Assembly: GCA_034231615.1 (NCBI GenBank)
Contig: CM067304.1
Coordinates: forward strand, 15,527,444-15,591,443
DNA: 64,000 nucleotides
Reading direction: 5' to 3'
DNA from: Meghimatium bilineatum
Lineage: Eukaryota; Mollusca; Gastropoda; Stylommatophora; Philomycidae
This document shows positions 1-64,000 of this stretch, piece after piece (within the stretch, counting starts at the first letter, position 1; each line of letters opens with the position of its first letter). The notes under the pieces were generated by a model, which saw only the letters and a program-made list of their open reading frames with translations, searched no databases and was not told the DNA's origin. The position numbers and the translations under genes were made by a program.

Positions 1-279
1 TATCTTTGTTTATCTTGTACAGAATGACATGTAGCTATATCTTTGTTTATCTTGTACAGAATTACATGTAGCTATATCTTTGTTTATCTTGTACAGAATG
101 ACATGTAGCTGTGTTTGTTTATCTTGTACAGAATGACATGTAGCTATATCTTTGTTTATCTTGTACAGGATTACATGTAGCTATATCTTTGTTTATCTTG
201 TACAGAATGACATGTAGCTATATCTTTGTTTATCTTGTACAGGATTACATGTAGCTATATCTTTGTTTATCTTGTACAG
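1..279 (+). repeat. 37-bp minisatellite ending at the TAOK splice acceptor
   Basis: About 7.5 copies of a 37-bp unit (TATCTTTGTTTATCTTGTAC followed by AGAATGACATGTAGCTA). Each unit carries a pyrimidine-rich stretch and TTGTACAG, an acceptor-like site. The array stops exactly at the last CAG (277-279), which is the acceptor used by the exon starting at 280. Copies differ by single bases and one short unit. The array lies in the last intron of the kinase gene and runs off the left edge. Confidence 0.9.
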
Positions 280-522
280 ATGGATGAAGAGAGGATCACC
301 TTTGAGAAAGAAGAGCAAGAGAAGCGTAGTCAGCTGCAGGAGAGACAGTCTAAAGAGTTGAAAGCATTTGACATTGATACAACCGCCATGGGGCTCAAAG
401 CTGTAGAAGTTGTCCAGGCTTCACTGGAGCAGGTGGACGATGACATCAGCATACGAGGCAGCATGCTCAGTCTGAGCGGAAGCTCTTCCAGTAACTCGTT
501 CACCTCCCATACGCCCTTATAA
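280..522 (+). CDS. TAOK: TAO-type Ste20 serine/threonine kinase, last coding exon (C-terminus)
   Basis: This is an 80-residue terminal exon in phase 0, opening right after CAG at 277-279 and ending at TAA (520-522). TAO kinases phosphorylate MAP2K3/6 and Hippo (MST) kinases, and have an N-terminal catalytic domain followed by long coiled coils. Only the tail is here. Residues 19-34 (LQERQSKELKAFDIDTTAMG) align with the family's end-of-coiled-coil block, [20 protein letters not shown] in vertebrates as I recall it. The first 30 residues are charged and coiled-coil-like (EKEEQEKR). The last 25 are Ser-rich and disordered (SLSGSSSSNSF). The open frame continues upstream only through the minisatellite, so the exon starts at 280. 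Catalytic exons lie outside the window. Identification rests on one short block, but the spacing fits well. Confidence 0.8.
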   Translation: MDEERITFEKEEQEKRSQLQERQSKELKAFDIDTTAMGLKAVEVVQASLEQVDDDISIRGSMLSLSGSSSSNSFTSHTPL

Positions 523-1339
523 CAGTTAGTGTCACTTGTGTTAAACTTCTTTCCTTGACCCCAGCATCCTCTTATCCCCCTCGCCCTCCGTTGTGGCCAG
601 ACATTCATCAAGTGTGTACATGTTGAACCTGTACTCTTGGACTCTAATTGCACATTACTATCATGTGCCTGTCACACCTTCCAGTAGAACATGGACCTCG
701 TAAACACGTCTAACTGGTCTGTGCTGCACCTTCAACTGATCACTTGATTCACAAATTTATCAATTGTTTTATATGAACCTTGGATGTATTATCTGTGGGT
801 GATCTTGTATCTAACCACACAAATAAGAGAAGCTTTGTCAGGGAGTTGAGCGTGGAACATGTCCTGCTATCACACAAAACTTTGATTTCTCTTCATATAT
901 TTCTGTCTGAGTTGCTATGTTCTTCTATGTTCAGGTCATCTTTGAAACCAGTGGTTCATAACCTTTTTTTTTTTTACCCATAACCCCCCAGTATCATGCA
1001 AAAACATTTTCCATAGTCCAATGAATACTATTATGAATCATCAAATTATTGAAAAACTCGGAAGATAGCAGATGAGATTCAAGCCAGGTCTGTTCAGAAG
1101 ACACTGATTTGTCTTGCAACATGAGTCAATCGAGTTAACACATTTCCTGAATTGAACTAATTCTCATTCCTAAATGGAGGAACGTGGCAGTCTAGTTTAT
1201 AGTAAGCTTGCTTGACATCACCAGGTTACAGCATGTCAGGTTCAAAACTACGTCCTGACAAGACAAAATTCAGGTTGTGACTTCTCACTTGACACGACCA
1301 CTCCTCTATTCGACTCAGCTGTAAATGACACAATAAAAT
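523..1339 (+). other. TAOK 3' UTR and downstream, no gene seen
   Basis: Probable 3' UTR of the kinase. It contains a T run at 964-975. I see no coding homology and no confident polyadenylation signal before the AATAAA-like sites near 1333-1345. Confidence 0.4.
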
Positions 1340-1530
1340 GCAGAATAAAACAATGTGGCTCAATTCTGAACCTATAACCTCTCCTGTGTGTTGCCAAAAC
1401 CAGAAAAGGGAGCAAAAAATAGTAACACTTTTACCTGCTGTGCAAAAATAGTGACACTGCCACCTGCCGTACAAAAAATAGTGGCACTGTTACCTGCCGT
1501 ACAAAAAAAATAGTGACGCTGGCCCCTGAC
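1340..1530. repeat. Dispersed repeat with internal 31-bp tandem units
   Basis: Begins with GAATAAAACAATGTGGCTCA, passes through CCAAAACCAGAAAAG, then holds about four units of an ACAAAAAATAGTGACACTG / TTACCTGCCGT motif. The same composite recurs at 3120-3316, so the tandem block moved or was duplicated with its flank. Confidence 0.75.
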
Positions 1531-1829
1531 ACATGAGTTAGGGGAGGTAAAGACAGCATGGAAGGGAACTGGCCACCCACCTAATAGTTGCTGCGGAATA
1601 GTACATGAAGAGTTATCTTCATCCCAGCAGTAGGTAATTGTCATCATGGGACCTACCATTACCATCCCTAAAAAAGTGCTCGTAGTTTATTCCTTTGATG
1701 CCAATGACGGCACATAGGGCAAAAGTCATGTTTCTTTATGCCGTGCGGTTTGCTGTAAGATGTAGTTCTTGGGTGGCGTTAATACCCATTGTCATTGCCT
1801 CATTCTTGATTGTTCTTCGTACTGTTGTC

Positions 1830-2033
1830 CTGGGTCTTCCTTGCTTTCATTTTCCTGTCGCAGGCTATGACAGCTTGGTGGGTAAGTCTATTCTCGTCTG
1901 ATCTAATCACATGGACTAAATACGGCCAACATCTTCTTCTAATAATAGATGACACATATTCATGTTTGGATATGTCTCTTATTGATTCATTTGTGATGTT
2001 TTTCCAATCTATGATCAAAATTTTTGTAGACAT
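1830..2033 (-). mobile_element. LINE reverse transcriptase C-terminal fragment
   Basis: On the minus strand the frame reads ...WKNITNESIRDISKHEYVSS..RRRCWPYLVHVIRSDENRLTHQA. This matches the post-thumb region of non-LTR retrotransposon ORF2 proteins (SIR...RR..W.GHV.R...NRL pattern). It is a short relic with no ends identified. Confidence 0.65.
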
Positions 2034-2794
2034 TTGTTCTCAAAATTATCTTGTCTTTTTTTTGTGTGACTTGAATGAATTTCCAGCTTTTGCATGCGTA
2101 AGTTAGTAGCAGGAATCACACATAAGTTGACTAGTTTGATCTTTAAGGGTTTATTTTTCCAAATGTTAACAAGTTTATTGAAAACACTTGGTCTATGTTT
2201 ATATGTTTATGGTTCTCCAGGAATTAACATACTTATGCAATGTGTGTGCAGTTGTTGTCTTATGTCTTGATCCATCTGTCCCATATCCATAGTAACTTGC
2301 AAATATACAAATTGGGAGCTGGAACTAAAATTGCATCTTTTTTTAGGAGTGTGGAGTGGTTGAATTTGGAAAATATCTGGACTCACAAAAGTTGTGAGGC
2401 GAATCTATGTCAAATGAATGGAACTGATTCACATCTCATCTGCTGCAGTCTGAATTTTTTATGGTCCCCCAGGACCAAAAAGACTTTATTCAAGGATGAT
2501 TTTGCTGACCGAACTGTGCATATCTGTAAAACGTTTCAATATTTACTATATTGTATCCAAATAATTTTTTAGGGCTGTGACTTTTCTGTGGTCCACTCAG
2601 ACAAGTTCATGACATTACCATTTTCTCAGACTACATTTTTTGTCATTATTTTTATTGGATGCTATGACTGCCAATCTTTTACCTGGTTATGAGTTACTCT
2701 ACTTTGAATTGGTGTCTGGAGTTTTCATTTGTTGAAGAGGTCTAGAAGATTGATTTTGTAATCAGATTTACACATTTGTACTCTTGTAAGTATC
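2034..2794. other. Non-coding, no recognised feature
   Basis: AT-rich sequence. The open frame at 2240-2572 has no recognisable domain and atypical composition, so I see nothing supportable here. Confidence 0.4.
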
Positions 2795-2905
2795 TCTGAG
2801 TATTGTACTCTTGCCCTCAAAGTATCAGCAAGCTGGCAGTATCTCATATTGTACTCTTGTTCTCAAAGTATCAGCAAGCTGGCAGTATCTCATATTGTAC
2901 TCTTG
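2795..2905. repeat. 46-bp tandem repeat, about 2.5 copies
   Basis: The unit GTACTCTTG.CCTCAAAGTATCAGCAAGCTGGCAGTATCTCATATT occurs twice nearly unchanged, then in a diverged partial copy. Confidence 0.8.
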
Positions 2906-3119
2906 TCGTCAAAGGATCAGTAGGCTGTTTACTGTCAGTATCCCTTGCAATGGCAACCTACTGAACGTATTTATACTGCCTAGAAAATCACCACAGCCAA
3001 CAAATGCTGGGTTGATAGCTACGTCCTGGATAGGATATGCTACCAATTAAAAATCAATCCCTGAGTATGTAACTGTGTGGATTAAGCGATTAAACCCCTC
3101 CTACCTAAAAATACATTTT

Positions 3120-3316
3120 TGAATAAAACAATGTGGCTCAATTCTGAACCCATAATCTCTCTTGTGTGTTGACAAAACCAGAAAAGCGAGCAAAAAATAG
3201 TGGCACTGTTACCTGCCGTACAAAAATAGTGACATTGTCACCTGCTGTACAAAACATAGTGGCAACGTTACCTGCTGTAAAAAAATAGTGACATTGTTAC
3301 CTGCCGTATATAGTAA
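3120..3316. repeat. Second copy of the GAATAAAACAATGTGG dispersed repeat
   Basis: Same leader and the same TAGTGACATTGTTACCTGC tandem units as at 1340-1530, here with five units. It is preceded (2985-3045) by a segment AATGCTGGGTTGATAGCTAC that also recurs near 12205-12250. Confidence 0.75.
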
Positions 3317-3351
3317 TTATAAATCAGCATGTTGGACAGTAGAAATGACTT

Positions 3352-3371
3352 GGGGGGGGGGGGGGGGGGGG
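3352..3371. repeat. Poly-G tract, 20 bp
   Basis: An uninterrupted run of 20 G. The length is likely uncertain in any assembly. Confidence 0.9.
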
Positions 3372-5180
3372 AAGACCATGATTTTGTCCACACTAGTCTT
3401 CTGTGTTAGGATGATTGCATAAACCTGCTGCTATTCCAAGCAAAGTCACCATATTTCTAACCTATTAATTTTCTGCATTCCTTGGTTTATATTTTCCACA
3501 GAATGGGGTGGCCTTTTTCCTTGTTCTCCAGTTGAAGTCAGACGCTGATATGGATTTCATCAGTGAACTGTGCCATGATCACCAGCTCCTATTCATTGTT
3601 CATAGAGCTGTCTGCTAGAACTGTTTAGGTGGCCATACTATTTCTCCTTGGTTTCCTCTTGTGACATGCATATCAGGTCACAGCTTTACAATTTTTTTCT
3701 CCACATTCTTGCCAGGGTAACAGGAGGCTCATGTCATTATATCTCCTTTTACAAGTTTGAAAGCTCATAGCATTTTGATTATTATTTGCAGCCCTTGCGA
3801 TCTCCCATCAACATTTGGGCAGTAGATACTAAGAAGCTCCTTTCCTCAACAAAGCAGTTTGTCATGGGTATCAGTCAAGAACATAACTCCATAGATGGCA
3901 AGGAAATCTAGAAAATAAATCCTAATGTCAAAAAATTATGGCACACAAAGAAAGCAAATGGTTGAACAAGAACCTTTCAATGGAGTAACCTTTTTGGGTG
4001 GTTTGTTTATCATTAGTTACTGCATCGGATGGTATGCCTTGTTGATGGTAATGGTGATAGAAACCAGAGGAACTATTACTTTATTATTCTTGGTAACTAT
4101 CCAATGTTGTGAAGTTCAACTATCAGCTTCATTCTTTTTGATGGACAAGTTTTCTACAGTTTTTGCGAGTCCTGGATGACTCAGTGTGGCAGGCCATGTG
4201 CTGGTCTGTCTTCTACTCCTTAGAAGACTTGGTGGCCATCATTTTCTTAACAATCGTGACGCATGCTGCAGATAAATGGGTGGATTCTCTCCCAGACCTA
4301 ACTTCCTCAGTTGCACATTACCAGATACATGGGTGAATTATCTCCCAGACCCAACTTTCAGTTGCGTATTACGATATACCTGACAGGTAACAGTGTTTAT
4401 ATCCTTGGCATCTCTGTAAGATTGGTGTTTATTTTTCATAATAATAATTGTCAATATTGCTGATGTTATTCTAGGCCCTATTGCTACCTATTTGTAAAGT
4501 TTGTTTTGGCTATCCTGGGATACAAGAACATACTGCTTGCTATGCATGAACTTTCTTCCTTTTTCATCCTAAGGCCAGCACTTTATTGTATTTAGTCTCC
4601 TGTCATATTTACATGAGTTTACGACTTTCTCAGCAATCAATTTCTTGAAACTTTCCCAGCAATCAATATTTCTTGAAACTTTTCCAGTAATCACTATTTC
4701 TGTTTTTGTTAATTATTTGTATTCTTCTTGTGGTCATGATTTGTTGAAATTTTTTGTATCTATGACTTTCTGTTGTATAGTGTAGCACACCCTGCATCCA
4801 GCCCTCCTTAGTCATCTATGACATACATGGCAGATGTCCTCACCCAATTTATAAAATACATTGTCGTGGTGAAATGTCCCTCACTGATGTGCAATATCAC
4901 TCACAGATGTCATCACTCAATTTATGAAACACATCATATGCATGGTGAGATAGGTGTCATCACTCAATCTGCGAGGGAATACCCTTGGCTGATGTATGTT
5001 ATTTCTTTCCCAAACATGACTACTTACATATAAACTTGCTAAATCTGGCTGTTGTCTAGCACAATGGTTCCCAAACATTTTTGGTTCATGAATTCTGTAT
5101 ACACAACCAATTTATGCACAGCCGTGATTTTTTTAATATGTTGAAGAGTGTGTCAGACATTCTGTGTTCTTATTGGTGGA
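3372..5180. other. Non-coding with short degenerate tandem blocks
   Basis: No gene recognised. Small local duplications are visible: a roughly 60-bp duplication at 4270-4380 (CTCCCAGACC.AACTT), three ATCAATTTCTTGAAACTTTC units at 4625-4705, and degenerate GATGTCATCACTCAATTTAT units at 4826-5000. Confidence 0.5.
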
Positions 5181-5308
5181 AGATTGATGAGTGTCTGAAG
5201 ATGTCTTCATATGCCTACCAACTTGTACATGCTGTCTGTATGGGAGATTGATGAGTGTCTGAAGATGTCTTCATATGCCTAGCAACTTGTACATGCTGTC
5301 TGTAATTT
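5181..5308. repeat. 64-bp direct tandem duplication
   Basis: The unit beginning AGATTGATGAGTGTCTGAAG occurs at 5181 and again at 5245 with one or two mismatches, suggesting a recent duplication. Confidence 0.85.
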
Positions 5309-5504
5309 ATACAGAATGTACTCATGCCTAATTGATTATGCCTGTACTGATCGTTAGACAAGTATTCTGCATAAACAAGCGTGAGGTCAAAATGAAGAAA
5401 TTTAGTTTTGAACTGAAATATTGAATGTTCAACTTCCTTCTGGAAGTTGGCTAGTTTACCTGCCTTGTATGTGACTCTACAGATCATGTGTCTGCTGTCT
5501 TGTC

Positions 5505-5698
5505 TTGTTTTCTCTTCTGTTAGATAGAGGTAATTTTATCTCTCTTCTGTTAGATAGAGGTAATTTTATCTCTCTTCTGTTAGATGGAGGTAATTTTATC
5601 TCTCTTCTGTTAGAGGTAATTTTATCTCTCTTCTGTTAGATAGAGGAACTTTTCTTCTCTGTGTTAAATTAAAGTTTTTTCATCTGTGTTAGATAGAG
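5505..5698. repeat. 30-bp minisatellite, left part
   Basis: Units of TAGATAGAGGTAATTTTATC + TCTCTTCTGT. The array is split at 5699 by a LINE and resumes at 6132 with the same TTAGATAGAG phrase. Confidence 0.85.
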
Positions 5699-6131
5699 TA
5701 TTTCCAGTGACAATATATGGTTGTGAGGCATGGATATTAAATAAAACAATAGCAAAGAGAATCTCTGCTTTTGAAATAAGATGCTACAGAAGAATTTTAT
5801 GTATACCATGGACAGCGGAAAAGACAAATCAAGAAGTGTTAAGATCAATAAACGTTGAATAGGGCTGGCTCCTGAACAACATCCTAACAAAGAAAGCTGA
5901 GTTTTTTTTTGGGTCATATAGAGCGACATAACAGCATGGAAATATTCATAGCTTATGCCAGAGTTAATGGCAACTGAGGAAGAGGGTGTTAAGAGATGAT
6001 GATGGCGCAGTGATATATCAGATTGCTTAAACATGTCTCTGGCTGTGGCAAGTCAACTCGCCCAGAATCGTGATTTTCAGAGAATCCGTAAGCAAGACCA
6101 TGTTCTGGAAAGAATATGTCACATGATGATA
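5699..6131 (+). mobile_element. 5'-truncated LINE-1 copy inserted in a minisatellite
   Basis: The translation opens VTIYGCEAWILNKTIAKRIS, continues FEIRCYRRILCIPWTAEKTN, and after several stops ends TMFWKEYVT. This is the C-terminal part of an RTE-like ORF2. The 10-bp TTAGATAGAG at 5689-5698 is repeated at 6132-6141 as a target-site duplication. Severe 5' truncation is typical of target-primed reverse transcription. Frameshifts and stops make it dead. Confidence 0.85.
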
Positions 6132-6320
6132 TTAGATAGAGGTTCTCTCTTCTGTGTTACATACATGAAGGTTTCTCATCTGTGTTAGACAGGAAGTTTA
6201 GTTTCCTCTTCTGTGTTAGTTATAGTTTAGTTTCCTCTTCTGTGTTAGTTATAGTTTAGTTTCCTCTTCTGTGTTAGATAGAGGTAGTTTTCTCATCTTT
6301 GTTAGATGGGTGGACTTTTC
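6132..6320. repeat. 30-bp minisatellite, right part
   Basis: Continues the array from 5505-5698 with more diverged units (TTCCTCTTCTGTGTTAGTTA and similar). Confidence 0.75.
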
Positions 6321-6984
6321 CACGCCTTCACTGACCTAAGAAATTGGTTTCATGATTGATTGATCAAACAAATTGTATACATTCTAATAATTGTTTAAGT
6401 CATTATAGTTCTGAAGTCTGAGCCTAACCTATATTAAAAGTGTCTGGCCAATATTTCTATTTTTCTGTGTGGTGTAGAAGTCCGCCAATAGTTCTCTTTG
6501 TAGAGTGCTGAAGTCAGAGGTTGAGTGTGTGGCCAAAACTGTTTATCTTTAAGAATTTGTTTTATCAAATATTATTTGGTACCAGATGTTTGAAAACACT
6601 CCTGCAATAGTGCCAGCTAGGGAGACAGGCAAGTATGTGTGAAAGAGAGAGAGGCTCAGTGATAGAACGTTGGTGGAGCATGGGAGCTTATTATAACCTG
6701 TGTTGTTACTGTATAGACAAGAGCATAATGAATAAAACTACAGGGGGGGTGAGTCATTGAAGGGAGCAGTGACTACTACCTCTGATGTATATAGTTAATG
6801 ATGTGTGTGTTTGTTGCTTGCTGTCGAGTGTGCAACAATTTGGTTTGCAGCTGGCCATGGCTGTTTTGTTTCCTACTAGAACTTTAGCAATATGGTTAAG
6901 TTATGGGCTTGTTATGACCAGGCCAAAGATTCAAACATTGTGATCCAGTCCAACATTTTAAATTAACCCTGGTTAAGTTAACCC
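6321..6984. other. No feature recognised
   Basis: No coding similarity or clear repeat. A short G run lies near 6745. Confidence 0.4.
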
Positions 6985-7395
6985 TCATAGATCTTAAATA
7001 TTTCTGGGTTGGTGAGTAGTCAACAACCACCTTCTCATATTTCTGGGTTGGTGAGTTAACAACCGCCTCATATATTTGGGTTGGTGAGTTGTCAACAACC
7101 ACTTCTCATATTTCTGGGTTGGTGAGTTGTCAACAACAGCCTTCTCATATTTCTGGGTTGGTGAGTTAACAACCGCCTCATATATTTGGGTTGTGAGTTG
7201 TCAACAACCACTTCTCATATTTCTGGGTTGGTGAGTTAACAACCGCCTCATATATTTGGGTTGTGAGTTGTCAACAACCACTTCTCATATTTTTGGGTTG
7301 GTGAGTTGTCAACAACTTCTCATATTTCTGGGTTGGTGAGTTGTCAACAACCACTTCTCATATTTCTGGGTTGGTGAGTTGTCAACAACTGCCTC
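6985..7395. repeat. About 40-bp minisatellite (GGGTTGGTGAGTTGTCAACA)
   Basis: Roughly ten units of CTCATATTTCTGGGTTGGTG plus AGTT(GTC)AACAACC. There are two unit types, with and without the GTC, and a longer alternation of three types repeats at 7040-7300. The unit contains GTTGTCAACAAC, a 12-bp perfect palindrome. Confidence 0.85.
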
Positions 7396-7660
7396 CTTAT
7401 ATCTCAAGATTGTTTTAGTTGGGGACAGACAAACCTGGAATAAAACTTCATCATGTTTATATATATGCAGATTTGTACCAAGTCACACTGTATGTATGCT
7501 CCCCTCACTCAGCAATATATTGTTTGTACATTTAGCAGAGGCACAGCTCCTCTTGGATGGAGGATGGCACTGAATGTGTGCATGTTTTTGTTTCCAAATG
7601 CCATGTTTTTTTTTCTGTCCAGAGATTGTATCATTGCTCTAGGGAATTCAATATTATAAC

Positions 7661-7725
7661 TCATTGCAGTTAATATTTACTTATCATTGCAGTTAATATT
7701 TACTTATCATTGCAGTTAATATGTA
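7661..7725. repeat. 23-bp tandem repeat, three copies
   Basis: TCATTGCAGTTAATATTTAC is repeated three times. Confidence 0.85.
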
Positions 7726-8111
7726 CTTTGATTCATGTATGAATACAAGCTAATTAAAACCATTGAGTTTATACTTGCACATTTCTGTTGTCTGTCTTAG
7801 GACATCTCACTATAGGACATCAGCTGCTAAGACAATCAGCTGCTAAGACAATGGCTTCTTTACATCCATTGGTGTCTAACACAATTCTGAATCACAACTG
7901 CCACCAATCTTCCTCATAGAATAACTCAAAATGTCTACCAAACCTCCATTTGAAATTAAATTGCCCACCGAACCTCCAGATAGTTATTCAAACACAAATC
8001 TTGTTTCTAATGGTTGCCAGAATTAAGGACTGCACACTTCAAAATCCACGATGCCAATCAAAATATGGTTAGAAATATCTTTTACTGTAAAAAAAACTAA
8101 ATAGTTGTACA

Positions 8112-8291
8112 AACATGTATAGCAAAAATTCATCATATAAATGTATAGAAAGCAGGACATCACTAACTTGACATGTATAGCAAAAATTCATCATATAAAA
8201 ATGTATAGAAAGCAGGACATCACTAACTTGACATGTATAGCAAAAATTCATCATATAAAAATGTATAGAAAGCAGGACATCACTAACTTGA
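8112..8291. repeat. 60-bp minisatellite, three nearly identical copies
   Basis: The unit begins ACATGTATAGCAAAAATTCA and ends CATCACTAACTTG. The copies are almost identical, so the amplification is recent. Confidence 0.9.
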
Positions 8292-8559
8292 TCTTAGCCC
8301 ATAAATACAGAAGTGACACAAATATCTTCTTAAATCTAATGACTTAACAGATGTAAAAAGTAGTCCCTTTTTTCACATTATTGCAGTGTATAGAGGAATA
8401 CAATGCTTGGTGACCTATATTTTTCCTTGACCAACAGCATTCTTAGTAGTAGTAAAACCTCTATATAATAAATATATATATTATATGTGTGTGTGTTACT
8501 TTCTTTCTGTTCTTCCTATCCTCATTACTTTGGTCTTTCATGTTAAAGGCTTGGCATGT

Positions 8560-9118
8560 TTGATGTAATCTTTCTTTGTCTTTTTAGTTGCTCTTCTGAT
8601 GATTCCTGGTGCTTGGTTGTGTGCAAACAGCAATTAAGTTATCCTTCAGATTGTTTTCTTCCGTTGTCTTTGCTACTTTGTATGTATGTTTTCTTCCGTT
8701 GTCTTTGCTACTTTGTATATGTGATTTATGAATTTTTGTTATAGGTATGCCGTCTATTCCTGGGTGCATGTTTAACTGCGTCTTCAATTTTGGATTTCAG
8801 TATGCGTGGTTCTAGGTGTTGTTCTATTTTATTTATTGTTGTAATCACTTCTCCTTCATTTCCTTTAAGTTTATTATCTGATATTTTATACTATATGAGA
8901 CTATTATTACGATGTGTAGTAGCTTCATTACACAATAAATCTTGTTTACACCTTCCCTGGCATGGCAGAAGTCCCTTCCATTCTCCATATTTTGCAGATT
9001 CTATCTGGGTGATGGTGATTTCCTCTATTAGACTCGGGGCATATTCGACTTTTTCCATGAATGCCTCTGTCTTGATTATATTCTGCCCTACACCGGGTTT
9101 AGGGGATTTTATCTGATC
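8560..9118 (-). mobile_element. LINE ORF2 endonuclease-RT linker fragment
   Basis: The minus strand reads ...IESAKYGEWKGLLPCQGRCK... and, after a frame change, IEDAVKHAPGIDGIPITKIH. The latter is the A(P)GxDGIP entry motif of non-LTR reverse transcriptases. Stops and shifts are present. A 34-bp direct duplication (TGTTTTCTTCCGTTGTCTTT) lies inside at 8652-8722. Confidence 0.65.
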
Positions 9119-9404
9119 AGGTTAGTCTCACCATGACATATCACCCTCATGATTCAGCTTTCAAGCCATGTGCCAATTTTTATGCAGATCCATGAGGTTT
9201 TCGGGGATAGGCACTTGGTGACATATAGATGTGACCATAACCTGAGAAGCTATTTGTCTTGATGTGAATGCCAGTGGACACGGGTACTGCATCTTCTGGC
9301 AGACCATGTAAAATTTGTCATTTTTTGGTCATCCAAACCAGAAATGTTTTCCCTAAGGCTACCTTTACTCTCCATGAGTTTCACATATGTATCTAGTAAT
9401 CTGA
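9119..9404. other. No feature recognised
   Basis: No coding homology. Base composition is less AT-rich than the neighbours, so this may be an unidentified repeat fragment. Confidence 0.3.
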
Positions 9405-9540
9405 CATACATTACAGCTTACATTAAACTATTAATGTCATCGTTACAGCTCACATGAATTATCAATGTCTTCATTACACTATTTCATTAACTAATTGTCA
9501 TAATTACAGTTTACACCAACTATTGTCATACACTCTGTCA
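9405..9540. repeat. Degenerate left edge of the 31-bp array
   Basis: Diverged units of the CATCAACTATTAATGTCTTC motif, whose main array is at 11051-12040. A LINE insertion separates the two. Confidence 0.7.
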
Positions 9541-10690
9541 TTCGACAAGGATATTTTCTATCTCCCTTGCTATTCATTAATTATATATTGATTATGTATG
9601 CAAAATTGCCAACACCAATGGAGATTACAACCTCCTAAGCAAACTTCTTTTTGCAGACGATCAAGCAGTAAGTAATATAAATATCAGAATAAAGTAAGTA
9701 AAAAGTAAAGTAACCCATAGCATTTATTAATGCTGTAGGGGTGTGAGATGTTAGTGATCTCACATTTCAGAGGCTCTGCAAATAAGGGCGGTAGCCATCT
9801 CCTCTCCCTCGCGGTCTTTACTTCCCAGATAAATCCGGTACCCATTAAAGGCTGGGTCGACCCGGGAGCCATTGCGATCTGAAAAACATTTCCGCCTCAA
9901 CTGGGGAATGAACCCAGGACCACTCATATGTGAAGCCAGTGCATATGAGTGGTTATACAATATGAGAACATTATCAATATCAGAATAACAACATATAAAT
10001 AGACTTCAACATGTTAGGAAATAGACTTCAACATGTTAGGGACTTTAACATGAAGATAAATGCAGGAAAAAACAGAGGTAATGTAAATTGCAAAAATAGA
10101 AAAACACTATTATTTTCATCAATGACTAACAACTTAAACGGGTGAAAGAATTTCCTTATCTTGAAAGCATCATATCATCAAATGAGACAAACAAAAATAA
10201 ATACAACATATATACAACATAGCATACCAGATCTTAGGTCAGATGTCTTTTTTTTCAAAAATAAACGTGAACACCAAAACTGCACTATATAATATGATTA
10301 TCATACCATCACTATGTGGTACCAATGTCAAACGTGGATATTAACAACAAAAGCCAAAAGAAAACTTGGTACAACAGAAATGACTTATTTACGTAGAATT
10401 CTCAGAGTAACAATGAGACAGAATCGCAAATGAAAACAGAAGACTGACAAACACAATGCCAATCCTGAATTACATCAGAAGACAATAAAGTGGTTTTCAC
10501 ATGCTTCCAGACTACCATCAGATAATGCCCCTCAAAAATCATTGCTATACAGCCACGATGGATTCAAAGCCAGGGGCAGACCATGCAGAAGATAGATTAC
10601 AGAAATAAAAGAGAATGAAAACAACATATATGAACCACACAAAAAGGCTGTCTCCATAGAACTCTTCTGACGCTGCTAGATATAAAGCGA
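9541..10690 (+). mobile_element. Degenerate LINE reverse transcriptase, interrupted by a SINE
   Basis: 9541-9679 translates as IRQGYFLSPLLFINYILI...ANFFLQTIKQ, a decayed RQG.LSP.LF...LLFADDQAV block (RT motifs B and C). Translation resumes beyond 9989 with ...FNMKINAGK (thumb), MTYLRRILRVT and HDGFKARGRPCRR..TEIKE near the C-terminus. The 9693-9975 segment is a separate SINE. The whole unit sits inside the minisatellite that flanks it at 9405-9540 and 10690-10835. Confidence 0.75.
9693..9975 (-). mobile_element. tRNA-derived SINE with 13-bp target-site duplication
   Basis: On the minus strand, an A-box-like CATATGCACTGGCTTCACAT is followed by a B-box region GGTCCTGGGTTCATTCCCC. Then comes a body shared with 23675-23905 (CTCACACCCCTACAGCATTA) and an ACTTTACTTTTTACTTAC tail. 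AATATCAGAATAA flanks it at 9680-9692 and 9976-9988. It landed inside a decayed LINE RT. Confidence 0.9.
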
Positions 10691-10835
10691 AAACAAAAAG
10701 ATTGTCATAATTATAGCTATCATTAATTATTATAGTCTTCACTACAGCTTACATCAACTATTTTCATAATTACAACTTACATCAACTATTAATGTCTTTA
10801 TTGTAGATTACATAAACTATTGATGGTCGAAAGGG

Positions 10836-11050
10836 TTCAAAGGTCATAGAGGATTTACTTCACTTTACTCGGTTTCCCATATGTACTACATCACCCTCAA
10901 CGAAGCGGCACGCCGCCTGACAAGAGTACCACTCATAGCACGTAACTCTGTAGCTTCAAGTGATAATCCACAGGGATCTCAGAAAAAATCCACCTTGTAA
11001 ACATGACCTCTTGAACACACTGCAAACAGCTTCACCACTAAGCTAGGGAG
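10836..11050 (-). mobile_element. Second type of tRNA-derived SINE
   Basis: The minus strand begins GGGGAATCTCCCTAGCTTAG. TAGCTTAGTGG matches the pol III A box (TRGCNNAGYNGG), and a weak B-box-like GTGTTCAAGAGG follows. It is bounded on both sides by units of the 31-bp array, so it inserted into that array. I do not see a clean target-site duplication. Confidence 0.6.
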
Positions 11051-12040
11051 ATTCCCCATCTTCATTACATCAACTATTGATATCTTCATTACATCAACTA
11101 TTGATATCTTCATTACAACTTACATTTCAACTATTGATATCTTCATTACAACTTACATTTCAACTATTAATGATTTAATTACAGCTTACATCAATTATTA
11201 ATGCCTTCATTATATCATACAACTATTGATATCTTCATTACATCAACTATTGATATCTTCATTACAACTTACATTTCAACTATTGATATCTTCATTACAA
11301 CTTACATTTCAACTATTGATATCTTCATTACAACTTACATTTCAGCTATTGATATCTTCATTACAACTTACATTTCAGCTATTAATGATTTAATTACAGC
11401 TTACATCAATTATTAATGCCTTCATTATATCATACAACTATTAATGTCTTCATTACACCTTACATCAACTATTAATGTCTTCATTACACCGTACATCAAC
11501 TATTAATGTCTTCATTACACCTTACATCAACTATTAATGTCTTCATTACACCTTACATCAACTATTAATGTCTTCATTACACCTTATATCAACTATTAAT
11601 GTCTTCATTGCACCTTACATCAACTATTAATGTCTTCATTACACCTTATATCAACTATTAATGTCTTCATTGCACCTTACATCAACTATTAATGTCTTCA
11701 TTACACCTTACATCAACTATTAATGTCTTCATTACACCTTACATCAACTATTAATGTCTTCATTGCACCTTACATCAACTATTAATGTCTTCATTGCACC
11801 TTACATCAACTATTAATGTCTTCATTGCACCTTACATCAACTATTAATGTCTTCATTACACCTTACATCAACTATTAATGTCTTCATTACACCTTATATC
11901 AACTATTAATGTCTTCATTGCACCTTACATCAACTATTAATGTCTTCATTACACCTTATATCAACTATTAATGTCTTCATTACACCTTACATCAACTATT
12001 AATGTCTTCATTACACCTTACATCAACTATTAATGTCACC
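11051..12040. repeat. 31-bp minisatellite (CATCAACTATTAATGTCTTC)
   Basis: About 30 units. Two subfamilies are arranged in blocks. A GATATC-containing 33-bp form runs 11075-11400, and within it a roughly 115-bp higher-order unit ends twice in the same AATGCCTTCATTATATCATA phrase. A homogeneous 31-bp form (CATTACACCTTACATCAACT + ATTAATGTCTT) runs 11420-12035. A C/A variant at one position alternates in runs (CATTGCACC versus CATTACACC), as expected from unequal exchange. Confidence 0.95.
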
Positions 12041-12704
12041 ATATCTTCATAACTTGAAGACATGGAACATAGAGAACAGGAATGATCAAATTCAACAAAG
12101 TGAGACAGATTCATATACAAACATATGACAAATAAGTCACCAATATATAAAAATAAATGATTTGCAAATAATGAGAAAGTAGCAGACATGAAAATCACTA
12201 CAGCCAAAAAATGCTAGGTTCATGTCTACATCCTGTATAGGATATGCTACCAGTTCTTTTAGCAGACATGATTTGAACAAATCGAGTCCACTCAGCTGAC
12301 AAGTTGCCTTGCAACTTGAGTCAGACATTTTCATAATTTGACCAATCAGGATTTCTAAAACGGATGATATTGTAGCTGGAAGTCTTGGCTAGATTAACAT
12401 CTTTTTAGGGATAAAGATCGGTAGAGTTCAGAAAATGGGTTGACTAAAACATTGAGGAAAATTGATGTCAGTTAAACGGGACGATCAAATCTTGTCAGCT
12501 AAATGGGACTTTATTAAATCTTGTCAGCTAAACAGGCCATGATGAAATCTTGTCAGCTACCTTCTGTTATTTTCAATAATTCCTCAGTGAAAATTTAATA
12601 TTATTATTAATATAAACTTCCTAATAATATTGTGTAAATAATGATAAAACTTTGAACACTTTGGCTCTAAAATTATAACAATGGAAATTGCTCATAACAA
12701 AAGT
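12041..12704. other. Non-coding, small repeated pieces
   Basis: 12188-12255 shares AATGCTAGGTTCATGTCTAC...GGATATGCTACCAGTT with 2990-3045. Three CTTGTCAGCTAAA units lie at 12494-12565. No gene seen. Confidence 0.5.
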
Positions 12705-12960
12705 TCTTTGTTCGTTCTCAAACTCCTGCAGATTAACAGGATATAGTCCAGATAATGGTATGCATTTGTGTCATGATTTACAACTTAGCTGTGATATTTG
12801 CACCTTTTGGCCTGACACATTCGACTTCAGCATATGTTCTGGGTCAATTTAACCTTATTTGAGATGGGACAACCAACTTCCTTACCTTATGACATGCATA
12901 GAAGGTTAAAAAGTGTTGCTATTCTTTGCTCACTTTTCAGACCCCACCGACACATGGATA
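12705..12960 (+). mobile_element. SINE-B copy
   Basis: Head GTTCTCAAACTCCTGCAGAT, core TTTTGGCCTGACACATTCGA, then CCTTATGACATGCATAGAAG and ATTCTTTGCTC near the end. Written here in the orientation that begins at its (CTT)n end. Confidence 0.85.
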
Positions 12961-13084
12961 ATTCAGATGTTTAAAATGTAAAGACCTTTATCACAACATC
13001 AAGAAACAAAAATATAATGAGATATTTGTATATCATAGAATGGAATTTAAAAAAAAAACACTTGCAGGAATAAGATGAAATCAT
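12961..13084. other. Short unclassified interval
   Basis: Contains AAACACTTGCAGGAATAAGATG, which recurs at 15608-15640, so it is part of a dispersed repeat. Confidence 0.4.
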
Positions 13085-13300
13085 TCTAGGCAAGGCCATG
13101 TGGACAGGCAGCACAGAGTGCCAAACATATACTTCAAGAGTGTTCTGAGCATGAAACGCTGAGGCAGACATATTGGCCAGAGGAAACAACACTGGAATCA
13201 AAGCTCTATGGGACACTGTATGAACTACAAAAGACAGTGAGTTTTATTAAGGAGACAGAATTACAGATATAGACATGTTTCAAGTGAACGAAAGAAGAAG
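13085..13300 (+). mobile_element. LINE-2 C-terminus and 3' end
   Basis: With small frame corrections it reads CGQAAQSAKHILQECSEHE and YGTLYELQKTVSFIKE, the Cys/His zinc-like C-terminal motif that follows RNase H in I-type LINEs. It ends GTGAACGAAAGAAGAAGAA, the family's (GAA)n tail. The same end is seen at 20130-20345. Confidence 0.7.
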
Positions 13301-13474
13301 AATTCTAGGCAAAATTGTTACAGAAAATATAGAACAATCTGGAGCATGAAATCTCATTTTCAGTTAACACGTTCACACAGCAAGTTCAATTTTCTTGATA
13401 AGTGATGCTCTATTTGAAAGCTCCAATACAGCTTTCTGTGGATATCTGTCTCTGTGGGCCAGATCAACTGGATT

Positions 13475-15560
13475 TTATGTGCAAGTAATGCAGGATATGT
13501 TCCAAGGTCTGTGCTGCCTGCCCACATTGACACAGAAGGTATGGAACGTCTGTCTATTTAAGTGGCTGTTTAGTTTGTTGTGTCTTATGCTGATGAGGAA
13601 GATGAGAAATTGTTCTGCTTTGTCTAGTCTTTTGCATGGTCGACTTTTCTTGGTAAGTGATTTTTCATTCATTTTATTCCCGTTTTGCTCCATCTTTTGC
13701 CAGGATATCTGCCTCTTCATTTCTTCCACAATGGGATTGTATCCACTGTGTTACTACCCTTCTTTGAATGCTCACTTCTCTTATAGCTTTCTTCAGGTCT
13801 GGCAGTTTATCGCACTGTCAAGGCTTGTAGGACAGACAGTTCATCAGTATGAAATACCATCTGTTGACACTGGTTTGCCTTTTTAATTATTTCTGCCAGC
13901 AATGCTTAGGGCCTGTACTTCCACAGAGTAGTTGGAGCAGAGATTCCAGTAGGCGAAAATGTGGATTCATTGTTCTGGCACCAATAGCATCTCTGATTTC
14001 AAAAAGGTACCATTTCAATCTTCTATTAGCATATTTTTCATTGTCTAACAGACACAAGTTTCCTTTCCGAAGACATGTTCCGATGTCTGCTTACCAGTGT
14101 AGAGTTTACCTGTAACTTCCAGTGTAATTATCGCGGAGAGTTGCTATCATCATTTATGTGTTTGGTTAGTTTCCACAACTTTCTTCTTTCCTTTTCAAAG
14201 TTATTTTTGGGATTTTCCCTCTAGCTTCTTCTGTCTATCTTTTCTTTAGTGAACTTTGCTTATGTCTTTTGTAGTGCAATGTTGGTCTGTTGGGATTGTT
14301 GCATTTTCTGTAATATTATATGCCTTGCCAATTCTTCCTGTAGTTTTTGGAGTGTGTTTATCCAATGTGGGACATAATTCTTCGTTCCTCTTGATATTGT
14401 CTCCTTGGCTGTCTTAATTATTCCTTTATTAAATTTCCTGACATTTGTGTTGATATCTCTGCCTGTTACTTGTATATCTCTTGTGAGTAGATTTGATCTG
14501 TATTTATAGATGTGCCAGTTTGCTTTCCTATAGTTTCATCTTGGCTTGGTCTTGTAATTATTGTTTTGTTGACTTGGATGGTAACAGCAATTATCACTGC
14601 CACTGAGTTGTTCACCTATTGCTCTCTCCACAACTCTAGCCAGTTCTGGGGTGGATGTGCTATGCCATTTTCTTGAGTAGAAGTTGGTGTAGGATTTGAA
14701 TTATTGAGTAGGATTAGGTTGTTGTCGTCTTGCCAATTTTCTATCTCTTCTCCCATCTAAAGTATTGTACCATCAGCTTTGGGAGTGCCTTGGAAAACTT
14801 AAACAGTTTCCCACTACACATCTTCCTTGTGTGTTTTGGTTTCTGTGGCACTGATGTTATTTTTGACCACTGTTTGTAGGACTTGTCAAGGCTTGTAGGA
14901 CAGACAGTTCGTCAGTATGAAATACCACCTTTCTCTCTGATTTTTCCTGTTAACTCTAAAACATTGGTACCCTCATATTTTGAGGTTATTTTTTCATTGA
15001 TGTGGGTTTCTTGTATGCAGCACATATTAATATCTTTCTGGTGCAAGGTGTTTTCAGTTCAGATTTTTTTTTGCTAACTCCCTCTGAATTCAAGTGCATG
15101 ATGTGTAGATGGGTTGTTAACTGTCCAAGGACATTTGCGACCCAGATACGGCTTATTAGCCATTCACAATCTCGTAACAAAGAACATAATTCTAAGTGAA
15201 TTTTGATTCAATTGGTCATCATCACTTCTATTGGATGAACATGTCCTATCTGGTTGGTCAGTTGCTTTCCTCTTTTGGCTCCAGATAGTAGACTTGAGGG
15301 ACCTCTAGTTGAGGTTCAGAATCCGGCACTGTTCCTGCCTGGGGAGAATTCACAGGGGGAGAACTATGATGATTTTTAAAATTTTGTTGTGAAGACATGT
15401 TAACTAATCGGGTTACATGATACCATGGTTACTAGTGTGTCTCTCGACCTGGTATCTCCGACTTCAGCACCTATACTTGCTTGGGCAGGACTGTGGTCCA
15501 GCTCGATGTAAGGGATGACATGACCAGTTTTAGTTTCTAGCCTCTATTGACTGGACTAAT
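13475..15560 (-). mobile_element. Rearranged LINE-2 copy (endonuclease, linker, RNase H)
   Basis: On the minus strand an endonuclease start is visible at 15200-14980 (MHLNSEGVSKKKSELKT...ICAAYKKP, the QWNxEG..K..EL pattern). A linker follows at 14760-14150 (RKFNKGIIKTAKETISRG; SWREKTDKLNMEREERKLWK). RNase H remains at 13800-13640 (TQWIQSHCGRNEEADILAKD) and a CxCGQAAQTLEHIL tail at 13530. A 50-bp segment (GTCAAGGCTTGTAGGACAGA) is present twice, at 13818 and 14886, marking an internal rearrangement or deletion. Upstream minus-strand sequence to about 15560 may be ORF1 or 5' material (PEPQLEVPQVYYLEPKEE). Stops are frequent. Confidence 0.75.
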
Positions 15561-16054
15561 TCCTATTCTCCACAAGGAATCGGCCTCGATGAGGAGCAAG
15601 GAATAAAAACACTTGCAAGAATAAAATGAAATCATTCCAGGCAAAATTGTTACAGAAGATATTGTAGACCATTCTGGAGCGTGGAGATATAGAAAAGATA
15701 TGACAATGATGAAACTATCTATACCCGATGGATAGGCAAGTTCAAGACAATTACATAATTAGGAAAAGAACATCAAGAGGCAGGAATATATGTTCATTTA
15801 AAACATTACAGATATATTGATTGTGGAGATTACACTTGACCTGATCTTCCAAAAAATGTAACATTTGAAATAGTTTTTAACCATCTTGTAAGAAGGGAGA
15901 TAACTCTACACCATTCACTGCAAGTTACTGGAGTTACCAACTAGAGTTACTGTTTCTAAAATACAAACACCTTTCATATTACAGCAAGAAGTGTATACAC
16001 TCAGAAATGTACTGAGAACAAGATAACCAAAACTAATAAAGTCATAGCTAATTC
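15561..16054 (-). other. SLC22 3' flank / probable 3' UTR
   Basis: Lies just after the SLC22 stop on the minus strand. No coding similarity. 15608-15690 carries a dispersed repeat also found near 13058 and 13297. A polyadenylation signal was not confidently placed. Confidence 0.35.
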
Positions 16055-16315
16055 TTAAATTGTATGTTCTGTCTCAGCAGATGTGACATGTGCTTCATTC
16101 TGTATTAAAACTGTTTTTTCTGCTTGGATTCCTGATTCAGACTTTGAGAGTGTTCCATTACATTCTGTAAGTACTTTCACTCCTGGATCTGTTTCTATTA
16201 TAGAGTCTGGCAGCTTTCTGTTGTGCGTCTCTGGCAAAGGGAACAGGGCAAGACCTGCAACCATTGCCATGGTGCCAAATATATAGAGAGCATTCACATC
16301 CCACAGAGTCTGAGC
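16055..16315 (-). CDS. SLC22 transporter exon 11 (C-terminus)
   Basis: Encodes residues 475-560 and the TAA stop. The acceptor reads CCCCTTCACCAG just before GCTCAGACT. It holds TM12 (NALYIFGTMAMVAGLALFPL), the SLC22 signature LPETHNRKLPDSI, and a hydrophilic cytosolic tail of about 46 residues without a recognised domain; it ends HTI, which fits a weak class I PDZ-ligand pattern (S/T-x-hydrophobic). Phase 0 at its 5' side matches exon 10. Confidence 0.95.
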   Translation of the reverse strand, partial: AQTLWDVNALYIFGTMAMVAGLALFPLPETHNRKLPDSIIETDPGVKVLTECNGTLSKSESGIQAEKTVLIQNEAHVTSAETEHTI

Positions 16316-16649
16316 CTGGTGAAGGGGAAAAAAACATTTGAGTTTATTTGAGATTATAATCGCATCACATGTACTTACATTGTCTAAGCCACACACTCAC
16401 GGAGACTGTGGTTAAGGTGCATGCATGTTGATTATGAAGGAGCAACTAAGAAAGGTTGGAACTCTACAGTCTTTTTGTATTAATACCATAATTTTAAAGT
16501 GTAAATATCCTGTTCTGCTGTGTTCTGTCAATTTTATGTCTCTGTCATCTATCTCTAATTATTTGTGTTAATATTTATTATTCTAACCCGTCCAGTATCT
16601 GTGTCTTCAAGTAGGTCATAGTGTTTGTATTCTTTGTTGCCTTTTTTAG

Positions 16650-16860
16650 CCCACCAACACCCAAGGATCACAGTCTCTATTGTAGAATTTTCTAGTCTTC
16701 TCTTTCCGTATGGATTCCATGGTAATCTCTGTCTACATCTCTCAGAGTAGTATCTCCATCTGTATTAAAACAAGAAGCTGTCAATCATCCAACTTCTTCG
16801 TTCCTGATATTATCTTTTAATTCAATATCAACAATCTTTCTCAAGCACTTATTCACCAAA
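16650..16860 (-). mobile_element. LINE fragment, RT C-terminal region
   Basis: The minus strand reads KCLRKIVDIELKDNIRNEEV..., a decayed CLRRIL.I.W.D.I.NEE.. block followed by unrelated-looking sequence. In SLC22 intron 10. Confidence 0.5.
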
Positions 16861-16904
16861 TATGTTTAATGTAAACAAGGTAATTAAGTTCTGCCAATCA
16901 CAGG

Positions 16905-17110
16905 AATGGCAGAGTGTTAATGGAGGGGATGATAGAAGGCAACAGGGGCAAAGGTCGACCAAGACGCCGTTGGACAAAAGACATTCAAGAATGCCTGCGC
17001 ATGTCACTGGAAGATGCAGGGCAACTTGCTCAAGACCGCGGAGAATTCAAGAGATCCACAGGAAAGACTACGTTCTGGAAAGAATATGTCACCTGATGAA
17101 TGATGATGAA
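16905..17110 (+). mobile_element. LINE-1 3' end
   Basis: The frame reads RVLMEGMIEGNRGKGRPRRR + WTKDIQECLRMSLEDAGQLA, ending ...TTFWKEYVT and then TGATGAATGATGATGA. This is the C-terminus and (TGA)n tail of the RTE-like family seen intact-ish at 32280-33391. Confidence 0.85.
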
Positions 17111-17139
17111 TCACAGGAAGCACTTAGAAAAATACTTAA

Positions 17140-17310
17140 ATCCGCATTTCAAACAACATGTCTTTCTCAAGAACACATTTTAAAACACTGTAGCATGCTA
17201 CAAAACGTAACAGGAAATTTACACATAGCAATGATGAGTTTTATGACTGAAAGGCAGCAGGGTAGTAGATCTTCCAGATGGTATGTTCCGTTGAATGGCC
17301 AGCAACAGGA
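17140..17310 (+). repeat. Repeat present again, inverted, at 18065-18225
   Basis: CACTGTAGCATGCTACAAAA...GCAGGGTAGTAGATCT matches the reverse complement of 18065-18225 along about 150 bp. It is a dispersed repeat of unknown class, in opposite orientations on either side of SLC22 exon 10. Confidence 0.75.
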
Positions 17311-17577
17311 ATATCTGACCCACGAAAGCCACTATCACTACTGTACAGGGCTTTACATGTGTGTCCGCAATGTTATCTATGAAATCATTTGAAAAATGCT
17401 GCACAGTGACTTACATAGTGGAGTCAGGTAAGAAGCTCAGAGACTAATTCTGTCAATATCTGCACAATATTGATCATAAGAATGATACTCTTGTTGCTGT
17501 CTACTTCAACTGACCAACATGGACTTGATTGATTAAACTAAAAAACATGTTTTCTCATTTCACAACAGCTGACTTAC

Positions 17578-17650
17578 CCACTGATTGATCTGTGGTGCCA
17601 CCACACCTCCAGCTCGAGCCCACACACAGCATGCCCCCATACCAATGTTT
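17578..17650 (-). CDS. SLC22 transporter exon 10
   Basis: 73 nt: one base completes Arg450, then NIGMGACCVWARAGGVVAPQ + INQW (451-474). This is the RN(I/M)GMG...AR.GG..AP motif at the TM10-TM11 hinge of SLC22 proteins. The acceptor is CTGTTTTCAG; the donor is TGG/GTAAGT. Confidence 0.95.
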
Positions 17651-17734
17651 CTGAAAACAGACAGGCATGTTACAATAGCGGTGGGAAACATTTGACCAAA
17701 CCAAGCCATTTTTTTAATTTATTTAAGATCTTTA

Positions 17735-17865
17735 AATTAAAGCTGATTTAGAGAACTTATAATTTAAGGCTGATTTAGAGTACTTATAGTTTAAGGTTGA
17801 TTTAGAGTACTTATAGTTTACGGCTGATTTAGAGTACTTATAGTTTACGGCTTGACTAACCACAC
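17735..17865. repeat. About 27-bp minisatellite, left part
   Basis: Units of GGCTGATTTAGAGTACTTATAGTTTA upstream of exon 10 in intron 9. The array continues at 18336 after an inserted block containing a MITE. Confidence 0.9.
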
Positions 17866-17920
17866 CTCCAAAAAAGATGCGATTTTGTCAAGACATTCAA
17901 ACTGCGTACTCAAGTCTCTT

Positions 17921-18064
17921 AGAACGGACAGATCGAGACAAGGACTATTACAACAACAACGAACATCCTGTACAAGTATAGAAGTATCCTCAGTTACAAC
18001 AAACATATAACATCCGTATTAGTTCTACAAGGCCAATAGTCCTTGTCTCGATTGGTCCGTTCTA
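17921..18064. mobile_element. MITE-like element with 29-bp terminal inverted repeats
   Basis: AGAACGGACAGATCGAGACA + AGGACTATT at 17921-17949 is mirrored by the reverse complement of 18036-18064 (AGAACGGACCAATCGAGACA + AGGACTATT), with two mismatches. Total length is 144 bp with no coding capacity. It interrupts the dispersed repeat shared with 17140-17310. I could not define a target-site duplication, so the superfamily is unknown. Confidence 0.75.
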
Positions 18065-18300
18065 CTCCTGTGGCTGTCCATTCAATGGAACAGACCATCT
18101 GGGAGATCTACTACCCTGCTGCTTTTCAGTCATAACACCCATCATTGCTATGTGCAAATTTATGTTATGTTCTGCAGCAGTGCTACAGTGATATTCTAAA
18201 ATGTGTACTTGAGAAGGACATTTTGTTTGAATGAGGTGCTATGTCTTTTAATATGTCCTAAATATTTTATTTGCCTGATCTTTATTTCTCTAATCATAGT
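18065..18300 (-). mobile_element. Inverted dispersed repeat joined to a LINE-1 scrap
   Basis: 18065-18225 is the inverted partner of 17140-17310. 18225-18300 on the minus strand reads EIKIRQIKYLGHIKRHST-like, matching the LINE-1 segment at 33140-33190. Confidence 0.7.
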
Positions 18301-18335
18301 AATTCTTTATTCATATTAAATGTTTTTATAATATA

Positions 18336-18835
18336 GTACTTATAATCAAGACTGATTTAGAGTACTTATAATCAAGGCTGATTTAGAGTACTTATAAGTA
18401 AGGCTGATTTAGAGTACTTATAAGTAAAGCTGATTTAGAGTACTTATAAGTAAGGCTGATTTAAAGTACTTATAAGTAAGGCTGATTTAAAGTACTTATA
18501 AGTAAGGCTGATTTAGAGTACTTATAAGTAAGGCTGATTTAGAGTACTTATAAGTAAGACTGATTTAGAGTACTTATAAGTAAGGCTGATTTAGAGTACT
18601 TATAAGTAAGGCTGATTTAAAGTACTTATAAGTAAGGCTGATTTAAAGTACTTATAAGTAAGGCTGATTTAAAGTACTTATAAGTAAGGCTGATTTAGAG
18701 TACTTATAAGTAAGGCTGATTTAAAGTACTTATAAGTAAGGCTGATTTATAGTAATTATAATTAAAGCAGATTTCGATTATTTATAATTAAGGCTGATTT
18801 AGAGTACAGATTTAGAGCAGAATGTAGTCCATATA
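18336..18835. repeat. 26-bp minisatellite, right part
   Basis: About 18 units of GTAAGGCTGATTTAGAGTAC + TTATAA. A GAG/AAG variant alternates along the array. Each unit contains TTATAAGTAAGG, a donor-like GTAAGG on the plus strand, but the gene runs the other way. Confidence 0.95.
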
Positions 18836-18905
18836 TTGAAGATGCATTGTATTGCCGTTTTATTTGCGCCAATGGCCCGACATATCCATCTTCGGCTGCG
18901 TACAG
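18811..18905 (+). mobile_element. Truncated SINE-A inside the minisatellite
   Basis: Carries CAGAATGTAGTCC, GCATTGTATTGCCGTTTTAT and CCCGACATATCCATCTTCGG, flanked on both sides by array units. Confidence 0.8.
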
Positions 18906-19139
18906 GTACTTATAATAAAGGCTGAATTAGAGTATGGGTTGAGCTCAAGAACTTAGAAAATACTACTTGGAGCTCCAGAAGACAAAAAAATAACACAGTC
19001 ATCCAGCCTGTTGATGTCAACTTGTACAGATTTTCCATTTTGATACGTATTTCTGGTCCCCCCCCAAAAAATAACTCCAAATTTTCTTTTATAAAAAGGT
19101 CCTTTTGTGTTACATCTTCAGTAAATTACTACTAAGGTA

Positions 19140-19310
19140 GCCATTTTTATCTCACATGCACGTACTTAACGTATTGATGGGGGGGGCCAAGGTTTTTTGG
19201 GTGCTAAATACTGACGTTTTTAATTGAAATGCGGAAATAAATTGTTAAAAATACGGATTTATAGAAAAAATAAATTGACAGCTTTGGCCGACACAAATTT
19301 TTTCCCACCT
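19140..19310. repeat. Dispersed repeat shared with 40720-40865
   Basis: Both copies carry GGTGCTAAATACTGACGTTT-like and GGAAATAAATTGTTAAAAAT motifs, followed by AATAAATTGACAGCT. Confidence 0.75.
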
Positions 19311-19624
19311 CTGTGTTATATAAACAGTAAAATTATAGAAGACGTAACATAATAGTAGAGCTAACATTACAGCAGCATTATAGTAGATCTATTGAATTGT
19401 ATCCATAACCTATTCACCTTTTACCTCCTGCAGTTCTTCAATAAACATGTTTTATTCTTCTTTATTTATCTTAATTGTATTCGTATTTTAGTCAGCTCAA
19501 ATAAATATGTTTCTAATTCTTTTCTCTGGGTTATCCTCTTTATCTCTTTACTCTTTATTCCGAATTGTGCTTGTTTTACAATTCTATTGCTGGTTTGGTT
19601 GTATCAATATAAGCACACTCTTAA

Positions 19625-19930
19625 GTCAGAACAAACTGTCATTCTGCACCTCAGAACAGGACACAACTGACTCCGCAGCCACATATATACAAAGTTCAAG
19701 ATTGACAACATGGCCATGTGTACATCTTGATTCTTGATTAGAAAACTGGCCTCACAGCACATAGGGTATTCCCATAAGTGCTCCGCCCTCTGTTCTAGCA
19801 GCCATTCGACTCGATGGTGTTTCGAGTCCAATGACGCAGAAACAGACGTCGGCATCAGGGCACAACTCTGGCCCTTGCGACAGGTTTCTTTGTTGTTCTG
19901 CCCACCCATGCCATGCCCGTAACTAGTTCA
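19625..19930 (+). mobile_element. LINE-2 C-terminal fragment
   Basis: Reads ILHLRTGHN then, after a stop, LRSHIYTKFKIDNMAMC, matching the RLRTGH.RL.SH.Y block seen in the LINE copy at 27860. The remainder is decayed. The RLRTGHN block is the same one from which the 60535-61510 minisatellite appears to derive. Confidence 0.6.
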
Positions 19931-19992
19931 AGCACAACGTCAGCCTGTCAGAACAACATGGTAACTGTTATCGAAGGTTACAACTACGGAAT

Positions 19993-20128
19993 TGTATAGA
20001 TGACATGCCATGAAGCTTCTATAAGAAGATAACCTCAATATAAAGGCATGTCATCTACTAAGGTTTTCTGTTGCATGGTTGGTTTGTCTAGTGAGCCATT
20101 GGTGAGACCCACAGACACAACCGCATGA
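19993..20128. mobile_element. Partial element D
   Basis: Identical in outline to the right 130 bp of the complete D copies, including the long hairpin with arms AGATGACATGCC and GGCATGTCATCT, and ending GGTGAGACCCACAGACACAA. Confidence 0.85.
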
Positions 20129-20129
20129 C

Positions 20130-20345
20130 CATGTGTACTTGTGCACAGGCAACTCAGAGAGCAGAGCATATTCTTCAGTAATGCTCGGAATATGAAATAC
20201 TAAGACAAATACACTGGCCTAAAAAGACAACAGTGAAAGAAAATCTCCATGAATCTCTGTACGAGTTACAAAACACAGTCAAGTTTATAGAAGTGATAAA
20301 ACTTCAGATTTAAGCATGTTACAAGTAAACAAGAGAAGAAGCATC
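20130..20345 (+). mobile_element. LINE-2 C-terminus and 3' end
   Basis: Frame-corrected reading CAQATQRAEHILQ.CSEYEI and LHESLYELQNTVKFIE parallels 13085-13300 and ends AAACAAGAGAAGAAG. Confidence 0.65.
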
Positions 20346-20349
20346 CTCT

Positions 20350-20592
20350 TCTGCATTCATTTTCAGACTCCTCACATGAGTAGGATGTAGTCCAGAAAAT
20401 TTAACGTGTTATCATGGTTTACAGCTTTTTACCCTGACACATCCAACTTTAGCATAGCCTGTGGGTGGCTGATCCTGGAATGGAACTGCCAACTCCACCC
20501 CCCAAATCTCTTTATTCACCTCTAGCAGATAACAGTGTCGCTATTCTTTGCTCCCATTTTTGGATCCCAGAAACACACAGGCAAACAAATCT
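20350..20592 (+). mobile_element. SINE-B copy (diverged)
   Basis: Head CTTCTGCATTCATTTTCAGA, core ACCCTGACACATCCAACTTT, end GCTATTCTTTGCTCC. Followed by a C run (20596-20607) and a C/T-rich stretch. Confidence 0.75.
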
Positions 20593-20756
20593 TACCCCCC
20601 CCCCCCCGCCTCCCCTTTTCTCAAGCTCTGTTCTCCCTCCCTCCCCTCTTTCGCTCTCTCTGAGAAAAGGGTTTATTGTTGTCTATTTAATTGATCACTG
20701 TGTTCCTTATTGGTAATCTTATCAAATCATTTTATTGTACATTTCAGAAGTAATAG

Positions 20757-20985
20757 TTACTGTCGCATAATATAGTTACTGTCACATAATATAGTTACTG
20801 TCGCATAATATAGTTACTGTCGCATAATATAGTTACTGTCACATAATATAGTTACTGTCGCATAATAAATAGTTACTGTCGCATAATATAGTTACTGTCG
20901 CATAATATAGTTACTGTCGCATAATATAGTTACTGTCGCATAATATAGTTACTGTCGCATAATATAGTTACTGTCACATAATATA
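20757..20985. repeat. 19-bp minisatellite derived from the exon 9 donor flank
   Basis: About 12 units of CATAATATAGTTACTGTCG. On the minus strand each reads GTAACTATATTATG, identical to the first 14 intronic bases after SLC22 exon 9 (from 23428 leftward). The mariner at 21007-23400 separates the array from the exon. Confidence 0.9.
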
Positions 20986-21006
20986 GTTTTTACCATGTAA
21001 TCTATA

Positions 21007-23400
21007 CTGTTCAAAAAAAGAAATGCAATATTATTGCAGTGCTAATGGACACCAAATTTCAAACGTGTACCAAAATTTTATTTTACGGAATTTATTTTTC
21101 AACCATGGCATGAAGAACATTTCAGACTTAGGTTTAAACTTTTATTTTTTGCGACTGAGGCGTTTGTTACAGTAAGGTGTATGGCCTCTATCAGAGAACA
21201 ACATCTTGACATGGATCCGATTAGCCATTGAATCTTGTTGTTCTGGATTCTTGTGCTTCACAGCACAAAAAATTTACTTTTCCTCCCCTCACCTCTGAAT
21301 ACTCCCATTTCTAACATTCTCTGTATGTGTACGTTCTCAACCTCATTGACATCATCTGCATCTTGAAATGAATTTTATTACTGCCTTTATTAAATCTGCT
21401 TTATCTCTTCTCAGCAATGTGCCGTCTATCGCCGCATTGCCTGCCAGTAAGTCGGCTCTCTCGTTTGCTCTGACTCCAGCATGACCAGGGCAGAATATCC
21501 ATGTAATGCTTTGGACAACTGAGTTGTTAAATAAATCCCACCATTCTTTTCTTAGCATGAACTTTTCTATCTTGCACGGCATGCTTTGAGAGTCTGTGAG
21601 TATTACCACGTGTATTGATGTATCAGTTATCAACCAATTAAGAGCTGCTGTAACTCCCTCTATCTCCATCCTCATGCTCGATGTGACAGTAGAATATGCT
21701 GAAGATTTCTCAACCAACTTCACACCATTTCTGTAGGCAACAAAACCCCAACCGCTTTTATTTGTGTTTCTGCTAACAGATCCATCTGTGTATATAATTA
21801 TGTCTTGTGGTTTCGAGTGTAGTTGGGCGAGTTCTTGCACTGCATCCTGAGCCCTGACTGCCGTCCAGTTTCGACACGCTTTATCTAGTTGTATTATTAC
21901 TTGAGTCAGTGATTTATTCTCAGTGTCTACCTCCACCCATTCACTGCCCTTTCCTATTTCTTCCAATTCACATACTATTCGCAGTGTGTCTTCAGCCTCT
22001 GCCATCCATGATCTGCCACGCTTAATATGTTTTCCCTTTGACTCATCTAGACGATGGTGTAATGGGTGGTGGTTGTATTCTGTCACTTTAAGGTACGACT
22101 TAACTTGTGCTACTTGATGTCGCACTCTAATGCTGTTTTCTGACCTGTTATCTGTTGTTCTGGAATGGCTGCCCACTCTTCCTGCAGTGCAAGACACAAC
22201 TGTTGGAGATTGGCTGGAGCCACATCTTGCTGGCAGAGTTGTCTACCGAGTTCATCCCATAAGTGTTCTATGGGTTCGTGTCTGATGACATGGCTGGCCA
22301 TGGAATAGTCTGGACATTGTTGTCAGCGAAGAACTGCATGGTGAGTTGTTCCATTTGAGGTCAAGAGTTATCCTGTTGACAAATCGGCCCTAGTGCAGCC
22401 AAAATTGAAAGGACATAAGAACAAACAATTTCAGCAGTGTATTGTTCGGCATTCAAGCGTCCTTCAATTTGCACCAAGACACTTCTTCCCGTGAAGTTGA
22501 TCCTTCCCCCCCACATTAGTACACCTCAACCACCATGTGGAGGAATCTCAACAACACTGTTCAGGGTGTGTGCTCATGGACTCCACGCAAAACTCTTCTC
22601 CATCTATCGTGTCGCTGGAGCGCAAAACAATTATTCATCACTAAACCAAACCTGTCTCCAGTCATTCCCAACAGTCCATTGATGATGTTGCTTCTTCCAC
22701 TGCAGTCAGCTATGGCGATGCCAGTCCGTAAGAACAAGACCTCTATAGGGTATTCTAGCCAAAAGACCAGCATCATTCAGCCAGTTCCTGACCATTTGAT
22801 TTGAAATTCTATGAGCTGCTAGCATTGAGTGAACTGTGGAGGACGCAGATGCAAATCGATTCCTACGGTGATGCAGCCATGGCAAGTGGTCTTTGACAGG
22901 AGTTGTGACTCTGGGTATTTCACTGAGTGGCCGGTCTGCTACTGAGCCAGTTTGTTGAAATTGCCTTCAAAGTTGAATAGTGGTGCTTCTAACCACATTA
23001 AATTGTCTGGCTACCACACTTTGTGATTGTCAGTCTGTAAGCATCCAATGTTGATGTATCGTTATTCTGTAGTGAGATGAACCATACTTGAGCATTGAAT
23101 TTTCAACTTAATTTATTCAAGGACCGTCAATCTTTTATAGGCATTCAATAATATGGTCAGAGAATTTTATGTTAGTTAAGTTTCACAGGATTCTCATGAA
23201 CCTGTCATCAGTTATTGTCAAAATGTTGTTTTGACCTTGACCTCTTTCATGATCTCACGAATCATGAGATGAGTACAATTCAGGTAACAATGAGAAGTTA
23301 ATAACCAGGTAGACACAGTTGATAGGTTGAATAATATCCAATCAGCGAATATCTTTTATAAAAGTAAGTTAAAAAAGTTGCATTTCTTTTTTTTAAATAG
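21007..23400 (-). mobile_element. Tc1/mariner DNA transposon, transposase broken
   Basis: Ends match as inverted repeats (CTGTTCAAAAAAAGAAATGC on the left; CTATTTAAAAAAAAGAAATG reading in from the right), with TA at 21005-21006 and 23401-23402. Minus-strand fragments in several frames show transposase: NNCFALQRHDRWRRVLRGVH, a GGGG(V)xMWGG-like stretch, and EPIEHLWDELGRQLCQQDVA followed by LQEEWAAIPEQQI (the C-terminal NPIEHLWDxL block). A 905-bp LINE fragment cuts the gene within that block. Frameshifts and stops make it non-autonomous. Confidence 0.9.
21248..22152 (-). mobile_element. LINE fragment with RNase H, nested in the mariner
   Basis: The minus-strand frame shows an RNase H domain: IIIYTDGSVSRNTNKSGWGF (first Asp), SSMRMEIEGVTAALNWL (Glu), VILTDSQSM (Asp) and WIFCPGHAGVRANERADLLA (His/Asp). 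All four catalytic positions are present. TGTTGTTCTGGA at 21236-21247 and 22153-22164 is the target-site duplication. The copy is 5'-truncated and keeps its 3' untranslated part. The frame is open for over 250 codons, so it is fairly young. Confidence 0.9.
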
Positions 23401-23428
23401 TATAGTTTCTGCCACATAATATAGTTAC

Positions 23429-23516
23429 CGTATGACTGTAGGATAAATTTCTGATGTGTACACAAAAATGATACCAAACAGTCCTGCCACAGCACAGCGA
23501 CCTGCCAAAGCTAACG
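23429..23516 (-). CDS. SLC22 transporter exon 9
   Basis: 88 nt: two bases complete Ala421, then LALAGRCAVAGLFGIIFVYT + SEIYPTVI (422-449), then two bases of Arg450. This is TM10 and the (T/S)E(L/I)(F/Y)PT..R motif of SLC22. The acceptor is CATCTTACAACAG; the donor is ACG/GTAACT. It escapes an ATG-based gene search because it is short and lies 28 bp from a transposon end. Confidence 0.95.
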
Positions 23517-23674
23517 CTGTTGTAAGATGGACAAGATCTGAAGAGAAAGACAAACAGTGCATAACAGACATACATTTCACAAGATACACAAACACTCTAT
23601 CATTGAATTATATCACTGTATATATAGAGAGCCCTGTATATATATAATATAATATGTATATTATTATATAACTA

Positions 23675-23905
23675 TAATAATAGTTAGCGCACTGGCTTCG
23701 CATATGAGTGGTCCTGGGTTCATTCCCCAGTTGAGGCAGAAATGTTTTTCAAATCGCAACGGCTCCCAGGTCAACCCAGCCTTAAATGGGTACCGGACTA
23801 ATTCGGGAGGTAAAGACTGCGAGAGCCTCTGAAATGTGAGATCGCTAACATCTCACACCCCTACGGCATTAATAAATGCTATTGGTTACTTTACTTTTAC
23901 TTACT
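23675..23905 (+). mobile_element. tRNA-derived SINE
   Basis: A-box region GTTAGCGCACTGGCTTCGCA, B-box region GGTCCTGGGTTCATTCCCC, a body CTCACACCCCTACGGCATTA and tail ACTTTACTTTTACTTAC. Plus-strand sibling of the copy at 9693-9975. Preceded by a TA-rich microsatellite (23610-23670). Confidence 0.85.
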
Positions 23906-24019
23906 GTATATAACAGATTGACTATACACAAAGAACTACAAAATGCCTTTTCAGTGTACACCAGACTTGGCAGAGCATGTTGGCTACAGAACACCTTGGT
24001 GATGGAAGCAGAAGTTCAG

Positions 24020-24800
24020 ACTTTGAATGACAATAACTCATCTTAGGGAGACATAGTTATACAGATGGTTATGCTGTTCAAAATATGCGCAGCTCGTGGC
24101 AGAGATTGCTAAGAGAATTGTGAGTTAAGACATTGATGCTGTTATGTCTACAAGTAGCATGGCTGTGAAGATTCATGGTAGTAACCAGGGCAATGGCATG
24201 GTTTGAGGCTCGAACCTACACTTGTGTATGCTTTCTCAGCGACTCAATGAGCATGCTAAGATTGAGAATGGATGAGAATGCAGAAAGTGGTTGGAGTCGC
24301 AGGCAGTGGTTGTCTAATCTGACAAGAAACCAATTTCATATATGTACCTGGACATGCCGGTATCCAAAGAAATGAAGTGCAGTCTTGCTTACTGGTTGGT
24401 GATCATGGGGACTGAACAAGTAATGGTCAGAGCTGATGTTCTGAATGTTCTTAGGGAGAGGATGAGTGAGTGATGTAACAAATTCTTGTGAATTTGCAAT
24501 GCTAAGCAGAGACTACAGGAATGCCATGTCAAGAGGGGAGTGGATAAACAAGAGTGTTATGTAGGTAACCAGAGGAGACTGGTAAAACAAAACATAGTAG
24601 GTGTGGTCAGTCGCTACAAGCTGAGAGTTATCTTGAGGAGATCTGAACACTTATGGTTTGTCATCATACATTGCAATAGTGATGGTCATCATGGTGCCCT
24701 TGATATCCAGGTCACTGCCCTCACATCCTGCACTGCTAATGATAGATCTAGTTACGCACTTGAAAATTGGCTTACATTTTTAGTTTGGTACCCTAAAGTC
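24020..24800 (+). mobile_element. Decayed LINE RNase H region
   Basis: In shifting frames: YTDGYAVQNM, VTRAMAWFEARTYTCVCFLS + DSMSMLR, then a GHAGIQRNE-like stretch (near 24352) and VVSRYKLR.ILRRSEHLWFV. This follows the order of an RNase H domain and the region after it in a LINE different from the nested one at 21248. Confidence 0.7.
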
Positions 24801-25160
24801 TTTGGTCTTTAATTCTAATTATTTCATTCATTTGTTTAAACTTTGGTTGGTGTGGTCTTCATTTTATTGCTGGCCATTTTGTTTTCAGTAATAGATTTTC
24901 ATCCCTTTCTCATTTCTACCTTCTTTTTCAAAAATATCCGCTTCCATGACAACCTGTGTACATGTATGTCATTGTCACCATGGTTGTTGCACTGTTTAAT
25001 GTCTGCATTTTAGTGCCTCTGTGATAGTACCATTGTTTTGTTGTTTGTTAACTGCTTATTTTGTATATACTTGATAAAGACCTCACTGTTGAAACGTTGA
25101 ACATTTCTTGTATATTGCTATTTTTATGTCTTATCCTAGCCACAAGTACTGAGAAGCGTT
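24801..25160. repeat. Family F repeat fragment and AT-rich flank
   Basis: 24985-25110 carries GTACCATTGTTTTGTTGTTT, then CTTGATAAAGACCTCACTGT + TGAAACGTTGAAC, shared with 28962-29366, 46250-46390 and 62810-62950. Confidence 0.65.
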
Positions 25161-25171
25161 GTAGGGAACGT

Positions 25172-26045
25172 TTATTTAATTGTGCCAGACAAATTGTCTT
25201 TTATCTTTAGCCAATTGTGTTGCGTTTGTTGTTGTGATGCCATGTTGTTGTAGTAGTTCTCCGATATCCATCTTCCTCTTGCTCTGTAACCAGAAATTCT
25301 TTTGTTGTATGCTATAGATGGTAGGCGATTAGGTTCCATTCTCATAAGGTGGACAAACCATCTAATCTGTTGTCTTTCTATGTATTTGATGCATGGAATA
25401 GTTCCTATACAATTTCTGATGTCTTCATTTCTTATTCGGTCTGTTCTACTGACTCCAATGATCCTCCTTAGGCATCTCATTTCACAGGTTGCAATCTTTC
25501 ACTCCTGTGTTTTGGACATTTACCATTTTTGACCACTTTCAGATTTATGTATGGGTGTTTGAGCAGTAGCATCAGTTGATATGACACAGCATTAGCTTTT
25601 TGGCATTGCTTATCAATTTCTTTATCTAGTTTGCCATCTTCAGTGAACATGCTTCCCAGGTATTTAAATTTGTGTACTTTGATATTGTCTTAGTTGATTA
25701 GGATGTTAACCCCTTAGACTTTGATATTGTCTTAGTTGATTTGGATGTTAACCCCTTAGACAGATATTGTCTTAGTTGATTAGGATGTTAACCCCTTAGA
25801 CTTTGATATTGTCTTAGTTGATTAGGATGTTAACCCCTTAGACTTTGATATTGTCTTAGTTGATTAGGATGTTAACCCCTTAGCTGTGAAGGTATTCTTA
25901 AGGATATGATGAAAAGCCACTGCCATTTCTGGAGATGCTCCTCTTTTAGCTTCCCAGGAAATAATCTGTCTGGATGCTTATAATAAAGTTTGCAGTTTGC
26001 TGGATGTCCCATTTATTCCTTTATGTTTCTGAGCCATACAACACA
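25172..26045 (-). mobile_element. LINE RT thumb and C-terminus containing an internal array
   Basis: The minus strand reads (26045 to 25172) a short RT piece, then VHKFKYLGSMFTEDGKLDKE + IDKQCQKANAVSYQLM, then MRCLRRIIGVSRTDRIRNED...RWFVHLMRMEPNRLPS. This is the standard order YLGS...DG..EI, CLR.I..., H..RM...RLP. A 43-bp minisatellite lies between 25676 and 25886. Confidence 0.8.
25676..25886. repeat. 43-bp minisatellite inside a LINE
   Basis: Five units of TTGATATTGTCTTAGTTGAT + TAGGATGTTAACCCCTTAGAC. One unit lacks the ACTTTG. The array lies within the LINE, just upstream of its YLGS motif in minus-strand sense. Confidence 0.9.
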
Positions 26046-26054
26046 GGAAAAACT

Positions 26055-26310
26055 TTAAACTTATTGGTTTGAACATGTAACTAGATACAACTCACTGTCT
26101 AAAATTATTTTGCAAGGAACAGTCGAGGGTGGATGAAGAAGAGAATAAAAAATCATGGATTGATAACTTCAAGGAATGGTATGAATATGATTTTTATACA
26201 CTCCTCTGAATGACTGAGGATAGAGATGCTTGAAGCACTTTTTGAGCTGATATCTCCAATGTCGCACCCCTACAACCCTAATGGTTTATGGGTCTTATTA
26301 TTATTACAGT
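26055..26310 (+). mobile_element. LINE 3' end (ILQGTVE...CADISNVAPLQP type)
   Basis: Decayed reading F(E)HVTRYNSLSKIILQGTVE, WIDNFKEW, then ...DISNVAPLQP and ATGGTTTATGGGTCTTATTA. Sister copies lie at 41100-41395, 57070-57505 and 63735-63895. Confidence 0.75.
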
Positions 26311-26644
26311 GAAATCCCATTATAACTTCCATATTATATAACAATAAATCCCATTTATATATGTTTGTAATAACAGAAATTCGCTATATACAGTACAAAC
26401 AATATAGAATAAATATAAATGGGGATTTTGAAAAGTGTTGTTAAATAGGGAAATTTGTTATAAAAGAATGTGCTATAGAGGGATTCCATTGTATAACATA
26501 GGCAGGAAAATCTTGAAAAATATATATACTGGTATGTTCCTAGAACAATTGGGGAGGATTTGTAGTCTGTTAATGTGTGCTCTTTTTTTCCCACTACCTT
26601 TAAACTCCTACTGATTAGCAGGTTGAAGACCAGATAGAAATGTG

Positions 26645-26780
26645 TTGTGTTTTATATAATAATTATAATAATAACAACTCTAATATAAATAATAATAACG
26701 TAAGTTTAATAATAATAAAAATAAAAATTATATAAAATATAATTATAAAAATAATAATAATAAAAAATAATAATAACTTA
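26645..26780. repeat. AT-rich AATAAT low-complexity tract
   Basis: Irregular AATAATAAT/ATAATTAT repeats. They lie between two inverted LINE 3' ends, consistent with the A/T-rich tails of those copies. Confidence 0.85.
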
Positions 26781-26784
26781 TAAC

Positions 26785-27020
26785 CAGTAATGGTTGTAGG
26801 TGTGCCACACTGGAAACAGCACAAAAAGTCAACTACACTTTGTGTTCAGCTATTTGGACGATGGTATAAAAATCATGGCTGGACTATTCCTTGATGCCGT
26901 CAATCCAAAATTTTCTCCCATCACCTCTTCTCCTTCAACCTTCAATTGGTTTTGCAAAATAGCTTAGTAAAGCAAATTGCGTCATGTTACATGTCCAAAC
27001 AAAATCAAAATAAGTTTATG
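26785..27020 (-). mobile_element. LINE 3' end, inverted relative to 26055-26310
   Basis: The minus strand carries the same HVT(R)...CKTN.RL.V-like and WIDGIKE.S-type stretches and the VAHLQP-like end. With 26055-26310 it forms a tail-to-tail pair around the AAT tract. Confidence 0.7.
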
Positions 27021-27024
27021 CCGT

Positions 27025-27245
27025 TTCACTACTGATACATGGTTATTAGCTTCGCTGCAATATCTGCACCTTTTAACCTGATATATTTGACTTCCGTGTG
27101 ACTTTTGAGTCACATTGTTCTATAAGATGGGACAGTTAACTTCACCCTCATACCTACTTATTAATTTATTAAAAGATGTATGGCAGATCACATTGTTGCT
27201 ATCCTATGCTCCCCTTTCAGGACCTGATAACACACACTTCTCTGC
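27025..27245 (+). mobile_element. SINE-B copy (5'-head missing)
   Basis: Core TTTTAACCTGATATATTTGA, then ACTTTTGAGTCACATTGTTC and TATCCTATGCTCCCCTTTCA. Confidence 0.7.
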
Positions 27246-27269
27246 CACAGGAAGTGATTGCACACAAAT

Positions 27270-27644
27270 ATGATCCTAAAATATGGACACAACTGTATAT
27301 GTATAGGCAGATGGATCTCTAAGAAATGGAGGAGGAGGCATCTTTATAAGATATAACAACAGAAAGTGACCCAGTAAAGCATTCCCAACAGGAAAGATAT
27401 GCTCAACTTCAGAACAGAAGCAGAGGTACTCCTGCATGCACTGAGAGCTCTCGCTACCACAGATCATTCAACATCATCCAATGTAGTAATATTCACAGAC
27501 TCAGATCCTTATTGGAAGCATTGTAAAGCAACAAAAATGAAAACACAATAAGCAATATTAGACTAGAACTGGTAAATATAAAAATAGGCTAAAATATCAC
27601 TCTTCAATGGCTATCTGCCCATTGTGGTATCACTGGAAATGTTT

Positions 27645-27697
<53 letters not shown>

Positions 27698-28172
27698 AAA
27701 GAGAGCTGATACCCTGGCAAAAGCAGGATGTAAAATGGAACAATTCAGCTATCCTCTGTCATACAGTGAAGCCAAAACACTAATCTGCAGCCATTATACA
27801 TCACAGTGGAAGAAAGATATGGATATTGATTCAAAACTAGAACCAATAAACCAATATCATAGGCAACAACAGATCATCATCTTTCGATTTAGAACTAACC
27901 ACTGCAGGCTACAGAGCCACCTGTACCGAAACAGGGTGGCCCACACAAATGAATATCCATGCGGAACAGGCATACACACCCCAGAAGACATACTCCAAGA
28001 CTGTCCAGAATATAAAGAACTGCGAGGCAAGACATGGCCACAGTGGACTGAACTGAGGAAAACCTTAAGGGCAGTCACTCTGACCTGGAGAAGACTAGGA
28101 GTTTCGTCCTGGCAACTGGCCTGATGATCTAGCGAGACTAAAAGATTCCTGAATGCAGAAGAAGAAGAACAC
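27270..28172 (+). mobile_element. LINE-2 RNase H and C-terminus with 3' tail
   Basis: Frame-shifted RNase H (YADGSL..GGGGIFIRYN; NFRTEAEVLLHALRALATTD; NVVIFTDS) is followed by a (GA)n at 27649-27695. An open frame then reads LKRADTLAKAGCKMEQFSYP, IFRFRTNHCRLQSHLYRNRV and CGTGIHTPEDILQDCPEYKE (CxxG...H-type zinc region). The 3' end is CTGAATGCAGAAGAAGAAGA. The repeating Arg-Glu stretch comes only from the GA microsatellite. Sits in SLC22 intron 8. Confidence 0.85.
27649..27695. repeat. (GA)n microsatellite
   Basis: About 23 GA units inside the LINE-2 coding region. Confidence 0.95.
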
Positions 28173-28281
28173 ATAATTAAATCTCTGCTCTCAAATTCTA
28201 AAAATATCATAACTTTGACTAATGAAATGACTCACTAGTTAATGACCGTGACCGATCAAGTGACTACTAGAAATGACTTAC

Positions 28282-28370
28282 CATTGGTGTACTCATTGAC
28301 AATACCAGCAGCCACACACAGCACAGCAGCCGCAATAAAACAGGCCAGGAGTGGCTTCTTCCTGCCAAAT
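28282..28370 (-). CDS. SLC22 transporter exon 8
   Basis: 89 nt: one base completes Arg391, then FGRKKPLLACFIAAAVLCVA + AGIVNEYTN (392-420), then the first base of Ala421. Contains the second MFS-type motif (RFGRKKP) and TM9. The acceptor is GTCTGCCATCAG; the donor is AATG/GTAAGT. Confidence 0.95.
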
Positions 28371-28494
28371 CTGATGGCAGACAAAAACATTAGTTGTGAG
28401 AAATCAGAATACCTAGCTCAGACTGTCTATGAGTTATGTACCGACATTATCGTACTCTGGGTAAACTCGAAGGTGCCTAGTCTTCTTATTCAGG

Positions 28495-28740
28495 CACTCT
28501 CAAATTTTTGCAGATTACCAGAATGTAGTCCAGAGATGGCATTAAGCTGTGTCATGGTATACCAATGTTCTGCAATATTTGCGCTTATTGGCCTGATCCA
28601 ACATCCAACTTCATCATAGCCTTTGAGTCACATTGACCCTGTGGGATGGGACAGCCAACTTCACCCCCAAAACATCATTAGTATGACATGCCTGGCAGGT
28701 AGCACTATCACTATTTTTAGCTCCTTTTTGCTTCGAGCCA
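28495..28740 (+). mobile_element. SINE-B copy
   Basis: Reads AGATTACCAGAATGTAGTCC, then GGCCTGATCCAACATCCAAC, CATTAGTATGACATGCCTGG and CACTGCAACCATGG. Confidence 0.75.
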
Positions 28741-28961
28741 CTGCAACCATGGCAAAAGGTCTTTAGCCACCCCCAGCAAAATTGAAGGGTATATGTACTA
28801 ATGGTTCCTGTAGCTTACTGGCTGGACATACTCCTCAATCTATTTTGCAGGTGTCCATTTCTACAAATTCTGATCTGCGCAACCCTTTTTGGATTCACAG
28901 GCCAAATTCTGCACTTTTAATGTGCAAGCTTTTATTTATAATTCTTGGAAGTTTTTATCAA
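28741..28961. other. Unclassified intron sequence
   Basis: No coding similarity. May be a LINE scrap (WRISTNSDLRNPFWIHRP on the plus strand is not a motif I recognise). Confidence 0.3.
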
Positions 28962-29366
28962 TAGTACTTACGTAGAACACAAGTTTTGTTGTAGTTTCAT
29001 GATGACTAACAGACTATTGAACTATATGGTATAGGTACAAAAACATACAAATAACAATATAAAAGACATTTTCAACCTTCAGGTCTTTTTTCAAGAACAT
29101 TCAAAACAGTATAAAATTAGTTAAAAACAATGGTACCATCACAAGCACTAGACAGACACACATGCTTTTGTGGTAGTACCATTGTTTGTACTGTTCTTAT
29201 TGTTTGTTCACTGTTTGTTTTGTATTTTCATGAAAAATACCTTAAGTTTGAACCATTGAAAATGTCCTTGTATATTGTTATCTGTATGTTTTCGTACATA
29301 TACAACATGGTGCATGTTAGTTATTGTAAAACTACGACAGAACTAGTGTAGTACTAAGTACTATTG
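28962..29366. mobile_element. Foldback element: two family F copies head to head
   Basis: The left arm (28962-29135) and the reverse complement of the right arm (29180-29366) share ATAGTACTTA.GTA, GAAAACATACA.ATAACAATAT and ATTTTCAA.CTT.AGGT, ending AAACAATGGTACCATCACAA versus AAACAATGGTACTACCACAA. The arms flank a roughly 20-bp loop around 29140-29165. Each arm carries the family F hairpin AAGACCTGAAGGTTGAAA or a diverged form. No protein is coded. Confidence 0.75.
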
Positions 29367-29475
29367 TTATTAAGTTTTACAGAAGTCTTACCTATTATTG
29401 ATTGTAAAAGTTTCTAAAAGATGTCAGCACAGCTACCAGCATATGACATAGATTTTCTTTACATTAATAGATTTG

Positions 29476-29655
29476 CATACCATCAGACAGCATACCACAG
29501 TAAGCTATGCTATACAGTGACGGCAGACCTAGAGGGCGACCACGAAAACAATGGTCCACTGAAATAAAAGAGGCAGCAAATTCCACAATATACTCAGCAC
29601 ACAAGAGGGCTGTCTCCAAAAAAAAACTTTCCTTGATGCTGAAAGGCAACAAAGG
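29476..29655 (+). mobile_element. LINE C-terminal fragment
   Basis: Reads MLYSDGRPRGRPRKQWSTEI + KEAANSTIYSAHKRAVS, the (G)RPR.RW..EIK.......HK.AVSR.L pattern shared with 10540-10690 and 40220-40415. Confidence 0.75.
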
Positions 29656-29751
29656 GTTTAGCGGATAGATAGATTTGCCTGCATTTTGCAAGTTTTTACT
29701 GTCAAGCATCAAAGTTGGTGGTGAGATGCATAGCTTTCTGTTTATGCCTAC

Positions 29752-29886
29752 CTTTTCATGATGGGTAGTGTCATAGCATACGCCGATGTCTCCACAGCTC
29801 CTCCTATAAAAAATATGAGATATCTGCTGCCTGTAAAACTGGTCATTTGGAATGTCAGGCCATAATAACAGGTAGAGATGGTAAAC
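29752..29886 (-). CDS. SLC22 transporter exon 7
   Basis: 135 nt: one base completes Trp346, then FTISTCYYGLTFQMTSFTGS + RYLIFFIGGAVETSAYAMTL + PIMK (347-390), then two bases of Arg391. TM7-TM8 with the YYGL pattern typical of SLC22 TM7. The acceptor is CCTTCTATTCAG; the donor is AAAAG/GTAGGC. Confidence 0.95.
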
Positions 29887-29914
29887 CTGAATAGAAGGGG
29901 ATGCAGAGATGAAT

Positions 29915-30200
29915 TGACTAGTCAGTTTACAGTCAACTTAACAAACTTAATATGTACATCTAACTTGAGTAATTTATCTGCAGCTAACTTGACTAATTTA
30001 TCTACAGCTAACTTGACTAATATATCTACAGCTAACTCGACTAATATATCTACAGCTAACTCGACTAATTTATCTGCAGCTAACTTGACTAATTTATCTA
30101 CAGCTAACTTGACTAATATATCTATATCTAACTTGACTAATATATCTACAGCTAACTTGACTAATTTATCTGCAGCTAACTTGATTATTTTATCTTATTT
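29915..30200. repeat. 24-bp minisatellite in intron 6
   Basis: About 11 units of AACTTGACTAATTTATCTAC + AGCT, starting 29 bp upstream of the exon 7 acceptor in gene sense. On the plus strand it is open in one frame (NLTNLSTA repeats), which is an artefact of the 24-bp period. Confidence 0.9.
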
Positions 30201-30291
30201 TCACATATTTCTCCAGAGGAGTGCTAAGGGATAGGCAACATTGAGCTAGATTGACTAATATGTATTTGTTATTGGAAAGCTAGGGACCCAC

Positions 30292-30440
30292 CAAATGTAA
30301 AAAAGGATGAGTGACCTCAGTCGGATGTCAGATGTACGGAATATATTTGTCAAGTTGTAGTGTTGTCTACCATGATTGCCAGAACTTTCCGCTTGCATAT
30401 CTGTCTTTAGAGTCTCCCAGATGTCTGTTGGGAAGGGTAA
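30292..30440 (-). CDS. SLC22 transporter exon 6
   Basis: 149 nt: LPFPTDIWETLKTDMQAESS + GNHGRQHYNLTNIFRTSDIR + LRSLILFYI (297-345) plus two bases of Trp346. Encodes the end of the large cytosolic TM6-TM7 loop, with the L(F/I)RT...R..(T/S)L pattern, and the start of TM7. The acceptor is TATTTCTCAG; the donor is TTTG/GTGGGT. Confidence 0.93.
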
Positions 30441-30577
30441 CTGAGAAATATATATATGTCAAATAATAACACATCAGAGAGATAGCTGAGTGCATATAAA
30501 ATGTTTCATTCTAAAAGTAGAATAATATGCCCCACACTGAATATTAGACACATATCATGTTTTACATTTGCATTTGT

Positions 30578-30850
30578 TCTTCTTCTTCTGAGCTCATTGT
30601 CAAAATCCTGCCGATTAGCAGGATGTAGTCTGGAGAATAGAATGTGTTGTGCCATAGTTTAAAGCTTTGCTGTGATATCTGTGCCTTTTGGCCTGAGACA
30701 TCTGATTCAGCTTGGCTCTTTGGTCACTTTGACCCTATATGGGAGGGGACAGCCAACTTCACCTCATTAACCTCCTTAGTCGTCCCTTATGACATGCATG
30801 GAAGGTAAACAATATTGCTATTCTTTGCTCCCTTTCAGGCCTTGACAATT
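30578..30850 (+). mobile_element. SINE-B copy
   Basis: TTCTTCTTCTTCTGAGCTCA start, CAGGATGTAGTCTGGAGAAT, TTTTGGCCTGAGACATCTGA, TTAGTCGTCCCTTATGACAT, CTATTCTTTGCTCCCTTTCA end. Essentially full length. Confidence 0.9.
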
Positions 30851-30934
30851 AATAATGGTTCCTTTCATCAGTTCTGTTCAATATCTCCCTGGCTATCTTT
30901 ATAATACACAATGCACACAAAATAAGGAGGCAGA

Positions 30935-31090
30935 TAATGATGAAATAATCCCTTCAGCTGTGAGCATGTAGCTCTTGACACATAATGATGATGAAATAAT
31001 CCTTTCAGCTGTTCACAGGTAACTCTTGACACATGATGATGATGAAATAATACCTTTAGCTGTGAGCAGGTAGCTCTTGACAGCCCATAG
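30935..31090. repeat. About 54-bp tandem repeat, three copies
   Basis: GATGATGAAATAATCC.TTCAGCTG followed by GTAGCTCTTGACA, three times with mismatches. Confidence 0.85.
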
Positions 31091-31415
31091 CCTTTCTGAC
31101 AAAAGCACAGGTTCTTCTCAGTTGTGTAAGTTAGACAGCACCCAGACCCATGTAAAGATCTCAAAGGCATGGATTTGTAATGGATGCATGTTTAGCCCCT
31201 GAAAGAATGCATTCCAGTGTGCCAGTATCTCAGGATTATCACATCCTGCCAGATGCACAGAGTACACATCTGGACTAACTATATCATTATTCTTGTGCCA
31301 GATTTTTTGGCCCATCAGCAATGATGGCGCATCTAGCATTCCCTATTACCTAGAGGTCTGCCATAAATGTGCAATGTTCGCTGCTCTGCATCTTTTTGTC
31401 ATCCATGAGAATTAT
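31091..31415 (-). other. Unidentified fragment with a 73-codon open frame
   Basis: The minus-strand frame at 31339-31118 reads MLDAPSLLMGQKIWHKNNDI... and ...FEIFTWVWVLSNLHN. I do not recognise a domain. The lower AT content than the flanking intron hints at an old coding relic, possibly of a transposon. Confidence 0.3.
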
Positions 31416-31417
31416 TT

Positions 31418-32213
31418 GATGGTTGGTTGGTTGCTGATCCAGCAGTCCATGGGCTCATGCCCTATGACCTAATGTCATTAAAATGGCATTATATTGCTGG
31501 GAAGTCTGTGGATTTTCTGCCCACCCTGGGCCAGAGAATAACTATCACACCACCAAGAAGGTAGGTTTCAACCTATGTACTTCTGCTCAAGACAGATGTG
31601 TTGGACCATTGGTGCAACTAAAACTGCGACACAGCGCATTTCCATTCTTGGACTACATCCTGCTGGAAATCTAATAGGACTATGGTCATGCTACAAGAGA
31701 GATCCAGTGGAAGTTTGAGAATAAACGCTGAAGAAGAAGTAACCTATGCACTGCCCCACACCACTGCAGCTAAGACTGTGCTCATTCCCCGCCACCAATT
31801 GACTACTGGTTATGCCGAACTTCTCTATTGCTCCAGACATGCAACCAAATGTTCAAGTCAAAAGGATTGTCACGTCCTGAGTCACTGTGCCTCTTTGATG
31901 GGCCTCAGCCATAGTAAAAAATAGTGCTGTCAGTTTCCTCCTCCCATGTGCTGCGCAGTACATCTCTAGCTCCCTCCCAACCACAGAGGGTGCATACATA
32001 TATACAAATAAAAAAGCATGAAACACATTACAACAACAAAATAAAAGCATGAGAAGCATAATTGTATAGATGACATGCCATGAAGCTTCTATAAGAAGAT
32101 AACCTCAATATAACGGCATGTCATCTACTAAGGTTTTCTGTTGCATGGGTGGTTTGTCTAGTGGACCATTGGTGAGACCCACAGACTCAACCACTGGCAT
32201 GAATTATTTGATA
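31418..32213. mobile_element. Element D copy with nested SINE-A
   Basis: Starts GGTTGGTTGGTTGCTGATCC, ends CCATTGGTGAGACCCACAGA. Near the end is a hairpin with 12-bp arms AGATGACATGCC and GGCATGTCATCT (about 32066-32128). A SINE-A at 31580-31740 interrupts it. Read on the other strand it would end in a (CAAC)n-type tail. No protein motif seen. Other copies: 43988-44605 and 46921-47535. Confidence 0.85.
31580..31740 (-). mobile_element. SINE-A nested in element D
   Basis: Reads GATGTGTTGGACCATTGGTG ... GAATAAACGCTGAAGAAGAAG. AACCTATGTACT before it and AACCTATGCACT after it look like a target-site duplication with one mismatch. Confidence 0.85.
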
Positions 32214-32279
32214 GAAGACAAAAGTAAGAAATTGAGACAAGAAGTGACAATGATTTTGTCCACAGTTGACAGGTTGTCA

Positions 32280-33391
32280 ACTGTATCTATATTTGTATCT
32301 ATATTTGCTTCATAGACTACAGCAAGGCCTTTGACAGAGTCCAACATGAAAAATTAATCAAATGTCTTCAAGAAATAGGCATAGATGGAAAAGACATCAG
32401 GCTGATTAGAAATATATATTGGGAACAAACTGCATCAATAAGGTGTGAAAACAGCTACTCACCGTACATAGAAATAAGAAGAGGGGTAAGACAAGGATGC
32501 ATTTTATCACCAAGCCTATTTAATATCTACACAGAGAATATCTTTAAAAATATAGAAGAAATACCAGGACTCAAGATCAATGGGAAAATAATAAACAACA
32601 TTAGATATGCAGATGACACTGTTCTTTTAGCAGAAAGTGAACATGAACTACAAAGACTAATAGATCAAGTCAATAAATCAAGTAATGAATATGGACTGGA
32701 TATAAACATTCAAAAAACAAAAACCATGATAATCAGCAAAAACACAGAAGAACAGGAGGTAAACATAAACATACAGGGAGAGAAACTACAACAAGTAAAA
32801 CAGTATCAATATCTTGGACACATAGTCACAAATGATGGCAGATGTGAAACAGAAGTTAAAAGGAGAATAGGAATGGCTAAAAGTACCTTCAATGACATGA
32901 GGAAATTATTAATATCTAAACAAATTACAAACAAGTTAAAAATGAGAATTATAAAATGTTACATCTATTCCATATTAATGTATGGCTCAGAAACATGGAC
33001 ACTAAATAAACAATTAGAAGACAAAATTGATGCCTTTGAGATGTGGGTATATAGAAGAATAGGGAGAACATCATGGAAAGAGAAGAAAACAAATAAAGAG
33101 GTGCTAAAAACACTTAATATGAAGAAAGAACTACTAAGAGAAATAAAGATCAGGCAAATAAAATACTTTGGACACATTAAAAGACATGACACCCTATTGA
33201 AGACCTTACTTGAGGGTAAAGTCAAAGGGAAGCGAGCAAGAGGTAGGCAGAGATACAAGTGGGAGAGTAACATTACACGATGGACAGGTTACAGTCTAGC
33301 AGAGTGCACCACCAAGACAAGAGACAGGAGATGTTGGAGATACGTTGCAGCCAACCTTCGTTGCGGAGACGGCACTTGATGATGATGATGA
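32280..33391 (+). mobile_element. LINE-1 (RTE-like) 5'-truncated insertion, RT frame open
   Basis: One uninterrupted frame of about 360 codons runs from the RT palm to the stop at 33377-33379. Motifs in order: FIDYSKAFDRVQHEKLIKCL (motif A), RRGVRQGCILSPSLFNIYTE (motif B), INNIRYADDTVLLAESEHEL (YADD motif C), KTKTMIISK, QYLGHIVTNDGRCETEV, YGSETWTLNK, FEMWVYRRIGRTSWKEKKTN, IKYFGHIKRHDT and GKRARGRQRYKWESNI. It ends in (TGA)n. TGACAGGTTGTCA at 32267-32279 and 33392-33404 is a 13-bp target-site duplication. Endonuclease and N-terminal RT are missing. A 12-bp duplication (TGTATCTATATT) lies at its 5' edge. Confidence 0.95.
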
Positions 33392-33480
33392 TGACAGGTT
33401 GTCAGTCATCTTCAAGGAAAGTTGGAAGATAGTCTATCTCCTATGACATGCATGAAGAGAAGACAGTGGCCCTAATCTTT

Positions 33481-33832
33481 GCACCAACACTTGACTGTAT
33501 CAACCTTGTTAATTCTACATCTAATTGTACCAACCTTGTTAATCCTACACTTGACTGTACCAACCTTGTTAATCCTACACTTGACTGTACCAACCTTGTT
33601 AATTCTACATCTAATTGTACCAACCTTGTTAATCCTACACTTAACTGTACCAACTTTGTTAATTCTACATCTAATTGTACCAAACTTGTTAATCTTATAC
33701 TTAACTGTACCAAACTTGTTAATCCTACACTAACTGTACCAACTTTGTTAATTCTACATCTAATTGTACCAACCTTGTTAATCCTACACTTAACTGTACC
33801 AACCTTGTTAATCCTACAGATTCTATGTACCA
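33481..33832. repeat. 30-bp minisatellite containing the exon 5 / intron 5 junction
   Basis: About 11.5 units. In gene sense each reads AGGATTAACAAG (the last 12 exonic bases) then GTTGGTACAGT.AAGTGT. The first unit overlaps the real end of exon 5. One unit is 29 bp and shifts the frame. Both strands are open for about 150 codons because of the period. Confidence 0.95.
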
Positions 33833-33894
33833 AGGTTTCAGCTCTCTCTACCTTCCATTTCATTATGAGCCAGCGAAGAGATTCTGGAATCACC
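33804..33894 (-). CDS. SLC22 transporter exon 5
   Basis: 91 nt: one base completes Trp266, then VIPESLRWLIMKWKVERAET + LVHRICRINK (267-296). The PES.RWL motif follows TM6. The acceptor is TTATTTGTCTAG. The donor AACAAG/GTTGGT is weak, and is copied in each unit of the adjoining minisatellite. The frame stays open through the next two units, so use of later donors would add 10 residues each (VGTVKCRINK, VGTIRCRINK). The boundary chosen gives the family-standard loop and fits exon 6 phase. Confidence 0.9.
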
Positions 33895-33954
33895 CTAGAC
33901 AAATAAAAACATCTGGATCATTCCAAGACTTCAATTTCATATAGTATATATCAA

Positions 33955-34075
33955 TTGACATATTCTTTCCAGAATGTTGTCTTTGTCGTGGATAATCTGA
34001 ACGCATCTCTGTCCCCTGCTAGCAGGCATTGCATTGGCCAGAGACATGTGACTTCATATAGTACATATGATATAT
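33955..34075 (-). mobile_element. LINE-1 3' end fragment
   Basis: The minus strand carries ACAACATTCTGGAAAGAATA then TGTCAATTGATATA, the FWKEYV end, and upstream GTCTCTGGCCAATGCAATGC. Confidence 0.8.
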
Positions 34076-34079
34076 TCCT

Positions 34080-34245
34080 CTTCTGTATTCATTCTCAAAC
34101 TCCTGCAGACTAACAGGATGAATTCCAGAGAATGGAATTTGTTGTCATGTTTGGTAGCTTGGCTGAAATAGTTGTACCTTTCAACCTGACCCATCTGATT
34201 TCAGTATGGACATACATAACTTTGACCATCATATGTCCATATGTT
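34080..34245 (+). mobile_element. SINE-B fragment
   Basis: CTTCTGTATTCATTCTCAAA start, TTTCAACCTGACCCATCTGA core, lost after the GACCATCATATGTCC part. Confidence 0.75.
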
Positions 34246-34299
34246 ACTGAAATATTAAACATTTGTGAATCTATGAGTTCATGTGATATCATCATTATC

Positions 34300-34680
34300 A
34301 GGAGCTATGCTGGCTGGCGCAGGCAATCATGGCTCTCCACAGCTCTCTGTTTTCAGTATTATGTATCAAGATCTTTGTTGTTTCCTTGCTGTATCAGATT
34401 GTCAAACTGTCTAATATTTTCTGCTTCTTATTTCTGTTGAACTTCTTCCATTTGCTCTAATTGTTTAACTAAATATTTGAATTGATGGACCTGTTTTAAT
34501 ACTATATCATTCAGTTTGGTCTTGCAAGGTGTGATATTTTGTTTCTTTGAAAGAACCATTACTTCTGTTTTCTTTATATTTAGAAAGAGACCTTTCTCTT
34601 TACTTTTTGTGACTACTACATTAATTAAACTTTGAAGGTTGTCCTCAATTCCAGAAAATCGTCACGATAAAGGCATATCA
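34300..34680 (-). mobile_element. LINE RT thumb fragment
   Basis: The minus strand reads NIKKTEVMVLSKKQNITPCK + TKLNDIVLKQVHQFKYLV-like, the KTKVM..S.....I......I.....F.YLG pattern, then Q...EEVQQK. Near-identical start (GGCAATCATGGCTCTCCACA) to the fragment at 63430. Confidence 0.75.
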
Positions 34681-34689
34681 TGATATATT

Positions 34690-35105
34690 CTACTGTGTTC
34701 ATTCTCAAACTCTTGCAGATTAGCAGGATGCAGTTTACAGCTCTGCTTCGATATCTGTGCTTTTTGGCACGACACATTCAACTTCAGCAGAGTTTCTGGT
34801 TCACTTTGACTCTATATCTTCTTCTTCTTCATCGTTCATTCTCAAACTCCCGCTGGATCTCCTTTGTAACAAGACCATTGTCCTACTAGATTTCTAGCAG
34901 GATGTAGTCCAGAGAATGGAAATGCATTGTGTCGCCGTTTTATTTGTGCCAATGGCCCGACACATCCATCTTTGATGTGTGACTATATGACACAGGACAG
35001 CCAACTCCACCCCATAACCTCCTTAGTCGCCTTCTACAACGTGCATGGAAGATAAACAGTGTTACCATTATTTGCTCCTCTTTCAGGTCCTGACAACACA
35101 TGGGC
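34690..35105 (+). mobile_element. SINE-B interrupted by SINE-A
   Basis: SINE-B parts at 34690-34817 (CTCTTGCAGATTAGCAGGAT) and 34972-35105 (CCTCCTTAGTCGCCTTCTAC ... GCTCCTCTTTCAGGTCCTGA) surround a complete SINE-A. GACTCTATAT before and GACTATATG after suggest the target duplication. Confidence 0.85.
34818..34971 (+). mobile_element. SINE-A nested in SINE-B
   Basis: CTTCTTCTTCATCGTTCATT start, GCAGGATGTAGTCCAGAGAA, TGTGTCGCCGTTTTATTTGT, GGCCCGACACATCCATCTTT end. Confidence 0.9.
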
Positions 35106-35289
35106 ATTTGGAATTATGATTCTGCATGTCAGTTGACATTTTGAACTTTTTTTCTGGCATATTTTGTTATAGATCATTGAATATTTCTTTCTTTTGGTAT
35201 ATTGTCTTTTCCCAGGTGAATGATGGTTGATAGTATCCACACTTGCCATTAAGCGAACGGATGGGAGATTCATTTGTCACTCCAAAGCC
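35106..35289. other. Unclassified intron sequence
   Basis: AT-rich, nothing recognised. Confidence 0.3.
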
Positions 35290-36535
35290 AGAAATGATAC
35301 CTTGTTTGCATTCAGTCCATGTTTGTTCAAGGTTATCTTGATGCTAGGGGTGCAAAGGGAACACATTGCTCTTGGCAGACCCAGGGTTAGCAGATAACCA
35401 AGATCCCAAAAAGTGCCTCCTCGTGGCGCACCCTGGTAACAGAAATACAGCAGCTCATGCTGATTCTGGCTAAACATTTTGGGGATCGTGTCCGTGAATT
35501 TGGAGGTAACAGATGAAAAGAGATCTGACTGCAAAAAGACAGGCAATATCTCTGACACCTCTGTGCCAATACATGCAGCAACACTGTTGACACACAGTGA
35601 AGCTAGTAAGTTCGGTAGAAGCATTGGAGGGGCGGCCAATGTAGTCGATATGAAGCAGGCTGATGTCTCTTTTTCTTATTCTTCGTTCATTCACAATCTC
35701 CCGCTGGATCTCCCTTACATCGGGACCGTGGTCCTACTAGATTTCCAGCAGGATTTAGTCCAGAGAATGGAAATGCATTGTGTCACCGTTTTATTTGCAC
35801 CAGTGGCCCGACACATCCATCTTCGACGGAGCTGATGTCTCAAAAAAAATAAAAGCACAATAAGTACACTAAGAAATATGCACAGCACTAAAGGGCAGCG
35901 TCAAGTGCAAAGAGAATGGAAAACGGCTCGATAAAATAGGAACTAAAGCGTTGTTTGCTCGAGACAAGCTTCAAGTTAGCAGTGATTCCAGCCTGCACCC
36001 AACTCTAATGTCGAGTTTTTCCTATACCAGAAGCAAGCTCGTGGAGAGAAAATGTTCGGTACCCGATGGGCACAGGCATAGCAGTCCAAGGTGACAGGCA
36101 CTGTTTAGCTCTGGAACAAAACGCAAGTCCCTAGCACTCCTAAATATGTGTACAGACTCAGACTTGGACGAGGGACTCACGACACTGGCAAGCAATGCTT
36201 CTGCTAAGAAGGCGAACGAGCCCAAGCCGAACTCTTCTGTCACGTTCTTCCTAAACCAGAACCAGACTTGAGGATGAGAAAAGGCTCAGTACCCGATGAC
36301 ACAATACGCCTAATTACACGTAGCAAGTTCACTGGCTGTGGAATGCCTTGTGCAAGACAGACAGGAAGGACAAACCGTTTCAGCATAGAGTCAGTACACA
36401 CTCGCTGCCTGGCGACAGATAGGAAGGCTGTCAAAGGCTAGGGTAGCACACCGGAATTGTCAAGGCATGCCAAAATCGGATGTACTAGGCCTACAAGGCG
36501 TATAACGGTGGCACAACGTAAACACGCTGCCGGAA
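35290..36535 (-). mobile_element. Element E copy with nested SINE-A
   Basis: Reverse-complement sibling of 47820-49050 and 54480-55780. Shared landmarks: GTGCAAAGGGAACACATTGC at one end, GTTTACGTTGTGCCACCGTT then GGCCTAGTACATCCGATTTT (the SINE core) at the other. Internally there are about 100-bp units with CGGGTACTGAACC and AGAGTTGGACC-type phrases. GC-richer than its surroundings. No ORF with a known domain. Confidence 0.75.
35670..35830 (+). mobile_element. SINE-A nested in element E
   Basis: CTTCGTTCATTCACAATCTC start, GGACCGTGGTCCTACTAGAT palindrome, CCCGACACATCCATCTTCGA end. GCTGATGTCTC at 35659-35669 and 35831-35841 is the target-site duplication. Confidence 0.92.
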
Positions 36536-36847
36536 AACAATGGAGTGAACACACACAAAAAATCTTTATGCTTTTTATCCGGTTTTCTTGGTCAACCTTT
36601 GGCTTTATGCCTGGATACTCTTTTGTTATATGCTCTTATTGATATTTGATTTGGCTTCTTTCTCATAAGGTGACCGAACACAATTTTACCTGCTGTCTTA
36701 TAACAGGTGATATAACTACTATTTTCCTAATTTCTTAATTTATCTGGTTTAGCACTATTGCAACTTTTCTCCAATTACCGGTACTTTTATTTCTTATAAA
36801 ATAAATAAAAAATGTAATCACTCTATTGACAGATCAGAATAGTACCT
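36536..36847 (-). mobile_element. Possible LINE scrap
   Basis: 36560-36720 on the minus strand has AGACAGCAGGTAAAATTGTG and a GHLMRKK-like reading typical of LINE C-termini, but it is short and decayed. Confidence 0.35.
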
Positions 36848-37130
36848 TCATTGTCTTCATAATAACACATCATTTGTCTTCATAATAACAAATCAGTTGT
36901 CTTCATAATAACACATGATTTGTTTTCATAAATGACACATTATGTTTTCATAATGACACATGATTTGTTTTCATAATGACACATTATGTTTTCATAATGA
37001 CACATTATGTTTTCATAATGACACATTATGTTTTCATAATGACACATGATTTGTTTTCATAATGACACATTATGTTTTCATAATGATGCATCATTAACTT
37101 CATAATAGTATATCATTTGTCTTCATAATG
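36848..37130. repeat. 21-bp minisatellite (TTTTCATAATGACACATTATG)
   Basis: About 12 units of TTCATAATGACACATTATGT, with ATGATTTG variants and degenerate edges. Confidence 0.9.
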
Positions 37131-38290
37131 ACCAACCAGTTGAGACTAAAAACTGTACGACAACTTGAAAAAAACCTTAGAGGATCAAGAAATACTGTAC
37201 ACAATGTTGAGGACCTCGACTACCCCTTCGTGGGATGGGGGGGGGGGAGTTTTAAGAAAAAGGTCTTCCAAGCGAAAAATCACTGTGTGGGTGGGGCACT
37301 GTATTCTGCGTGGTCAGTTTGCCGACCTTTGTGAGAAATGAAATTCTCAGTAGATGTCTTGCTCATACATTGAGGTTTTCCTCTTGTGAAAACCTCACAC
37401 ATCCTTCATCTGTACAATGAAGTTTCCCTTTGTGGTGAAACATTCAGAGAATCCGGTATTGCATATCACACTAGAAGTTGGATGAGATCCAACCTGTTCA
37501 TGGTCCTAATTCCCGATGTACACATGAGGCCTCAGCTATGAAAAGGTGGCACATGGGATGTGGTGAAAAGCAACTCTCTGCAGAGCATGACAATTTCCTG
37601 GGAGAGCCCAGAATCCGGCAAACATGTTGGCCCTGCATAATTGTAGAGCCCCCTTGGATGGAGGGAAATGCATAGCTGGCTGCTCGACCCATACCAGTGA
37701 CCATGATCCAGAGCTGGGTTGCTATGGATACCTACAGGAAGGGTTGCTTAGCAGGGGAGCTAAAGCCAATGCTCTGCATATCATGGAAAGATAGAAAAGT
37801 CACAACACCCATAGAATTTACCCCCTGCCTCTGAGTAAGAGACTTCTCACAGCAATGCACACTGCTAGAAGTTGGTCTCCTTGGTATGGAATAAAACTAA
37901 AAAAAACCATCCCATTGTACATAGGAAGTTCCTCTTCATCATTCTTCAGTCAGTTATCAGGTTACAGCACCAATAGCTTCAAAGGACTGTGTAATTCACT
38001 TCAGGCCATCCATGGAACCCAACAGGTTTGGGAGTAGAGCCATCTCAGTAGAACATATTTTCTCCCTCTCTTCTTGGTAGAGTTGACATGCATCAAGAAT
38101 GAACATAGGAAGTAAGAGTTAAGTGTTCATAATTCCTAGGGATTAAAACAACAATAACCTCTTCAGATGCCTCTTACCACATGCATGACAGGTAAACAGT
38201 GATGCTATTCTTTGATCATATTTCAAGCCCTGGTAACACATGGGTGCTACATATTATAAATGCAATGTTTCTATCAGTTGTCGCTTCACG
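37131..38290. other. Intron 4 sequence with a possible DNA-transposon relic
   Basis: The plus strand near 37718-37830 reads AMDTYRKGCLAGELKPMLCI + SWKDRKVTTPIEFTP. This loosely resembles the KGE...L...WKDKR.V..LST stretch of piggyBac-type transposases, but with no end sequences or catalytic residues seen. A G run lies at 37238-37248. The rest is unassigned. Confidence 0.3.
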
Positions 38291-38294
38291 TTCT

Positions 38295-38575
38295 TCTTCT
38301 TCTTTCTTTTTTTCTTCTGCGTTCGTTCTCAAACTCCTGCAAATCAGCAGGATGTAGTCCGGAGAACGGAATGCATTGTGTCATGGTTTACAGCAAAGCT
38401 GCGATATCTGCGCCTTTCAGCCTGACACATCCGACTTCAGCATGCCTTTGGGTCACGGACCCTATATGGGATAGCAAACTCCTCCTTAGTCGCCTCGTAC
38501 GAAATGCATGGAAGGTACAGTGTTGCTATTCTTTGCTCCCCTTTCAGGCCCCTGACAACACACAGGTCTTCTTCT
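38295..38575 (+). mobile_element. SINE-B copy, near complete
   Basis: CTTCTGCGTTCGTTCTCAAA start after a long CTT/T tract, CAGCAGGATGTAGTCCGGAG, TTTCAGCCTGACACATCCGA, CTCCTTAGTCGCCTCGTACG, ATTCTTTGCTCCCCTTTCAG. Confidence 0.93.
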
Positions 38576-39060
38576 GCGTTCAGCTTCTGCAGTCATGTTA
38601 GATTGTCAGACCTGACATCAGGACTTCACTGTCTTCTCCAGATTAGAACAGATACCCCATAGCTTTAACCTCAAATCTGTATCCTTTGCTTTTTTGTATG
38701 TTTGGCAGTCTTTGTATGTTATGTATTTTACAGGTTTGGATTCCGGATGCACATGGTCATTTATCTGTGTATAAGATCCTCAGTTGATAAAAGCATAGCC
38801 CTATTACTTGTTGCTGCAGATTATAAATCTATATAGACTATGTCTTCTTCTTCTTCTGCATTCAGCAATCTGTGGTCATGCTATACCGTCAGGCCTGTTG
38901 TCAAGACGAAGTCAACTGTCTTCTCCAGGTCAGAGCAGCTGCCCCATAGCTTTAGCCTCAAGTCTGTATCCTCTGGCCAGGTCTGCTGTCTCTGCTCTTT
39001 GTATGTTGGGCAGTCCTGAAGTATGTGTTCCTATGTCTATATGACTGTTATTGCTGCACA
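38576..39060 (-). mobile_element. Two tandem LINE-2 3' ends
   Basis: 38576-38740 and 38836-39035 each begin, on the plus strand, with CTTCTTCTGC(A/G)TTCAGC, then an ACTGTCTTCTCCAG block and ATCCTC/TTGCTTTT...TGTTGGGCAGTC. In reverse they match the LINE-2 C-terminus at 28000-28160 (ILQDCP...LEKT...). Both tails are GCAGAAGAAG. Confidence 0.8.
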
Positions 39061-39084
39061 CACTACCACTCTAGTACTACTTAC

Positions 39085-39281
39085 CATGGATAGAAGACAG
39101 TCAACACTCCTGGTAGACTGACAGCAATTTGGAGATAACGCCAGTCCCTGATAGCCCAGGCCAGTCCAGCTAACAACATGATGCTTGCCCCAAAAAAGCA
39201 TTCTGTGACAGCCCCAGCAAATGGTCGATACTTAGGGATGAAAAGTTCCATTATCAGAGTATACGCTGAGGTCTGCAAACC
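39085..39281 (-). CDS. SLC22 transporter exon 4
   Basis: 197 nt: GLQTSAYTLIMELFIPKYRP + FAGAVTECFFGASIMLLAGL + AWAIRDWRYLQIAVSLPGVL + TVFYP (201-265) plus two bases of Trp266. TM4-TM6 with the family's E..(V/I)PK.R......F and RDWR.LQ......P motifs. The acceptor is TCTTTTTCCAG; the donor is CATG/GTAAGT. Confidence 0.96.
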
Positions 39282-39489
39282 CTGGAAAAAGAAAATAAGA
39301 TAACTCAATGTCTTTTTTCTCATGAGCAATGATTATATATCGTTCTTAGCTGTAAGCCTAGTCATCCTTTTTCATTATCAGATAGGCCTAGGTCTATGAC
39401 TTACTATTTGTTAAGGTCATTGGTAAAATTATCTCTTCAGACATAGGCCTATCACCAGATGTTGTCTCTAGGTATCTTTTCTAGGTAGT

Positions 39490-39526
39490 CTTCTCAAGGC
39501 TTAGCATTCTTTAGGTCCAGTATTCT
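39490..39526. repeat. Left edge of a degenerate AGGTCCAGTCTTCTCT array
   Basis: CTTTAGGTCCAGTATTCT matches the array at 39682-39925; the SINE-A between them carries the duplication. Confidence 0.7.
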
Positions 39527-39681
39527 TCTTCTTCAGCGTTCATTCTCAAACACCCCCTAGGACTCTCCTGTAGCAGGACAATGATCTCACTCGATTTAGC
39601 AGGATGTAGTCCAGAGAATGGAAGTGCATTGTGTTGCTGTTTTATTTGTGCCAATGGCATGACACATCAGTCTTTGGCAGT
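39527..39681 (+). mobile_element. SINE-A inserted in a minisatellite
   Basis: TCTTCTTCAGCGTTCATTCT start, GCAGGATGTAGTCCAGAGAA, TGGCATGACACATCAGTCTT end. GTCCAGTATTCT at 39515-39526 and 39682-39693 is the target-site duplication. Confidence 0.92.
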
Positions 39682-39925
39682 GTCCAGTATTCTCTGTCAT
39701 CTTCTCTAGGTCCAGTCTTCTTAGGTCCAGTCTTCTCTAAGTCAACTTCTTGAGGTCCAGTATCTCTAGGTCCTGTCTTCTCTAGGTTGTCTTTTCTAGG
39801 TCCAGTATTCTTTATGTACAGACTTCTCTAGGTTGCCTTTTCTAGGTCCAGTGTTCTTTATGTACAAACTTCTCTAGGCCCAGTCCTCTCTAGATCCAAA
39901 ATTCTCTAGGTCCAGTCTTCTACCA
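39682..39925. repeat. Degenerate 22-bp minisatellite
   Basis: Units of TCTAGGTCCAGTCTTCTCTA with variable length. Confidence 0.85.
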
Positions 39926-40199
39926 CTGACCATTTGTTCGGGATATTGGTCATGTTATCTCTTCAGACTTGTCATGAGACATCTTCTCTAGATCATGTCT
40001 TGTCTGGTCTGGATATCAACACTCTATGTCTTAGCCTACATGTCTGCTATTTCATATAGGTGTCTGTCCATAAGTGTCAACTAGTACGGATTATCTGTAT
40101 TGATACAGATTTCCAGCCCTAATTTTTTAAATTTTTTAAAAAATCTTTAAAAAACTTTAATTACTGCCTGTTTTCAGTGAAGAGGTGCAGGAAGGTTTT
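39926..40199. other. Unclassified intron 3 sequence
   Basis: AT-rich. Includes an AAAAATTT low-complexity stretch near 40120-40160. Confidence 0.4.
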
Positions 40200-40219
40200 C
40201 TATCTATCTATCTATCTAT
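40200..40219. repeat. (TCTA)n microsatellite
   Basis: Five TATC units. Confidence 0.9.
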
Positions 40220-40415
40220 ACGCTGTGGCCCTTGTTTGCCTTGCGGCGTCAGGGGTGGAAGAGTTCTCTAGAGGTGGCCTTCTTGTGTGCTGTTTGTAAG
40301 CTGATTCCTGTGGCTTTGATTTCTGTGATCCATCTTTTACATGTCCTGCCTCTGGCTTATAATCGTTATGTCTATGTGACATGGCCATTTGTGGCATGCT
40401 ATCTATTGGTAGCCT
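40220..40415 (-). mobile_element. LINE C-terminal fragment
   Basis: The minus strand contains the decayed HRHNDYKPEAGHVKDGSQKS + KPQESAYKQHTRRPPLEN, parallel to the RGRPRKQW.TEIK...AHK.AVS.E block at 29530. Begins at the microsatellite, a plausible tail. Confidence 0.6.
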
Positions 40416-40444
40416 GGAAGCGTGTGAAAACCAGGTTTTCTATG

Positions 40445-40600
40445 GGCTGTGGACATGTACAGGAAGGATTTATATTGTACCCTCGAAAGAATAAATCCTG
40501 TCTCAACCATGGAATGAACCCGGGACCTCAAGAATCTAAGAACGGCGTTCTAACCAAACGACCATGCACTCCACTAAGTCATAGTGGATTTCATCTTAAA
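40445..40600 (-). mobile_element. tRNA-like SINE
   Basis: The minus strand reads TGGTCGTTTGGTTAGAACGC (A-box-like) and GAGGTCCCGGGTTCATTCCA (B box GGTTCATTCC), spaced as in a tRNA, followed by GAGACAGGATTTATTCTTTC. Flanks do not fold into a complete tRNA cloverleaf that I can support, so I call it a SINE rather than a tRNA gene. Confidence 0.65.
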
Positions 40601-40719
40601 TTTTAAAGAAATTATGAAGAAATATTTTAAATAAATATTGAAAACCAAAACAAAAAAACATTTAAAAAAAATTCATTTGGTCAATATTTCAGTCAATATT
40701 AGTAATGCTGATGTTTTAT

Positions 40720-40865
40720 CTCGCACACGTGTTGGAGTGTATTGATGTATTGGCCACAAAAAAAGGTCTTTTGGTGCTAAATACAGACATTATTGAAATA
40801 TGGAAATAAATTGTTAAAAGTATGGATTTATGAAAAAATAAGTTGACAGCTGCTATATCTGTCTT
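40720..40865. repeat. Dispersed repeat, sister of 19140-19310
   Basis: GGTGCTAAATACAGACATTA then GGAAATAAATTGTTAAAAGT and AATAAGTTGACAGCT. Confidence 0.75.
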
Positions 40866-40904
40866 AAAAATATTTTAACTGCATTAAGGACTTTCTACAC
40901 AACT

Positions 40905-41095
40905 AATTTCTGTCAGGAATAACTATAGGTCTCTACATGGACCTACCTATAGGGCTTATGGTATATATGTTCCTACCTGCAGGAACTGTTGACCTACCTA
41001 TAGGGCTTAATGTAGATAATGTTCCTACCTGCAGGAACTGTTGGCCTACCTATGAAGCCTACTGTAGATATGTTCTCTGTAGGAACTAACTGTAC
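40905..41095. repeat. Minisatellite of exon 3 donor-like units
   Basis: Three to four units of about 60 bp. In gene sense each has TTCCTGCAG/GTAGGAACAT, then TAAGCCCTATAGGTAGGTC. The unit at 41060-41090 (GAACATATCTACAGTAGGCTTC) nearly equals the sequence right after the exon 3 donor (AACATATCCACAGTAGGTCTTC). A LINE insertion separates array and exon. Confidence 0.8.
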
Positions 41096-41099
41096 ACAG

Positions 41100-41395
41100 A
41101 GTCGCATATTAAAGTAATAGTAATTAAACCTATAACACGTCACGTTAGTAGGGTGCCACACTAGAGACATCAGTACAAAACACCCTCCAAACATTTCTAT
41201 CCTCAGCCATTTAGAGGTGTGTAGATAACTCATATCAAACCATTCCTTTATGTTATCAATCCAGAATTTTCTTTTGCCGCCTCTTCTCCTTCTAGCCTTG
41301 ACTGTTCCTTGCAAAATAATTTTTGAAAGTGAATCGCGTCTTGTTACATGTCCAAAATAAACTAGTTTATGTGATTTCATCACTTCCAAAAGTGG
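41100..41395 (-). mobile_element. LINE C-terminus (downstream half of an interrupted copy)
   Basis: The minus strand reads KSHKLVYFGHVTRRDSLSKI + ILQGTVKARRRRGGKRKFWI + DNIKEWFDM. The upstream half of the same copy is at 41641-41935. SINE-C sits between. Confidence 0.85.
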
Positions 41396-41420
41396 TTCTT
41401 GATAACCTGCAAGTTTGTTT

Positions 41421-41640
41421 ATCTACTTCTTCTTCAGCGTTCGCTCTCAAATAACCACAACAAATATTTTGTGTGATTTCCGCCAGGGAGCGTGAAGTAC
41501 GTTGTGCTGCAAGTTCCACAGTAAAACTGTGATTATTTGCACCCCGGTTAGCCACCTGTGGTCAGGATGTCCGAGGTCCAGCACATCCGTTTTCGTCATT
41601 CCTTTATTTCGGGTTTGGTCCCTAGTTTATCTACTGTCAA
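41421..41640 (+). mobile_element. SINE-C copy
   Basis: CTTCTTCAGCGTTCGCTCTC start, GTGTGATTTCCGCCAGGGAG, GTACGTTGTGCTGCAAGTTC, GTCCAGCACATCCGTTTTCG, ending near CCCTA. GTTTATCTACT before and after is the likely target-site duplication (about 41410-41420 and 41627-41637). It has the SINE core but a different head from A and B. Confidence 0.8.
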
Positions 41641-41935
41641 ATGAATATATTTCTACTTTGTTCTTTATAACTAATCCTTAACAAATGTCTGTAACACTTG
41701 TACTCAATAGCCTGAATCCTTCTTGCCGTGTCTGCTTACAGTGTCCAGCTTTCACATCCGTATAAAAGTATACTTAGCACTAGCGATCTGAATAGATTGA
41801 TCTTTACTGTCATTCTGATATTACTTTTCAAATCATATTCAACATTTCCCTGGCAGCCATTGCCCTATCAAGACTTAATTTAATCTCATTTCTCAAGTTG
41901 TCATCATCACATATTTGGGACCAGAGAAGACCTAC
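41641..41935 (-). mobile_element. LINE RT thumb (upstream half of an interrupted copy)
   Basis: The minus strand reads DDDNLRNEIKLSLDRAMAAR, LKSNIRMTVKINLFRSLVLS + ILLYGCESWTL, then IQAIEYKCYRHLLRIS. Continues into 41100-41395 once the SINE is removed. Confidence 0.8.
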
Positions 41936-41949
41936 TGTGGATATGTTAC

Positions 41950-42180
41950 CTGCATGAGAATCCCAGAAATGAAACGTAATATCACAAACATGGCATAGTT
42001 GACAGAGAAAGCTGTGACGATTCCTACAATGACAGAACTGTAGAGAGTGACCAGCATAATAGGCAGACGACCAAATCGATCAGCCAGATCGCCAAACAGC
42101 AATCCTCCCACCATCACACCGATAAAATAGATAGTTGTTGCCAGGTTGGCCAAGTACTTGTTGTCACAAACCAAATCAAA
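41950..42180 (-). CDS. SLC22 transporter exon 3
   Basis: 231 nt in phase 0, residues 124-200: FDLVCDNKYLANLATTIYFI + GVMVGGLLFGDLADRFGRLP + IMLVTLYSSVIVGIVTAFSV + NYAMFVILRFISGILMQ. Begins at the E(W/F)(D/N)LVC motif ending the extracellular loop and spans TM2-TM4, with the MFS signature GDLADRFGR. The acceptor is TAATCTTCTAG-type; the donor is ATGCAG/GTAACA. Confidence 0.97.
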
Positions 42181-42324
42181 CTAGAAGATTAGAAATTGAA
42201 TATTTTCCATTAGACATGTAAATATTTTACTATTCATATAAAAAAGACAAGTCATAAAACAATTACTTCTTTTATTTGCTGCATACATGATATACATCTC
42301 AATAAAAAAATATCCTTCAAGATA

Positions 42325-42390
42325 CGAGGGCATCAATGTTTTACGAGGGCATCAATGTTTTACGAGGGCATCAATACGAAGGCATCAAAG
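42325..42390. repeat. 19-bp tandem repeat, three copies
   Basis: ACGAGGGCATCAATGTTTT units, the last diverged. Confidence 0.85.
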
Positions 42391-42479
42391 ATTTTAGAGT
42401 TGACAGGGAACATTAGAGAAAAGTCACATACTAACACTGGTCAAGAATAACATTGATGTCACAAAAACCGAAACACACA

Positions 42480-43015
42480 AGGAAGGTGCTGAATATCAAA
42501 TAATTCACATAAAAAAAAAACAACCTTGAACTCCACATACTAAACTTCTACTGCCTATATCCCATTAAAAATGACAAGTATTAATATCCCCAACAAACAC
42601 TTCCTGTCAGTAGGAGACTAAAAACCACTTCTAAAGCTGGGGATATAACAATTGTGACAGAAAGGGAGAAGAGATAGAAAATTGACAAGATGACAAAAAA
42701 ACATCTTTCTCAAATATTCCAAAGGTGGCATAGCAACTCCAGCCCAAAACTGGTATTCTACACTCCAGAACTGGCTGGAATAGTGGAAAGAACAATAGGT
42801 GATTAATTATGTGATGGCGATGATCTCCCATTCATCATCCAAGTAAACACAACAATAATTACAAGACCAACTAAGCCAAGATGGAACTACAAGAAACAAA
42901 ATTGGCACATCTATAAACACAGTGAAAATCTACTCACAAGAGACATACAAGTAACAGGCAAAAAAACATAATTATCAATGACTTTAATAAAGGAATACTT
43001 AATAAAAGAGACCTA
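42480..43015 (+). mobile_element. LINE-2 endonuclease C-terminal fragment
   Basis: Frame-shifted reading GGDFNAHSPLWG-like region decayed at 42600, then NDRKGEEIENxQDDKKTSFS, ...LQPKTGILHSRTGW and SKYNNNYKTN.AKMELQETKLAHL. This matches the D..G..IE......N...LN....T.....S.SS.DL pattern of AP endonucleases. It is the mirror of part of 14400-14880 on the other strand. Confidence 0.6.
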
Positions 43016-43021
43016 TCTATA

Positions 43022-43908
43022 CCGTTTAAAAAAAAATGAAACACAACATTATTTCAAATGTATACCAAAATTGTCTTTTATAGAACTAATGTTTCAACCT
43101 TGGCATGATGAAACTTTCAGATTTTAACTAAACCAAACCCATTTCCAGTCATTCTCAACGGTCCATTGACACTGCTGGTTCGCCCACTGAAGTCAGTTCT
43201 GTTGATGCCGGTCCGTAAGAACAGGACTTCTGTAGGGTCTTCTAGCCCAAAGACCAGCATAGTGCAGTTTTTTCCTGACTGTTTGATCTGTAATCCAACG
43301 AGCTGCTGACATTGACTGGACTGCGGAGGATTCAGATGCAAATCGATTCCTGAGGTGACACAGCCATATGAAGGAGACTTCAGCAGGAGTTGTGACTTTG
43401 GGTCTTTCACTGCGTAGTGGTTGGCCACTGAGATCATTTGTTGAAATCACCTCTAAAGGTGACTAATAATGCTTCTAACGACATTAAATAGTCTGGCCAC
43501 TACACTTTGTGATTGTCCAGTCTGTAAGCATCCAATGATGATGTATCGTTGTTCTGTAGTGAAATGAGCCATACTTGTGCATTTAATTTTCTACTGAACT
43601 TATTAAAGTACCGTCAATCTTTTCTAGACATTAAATAATATAGTCAGAGAGTTTTGTGTTCAGTAAGTTTCACGAGATTCTCATGCACCTGTCACAAGTT
43701 ATTGCCAAAAATGTTGTTTTGACCTTGATTTCTTTTATGACCTCACAAATCATGAGGTGAGTAAACTTTGGATAACCACGTTTATGACCAGGTTGACACG
43801 GGTGATAGGTTGAATGATGTCCAATCAGCGAATATCTTTTATACAAGTAACTCCAAAAATGTTGTGTTTCTTTTCTACAAAAAAGTTTTTTGTTTCTTTT
43901 TTGAACAG
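43022..43908 (-). mobile_element. Tc1/mariner, internally deleted copy
   Basis: Same family as 21007-23400: ends CCGTTTAAAAAAAAATGAAA and (inward from the right) CTGTTCAAAAAAGAAACAAA, TA at 43020-43021 and 43909-43910. The minus strand keeps LVFGLEDPTEVLFLRTGINR + TDFSGRTSSVNGPLRMTGNG and RSERPKVTTPAEVSFIWLCH. The catalytic C-terminal half is gone, leaving an 887-bp non-autonomous copy. Confidence 0.9.
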
Positions 43909-43987
43909 TATACATTAGATACGAGACCTAGATATCTATTATACATGTGAGACAATATCTATATACATGTGATAAAATATCTACATA

Positions 43988-44605
43988 CTGTGATGGTTGG
44001 TTGGTTGGTTGCTGATCCAGCAGTCCATGGGCTTATGCCCTTTGACCCAATGCCATTATATTGCTGGTAAGTCTGTGGATTTTCGGCCCACCCCAGGACA
44101 GAGCCAGAGAATAACTATCACACCTCCAGGAAGGTAAGTTTCAACTTATGCACTGCTCTGGGCCACTGCAGCCAAGATAGGGTTCACTGTGCTCATTCCC
44201 TGCCACCAATTGACTACTGGTTATGCTGAACTTCTCTATTGCTCCAGGCACGCAACCAAATGTTCAAGTCAAAACGATTGTCACGTCCTGAGTCACTGTG
44301 CCTCTATGATGGGTCTCAGCCATAGGAAAAAAAACAGTGCTGTCAGTTTCCTCCTCCCCAGTGCTGCACAGTACATCTCTGGCTCCCTCCCAACCTCAGA
44401 GTGTGCATACATATATATTCAAGTAAACATGAAACACAATTCAACAACAAAATAAAAGAATAATTGTATAGATGATGTACCATGAAGCTTCTTTAAGAAG
44501 ATAACGTCAATATAACGGCATGTCATCCTACTGTTTTCTGTTGCATGGGTGGTTTGTCTAGCAGGCCATTGGTGAGACCCACAGACGCAACCACATGCGT
44601 ACATA
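43988..44605. mobile_element. Element D copy, uninterrupted
   Basis: GATGGTTGGTTGGTTGGTTG start; hairpin arms around 44472-44530; GAGACCCACAGACGCAACCA end. The cleanest full-length copy, about 618 bp. Confidence 0.88.
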
Positions 44606-44784
44606 CGTGTGATACATATCTACATACATGTGATACAATATCTACATATGTGTGATACAATATCTACATACATGTGATACAATATCTACATACATGTGAT
44701 ACAATATCTACATACATGTGATACAATATCTACATACATGTGATACAATATCTACATACATGTGATACAATATCTATATACATG

Positions 44785-45065
44785 TGATACACTGAATGCC
44801 TCTCTGTTCCAGGCAAGCAGGCCTGCATTGGCCAGAGACATATTCATACATTCTTCAACATCACTGGTCTATTATATTTGTCTTCCTCTTCTTCTCTTGC
44901 CTGTCACTCTGCCCTCTAGAATCAGCCTTTCGATACCATCATGTTGCTTTAAGTGTGCAAAGTACTGTAGCCTCCTTATGATGGTATTTAGAAGCCACAC
45001 TTTATTTAGTTTCAGCAATTTCAAAGTTCCTTTTCTCTGTCCATGATATTCGTAGGATTTTTCAT
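44785..45065 (-). mobile_element. LINE-1 C-terminal fragment
   Basis: The minus strand reads GTLKLLKLNKVWLLNTIIRR + LQYFAHLKQHDGIERLILEG + RVTGKRRRGRQ, the LL......R...FGH..RH.G....ILEG...GKR.RGR pattern. Confidence 0.85.
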
Positions 45066-45225
45066 CTATATACATGTGATACAATATCTATATACATGTG
45101 ATACAATATCTATATACATGTGATACAATATCTATATACATGTGATAAATATCTATATACATGTGATACAATATCTATATACATGTGATACAATATCTAT
45201 ATACAAGAGTGGCATATCTGCATAC

Positions 45226-45410
45226 CTGTGAGACAACATTATTTTCCTGATACCTTGGAGCATATATCCACTGACCATCCACACATTTGATAGTTTCATT
45301 CTCTCCATCCAAGTAAAACTGAGTTGATGAACATTGAAAATGTGAGACATTGACCAGTTGTCTGTTGACAGATTGGTACGATTTGGCTGTTCTGTTATCT
45401 GTACTGTTAT
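45226..45410 (-). CDS. SLC22 transporter exon 2
   Basis: 185 nt: two bases complete Asp62, then NSTDNRTAKSYQSVNRQLVN + VSHFQCSSTQFYLDGENETI + KCVDGQWIYAPRYQENNVVS + Q (63-123). This is the glycosylated extracellular loop between TM1 and TM2; the C.DGW.Y-like stretch is here CVDGQWIYAPRY. The acceptor is TCTGCATACAG; the donor is TCACAG/GTATGC. A different frame is longer on the raw sequence, but only this frame joins exons 1 and 3. Confidence 0.93.
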
Positions 45411-46249
45411 CTGTATGCAGATTACAACAGTTGGAAAGGATATATGATATACTTTCACAAGTAGCAGCAGTTTAACTTGCACTGTGAGAGATCACACACA
45501 ACTTTCTATAACAGTATTTGTCAACAGTATTGGTCCCTTCTTGCCCTTACCTCCTTTCCTATAGTTTTTATAAACTAACGCCCCCAACAAAGTCAATTTC
45601 ACTGCTATATTTTCAAGTTCTCCTCCTCCAGACCTAACAGTATACAAAATATTTTCAAGACTTTAACCTTTAGCACACTGTAAACAAAAAACCAAATATT
45701 CCCCCTGCAGCTGGATTCTTTTTTGAGAATTGGCATTATTGTTGGTACCCTTTTCTGAAAACACGATAACATTTTTTGTTGTTAAAGATATTTAAATAAT
45801 ATTTGCACATATAAATAAGGAATTGAATACTGAATATATTGGTGTAATTTTTGTATGTGTATGTGATACCAGATGTTTAAGCGAGTGGTAAAGACGTTTT
45901 ATTCATAAAAAACTAATGAATTATAACAAACAAAACAGGAAGAAAAAAATTACCTATCTTCGGTTTTTAAATTTTCTGAAATTGGAACCCTGTAAAGAAA
46001 GCTAAATTCTACAGAATTTATGTTGATGTGGACAGATGTTATATATTTCGCTAAATATGCCATAGACGTCTTTCCTGTTCATAATCTGCTCGGAAAAGAA
46101 AGTCTAAAATGATAGCTAACTAAGATTGGTCAAAATCTGGTTACTTAACCAATCAGGTTTTGCGACAAATGCCCCTTTGTTATCTGTCTGATTTACCAGA
46201 CAATGGTGTTCGAGATATGCTAATTTGTTGTCTGCATTACAAGACGATC
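45411..46249. other. Intron 1 sequence, nothing recognised
   Basis: AT-rich, no repeats or coding similarity that I can support. Confidence 0.4.
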
Positions 46250-46390
46250 ACGTGCTAAATGTTAAAGTTGAAACTTTGAAAACTTCTTGTATACTGTTAT
46301 TTGTATTTTTCTTACCAATACCCTATAGTCAGATAGTCTGTGTGTTCATTGTAAAACTTGATTTCTACATAAGTAATATTGAAAACTATA
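46250..46390. repeat. Family F repeat fragment
   Basis: AAAGTTGAAACTTTGAAAAC then CTTGTATACTGTTATTTGTA and TACATAAGTAATATTG, as in 28962-29366. Confidence 0.65.
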
Positions 46391-46550
46391 AATGACTGAA
46401 GATGGATGTGTCGAGCCATTGGTGCAAATGAAACAGCGACACAACACATTTCCATTTTCTGAAATACATCCTGCTGGAAATCTAGTTGGACCATTGTCCT
46501 GCTATAAGAGAGATCCAGTAGGAGTTTGAGAATGAACTCTGAAGAAGAAG
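46391..46550 (-). mobile_element. SINE-A copy
   Basis: GAAGATGGATGTGTCGAGCC ... GTTTGAGAATGAACTCTGAA + GAAGAAG. Confidence 0.9.
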
Positions 46551-46556
46551 AAGATG

Positions 46557-46657
46557 AAGAAAAGTATAATACTTTCTCCTGGTAGAAACTGTATTGAGTT
46601 TACAAGAAAAGTATAATACTTTCTCCTGGTAGAAACTGTATTGAGTTTACAAAGTAC
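46557..46657. repeat. 50-bp direct duplication
   Basis: GAAAAGTATAATACTTTCTC + CTGGTAGAAACTGTATTGAG occurs twice without mismatch. Confidence 0.9.
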
Positions 46658-46709
46658 ATATTCACTGTGCCAATCGACATCTGTTGTTGAATGTTTTAGA
46701 TTATTTACT

Positions 46710-46920
46710 TCTTCTTCTGTATTTGTTCTCAAACTCCTGCAGATTAACAGAATATAGTCCGGAGGACATAATGCATTTTGTCATGGCTTACAGCTCTGCT
46801 GTGATATCTGCACCTTTCAGCCTCCAACTTCAGCAAAGATTTTGGGTCATTTTGACTTATATGTGATGGGACAGCCAACTTCATCCCATATCCTCCTTAG
46901 TTGCCTCTTACAACACGCAT
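46710..46920 (+). mobile_element. SINE-B copy joined to element D
   Basis: CTTCTTCTGTATTTGTTCTC start, TTTCAGCCTCCAACTTCAGC, CCTCCTTAGTTGCCTCTTAC, then replaced at ACACGCATATG by element D. Confidence 0.85.
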
Positions 46921-47535
46921 ATGGTTGCGTCTGTGGGTCTCACCAATGGCCCACTAGACAAACCACCAATGCAACAGAAAACCTTAGTAGATGGTATGCC
47001 GCTATATTGAGGTTATCTTCTTATAGAAGTTTCATGGCACATTATCTATACAATTATGCTTATTATGCTGTTATTTTGTTGTTGAAATGTGTTTCATGTT
47101 TACTTGAATATATGTATGCACCCTCTGTGGTTGGGAGGGAGCCAGAGATGTACTGTGCAGCACTGGGAAGGAGGAAAGTGACAGCACTGTTTTTTCCTAT
47201 GACTAAACCCATCATAGAGGCACAGTGACTCAGGATGTGACAATCCTTTTGACTTGAATATTTGGTTGCATGCCTGGAGCAATAGAGAAGTTCGGCATAA
47301 CCAGTAGTCAATTGGTGCGGGGAATGAGCACAGTGAACCATATCTTGGCTACAGTGGCTAGAAGCAGTGCATAGGTTGAAACCTACCTTCCTGGAGGTGT
47401 GATAATTATTCTCTGGCTCTGTCCCGGGGTGGGCCGAAAAACCACAGACTTCCCATCAATATAATGCCATTTAATGGCATTAGGTCAAAGGCAATAAGCC
47501 CATGGACCGCTGGATCAGCAACCAACCATCCATAC
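46921..47535. mobile_element. Element D copy, opposite orientation
   Basis: GGTTGCGTCTGTGGGTCTCA start and GGATCAGCAACCAACCATCC end. Inserted in the conserved ACGACATGCATGG part of a SINE-B. Confidence 0.88.
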
Positions 47536-47819
47536 TTCAGATAGAGTTAAATTAATATCAACAGATTTGAATCCTGTCTAAGTAGATCGGTGGTATGCCT
47601 GTTCCAAAAGTAGATGTAGATCATTTGAAGATGATCTCATCAAGACACAACAGGTTACGTTAATGTCAAAATCATGTTTATTGCATTTTTTTACATAATG
47701 GACCAGTTTATTATGAATACATCACCAGAGGAAAGACTGCAAATGGGGAATTCTACACAATAATCCTGTAACATCTCCATGATGCTGCGTGCAGACATTA
47801 CCAGGAACACTATGTTTGT
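47536..47819. other. Unclassified intron 1 sequence
   Basis: No motif recognised. Confidence 0.3.
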
Positions 47820-49050
47820 TGGTTTGTTTTGCGTTCGCTCCATTGTAACCATCACGGATATCCGTGCGATTTCCGCCGGGAGCGTGATTACGTTGTGCCA
47901 CCGTTATGCGCCTTGTAGGCCTAGCACATCCGATTTTGGCATGCCTTGACAATTCGGGTGGGCTACCCTTAGCCTGTGACAGCCTCTATATCTGTCTCCA
48001 GGCACGCGTAGTGGCGACTCTTCACCCAGACGATTTTTGCTCTTATCTGACTCGCACTAGGTGTTCCACTGTCTATGAACTTGCCTCGTGTAATTGGACG
48101 TGCTGTGCCTGTGCCCATTGGGTACTGAACCGTTTCTCATCCGTGAGCCTGGTTCCTTAAGGGGAAGAACTCAACAGAGGAGTTGGACCCTGGCTCTTTC
48201 GCCCTCTTAGCCGAGGTGTCGTTCACCGACATCGTGTACCCCTTGTCCAAGTTCGAGTCTCAAACCACGCGTTTGAGAGCAAGGTGTTCTCGAGCTGAGC
48301 GTCCTTGTCCCAATAGCGCCTGAGCCCATCAAGTACTGAACCCTTTCTCTCTTCAAGTGTATTTCCGGTGTAGGAAAACCTGACAGTAGAGTTGGACCAG
48401 GACTACCATCGTTGTCCCTTTGTTGCCTAAGCCCATCGGGTACAGAACCCTTTCTCTTCGCGAGCATATTTCCAGTTTAGGAAGGCTCAACATTAGAGTT
48501 GGATTAGGTCTTCTTGCATTACCAGACGCCAATGAATGAGTCTGGGTCTCTGCCTGTAAGGAACACAGGTAACTAGATGCTCGTCTCGAGCTGACGGAGC
48601 TTGTAGTTCCCCTTTCCTAGAGACTTTTCACTTTCTATTTTCAGTTTGCGCTGCCCTCTAGCGCTGTTCTGCCCTTTCATTGTTTCATTGTACTCGGTAT
48701 GAAATCTATTTGTCTCTCTCCATGCATCTACCTTTACATGCATTTTACATTGGCCGCCCCTCCAATGTTCGGACTGGACTGACTAGCTTCAGTGTCGCTA
48801 TATGTGGTGATGCTGGTGGTGTCGGAGATATTGTCTGTCTCTTGTGTAGTCAAATCTCTTTCCATCTGCTACCTCCACATTCTCGGACACGATCCCCAAA
48901 TGATTTGGCCAGAATCAGCTCGAGCTGCTGTATTTCTGTTTCCAGAGTGCACCGCGTGGAGGTACATTTGGGATCTTGGTTATCTGCTAACCCTGGGTCC
49001 GCCTAGAGCAATGTGTTCCCTTTGCACCCCACCAGGAACACTAGAATAAA
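47820..49050 (+). mobile_element. Element E copy
   Basis: GCGTTCGCTCCATTGTAACC start, TTTCCGCCGGGAGCGTGATT, GTAGGCCTAGCACATCCGAT (SINE core), then GC-rich units with GGGTACTGAACCGTTTCTC, GAGTTGGACCCTGGCTCTTT, GTACAGAACCCTTTCTCTTC. Next comes CTGCCCTCTAGCGCTGTTCT and the terminal CCCTGGGTCCGCCTAGAGCA ... CCCACCAGGAACACTAGAA. The unit CCCATCGGGTACTGAACC...GTTGGACC is repeated at least three times internally. No coding domain. Confidence 0.8.
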
Positions 49051-49250
49051 TATATACAAGTAGAGGGCTACTTTGAAGGATATAAAACGAACTATTCTGA
49101 AAGTCTACTTCCTTCAGTGACAGGAGAATTAGAATAAGTGTATACACTACAAGGCAACTACTTTTGAAGGAGGTAGAACCAACTACTGGAAGTCTATAAT
49201 GGTTTCTAGGAAGAAAAAAAAAATGTTCAGAAATTTATTGAACAACCATT
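49051..49250. repeat. Diverged direct duplication flanking element E
   Basis: AGAATAAATATATACAAGTA...ACTTTGAAGGA and AGAATAAGTGTATACACTAC...ACTTTTGAAGGA, about 80 bp apart. Confidence 0.6.
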
Positions 49251-49271
49251 ATCAAATACTTGTTTCTGCAA

Positions 49272-49420
49272 CAGTCATTCTCAAACTCCTGCTAGATCTC
49301 TCTTGTAACAGGATAATTACTGAACTAGATGTCCAGCAGGATGTAGTCCAGAAAAACTGAGATGCATTGTGATTCTGTTTTATTTTGCTCCAATGGCCTG
49401 TCACATCAGACATCAGCAGT
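49272..49420 (+). mobile_element. SINE-A copy (diverged)
   Basis: CAGTCATTCTCAAACTCCTG, CCAGCAGGATGTAGTCCAGA, GGCCTGTCACATCAGACATC. Confidence 0.8.
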
Positions 49421-49424
49421 CTGT

Positions 49425-49590
49425 TGTTGTTTTTCCACGTTAATTCTCAAACTCCCCCTAGATCTCTCTTGTAGAAGGACACTGACTCTACTAGATTTCC
49501 AGCATGATGTAGTCCAGAGAATTGAAATGTGTTGTCTCCGTTTTATTTGTGTCAATGGTTCAACACATCTGTCTTTGGCGGAGCATCTTA
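49425..49590 (+). mobile_element. SINE-A copy
   Basis: TTAATTCTCAAACTCCCCCT, GATGTAGTCCAGAGAATTGA, GTTCAACACATCTGTCTTTG. Directly follows another SINE-A. Confidence 0.85.
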
Positions 49591-49599
49591 TTTTTTTTT

Positions 49600-49745
49600 T
49601 AAATTATCTTTGCCACTACTTTATTACTGTAAATGTCCATGTTTCACAACCATAAATTGGTAGTTGGAATTTGCTTGCTCTGGTCAGATGTAATTTAGTT
49701 ATACTGCTGGTGTCTTCTGTTACACACAATCTACCATCAATAAAC
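49600..49745 (-). mobile_element. LINE RT thumb scrap
   Basis: The minus strand reads ...QFIDGRLCVTEDTSSITKLH + LTRASKFQLPIYGCETWTF-like (YGCETW motif near 49660), decayed. Confidence 0.6.
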
Positions 49746-49754
49746 TGACTCTTG

Positions 49755-50020
49755 TTCTTCATTTGTTCTCAAACTCCTGCATCTTAGCAGGATGTAGACC
49801 AGAGAACAAAATGTGTTGTGTCATGGTTTACATCATGACTGCGATATCTGTCCCTTTCAGCCTGACACATCCATCTTCAGTATGCCTTCCGGGTTACTAT
49901 GATGCTCTTTGGGATTTGACAGCCAATTCCAAACATAAGTCTCCTTTGTTATCTCTTACAACATGAATGGTAGTTAAAATTGTCTATTTTTTGCTCCTCT
50001 TTCAGGTTTCACCAAAACAT
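49755..50020 (+). mobile_element. SINE-B copy
   Basis: TTCTTCATTTGTTCTCAAAC start, TTTCAGCCTGACACATCCAT, TTGTTATCTCTTACAACATG, TTTGCTCCTCTTTCAGG. Confidence 0.88.
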
Positions 50021-50101
50021 GGGTAGAAAAAATTGACCAAATAAAGTTCACACATGATTAAATAAACCAATCAGATTAAACAGTTCAAGTCACAGGCGTA
50101 C

Positions 50102-50285
50102 CTACATAATATCCTTGCCCAGCCATACATGTATGTGGGACTGGTGACCCGTGGAAGGCCATAATGACATGGTTAAACACCAACATTATGTATGTGAATG
50201 CTGCCAAAATATGAATGCTGACTTGAAACTTGCTTCGGCCACCCAGGTAAGACATCAGAACCTCCAAGTGTGCAGTTGTAGACAT
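50102..50285 (-). CDS. SLC22 transporter exon 1 (start codon)
   Basis: ATG at 50283-50285 opens MSTTAHLEVLMSYLGGRSKF + QVSIHILAAFTYIMLVFNHV + IMAFHGSPVPHTCMAGQGYY + V (1-61), then one base of Asp62. Residues 7-21 follow the SLC22 start pattern (E.(L/V)(L/M)..(L/I)G..(G/S)(K/R)(F/Y)Q); TM1 spans about 22-44; PVPHTC begins the extracellular loop. The donor is GTAG/GTACGC, chosen over an earlier GT because it restores exon 2 phase. The ATG context is CAAG/ATG. Any 5' UTR exon further upstream was not identified. Confidence 0.95.
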
Positions 50286-50854
50286 CTTGATATTGCTACT
50301 TTTGATAATTGGTTTTTTATGTAATGGATGAATCTGTGTATCAGTTAGATAATCTGCAGATTACTTGGACAATTTGCTGACCACTTGATGATTCTGAATC
50401 ACGTGGTTAGTTTGCAATCCACTTGAATGACCAATGGATGATTAATTGACCCATAGATCACTTTCCTGGAGCTGTGGATGGCGTGACTGCCAAGTAGATC
50501 ACTTGATTGGAATGTGAATCATTGGACTGACCTAAAATAACAGCATAGTATTTGAAAAAAGGCAGAGTTCAAACATTGTTGGATTAATGAGAGAAAATAT
50601 AATAACTTACAAATGCAAATATCATTTTGTGGCATTTGTTACTGAACCTTTAGCATATGTTATAAAACTCCTAGAGTTTTCTTCTTCTTCTTTCGTTCGC
50701 CACTAGAGTTTTCTAAAACTAGCCCAGAGAAAAAACTGTAATATGAAATGGTTTACAGCTTGGTTGTATTATCTACATCTTTTGAACTTCTCTACATTCA
50801 CTTTTAGATTTCCACATTTGCCTGTGTGTTGAAGGGGCTACAAAGAATAGCGTT
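50286..50854. other. SLC22 upstream region, part 1
   Basis: 50340-50530 has degenerate units around CCACTTGATGATTCTGAATC / TAGATCACTTGATTGG. Probably 5' UTR or first intron. No promoter motif can be fixed. Confidence 0.35.
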
Positions 50855-51125
50855 ACCTGCGTTTGTTCTCAAACTCCTGCAGATTAGCAGGATGTAGCCC
50901 GGAGAATGGAATGCGTTGTGTCATAGTTTACTGCATTGCTGCTATATCTGCGCCTTTCGGCCTGACACATCCGACTTCAGCATGGCTTTGGGTCACTGAC
51001 CCTATATGGGATGGGACAGCCAACTCTATCCCATAACCTCCTTAGTCGCCTTTTACGACATGCATGGAAGGTAAACACTGTTGATATTCTTTGCTCCCCT
51101 ATCGGGCCCTGGCAACACACTGGCG
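50855..51125 (+). mobile_element. SINE-B copy, well preserved
   Basis: CTGCGTTTGTTCTCAAACTC, CAGGATGTAGCCCGGAGAAT, TTTCGGCCTGACACATCCGA, ATAACCTCCTTAGTCGCCTT, TTACGACATGCATGGAAGGT, CTTTGCTCCCCTATCGGGCC. Closest to a consensus of all copies in the window. Confidence 0.95.
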
Positions 51126-52144
51126 AAATTACCTATAAAGCACATTATTTTATCAGGCTACTTTGTTTTTTCATCGGAATTCATTATAGTTTCTAAAAAT
51201 TTGATTTGGAGTAAAGATCTGTATCTATTGGTTCAAATTCAAAATGTATGAGGAGGAATTATTTTTCAGTAAGGCCGATATCATGAGGAAATTGCTGATC
51301 CAAAAGTGGGAGAGACTTAGGGCACCAGGGGGTAAGATGGCGCACTTTTCACATTTGAGCAAATTCTAACGACTAGACGTAATTATGAGAGACCAAACTG
51401 GTATCAGTGTATAGCTTATCCATTTATCTTACATTTGTGATGTTATTGACAACATACAACTATGTGTAGACAGTAGAATGAGAATTTTCTAACACGTGTA
51501 GTAAAAAACCCATCTTGCCCCATTTTGGGGGCAAGATGATGCAGCCAAAAAGATGATACAAACCATTATAAAATGAGGGCAATCACCTATGCAACAGGTC
51601 TAGCACACAGGCAGTGTGTAAATGTGTGTTAAGAATAGATAGAATAAATAGATAGACCTAGTTTTGTAACTTTACTCTGAAACTAAAATTTCTTTAATAA
51701 ATAGTATGTAAGTTCCGTTTTAAGGCTAATAATGCTTTTGTAAGGTTGGTTGATCATTATAACCATATATATATCAGTTTCTCCCAGCCTTAGATGAGCA
51801 TCCATGACATCTGCATTTTTTCCATAACATTTTGGCGCCATCTTGCCCCACTAACTGTGCGCCATCTTTCCTCAAATTATATGGTTAGCAACTTAAATAA
51901 AATGTCACAAAAAAAAAAACCAAAGTATTTTGACAATGTAATGTGCTTAATAACTTAACAATACAATATATGTTTAGTTTAAACATGTAAAAAAATATGA
52001 CAGTAATGATAACAGCAGGTAAGGAGTAGAAAGTTGGAAAAAAAATAATTCAAGACCCATTAAAAACAAATTTATATCATGGTTGGAAAAATACCTGTCC
52101 ATGAACTGTCCAATTTCATTGTGTCATAAAATTATTTGTTCAGA
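51126..52144. promoter_or_regulatory. Cluster of GGGCAAGATGG(C) motifs, both orientations
   Basis: The motif occurs near 51328 (GGGGTAAGATGGCGCAC), 51510-51539 (CATCTTGCCCC, 6 bp, GGGGCAAGATG: a perfect 11-bp inverted repeat), 51834 (GGCGCCATCTTGCCCCAC) and 51860 (GCGCCATCTTTCC). It resembles the YY1 core (AAGATGGCGGC). The block lies upstream of the SLC22 start, so it may be regulatory. A dispersed repeat is equally possible. Confidence 0.35.
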
Positions 52145-52318
52145 TTAAAGCTACCCACCAAAGACGGACATGTCTGGCCATTGGCGCAAATAAAACAGTG
52201 ACATAACGCATTTCCATTCTCTGGACTATATCCTGCTGGAAATCTAGTAGGGCCATTGTCCTGCTGCAATAGAGATCTAGTGGGAGTTTGAGAATGAACA
52301 CTGAAGAAGAAGAAGGAA
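52145..52318 (-). mobile_element. SINE-A copy
   Basis: CAAAGACGGACATGTCTGGC ... GTTTGAGAATGAACACTGAA + GAAGAAGAAGG. Confidence 0.92.
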
Positions 52319-52459
52319 CAGCTAATCACAACAAAGAAATAGGCCTACAGCGAGATCCAAAATCTATATCTAAATGCACAGTAAACAAAAAATACGTTAA
52401 CAGACAAAAATCAAACTGATAATAATAATAGACAATATAGGCCTAGAATGTATTTAAAA

Positions 52460-53165
52460 ATTTTTAATATCTGGGAGCAAATATAAACAGTTCAGGAGAT
52501 TGTTCAGGAGAGATTAAATAAAGACTTGCAATTGCAACACTCAAATTAACACAAATGAGAAATTTGTGGCAAAGTAGTAATAATGATACTAAAGTAACCA
52601 TTTTAAAATCATTTGTTCCCAGTAGCAACATGTCATATGGATGCAAAAATTGGATTTTTAATATGACAATCAATAATCCAAAGGAATAAATATTTGAAAT
52701 GAAGTGTTATAGAAAGATACTATGAATATCATGGACAGAGAAAAAGAATTAAAATTTGAAATTACTGAAACTAAATGAAGGTTGGCTTTTAAATACTATC
52801 ATAAAAAGGAAGTTATTATTAACACATGTAGGCCTGACACATCCTAATTCGGCATGGCATCTCGGTTATGCCTATACTCAGTATACTAAGCATCCATGGT
52901 TCATGAACAAGAGACATGATGGTATCGCCAGTACGAGTATCGAATGGCTCATTCTTGAAGGACAGAGGCAGCCGAAAAAGAGAAAAATAGGATGGCCAAA
53001 AAGATAATGGACCAGCAATATCGAAGAGTGTTGTATGTATAAGTGTACTATGGAGTGAGTATGCAGTATGCATCTGGACCAATGTAGGCCTATTTGCCAG
53101 GGACAGATATGCGTTCAGAGTATCCACGATGAAGACAACGTTCTGGAAAGAATATGTCACTTGAT
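52460..53165 (+). mobile_element. LINE-1 thumb to 3' end, with an inserted SINE scrap
   Basis: Reads YLGANINSSGDCSGEIK, ...YGCKNWIFNM, FEMKCYRKIL.ISWTEKK, LKLLKLNEGWLLNTIIKRK, a foreign piece at 52820-52905 (GTAGGCCTGACACATCCTAA, SINE core type), RHDGIA...EWLILEGQRQPKKR, then MKTTFWKEYVT. All motifs of the family's C-terminal half in order, with stops. Confidence 0.88.
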
Positions 53166-53944
53166 TATATTAATATATAAAATTAACTTAATGAAACAGC
53201 CGCAGTATTGACGATTCTCAGAAAATCTAAAATAAAATAGTATTTAATTAACTAATATCATAATTATAAGGTATCGCTATCACTACTATAATTACTTATA
53301 TGATATTCATTTAATAATTTAAATTAATTATCTATCCCAAGTGGATGATTCACGTGTGTTTTTAAGAACAACAAAACTGTTCATAAATTTCGTTTCTGAA
53401 AGAGAACATGTAAAATATCTGACACCGGCTTAGTTTAATCGGAATTGGTTGTTGCATCATCACTTACTTTACTTTCAGTATCGACACTGTCGACAGTATC
53501 GTTACTATAATAAGTTTACTATAAATACAATTCGCTTGTCATTTCCCGAATTAAACCATCTAAAATAGACTAAATATATAATCTAAACTAGACGTTCAAA
53601 TGCTAACTGTATTCATGAACTAAATCAGCTATGTTTATATACCCTTTAGTTTGAAGCTAATTTAGTAATTTGATTTGAGCATTGGACAAACTCACCAGTT
53701 CATCTTGCAGACGATATCGACATCGGATATTACGGCTAGTTTCTATTTTTAGCATTGCTAAGCGACTGACAACAAAAGATAATTAGATTGATTCATGCTT
53801 ATGAACCATCATATCACGATTGCACAAAGGGCATTCCCATAGATGCTCTACTTACAATTTCGTCATGAATATAAAAGTAGACATATATTAGTATTTACAC
53901 TCAGTGTCCCAATCTGTTGTTGGTTGTGAGTTCTGATCTCTCCA
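53166..53944. other. AT-rich upstream region between SLC22 and COLGALT
   Basis: No repeats or ORFs recognised, which is unusual for this window. Single-copy appearance between divergent genes makes it a candidate promoter or 5' exon region for SLC22. Confidence 0.35.
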
Positions 53945-54225
53945 GTCTCTTCTTCGTTCGTTCTCAAACTCCTACCGATTAGCAGGATATAGTCCGGATA
54001 ACAGAATGTGCTGTGTCATGGTTTACTTACAGCTTAACTAGTTACCATATCTGCGCATGTAGGCCTGACAAATCATAATTCGGCATGGCATCTCGGTTAT
54101 GCCTATACTGTGCATAGGCCCCAATATCATCATATGGGAAGGTGTACAACCAACGCCACCCCAAAACAACCTTGGTCGCCTCTCACGACATGCATGGAAG
54201 GCAAACTGTTGCTATTCGTTGCTAC
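53945..54225 (+). mobile_element. SINE-B variant with altered core
   Basis: CTTCTTCGTTCGTTCTCAAA start, ATGTAGGCCTGACAAATCAT + AATTCGGCATGGCATC (also at 52820), CCTTGGTCGCCTCTCACGAC end part. Confidence 0.85.
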
Positions 54226-54264
54226 CATTTTAAACCCAAATTATAATTCCAAAAACGAGAACCA

Positions 54265-54480
54265 TTTTGTGCAATGGAAGACTCAATGCAGATCCGAATT
54301 CGAGTGCTGAGATGTTATATCGAACCAATTCTTTTTTATGGATGTGAAACATGGGCTGTAAACAAACAAATTCAAAGCGAATTAGAGGCTACAGAGATAT
54401 GGTTCCTGATAAGAATGATGAAAATACCATGGACAGCTAAGAGAACTAATGCAGATGTTGTCATTGAGGCTGGCGTAAAA
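54265..54480 (+). mobile_element. LINE-1 thumb fragment
   Basis: Reads MQIRIRVLRCYIEPILFYGC + ETWAVNKQIQSELEATEIWF + LIRMMKIPWTAKRTNADVV, open frame. It is cut off by element E; a TTFWKEYVT end occurs on the far side near 55285-55312, so E may have landed within this LINE. Confidence 0.88.
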
Positions 54481-55780
54481 CCGCTGGTGAGTGTGAAGTA
54501 CATTATGTTACAAGTTCCAGTTTCAACTGTGTTATTTGCACCTCGATTGGCTCAGTTTGTGATCTGGACGTCCGAAGTCTAGCACATTCATTTTCGTCAT
54601 GCTTTTAATTTAGGTAGTAGGCTTCCCTAGCCAGTGACAACCTGCCTATCTGTCAATGGGCGTGCGGGTGTGTAATGACTCTTCGCCGAGACGATTGTCG
54701 TTCACGCCTATCTCACACGAAGTGTTCAAACGTCAGTGAACCTGCTTCGTGTAATTATACGTTCTGTGCCTGTGCCCATCGGGTACTGAACCTTTTCTCC
54801 TCCCCGAGACAGATTCCGGTGAAGGATGAACTCGACAGAAGAGTTGGACCCTGGCTCTTTCGCCTTCTTAGCTGAGGGGTTACGATATCGGCGTACGACA
54901 TCGTCAACCCCTCGTTCAAGTCCTAATAACACCACGCGTTTGGGAGCAAGGCGTGTTCTCGAGCTGAACGACCTTGTCCCATTTGTTCCTGAGCCCATCA
55001 GGTACTGAACCCTTTCTCTCCGCAAGCATGTTTCCGGTATAGGAAAGCTCGATAGTAGAGTTGGGCCATTGCTGTCTTCGTTGTCCCTTTTGTGCCTGCG
55101 CCCATCGTGTACGAAACCCTTTCTCTCCGCGAGCATGTTTCAGGTATAGGAAAGCTCGACATTAAAGTTGGACCAGGTCTTCTTTCTTTGACGGGCGCCC
55201 ACGATTGGGTATGGGTCGCTTCCCGTGTGGAGCACAGGTAACTAGAAGCTTGTCTTGAGCTAACAGAGCTTGTAGTTCTGATTTCTGACAACGTTCTGGA
55301 AGGAATACGTCACGTGACACATCTTCACGTGGCGCTGCCCTCTAGCGATGTGCTGCCCTCTCATTATAGTATGCCAGTCTTACTTCCCTTGAGACTTGCG
55401 CACGATTTTCGATATTCGTAATGACATCTACCTATCTCGGGACACTGATACTGGCCGCTCCACAATATATCTTCATTTCGGCTGACAGAGCTAGAGTGAC
55501 TTGCGTCATCATGGGTCGACATTGCCGATGCGTGTGGCGCAGAGTTGTCAGAGATATTACTTGTCTCCCCCCCCCCCCCAAGTTATTATTTTATCTTCAC
55601 ATTCACGGACATGAAATATAAAAGTGTTGGCAAGGAACACAGCATAAGCCGCTGTGCTTCTGTTCCCAGGGTGCACCACAAGAGGGTACTTTTAGAATCT
55701 TGGTTTCTGCTCACCCTGGGTCTGCATGATAGCAATGTTGCACTCTTTGCACTATGTATTGTATCATGCTTTACAGCTGG
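54481..55780 (+). mobile_element. Element E copy
   Basis: Opens like SINE-C (GTGAAGTACATTATGTTACA; GTCTAGCACATTCATTTTCG), then units with CCCATCGGGTACTGAACCTT, CCCATCAGGTACTGAACCCT and CCCATCGTGTACGAAACCCT, each followed by ...GTATAGGAAAGCTCGA. Next is CGTGGCGCTGCCCTCTAGCG and an end CACCCTGGGTCTGCATGATA. A C run at 55567-55579 and LINE-1-like CAACGTTCTGGAAGGAATAC at 55288 lie inside. Confidence 0.75.
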
Positions 55781-55859
55781 GCTGCAACTTATGCACCATT
55801 CGACCTGAAACATCCGACGTCAGAATTTTGTTGGGTTACTTTGACTAATGAATGAGAAT

Positions 55860-56080
55860 GAAACATTACCCGTCCTCCAATAATGCAATTTTATGGAATG
55901 CTGCTTTTGCTTGTCCTATTCTGCTTATAATTTCGGTCTTGCATTTACCATCATAAGTTATTGTCATGTGATGTATACTTTCCAGAACGTTGTCTTCCCA
56001 ATGAACTCTCTGAATTCCTCTCTGTCTTGGGCAATGCGGCTTGCATACACGACCGATGAGAAATTGGGGGGGGGGGGTAA
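55860..56080 (-). mobile_element. LINE-1 3' end scrap
   Basis: The minus strand carries GACAACGTTCTGGAAAGTAT + ACATCACATGAC and upstream GCAAGCCGCATTGCCCAAGA. A G run lies at 56065-56076. Confidence 0.75.
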
Positions 56081-56204
56081 TACATAAAAAAGATAATCAC
56101 TTCGTTTTGTGGAACTTTTGAAGGTTTTTATAAAGAACAACTAGAAAGGAGGAGGATCCTATCTTTTGTCTGTCCATTGTACTAAATATTGAATTTTCTT
56201 ATGA

Positions 56205-56345
56205 GGGTGTGGGTTGGAGCACAAGCTCTCTACAGACTTTCTCCAAAACCCTCTTAGTCGCCTCTTACGACATGCATGCCATGTTACAGCGACACGTTAT
56301 TTATTTGAACCTCTTTTCGGTCCACGGCAGCACACAGGGGTTTCA
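56205..56345 (+). mobile_element. SINE-B 3'-side fragment
   Basis: CCCTCTTAGTCGCCTCTTAC + GACATGCATGCC, ATTTGAACCTCTTTTCGGTC. Head missing. Confidence 0.8.
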
Positions 56346-56455
56346 CCAACGCAACAATTAGCATATTATCTTCTCAACAGCTTTACGCCAATCCTCCGCC
56401 CAGAGAGCATGCACGTGCAGACTAATCAAATGTTATGGTTGAGTTTTTAATATAA

Positions 56456-56470
56456 TCAAGATGGCGACGC
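56456..56470 (+). promoter_or_regulatory. YY1-like motif / start-proximal element of COLGALT
   Basis: ATCAAGATGGCGACGC fits the YY1 promoter motif (AAGATGGCG), which is common just downstream of animal transcription starts. Its ATG opens only a 14-codon frame that ends in TGA and does not run into the COLGALT frame. Confidence 0.4.
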
Positions 56471-56544
56471 TCAGTGTACTACACTACAGTGTTGGCCAAA
56501 CTTGAAATACCTATATTTGTGCTTGTTATTTTTGTTTGTTGTAG

Positions 56545-56702
56545 GTAATGTAGAGTTTATTGGTATAGGAAAATCTATATTCGCTAGAGCAGAGTTGAAT
56601 GATGACGCCCCACAGCTTCTACCTACAGTGGTAATTGCAACTTTAGTTCGAAATAAAGCTCATTTAAAAGTTGGACTATCCAAAACACCGCATAGGGTTG
56701 TG
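56545..56702 (+). CDS. COLGALT: Procollagen galactosyltransferase, first visible exon, frame broken
   Basis: COLGALT enzymes add galactose to hydroxylysine of collagen in the ER. The frame reads ...ELNDDAPQLLPTVVIATLVR + NKAH (56661-56663 = His), matching P..L(V)..LARN.AH. After 7 bases, the +1 frame reads LDYPKHRIGLW (from 56671), which matches the next family block LDYPKSRMAVW. About 11 residues (LPxFLxxLE) normally separate them, so about 26 bp is missing and the frame is shifted. The donor TTGTG/GTAAGA joins exon 2 and completes Trp. The 5' edge is uncertain: TTGTTTGTTGTAG at 56532-56544 looks like an acceptor. Without splicing, the frame stays open upstream through a hydrophobic LYLCLLFLFVVG stretch but has no ATG. 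Confidence 0.75.
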
Positions 56703-57069
56703 GTAAGATTATTTCATAAATTTTACATGATTGCTTGTTTAAAAAAGGGAGAGGATGACAGGGCTTGAAATGAATGTATTGATATAATGTTATATGAACG
56801 AAGCGAGATGTCACAATGCCAAAATACTGTTGGCTGTTATGATTGATCATGTACTATTATACTGATACTATCCTGTCTGGTCTGAGCAGACAGCCAAAAT
56901 GCAGTTTTTGAAAGTTAGAGTATGTGAGTGGCATGATCTTTCTCCATAAATCTAGATGCTTTTTAATTATTATATTAGTCATTTACCCATGTACATCTGG
57001 GGCATCATTGTTTATGTGTCTATGTGGTATTTATGTTTACAAGTAGGCTTAAATTTGTCTTTTTTTATG

Positions 57070-57505
57070 TGAAAAATTGGACACTCAATGCAGACACTGA
57101 AAGAAGGACTCTGGCTTTTGAAAAGAAGTGCTATAGACATCTGTAAGAATTAGCCAGAACATACGACAAATAGGCCTATAGGGACTATTTAACAGGCTGG
57201 AAATTAAAAAAACTTGTGTTCATATCAATAACCACTTTTGGCAGCGGTGAAATAACGTAAACTTATTTGGTTTAGACATATAACGAGATATGATTCTCTT
57301 TATAAAATTATTGTGCAAGGAGCAGTCGAGGGTGGATGGAGAAGAGGACAGAAAATTCTGTATTGAAACATCAAGGAATGGTCTAGGCGTGATTTTTCTA
57401 CACTCCTCCAAACGGCTGAAGATAGAGTTGTTTGGAGAGCTTTTTTGTGCTGATGTATCCAGTGTGCCACTACTGCAACCCTAATGGGTTATAGGTCTTA
57501 TTCTT
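57070..57505 (+). mobile_element. LINE C-terminus (CADxSxVxxLQP type)
   Basis: Reads NWTLNADTERRTLAFEKKCY + RHL, later KLLCKEQSRVDGEEDRKF, KIELFGELFCADVSSVPLLQ, P and WV. The 3' end is CCTAATGGGTTATAGGTCTT + ATTC. Confidence 0.8.
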
Positions 57506-57507
57506 CT

Positions 57508-57645
57508 TCTTCATCATTCATTCTCAAACTCCTGCTGGAACTCCCTTGTAACAGGACCATGGTCCTACTAGAGTTCCAGCAGGATGTAGTCCTGAGAATG
57601 GATATTTGCGCAGATGGCAGACACATCCATCTTCGATGGTTATTA
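57508..57645 (+). mobile_element. SINE-A copy (internal deletion)
   Basis: CTTCTTCTTCATCATTCATT start, GGACCATGGTCCTACTAGAG palindrome, GCAGACACATCCATCTTCGA end. The GTTTTATTT part is lost. Follows directly on a LINE 3' end. Confidence 0.88.
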
Positions 57646-58141
57646 TTTAATTGGTCTTGGTAGTACCTTTTTTTGGCATAAAGCTCTTAATGTGCCAAAA
57701 GACATATTACTAATGTTTAATGTAGGCCTATGTGGTTCTTGATCAATTTATATACCTGTACAGTGCGTGTGTTGTTGTTGTCTGTGTGTCAATTGACTGG
57801 TCCATATTCGTAGTAGCATGAGAATATACGTTTGAAGCCTTGACTGAAATCGTATCATTTTTAGAGATATGGTGTGGTCGAAAATGGAAAGTGTATTGGC
57901 TCAAGATGTGAAGTATGTGGGGCCATCTGAGTGGATCGGGTTCAAATCCCATTTGTTGAATTAAATGATGGAGACAATCAAAGAAGCCATGAAAAACGGG
58001 CTGACGATGGACAATGTGAAGCTAATGGCCAAAGACAGGTAACTTCAACTTCCTCCCATCGACTCTTAACTGCACAAGTGAAAATAACAATAGATAGATA
58101 TTTGGCACATGCTCATAATAACCACTGAAGCTTATTATACC
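57646..58141. other. COLGALT intron 1 sequence with an isolated B box
   Basis: 57934-57954 (GGATCGGGTTCAAATCCCAT) is a perfect pol III B box, but no matching A box or cloverleaf is upstream. It may be a SINE relic. Otherwise unassigned. Confidence 0.35.
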
Positions 58142-58312
58142 AAAAAGCCGCCAAAGACGGATGTCTCGGGCCATTGGCGCAAATAAAATGGCGACACAAC
58201 GCATTTCCATTCTCTGGACTACATTCTGCTAGAAATCTAGAAGGCCATGTCCTACTACAAGAGAATTCAACGGGAGTTTGAGAATGTACGCTGAAGAAGA
58301 AGAAGATACCAA
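58142..58312 (-). mobile_element. SINE-A copy
   Basis: CAAAGACGGATGTCTCGGGC ... GTTTGAGAATGTACGCTGAA + GAAGAAGAAG. Confidence 0.92.
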
Positions 58313-58539
58313 AAAAAGTATTATGTATAAGTATCATTGAATGAGGGTGACTAAATCATGAAAAGTGTCATTCTGAAGTCGGACAGGAAGATGTAAATAT
58401 TGCCATCAAGTTGTAAGCCACAAAAGTTGAGGGACAGCCATAGCGAGTTGAGTTAAAAAGTCATCTGGTAAACTTGCCCATAAGATACAATGCCAGACAT
58501 ACAGCAATCGTTATCTGAAGATTAAAGTAAAACTCCATT

Positions 58540-58705
58540 AACAACCCATGTGTTGCTAGGGCTGGAAAGGGGAGCAAAGACACTGTTATTTGCCATTCAT
58601 GTTGTAAGAGTTGACTAAAGGAGGTTTTGGGATTGGAGTTGGCTGTCCCATCCTATAGGAGATCAAAGTGACCCAGAAGCTATGCTGAAATCGTATGGGT
58701 CAGAT
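58540..58705 (-). mobile_element. SINE-B partial copy
   Basis: CCCATGTGTTGCTAGGGCTG + GAAAGGGGAGCAAAG start, CTGTCCCATCCTATAGGAGA, ending near ATGCTGAAATCGTATGGGTC. Confidence 0.82.
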
Positions 58706-58969
58706 AGTTACTTAGTTAGTTAGTCGTCTGATCATCACTGCAAACTGGACACGTTCATAGTTGCTCCGATCTCTACCTGAGTGTATCTGCCATTAAACTT
58801 CTGTTCTCAGTACCGGTCCTCTTCTGGTTGACCATCATTTTTCTACGCCCTCTAAAATATTCACTTTTAGCAACACCACATTTCAAACCCTCATCTTTAA
58901 TCCTGGACATTGAAAAGAAATCATTATCCACACTAGACTCACTCTTGTGTGCTATATTTCTTATGGAGT
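58706..58969. other. COLGALT intron sequence, nothing recognised
   Basis: No coding or repeat match that I can support. Confidence 0.3.
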
Positions 58970-59132
58970 TCTTCTTCTTCATCGTTCATTCTCAAACTCC
59001 CGCTGTATCTCTCTTGTAGCAGGAGCAGGGTCCTACTAGATTTCCAGCAGGATGTAGTTCAGAGAATGGATATGTGCTGTGTCGCCGTTTTATTTGCACC
59101 AATGGCCCGGCACATCCATCTTCTGTGGTTTT
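58970..59132 (+). mobile_element. SINE-A copy
   Basis: GTTCTTCTTCTTCATCGTTC start, TCCAGCAGGATGTAGTTCAG, TGTGTCGCCGTTTTATTTGC, GGCCCGGCACATCCATCTTC end. Confidence 0.94.
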
Positions 59133-59149
59133 TATGGAGTTCAAAACAT

Positions 59150-59330
59150 CAGCTCGATCCATTGCCCTATCGCCCTGTGCAATTCGTTGTGAAGTCGGAT
59201 GTGTCAGGCAGAAAAGCACAGACTAGATATCACAGCAATGCTGTAAATTGTGATACAATACATTCTTTTCTCTGAGCTATATCCTACTGACAATCAGGAG
59301 TTTGAGATGAACGCAAAAGAAGAGAAACAT
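59150..59330 (-). mobile_element. SINE-B partial copy
   Basis: GTGAAGTCGGATGTGTCAGG + CAGAAAAGC core, then TCAGGAGTTTGAGATGAACG + CAAAAGAAGAG tail. Confidence 0.82.
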
Positions 59331-59460
59331 ATTTTTTTAACGTCCAGATAACAGACAAGTGTTGTGTTGCCGATTTATTTGATACCTTTGAAAACAAATA
59401 CAATTATTTTAGTGGAAATCTTCTCTTTGTCATTGCAATTTTTCATTATTCATCTCCTAG

Positions 59461-59573
59461 GATTCAAAGTGATCACAACATAGATAATTCAACTGCAATG
59501 TTGACAGAATGGCTGTCAGCTGTGTCTCATTTATACCACCATGTTGATGTTAAAATTGACCACAAAAATAAAG
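59461..59573 (+). CDS. COLGALT: Procollagen galactosyltransferase exon 2
   Basis: 113 nt: one base completes Trp, then IQSDHNIDNSTAMLTEWLSA + VSHLYHHVDVKIDHKNK, then the first base of Gly. Matches the family block (A)TDHN.DNT...(L/F).EWL..V..LYH.V. The acceptor is TTCATCTCCTAG; the donor is AAAG/GTAAAA. Phase agrees with both neighbours. Confidence 0.93.
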
Positions 59574-59699
59574 GTAAAAGTAATTTGTAAAAATTAGATT
59601 TAATAGACGTAAAAATTAAAGGAAATAATTTGTGAGTTTATTTGTCTAATTTAATACCAGCTGGTGCATACAATCAATGACTTTCACATTGTCCCATCC

Positions 59700-60178
59700 C
59701 AACTATTGCAGATTCTTGAACTTTATGACACCACTCAATAGTTACAAAACAAAACTCTTGCAGATTCTTGAACTTTATGACACCACTCAATAGTTACAAA
59801 ACAAAACTCTTGCAGATTCTTGAACTTTATGACACAACTCAATAGTTACAAAACAAAACTCTTGCAAATTCTTGAACTTTATGACACCACTCAATAGTTA
59901 CAAAACAAAACTCTTGCAGATTCTTGAATTTTATGACACCACTCAATAGTTACAAAACAAAACTCTTGCAGATTCTTGAACTTTATGACACCACTCAATA
60001 GTTACAAAACAAAACTCTTGCAGATTCTTGAACTTTATGACACCACTCAATAGTTACAAAACAAAACTCTTTCAGATTCTTGAACTTTATGACACAACTC
60101 AATAGTTACAAAACAAAACTCTTGCAGATTCTTGAACTTTATGACACCACTCAATAGTTACAAAACTTTTGCAGATTC
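59700..60178. repeat. About 50-bp minisatellite in COLGALT intron 2
   Basis: Nine units of CTCTTGCAGATTCTTGAACT + TTATGACACCACTCAATAGT + TACAAAACAAAA, very similar. Each holds an acceptor-like CTCTTGCAG. Confidence 0.95.
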
Positions 60179-60281
60179 TTGTATTTGACGATGGCTGCAA
60201 AAAATCAGTAAACTCATCATCATGTTCAAACTCCTGAAACTTAGAACATCCTACTAGCAAGCTGAAATTTGAGAATGAACA

Positions 60282-60540
60282 CAACCACTAATCCACAGCC
60301 ATTAAACATCACAGTGGAAGAAAGATATGAATATTGATCAGAAACTTCCGCCGAAGACATTGGCGCAATAAAACGGCGACACAACGCATTTCCATTCTTT
60401 GGACTACATCCTGCTGGAAATCTAGTAGGACCATTGTCCTGTTACAAGAGATATCCAGCGGGAGGTTGAGAATGAACGATGAAGAAGAAGACCCCATTCA
60501 CCAACTTCATAGGTAACAACAGACCACCATCTTTCGACTT
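60282..60540 (+). mobile_element. LINE-2 scrap interrupted by SINE-A
   Basis: 60282-60345 (CACAGCCATTAAACATCACA + GTGGAAGAAAGATATGAATA) and 60490-60540 (ACTTCATAGGTAACAACAGA + CCACCATCTTTCGACTTAGG) match consecutive stretches of the LINE copy at 27785-27900. A SINE-A (minus) lies between. Confidence 0.88.
60346..60490 (-). mobile_element. SINE-A copy nested in LINE-2
   Basis: CCGCCGAAGACATTGGCGCA ... GTTGAGAATGAACGATGAAG + AAGAAG. The GGATGTGTCGGGCC part is deleted. Confidence 0.9.
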
Positions 60541-61510
60541 AGGACAAGCTTACAACAGGTGTCTCTGGTCTTAGGAAAAGCTTACAACAGGTGTCTCTGG
60601 TCTTAGGACAAACTTACAACAGGTGTCTCTGGTCTTAGGACAAGCTTACAACAGGTGTCTCTGGTCTTAGGACAAGTTTACAACAGGTGTCTCTGATCTT
60701 AGGACAAGCTTACAACAGGTGTCTCTGGTCTTAGTATGGTCTTAGGACAAGCTTTCAACAGGTGTCTCTGATCTTAGGACAAGCTTACAACAGGTGTCTC
60801 TGGTCTTAGGACAAGTTTACAACAGGTGTCTCTGATCTTAGGACAAGCTTACAACAGGTGTCTCTGGTCTTAGTATGGTCTTAGGACAAGCTTTCAACAG
60901 GTGTCTCTGATCTTAGGACAAGCTTACAACAGGTGTCTCTGATTTTAGGACAAGCTTACAACAGGTGTCTCTTATCTTAGGACAAGCTTACAACAGGTGT
61001 CTCTGATCTTAGGACAAGCTTACAACAGGTGTCTCTGGTCTTAGTATGGTCTTAGGACAAGCTTACAACAGGTGTCTCTGATTTTAGGACAAGCTTACAA
61101 CAGGTGTCTCTTATCTTAGGACAAGCTTACAACAGGTGTCTCTGGTCTTAGGACAAGCTTACAACAGGTGTCTCTGGTCTTAAGACAAGCTTACAACAGG
61201 TGTCTCTGGTCTTAGGACAAGCTTACAACAGGTGTCTCTGGTCTTAGGACAAGCTTACAACAGGTGTCTCTGATTTTAGGACAAGCTTACAACAGGTGTC
61301 TCTTATCTTAGGACAAGCTTACAACAGGTGTCTCTCATCTTAGGACAAGCTTACAACAGGTGTCTCTTATCTTAGGACAAGCTTACAACAGGTGTCTCTC
61401 ATCTTAGGACAAGCTTACAACAGGTGTCTCTTATCTTAGGACAAGCTTACAACAGGTGTCTCTGGTCTTAGGACAAGCTTACAACAGGTGTCTCTGGTCT
61501 TAGGACAAAC
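60535..61510. repeat. 31-bp minisatellite seeded in a LINE-2 fragment
   Basis: About 31 units of TTAGGACAAGCTTACAACAG + GTGTCTCTGGTC. Subfamilies (GGTC, GATC, GATT, TATC, CATC) occur in blocks, and a longer variant with an extra TTAGTATGG recurs four times. The first unit continues the LINE reading CTTTCGACTTAGGACAAG. Confidence 0.95.
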
Positions 61511-61641
61511 TTAAAAAACGTGTAAACTGCTCTTAACTCCTTTTTTTTTGGTTCTAAAATAATTGTTTATTTTCAAATTGAAAATTGAAAAAGCACAACT
61601 ATAATCAGTTGTTCAATTGTAGTTTATTGGTTCATCTTTAG

Positions 61642-61757
61642 GATATACAGATGAAGAATCTCCGTGTGATTGGACAGAAAAACGGTTTGCAAATGTGATT
61701 GGTCTGAGGGAAAAGGCTCTAGAACATGCTCGGAATATTTGGGCTGACTATCTGTTT
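61642..61757 (+). CDS. COLGALT: Procollagen galactosyltransferase exon 3
   Basis: 116 nt: two bases complete Gly, then YTDEESPCDWTEKRFANVIG + LREKALEHARNIWADYLF, ending in phase 0. Matches YPDE.GP..W...RF..(V/L)..LR..AL..AR..W.DY(I)LF of COLGALT1/2; the DxD metal-binding motif should open the next exon, which is not in the window. The acceptor is GGTTCATCTTTAG; the donor is CTGTTT/GTGAGT. Confidence 0.94.
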
Positions 61758-61794
61758 GTGAGTTAATTTTTACTGTTTAGTATTTAACATTAAC

Positions 61795-61920
61795 TTGTAG
61801 TAAGAAACATCACAATGAGGTGAATAGAAAAATAAATTAGTAGTAAAAAACATCATAATGAGCTGAAAAGAAATCAGTAGTAAAAAACATCACAATAAGC
61901 TGAATAGAAAAAGAAATTCT
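61795..61920. repeat. About 43-bp tandem repeat, three copies
   Basis: AGTAGTAAAAAACATCACAA + TGAGCTGAATAGAAA units. Confidence 0.82.
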
Positions 61921-61994
61921 TAATAAATGTAACCAATTTTGAAAGAACATTTTCCAGTATATGTCACATTAATTGTCGGATTGTGAGACTTCAT

Positions 61995-62235
61995 CTTCTG
62001 CATTTGTTCTCAAACTTCTGTAGATTAGCAGGATGTAGTCCTGAAAACAGAATTCAATGTGTGTCATGGTTTACAGCTTTGCTGTGATGTCTATGCTTTT
62101 TGGAAGGACACATCTAATGTCAGCAAGGCTTCTAGGTCACTTTGATCATCCTAGGATGGGACAGCAAACTTCATCCCAAAGCCTCCTTAGTCGCCTCTTA
62201 CGATATGCTTGGAAGGTGACAATGGCACTGTTTTT
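61995..62235 (+). mobile_element. SINE-B copy
   Basis: TTCTGCATTTGTTCTCAAAC, TAGCAGGATGTAGTCCTGAA, TTTGGAAGGACACATCTAAT, CCTCCTTAGTCGCCTCTTAC + GATATGCTTGGAAGG. Confidence 0.9.
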
Positions 62236-62254
62236 TGCACCCTGAACTAGAAGC

Positions 62255-62620
62255 TCAGGCCATTACTTCTAATACATTACTTCTAGTTACATTACTTTTT
62301 ATACATTACTTCTAGTTACATTACTTCAAATACATTATTTCTAGTTACATTGCTTCTTATACATTATTTCTAGTTACATTATTTCTTATAAATTATTTCT
62401 AGTTACATTGCTTCAAATACATTACTTCTAGTTATATTACTTCTTATACATTACTTCTAGTTACATTACTTCTAGTTACATTACTTTTAGTTACATTACT
62501 TCTAGTTACATTACTTCTAGTTACATTACTTCTAGTTACATTACTTCTAGTTACATTACTTCTAGTTAAATTACTTCTAATACATTACTTCTATTACATT
62601 ACATCTAGTTACATGTTTTT
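62255..62620. repeat. 15-bp minisatellite (TTACATTACTTCTAG)
   Basis: About 24 units of TTACATTACTTCTAG with ATACATTACTTCTAG variants. Each unit has a TTCTAG acceptor-like site. Confidence 0.93.
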
Positions 62621-62759
62621 TAAGCATCCACTTGATGATTATTTAATTTCACACCATGGAAGAATACGGACTGGGCAGTTCTCCAGCAATTGAAAAGACA
62701 ATTGTAATATCACGCAGGTGTGCTGCAAATAAAACAACAAATTCAGTTTATTGACTGCT
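62621..62759. other. Unclassified intron sequence
   Basis: No feature recognised. Confidence 0.3.
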
Positions 62760-63005
62760 GAAAGTCATGCTGAAGTCGGATGTGTTAGGCTGAAAGGTGT
62801 AAATACGTAACCCCTTAGTTTTAGTGATAGTCCATCATGTTCAAGTGAAACTTTCAAAAACCTGTGTTCTACATAAGTACTATTGTTGTTCCATTTCACT
62901 GCAGTAGTACCTTATATTGACTGTAAAACATGACAAAACACATCCCATTATTTGAACAACATCAAGCTAACTAGCAGAACTGCAGAATTAACGCAGAAGA
63001 AGATG
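62760..63005 (-). mobile_element. SINE-B interrupted by family F
   Basis: SINE-B pieces at 62760-62810 (GCTGAAGTCGGATGTGTTAG) and 62950-63005 (GAACTGCAGAATTAACGCAG + AAGAAG). Between them is family F sequence (GTGAAACTTTCAAAAACCTG, CATAAGTACTATTGTTGTTC). Confidence 0.7.
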
Positions 63006-63092
63006 AAGCTGCTACTGCTGTAACATGATTGACAGAAGGGCACAAAGGACTACAATGAACACACCACTCACTATTCAAGTATATATTTCATC

Positions 63093-63247
63093 TTCTCTGT
63101 CGTTCATTCTCAAACTCCCGCAGAATGTCTCTTGTAGCAGGACATTGGTCCTACTAAATTTCCAACAGGATGTAGCCCAGGGAATAACAATGCAGTGTGT
63201 TGCTGCTCTATTTGAAGCATTAGCCAGACACAACCGTCTTCTGCTGT
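63093..63247 (+). mobile_element. SINE-A copy (diverged)
   Basis: TCTCTGTCGTTCATTCTCAA, CAACAGGATGTAGCCCAGGG, TTAGCCAGACACAACCGTCT. Confidence 0.85.
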
Positions 63248-63284
63248 TGTTGTTTTCGATATCCAAAAACCACTGAATAGTTGC

Positions 63285-63425
63285 ATTATACAAGACTATT
63301 ATTATCCCATCACTGTGCTACCAGTGCCAAACCTGGACAATGACAGCACAAGACAAAAGTAAAATAGTGACAGCAGAAATGACACGTCTACGAAGAATAC
63401 TCGGAGTGTCATTCGTCATCATCAT
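63285..63425 (+). mobile_element. LINE RT thumb fragment
   Basis: Reads LYKTIIIPSLCYQCQTWTMT + AQDKSKIVTAEMTRLRRILG + VS, sister of 10280-10430. Confidence 0.82.
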
Positions 63426-63429
63426 CATC

Positions 63430-63725
63430 ATGTGCCATGCTGACTGGTGTAGGCGATCATGGCTGTCCACAGCTCTCTGTCTATAGTATTATGTATCAAG
63501 ATCGTTGTTGTTTGCCTGCTGTGCCAGGTTATCAAACTGTCAACTATTTTCTCACTTTGTCACCTTCTGTCTCTGTTGCCTTCAATCTTGCCTGTTGTGA
63601 CTATGTTCTCCAAACCTCCCTGTCTTATGAAGTGGCCAAAAAATGAAGATTGTCTTTTTCTTATATTATTGATTAAGGTCTGTTGCGCATTTGACTCTTT
63701 CAACACCTCTACATTAGTTTTTCTG
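63430..63725 (-). mobile_element. LINE-1-type C-terminal fragment
   Basis: The minus strand reads IPWTARKTNVEVLKESNAQQ + TLINNIRKRQSSFFGHFIRQ + GGLENIVTTGKIEGNRDRR, then on to the CHDRLHQSAWH-type end matched at 34300. Confidence 0.85.
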
Positions 63726-63734
63726 GCAGTCCAT

Positions 63735-63895
63735 GGTATGAATAAAGACATGGACAGACAATATCAAGGAATGGACAGGGCTAGATATTTCCACACTCAT
63801 CCGCATCGCTGAGGATAGAATTCGCTGGAGGACTCTGTGTGCTGAAGCATCCAATGTGGTACCCCTACGACCCTGAAGGGTTATGGGTTTTTTGA
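63735..63895 (+). mobile_element. LINE 3' end (CAEASNVVPLRP type)
   Basis: Reads MDRQYQGMDRARYFHTHPHR in one frame, while the family frame reads TDNIKEWTGLDISTLIRIAE + DRIRWRTLCAEASNVVPLRP. The end is GGGTTATGGGTTTTTTGATT + GATTTGATTGATGG. Confidence 0.88.
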
Positions 63896-63899
63896 TTGA

Positions 63900-64000
63900 T
63901 TTGATTGATGGTATTCTCAGCATTCTTCTATAGAACCACATCTCTGTTGCTGGAGTGACATTAAGAGAGAGAATTAGAAACGATAACATCAGACAGAAAA
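63900..64000 (-). mobile_element. LINE RT fragment at the window edge
   Basis: The minus strand reads SFLILSLNVTPATEMWFYRR + MLRIPSIKSIKK, the TEMW.YRRMLRI.W block. Confidence 0.75.

What the first reader, a model, noticed from the sequence alone, without database searches (positions are those of the whole stretch)
33481..33894. 30-bp array copies the exon 5/intron 5 junction of SLC22 and could extend the protein in 10-residue steps
Each unit holds the last 12 exonic bases (AGGATTAACAAG) plus the donor GTTGGT. The next two units keep the frame open, so using their donors would insert VGTVKCRINK-type decapeptides into the TM6-TM7 cytosolic loop. A 29-bp unit then breaks the frame, which limits clean in-frame options to three donors.
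Basis: partly seen in the sequence, partly recalled or inferred. Interest (0 to 1): 0.72.

Follow-up and report, generated by a model that had tools for sequence, protein, structure and literature searches.

The report
Splice-donor minisatellite in an SLC22 gene
In an animal transporter gene the last stretch of one exon, together with its splice signal, has been copied again and again into the following intron; the gene still reads correctly from the first copy, and the extra splice signals look like tolerated by-products of a repeat-rich genome that might occasionally add ten amino acids.

Summary
Confirmed: the minus strand holds an 11-exon SLC22 gene (567 codons, open). The end of exon 5 and its donor are tandemly repeated into intron 5 (33818-33487, 11 units, one of 29 bp). 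The unit copies more exon than reported: the last 15 bases exactly, about 31 with one gap. Nine of 11 unit junctions keep GT; six share one 11-mer. Only D1-D3 are in frame and D3 is weak, so one realistic ladder step (D2, +VGTVKCRINK) remains; D7-D10, identical to D1, lead to an early stop. D1 gives a loop length within the paralog range, D2 does not, and D2 scores lower against all 26 SLC22 structure sequences matched. No RNA was available. Donor-spanning tandem copies occur at two other independent SLC22 junctions of this genome, with a related locus in single-copy state; one is +40 bp with an immediate stop, so selection for protein steps is not needed. A genome-wide tandem-donor scan was enriched for one donor consensus, not for a second. 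Best reading: tandem duplication of exon end plus donor, expanded as a minisatellite, tolerated because the first donor works. Known parallel: human IFI6.

The parts
16055..50285 (-). SLC22-like transporter gene, 11 exons, 567 codons
   Evidence: exon model with GT-AG introns and open frame; TIGR00898 400.6 bits; best solved structure SLC22A3, 242.3 bits
33804..33894 (-). exon 5 (91 nt), starts phase 2, ends phase 0 at AACAAG|GTTGGT
   Evidence: matches SLC22 PESxRWL...RIN region
33804..33834 (-). exonic copy of the repeat unit (CTTGGTACATAGAATCTGTAGGATTAACAAG)
   Evidence: alignment to unit with one gap, shuffle test
33487..33818 (-). 30-bp minisatellite spanning the exon 5 end and the intron 5 donor, 11 units, a-b-a-a-b-a-b-a-a-b-a order of two unit types
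   Evidence: TRF, unit list
33802..33803 (-). donor D1 (AAG|GTTGGT), presumed main donor
   Evidence: loop length and structure-match comparison
33772..33773 (-). donor D2, identical 11-mer, +30 in frame, adds VGTVKCRINK
33742..33743 (-). donor D3 (AAA|GTTGGT), +60 in frame, weak
   Evidence: U1 duplex -4.1 vs -7.9 kcal/mol for D1
33715..33743 (-). 29-bp unit that breaks the frame
33534..33624 (-). stretch from D10 to D7: four donors identical to D1 (33624, 33594, 33564, 33534), all +2 frame, stop after YPSQQTSGRL in exon 6
30292..30440 (-). exon 6 (149 nt), begins LPFPTDIWETLK, phase 0

Best explanation
A tandem duplication of the last ~30 bp of exon 5, running into intron 5, produced extra copies of the exon end and its donor. 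The copies then multiplied and were homogenised as an intronic minisatellite. Splicing mainly uses the first donor (D1), which keeps a family-typical loop length, and the rest of the array is removed with the intron. Such arrays persist because adding copies downstream of a working donor does not damage the exon. D2, identical over 11 bases and in frame, may be used at a low level and give a +10-residue form; use of D7-D10 would give a message with an early stop. Shown: the copying, frames, donor sequences, recurrence in paralogs and a related locus without the duplication. Inferred: donor choice, tolerance and low-level use of D2.
For: Unit homologous to the exon tail. Array sequence unique to the locus: 18-mer in 5 places, all here. 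Its core GTTGGTACARTTA is not a dispersed family: 144 places vs 181 for the reversed control. Same kind of event at two other independent junctions: L063, C4, 39-bp units with AAAATACAG|GTGAGG; L059 and L060, C14, 40-bp duplication of exon end plus GTGAG, single in the related L081. Junction self-similarity: 4 of 23 donors strong (score 39 or more), 0 of 23 acceptors, highest 22. PES-to-W: D1 78, D2 88; of 20 paralog frames (11 of them from one C12 cluster) 18 give 69-75, L068 gives 78, L079 has no W at that place. D1 protein scores higher than D2 on 26 of 26 SLC22 sequences: SLC22A3 242.3 vs 228.0 bits, SLC22A6 233.2 vs 228.6.
Against: No transcript was seen, so D1 use is inferred. D1 has the lowest score of this gene's 10 donors on a position matrix typed from recalled frequencies (5.9; the others 6.4-9.8), though its U1 pairing energy is mid-range; an exonic AAG|GTAGAG 48 nt upstream scores 5.4. 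D1 and D2 are identical over 11 bases, so D2 or a more downstream donor could compete well; recalled in-vitro work favours the intron-proximal of two equal donors. The donor/acceptor contrast is not significant (Fisher p 0.11 for 4 vs 0, 0.23 for 3 vs 0 independent events).
Confidence: 0.75

Rival explanations
1. Functional isoform ladder: D1, D2 and perhaps D3 are all used, making transporters whose TM6-TM7 loop is longer by 10 or 20 residues, possibly with allele-dependent array effects.
For: D2 has the same 11-base donor as D1; units 1-2 are in frame and stop-free. The second paralog array (L063) also has an in-frame, open second donor, +39, VRFDILSEYRKIQ. Loop length varies among paralogs, 69-78 residues in 19 frames, and L076 has a long open frame beyond the loop start. 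IFI6 uses repeat donors (PMC4526556, passages).
Against: D3 weak; D7-D10 frame-breaking; D2 lowers the family match. The L059/L060 duplication is +40 with an immediate stop and L063's third donor follows an in-frame TGA. No RNA.
Confidence: 0.12
2. A dispersed minisatellite family inserted here and happens to resemble the exon end.
For: Arrays on C2, C16, C20 and C25 align at 68-71% to this one; the two looked at (L047, L055) share TTGGTACA plus a few bases on one strand.
Against: Core not in excess of control (144 vs 181); the 18-mer is in no other array; the exon side is conserved SLC22 coding sequence, so the exon is the likely source.
Confidence: 0.04
3. The array marks a gained or moved intron: intron 5 sits at a position not seen in the 13 paralog loci measured, and the tandem duplication created its donor.
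For: Exon 5 here is 91 nt; with donors that I set by eye the same exon is 127 or 130 nt in L057, L058, L063, L072, L083 (L083 with a GC donor), 156 in L067 and 213-216 in L059, L060, L071, L073, L077, L078, L081. E5+E6 = 240 nt, as one uninterrupted exon of the last class allowing for 8 more loop residues.
Against: The last 300 nt of intron 5 show no likeness to two units (307 of 500 shuffles as good) or to the exon tail (118 of 500), and exon 6 starts TTACCC, not GT, as a simple duplication origin would need. No orthologue to polarise the change.
Confidence: 0.09

Closest known systems
Human IFI6 (G1P3, 6-16) minisatellite donor repeats (Turri et al. 1995, NAR 23:1854; not held; seen only as a cited title and through one sentence of PMC4526556)
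   Same: A minisatellite at an exon end offers several splice donors; in IFI6 two downstream repeat units are used as donors, giving three mRNA species (PMC4526556 passage).
   Different: IFI6 use is documented by RNA; here none is. Unit here is 30 bp with a weaker donor (IFI6 unit recalled as 12 bp), and a 29-bp unit plus four frame-breaking donors identical to D1 restrict clean choices.
Tandem alternative donors / subtle alternative splicing (recalled)
   Same: Competing nearby donors that change the protein by a few residues.
   Different: Copies arise by minisatellite amplification, 30 nt apart, eleven units.
Intron gain by tandem genomic duplication (e.g. PMC4974935, PMC3443670; search listing only)
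   Same: Tandem duplication of an exon segment that carries a splice signal.
   Different: No matching copy at the acceptor end and exon 6 does not begin with GT.

Membership tests
IFI6-type donor minisatellite | tandem array that spans an exon end and its donor | tested here: met
IFI6-type donor minisatellite | successive units carry donors that keep the frame | tested here: met
   D1-D3 in frame, D4-D11 not: met for three of 11 units only
IFI6-type donor minisatellite | transcripts use more than one unit donor | not testable with these tools
   no RNA data
SLC22 transporter family | full-length match to the family model and solved members | tested here: met
   TIGR00898 residues 24-518, 400.6 bits, 1e-119, but below its curated cut-off of 550.75; the 26 best of 45 distinct solved sequences matched are SLC22 members
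SLC22 transporter family | transport activity | not testable with these tools
   sequence only
Intron gain by tandem genomic duplication | same duplicated segment at both ends of the intron, new exon starting with GT | tested here: not met

The most novel reading that the evidence does not exclude
In this minisatellite-rich genome, exon ends with their donors are repeatedly amplified into donor ladders (three independent cases in one gene family, two of them with an in-frame, stop-free second donor), so that array-length change is a recurrent source of new protein length variants and, through out-of-frame donors, of dosage variation.
Probability: 0.12. Interest if true: 0.65.

Novelty: new member of a known kind. 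Interest (0 to 1): 0.36.

Why it matters
It is a natural set of identical competing donors, 30 nt apart, with in-frame and out-of-frame members in one intron, and with a paralog pair that shows a two-copy step beside a related locus with one copy. If transcripts show even low D2 use, it would be a ready system for measuring how position alone decides between equal donors; if not, it shows how repeat growth at an exon end is made harmless by first-donor choice.

Tried and rejected
Dispersed repeat family: rejected, although DNA search did find 68-71% similar arrays on C2, C16, C20 and C25.

Donors as hot spots of minisatellite birth, genome-wide: tandem CAGGTRAGT (period 20-50) gave 2821 places vs 1698 for the reversed pattern with near-equal single counts (20740 vs 21158), and 32 vs 17 distinct loci on contig C1 (read by me from the capped listings, hits within 2 kb merged; binomial p 0.044; the donor listing stops at 135.2 of 135.7 Mb). 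The replicate with AAGGTRAGT went the other way: 1787 vs 2430 places, 8 vs 10 loci on C1 up to 61.62 Mb; singles were not counted for that pair. So no robust enrichment; the hypothesis is dropped as unproven.

Donor-versus-acceptor asymmetry: 4 of 23 vs 0 of 23, not significant. L076 was left out of that test because no donor could be set; L057 and L058 are near-identical copies and both were counted. Weaker self-matches (p below 0.02) also occurred at donors L067 and window E2 and at acceptor window E4.

Loop length: one search's automatic endpoint was wrong for L079 (another W, 65) and missing for L068 (78); the report uses the mended count.

Intron gain by duplication: not met. L085 (C1) was fetched because its listed repeat unit looked coding: it has a pyrimidine-AG, an open frame and 50-bp units copying its end plus GTGAGT, but no Pfam match, and the frame is also open upstream of the AG, so it stays an unconfirmed candidate. 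A wider survey of myosin exons failed because no loci could be cut.

Not-in-print: I make no such claim.

Full report
Setting. The window is part of contig C7 of an unnamed 1.61-Gb, 32-contig genome. Reading the minus strand with help from uninterrupted paralog frames gave an 11-exon gene, 50285 to 16055, all introns GT-AG, with an unbroken frame of 567 codons. It is an SLC22 family transporter: TIGR00898 400.6 bits over residues 24-518, below that model's curated cut-off, Pfam Sugar_tr and MFS_1, and best solved matches SLC22A3 and SLC22A6.

The array. Exon 5 (33894-33804) ends AACAAG|GTTGGT. From its last 15 bases into intron 5 runs an array of 11 units, 30 bp each except unit 3 (29 bp). Units are of two types; the first 10 are on average 88% identical to each other (minimum 73%), while the exon tail is 74-81% identical to them. 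The exon tail aligns over 31 bases with one gap; the part beyond the exact 15 bases is itself better than chance. As the exon side is the conserved R-x-x-RIN end of the SLC22 loop, the exon is taken as the source and the array as the copy. The 18-mer that joins exon end and donor is found nowhere else in the genome, and the GTTGGTACARTTA core is not over-represented.

Donors. Nine of 11 unit junctions keep GT; six (D1, D2, D7, D8, D9, D10) share the 11-mer AAG|GTTGGTAC; D3 and D6 have A at -1; D11 is GTTGAT; D4 and D5 are dead. D1-D3 are in frame; joining at D4-D11 leads to a stop 10 codons into exon 6. By U1 pairing D1 and D2 come out at -7.9 kcal/mol (this gene's donors span -5.2 to -10.7) and D3 at -4.1. 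On a matrix typed from recalled frequencies D1 is the weakest of the 10 donors. Weaker in-frame GT sites exist inside the array too (for instance +75, matrix score 3.0), and an exonic AAG|GTAGAG (5.4) lies 48 nt upstream of D1, so 'three donors' holds only for the repeated donor.

Which donor. There is no RNA here. D1 is favoured by homology: RINK joins LPFPTDIWETLK and the stretch from PES to the W of TM7 is 78 residues. Of 20 paralog frames examined, 18 give 69-75, L068 gives 78 and L079 lacks that W; 11 of the 20 come from one cluster on C12. The D2 protein has 88 and scores lower on 26 of 26 SLC22 sequences. I take D1 as the main donor and D2 as a possible minor one.

Recurrence. Exon-5-like loci were found; 13 paralog junctions (donors set by eye) and the 10 introns of this gene were tested for likeness between each junction and its neighbouring intron. 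Strong hits: this exon 5 (48), L063 (39), L059 (58), L060 (75); no acceptor of 23 passed 22. In L063 (C4) a 39-bp array, 8.5 copies, starts in the last nine exonic bases and repeats CAG|GTGAGG-like donors; its second donor is in frame and open (VRFDILSEYRKIQ), the third follows an in-frame TGA. In L059 and L060 (C14) the last 35 exonic bases plus GTGAG are present twice, 40 bp apart (the second donor of L059 has T at -1), and reading past the first donor meets a stop at once; the related L081 has one copy. Thus an early step of such an array can be seen, and its length need not suit the frame.

How unusual. Arrays of period 9 or more cover 13.6% of the window and 9.5% of this gene's introns; TRF rows also touch both ends of exon 2. 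About one of 10 donors in an array is what this density would give. A genome-wide scan for tandem donors showed a surplus for CAGGTRAGT but a deficit for AAGGTRAGT against reversed controls, so I do not claim that donors attract arrays.

Known parallel. Human IFI6 has a minisatellite whose downstream repeat units serve as donors, giving three mRNA species (PMC4526556, passages only; the 1995 paper is not held). The present case has the anatomy but lacks the RNA evidence.

Noticed in passing
window 45387-45415 (exon 2 start, minus strand): The acceptor of exon 2 lies in a 12-bp x 2.4 repeat (ATACAGATAACAGTACAGATAACAG) that offers several AG acceptors, two of them 12 nt apart and in frame (4-residue step); exon 2's start is therefore uncertain.
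   Followed up: partly
window 33804 / 30440 (intron 5): Exon 5 is 91 nt here but 127-130 nt in five paralog loci, 156 in one and 213-216 in seven others (donors set by eye); the 36 nt LPFPTDIWETLK sit in exon 6. The intron position is unlike that of the 13 paralog loci measured.
   Followed up: partly
L063:1618-1948: Donor-spanning 39-bp array at an SLC22 paralog junction on C4, with nine GTGA-type donor-like sites from the exon end to 343 nt downstream; a stronger donor set than in the window.
   Followed up: yes
L059, L060 vs L081 (C14): 40-bp tandem duplication of exon end plus donor in two related loci, absent in a third: a visible early step.
   Followed up: yes
L085:1-301 (C1:80268560-80268860, minus): Exon-like open frame whose end plus GTGAGT is repeated every 50 bp; coding status unconfirmed.
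   Followed up: partly
window 1-64000: Very dense minisatellites (71 TRF rows with period 9 or more, 13.6% of bases), e.g. 11089-12037 (31 bp x 30.6) and 60538-61513 (32-bp units).
   Followed up: no
window 32800-33390: Reverse-transcriptase-like retroelement remnant (my reading of the sequence, untested) inside intron 5, ending in a TGATGATGATGA tail near the array.
   Followed up: no
G000 C12:21.05-21.39 Mb: Cluster of uninterrupted SLC22-like reading frames of about 500 aa, apparently intronless, plus others on C9 and C10.
   Followed up: no
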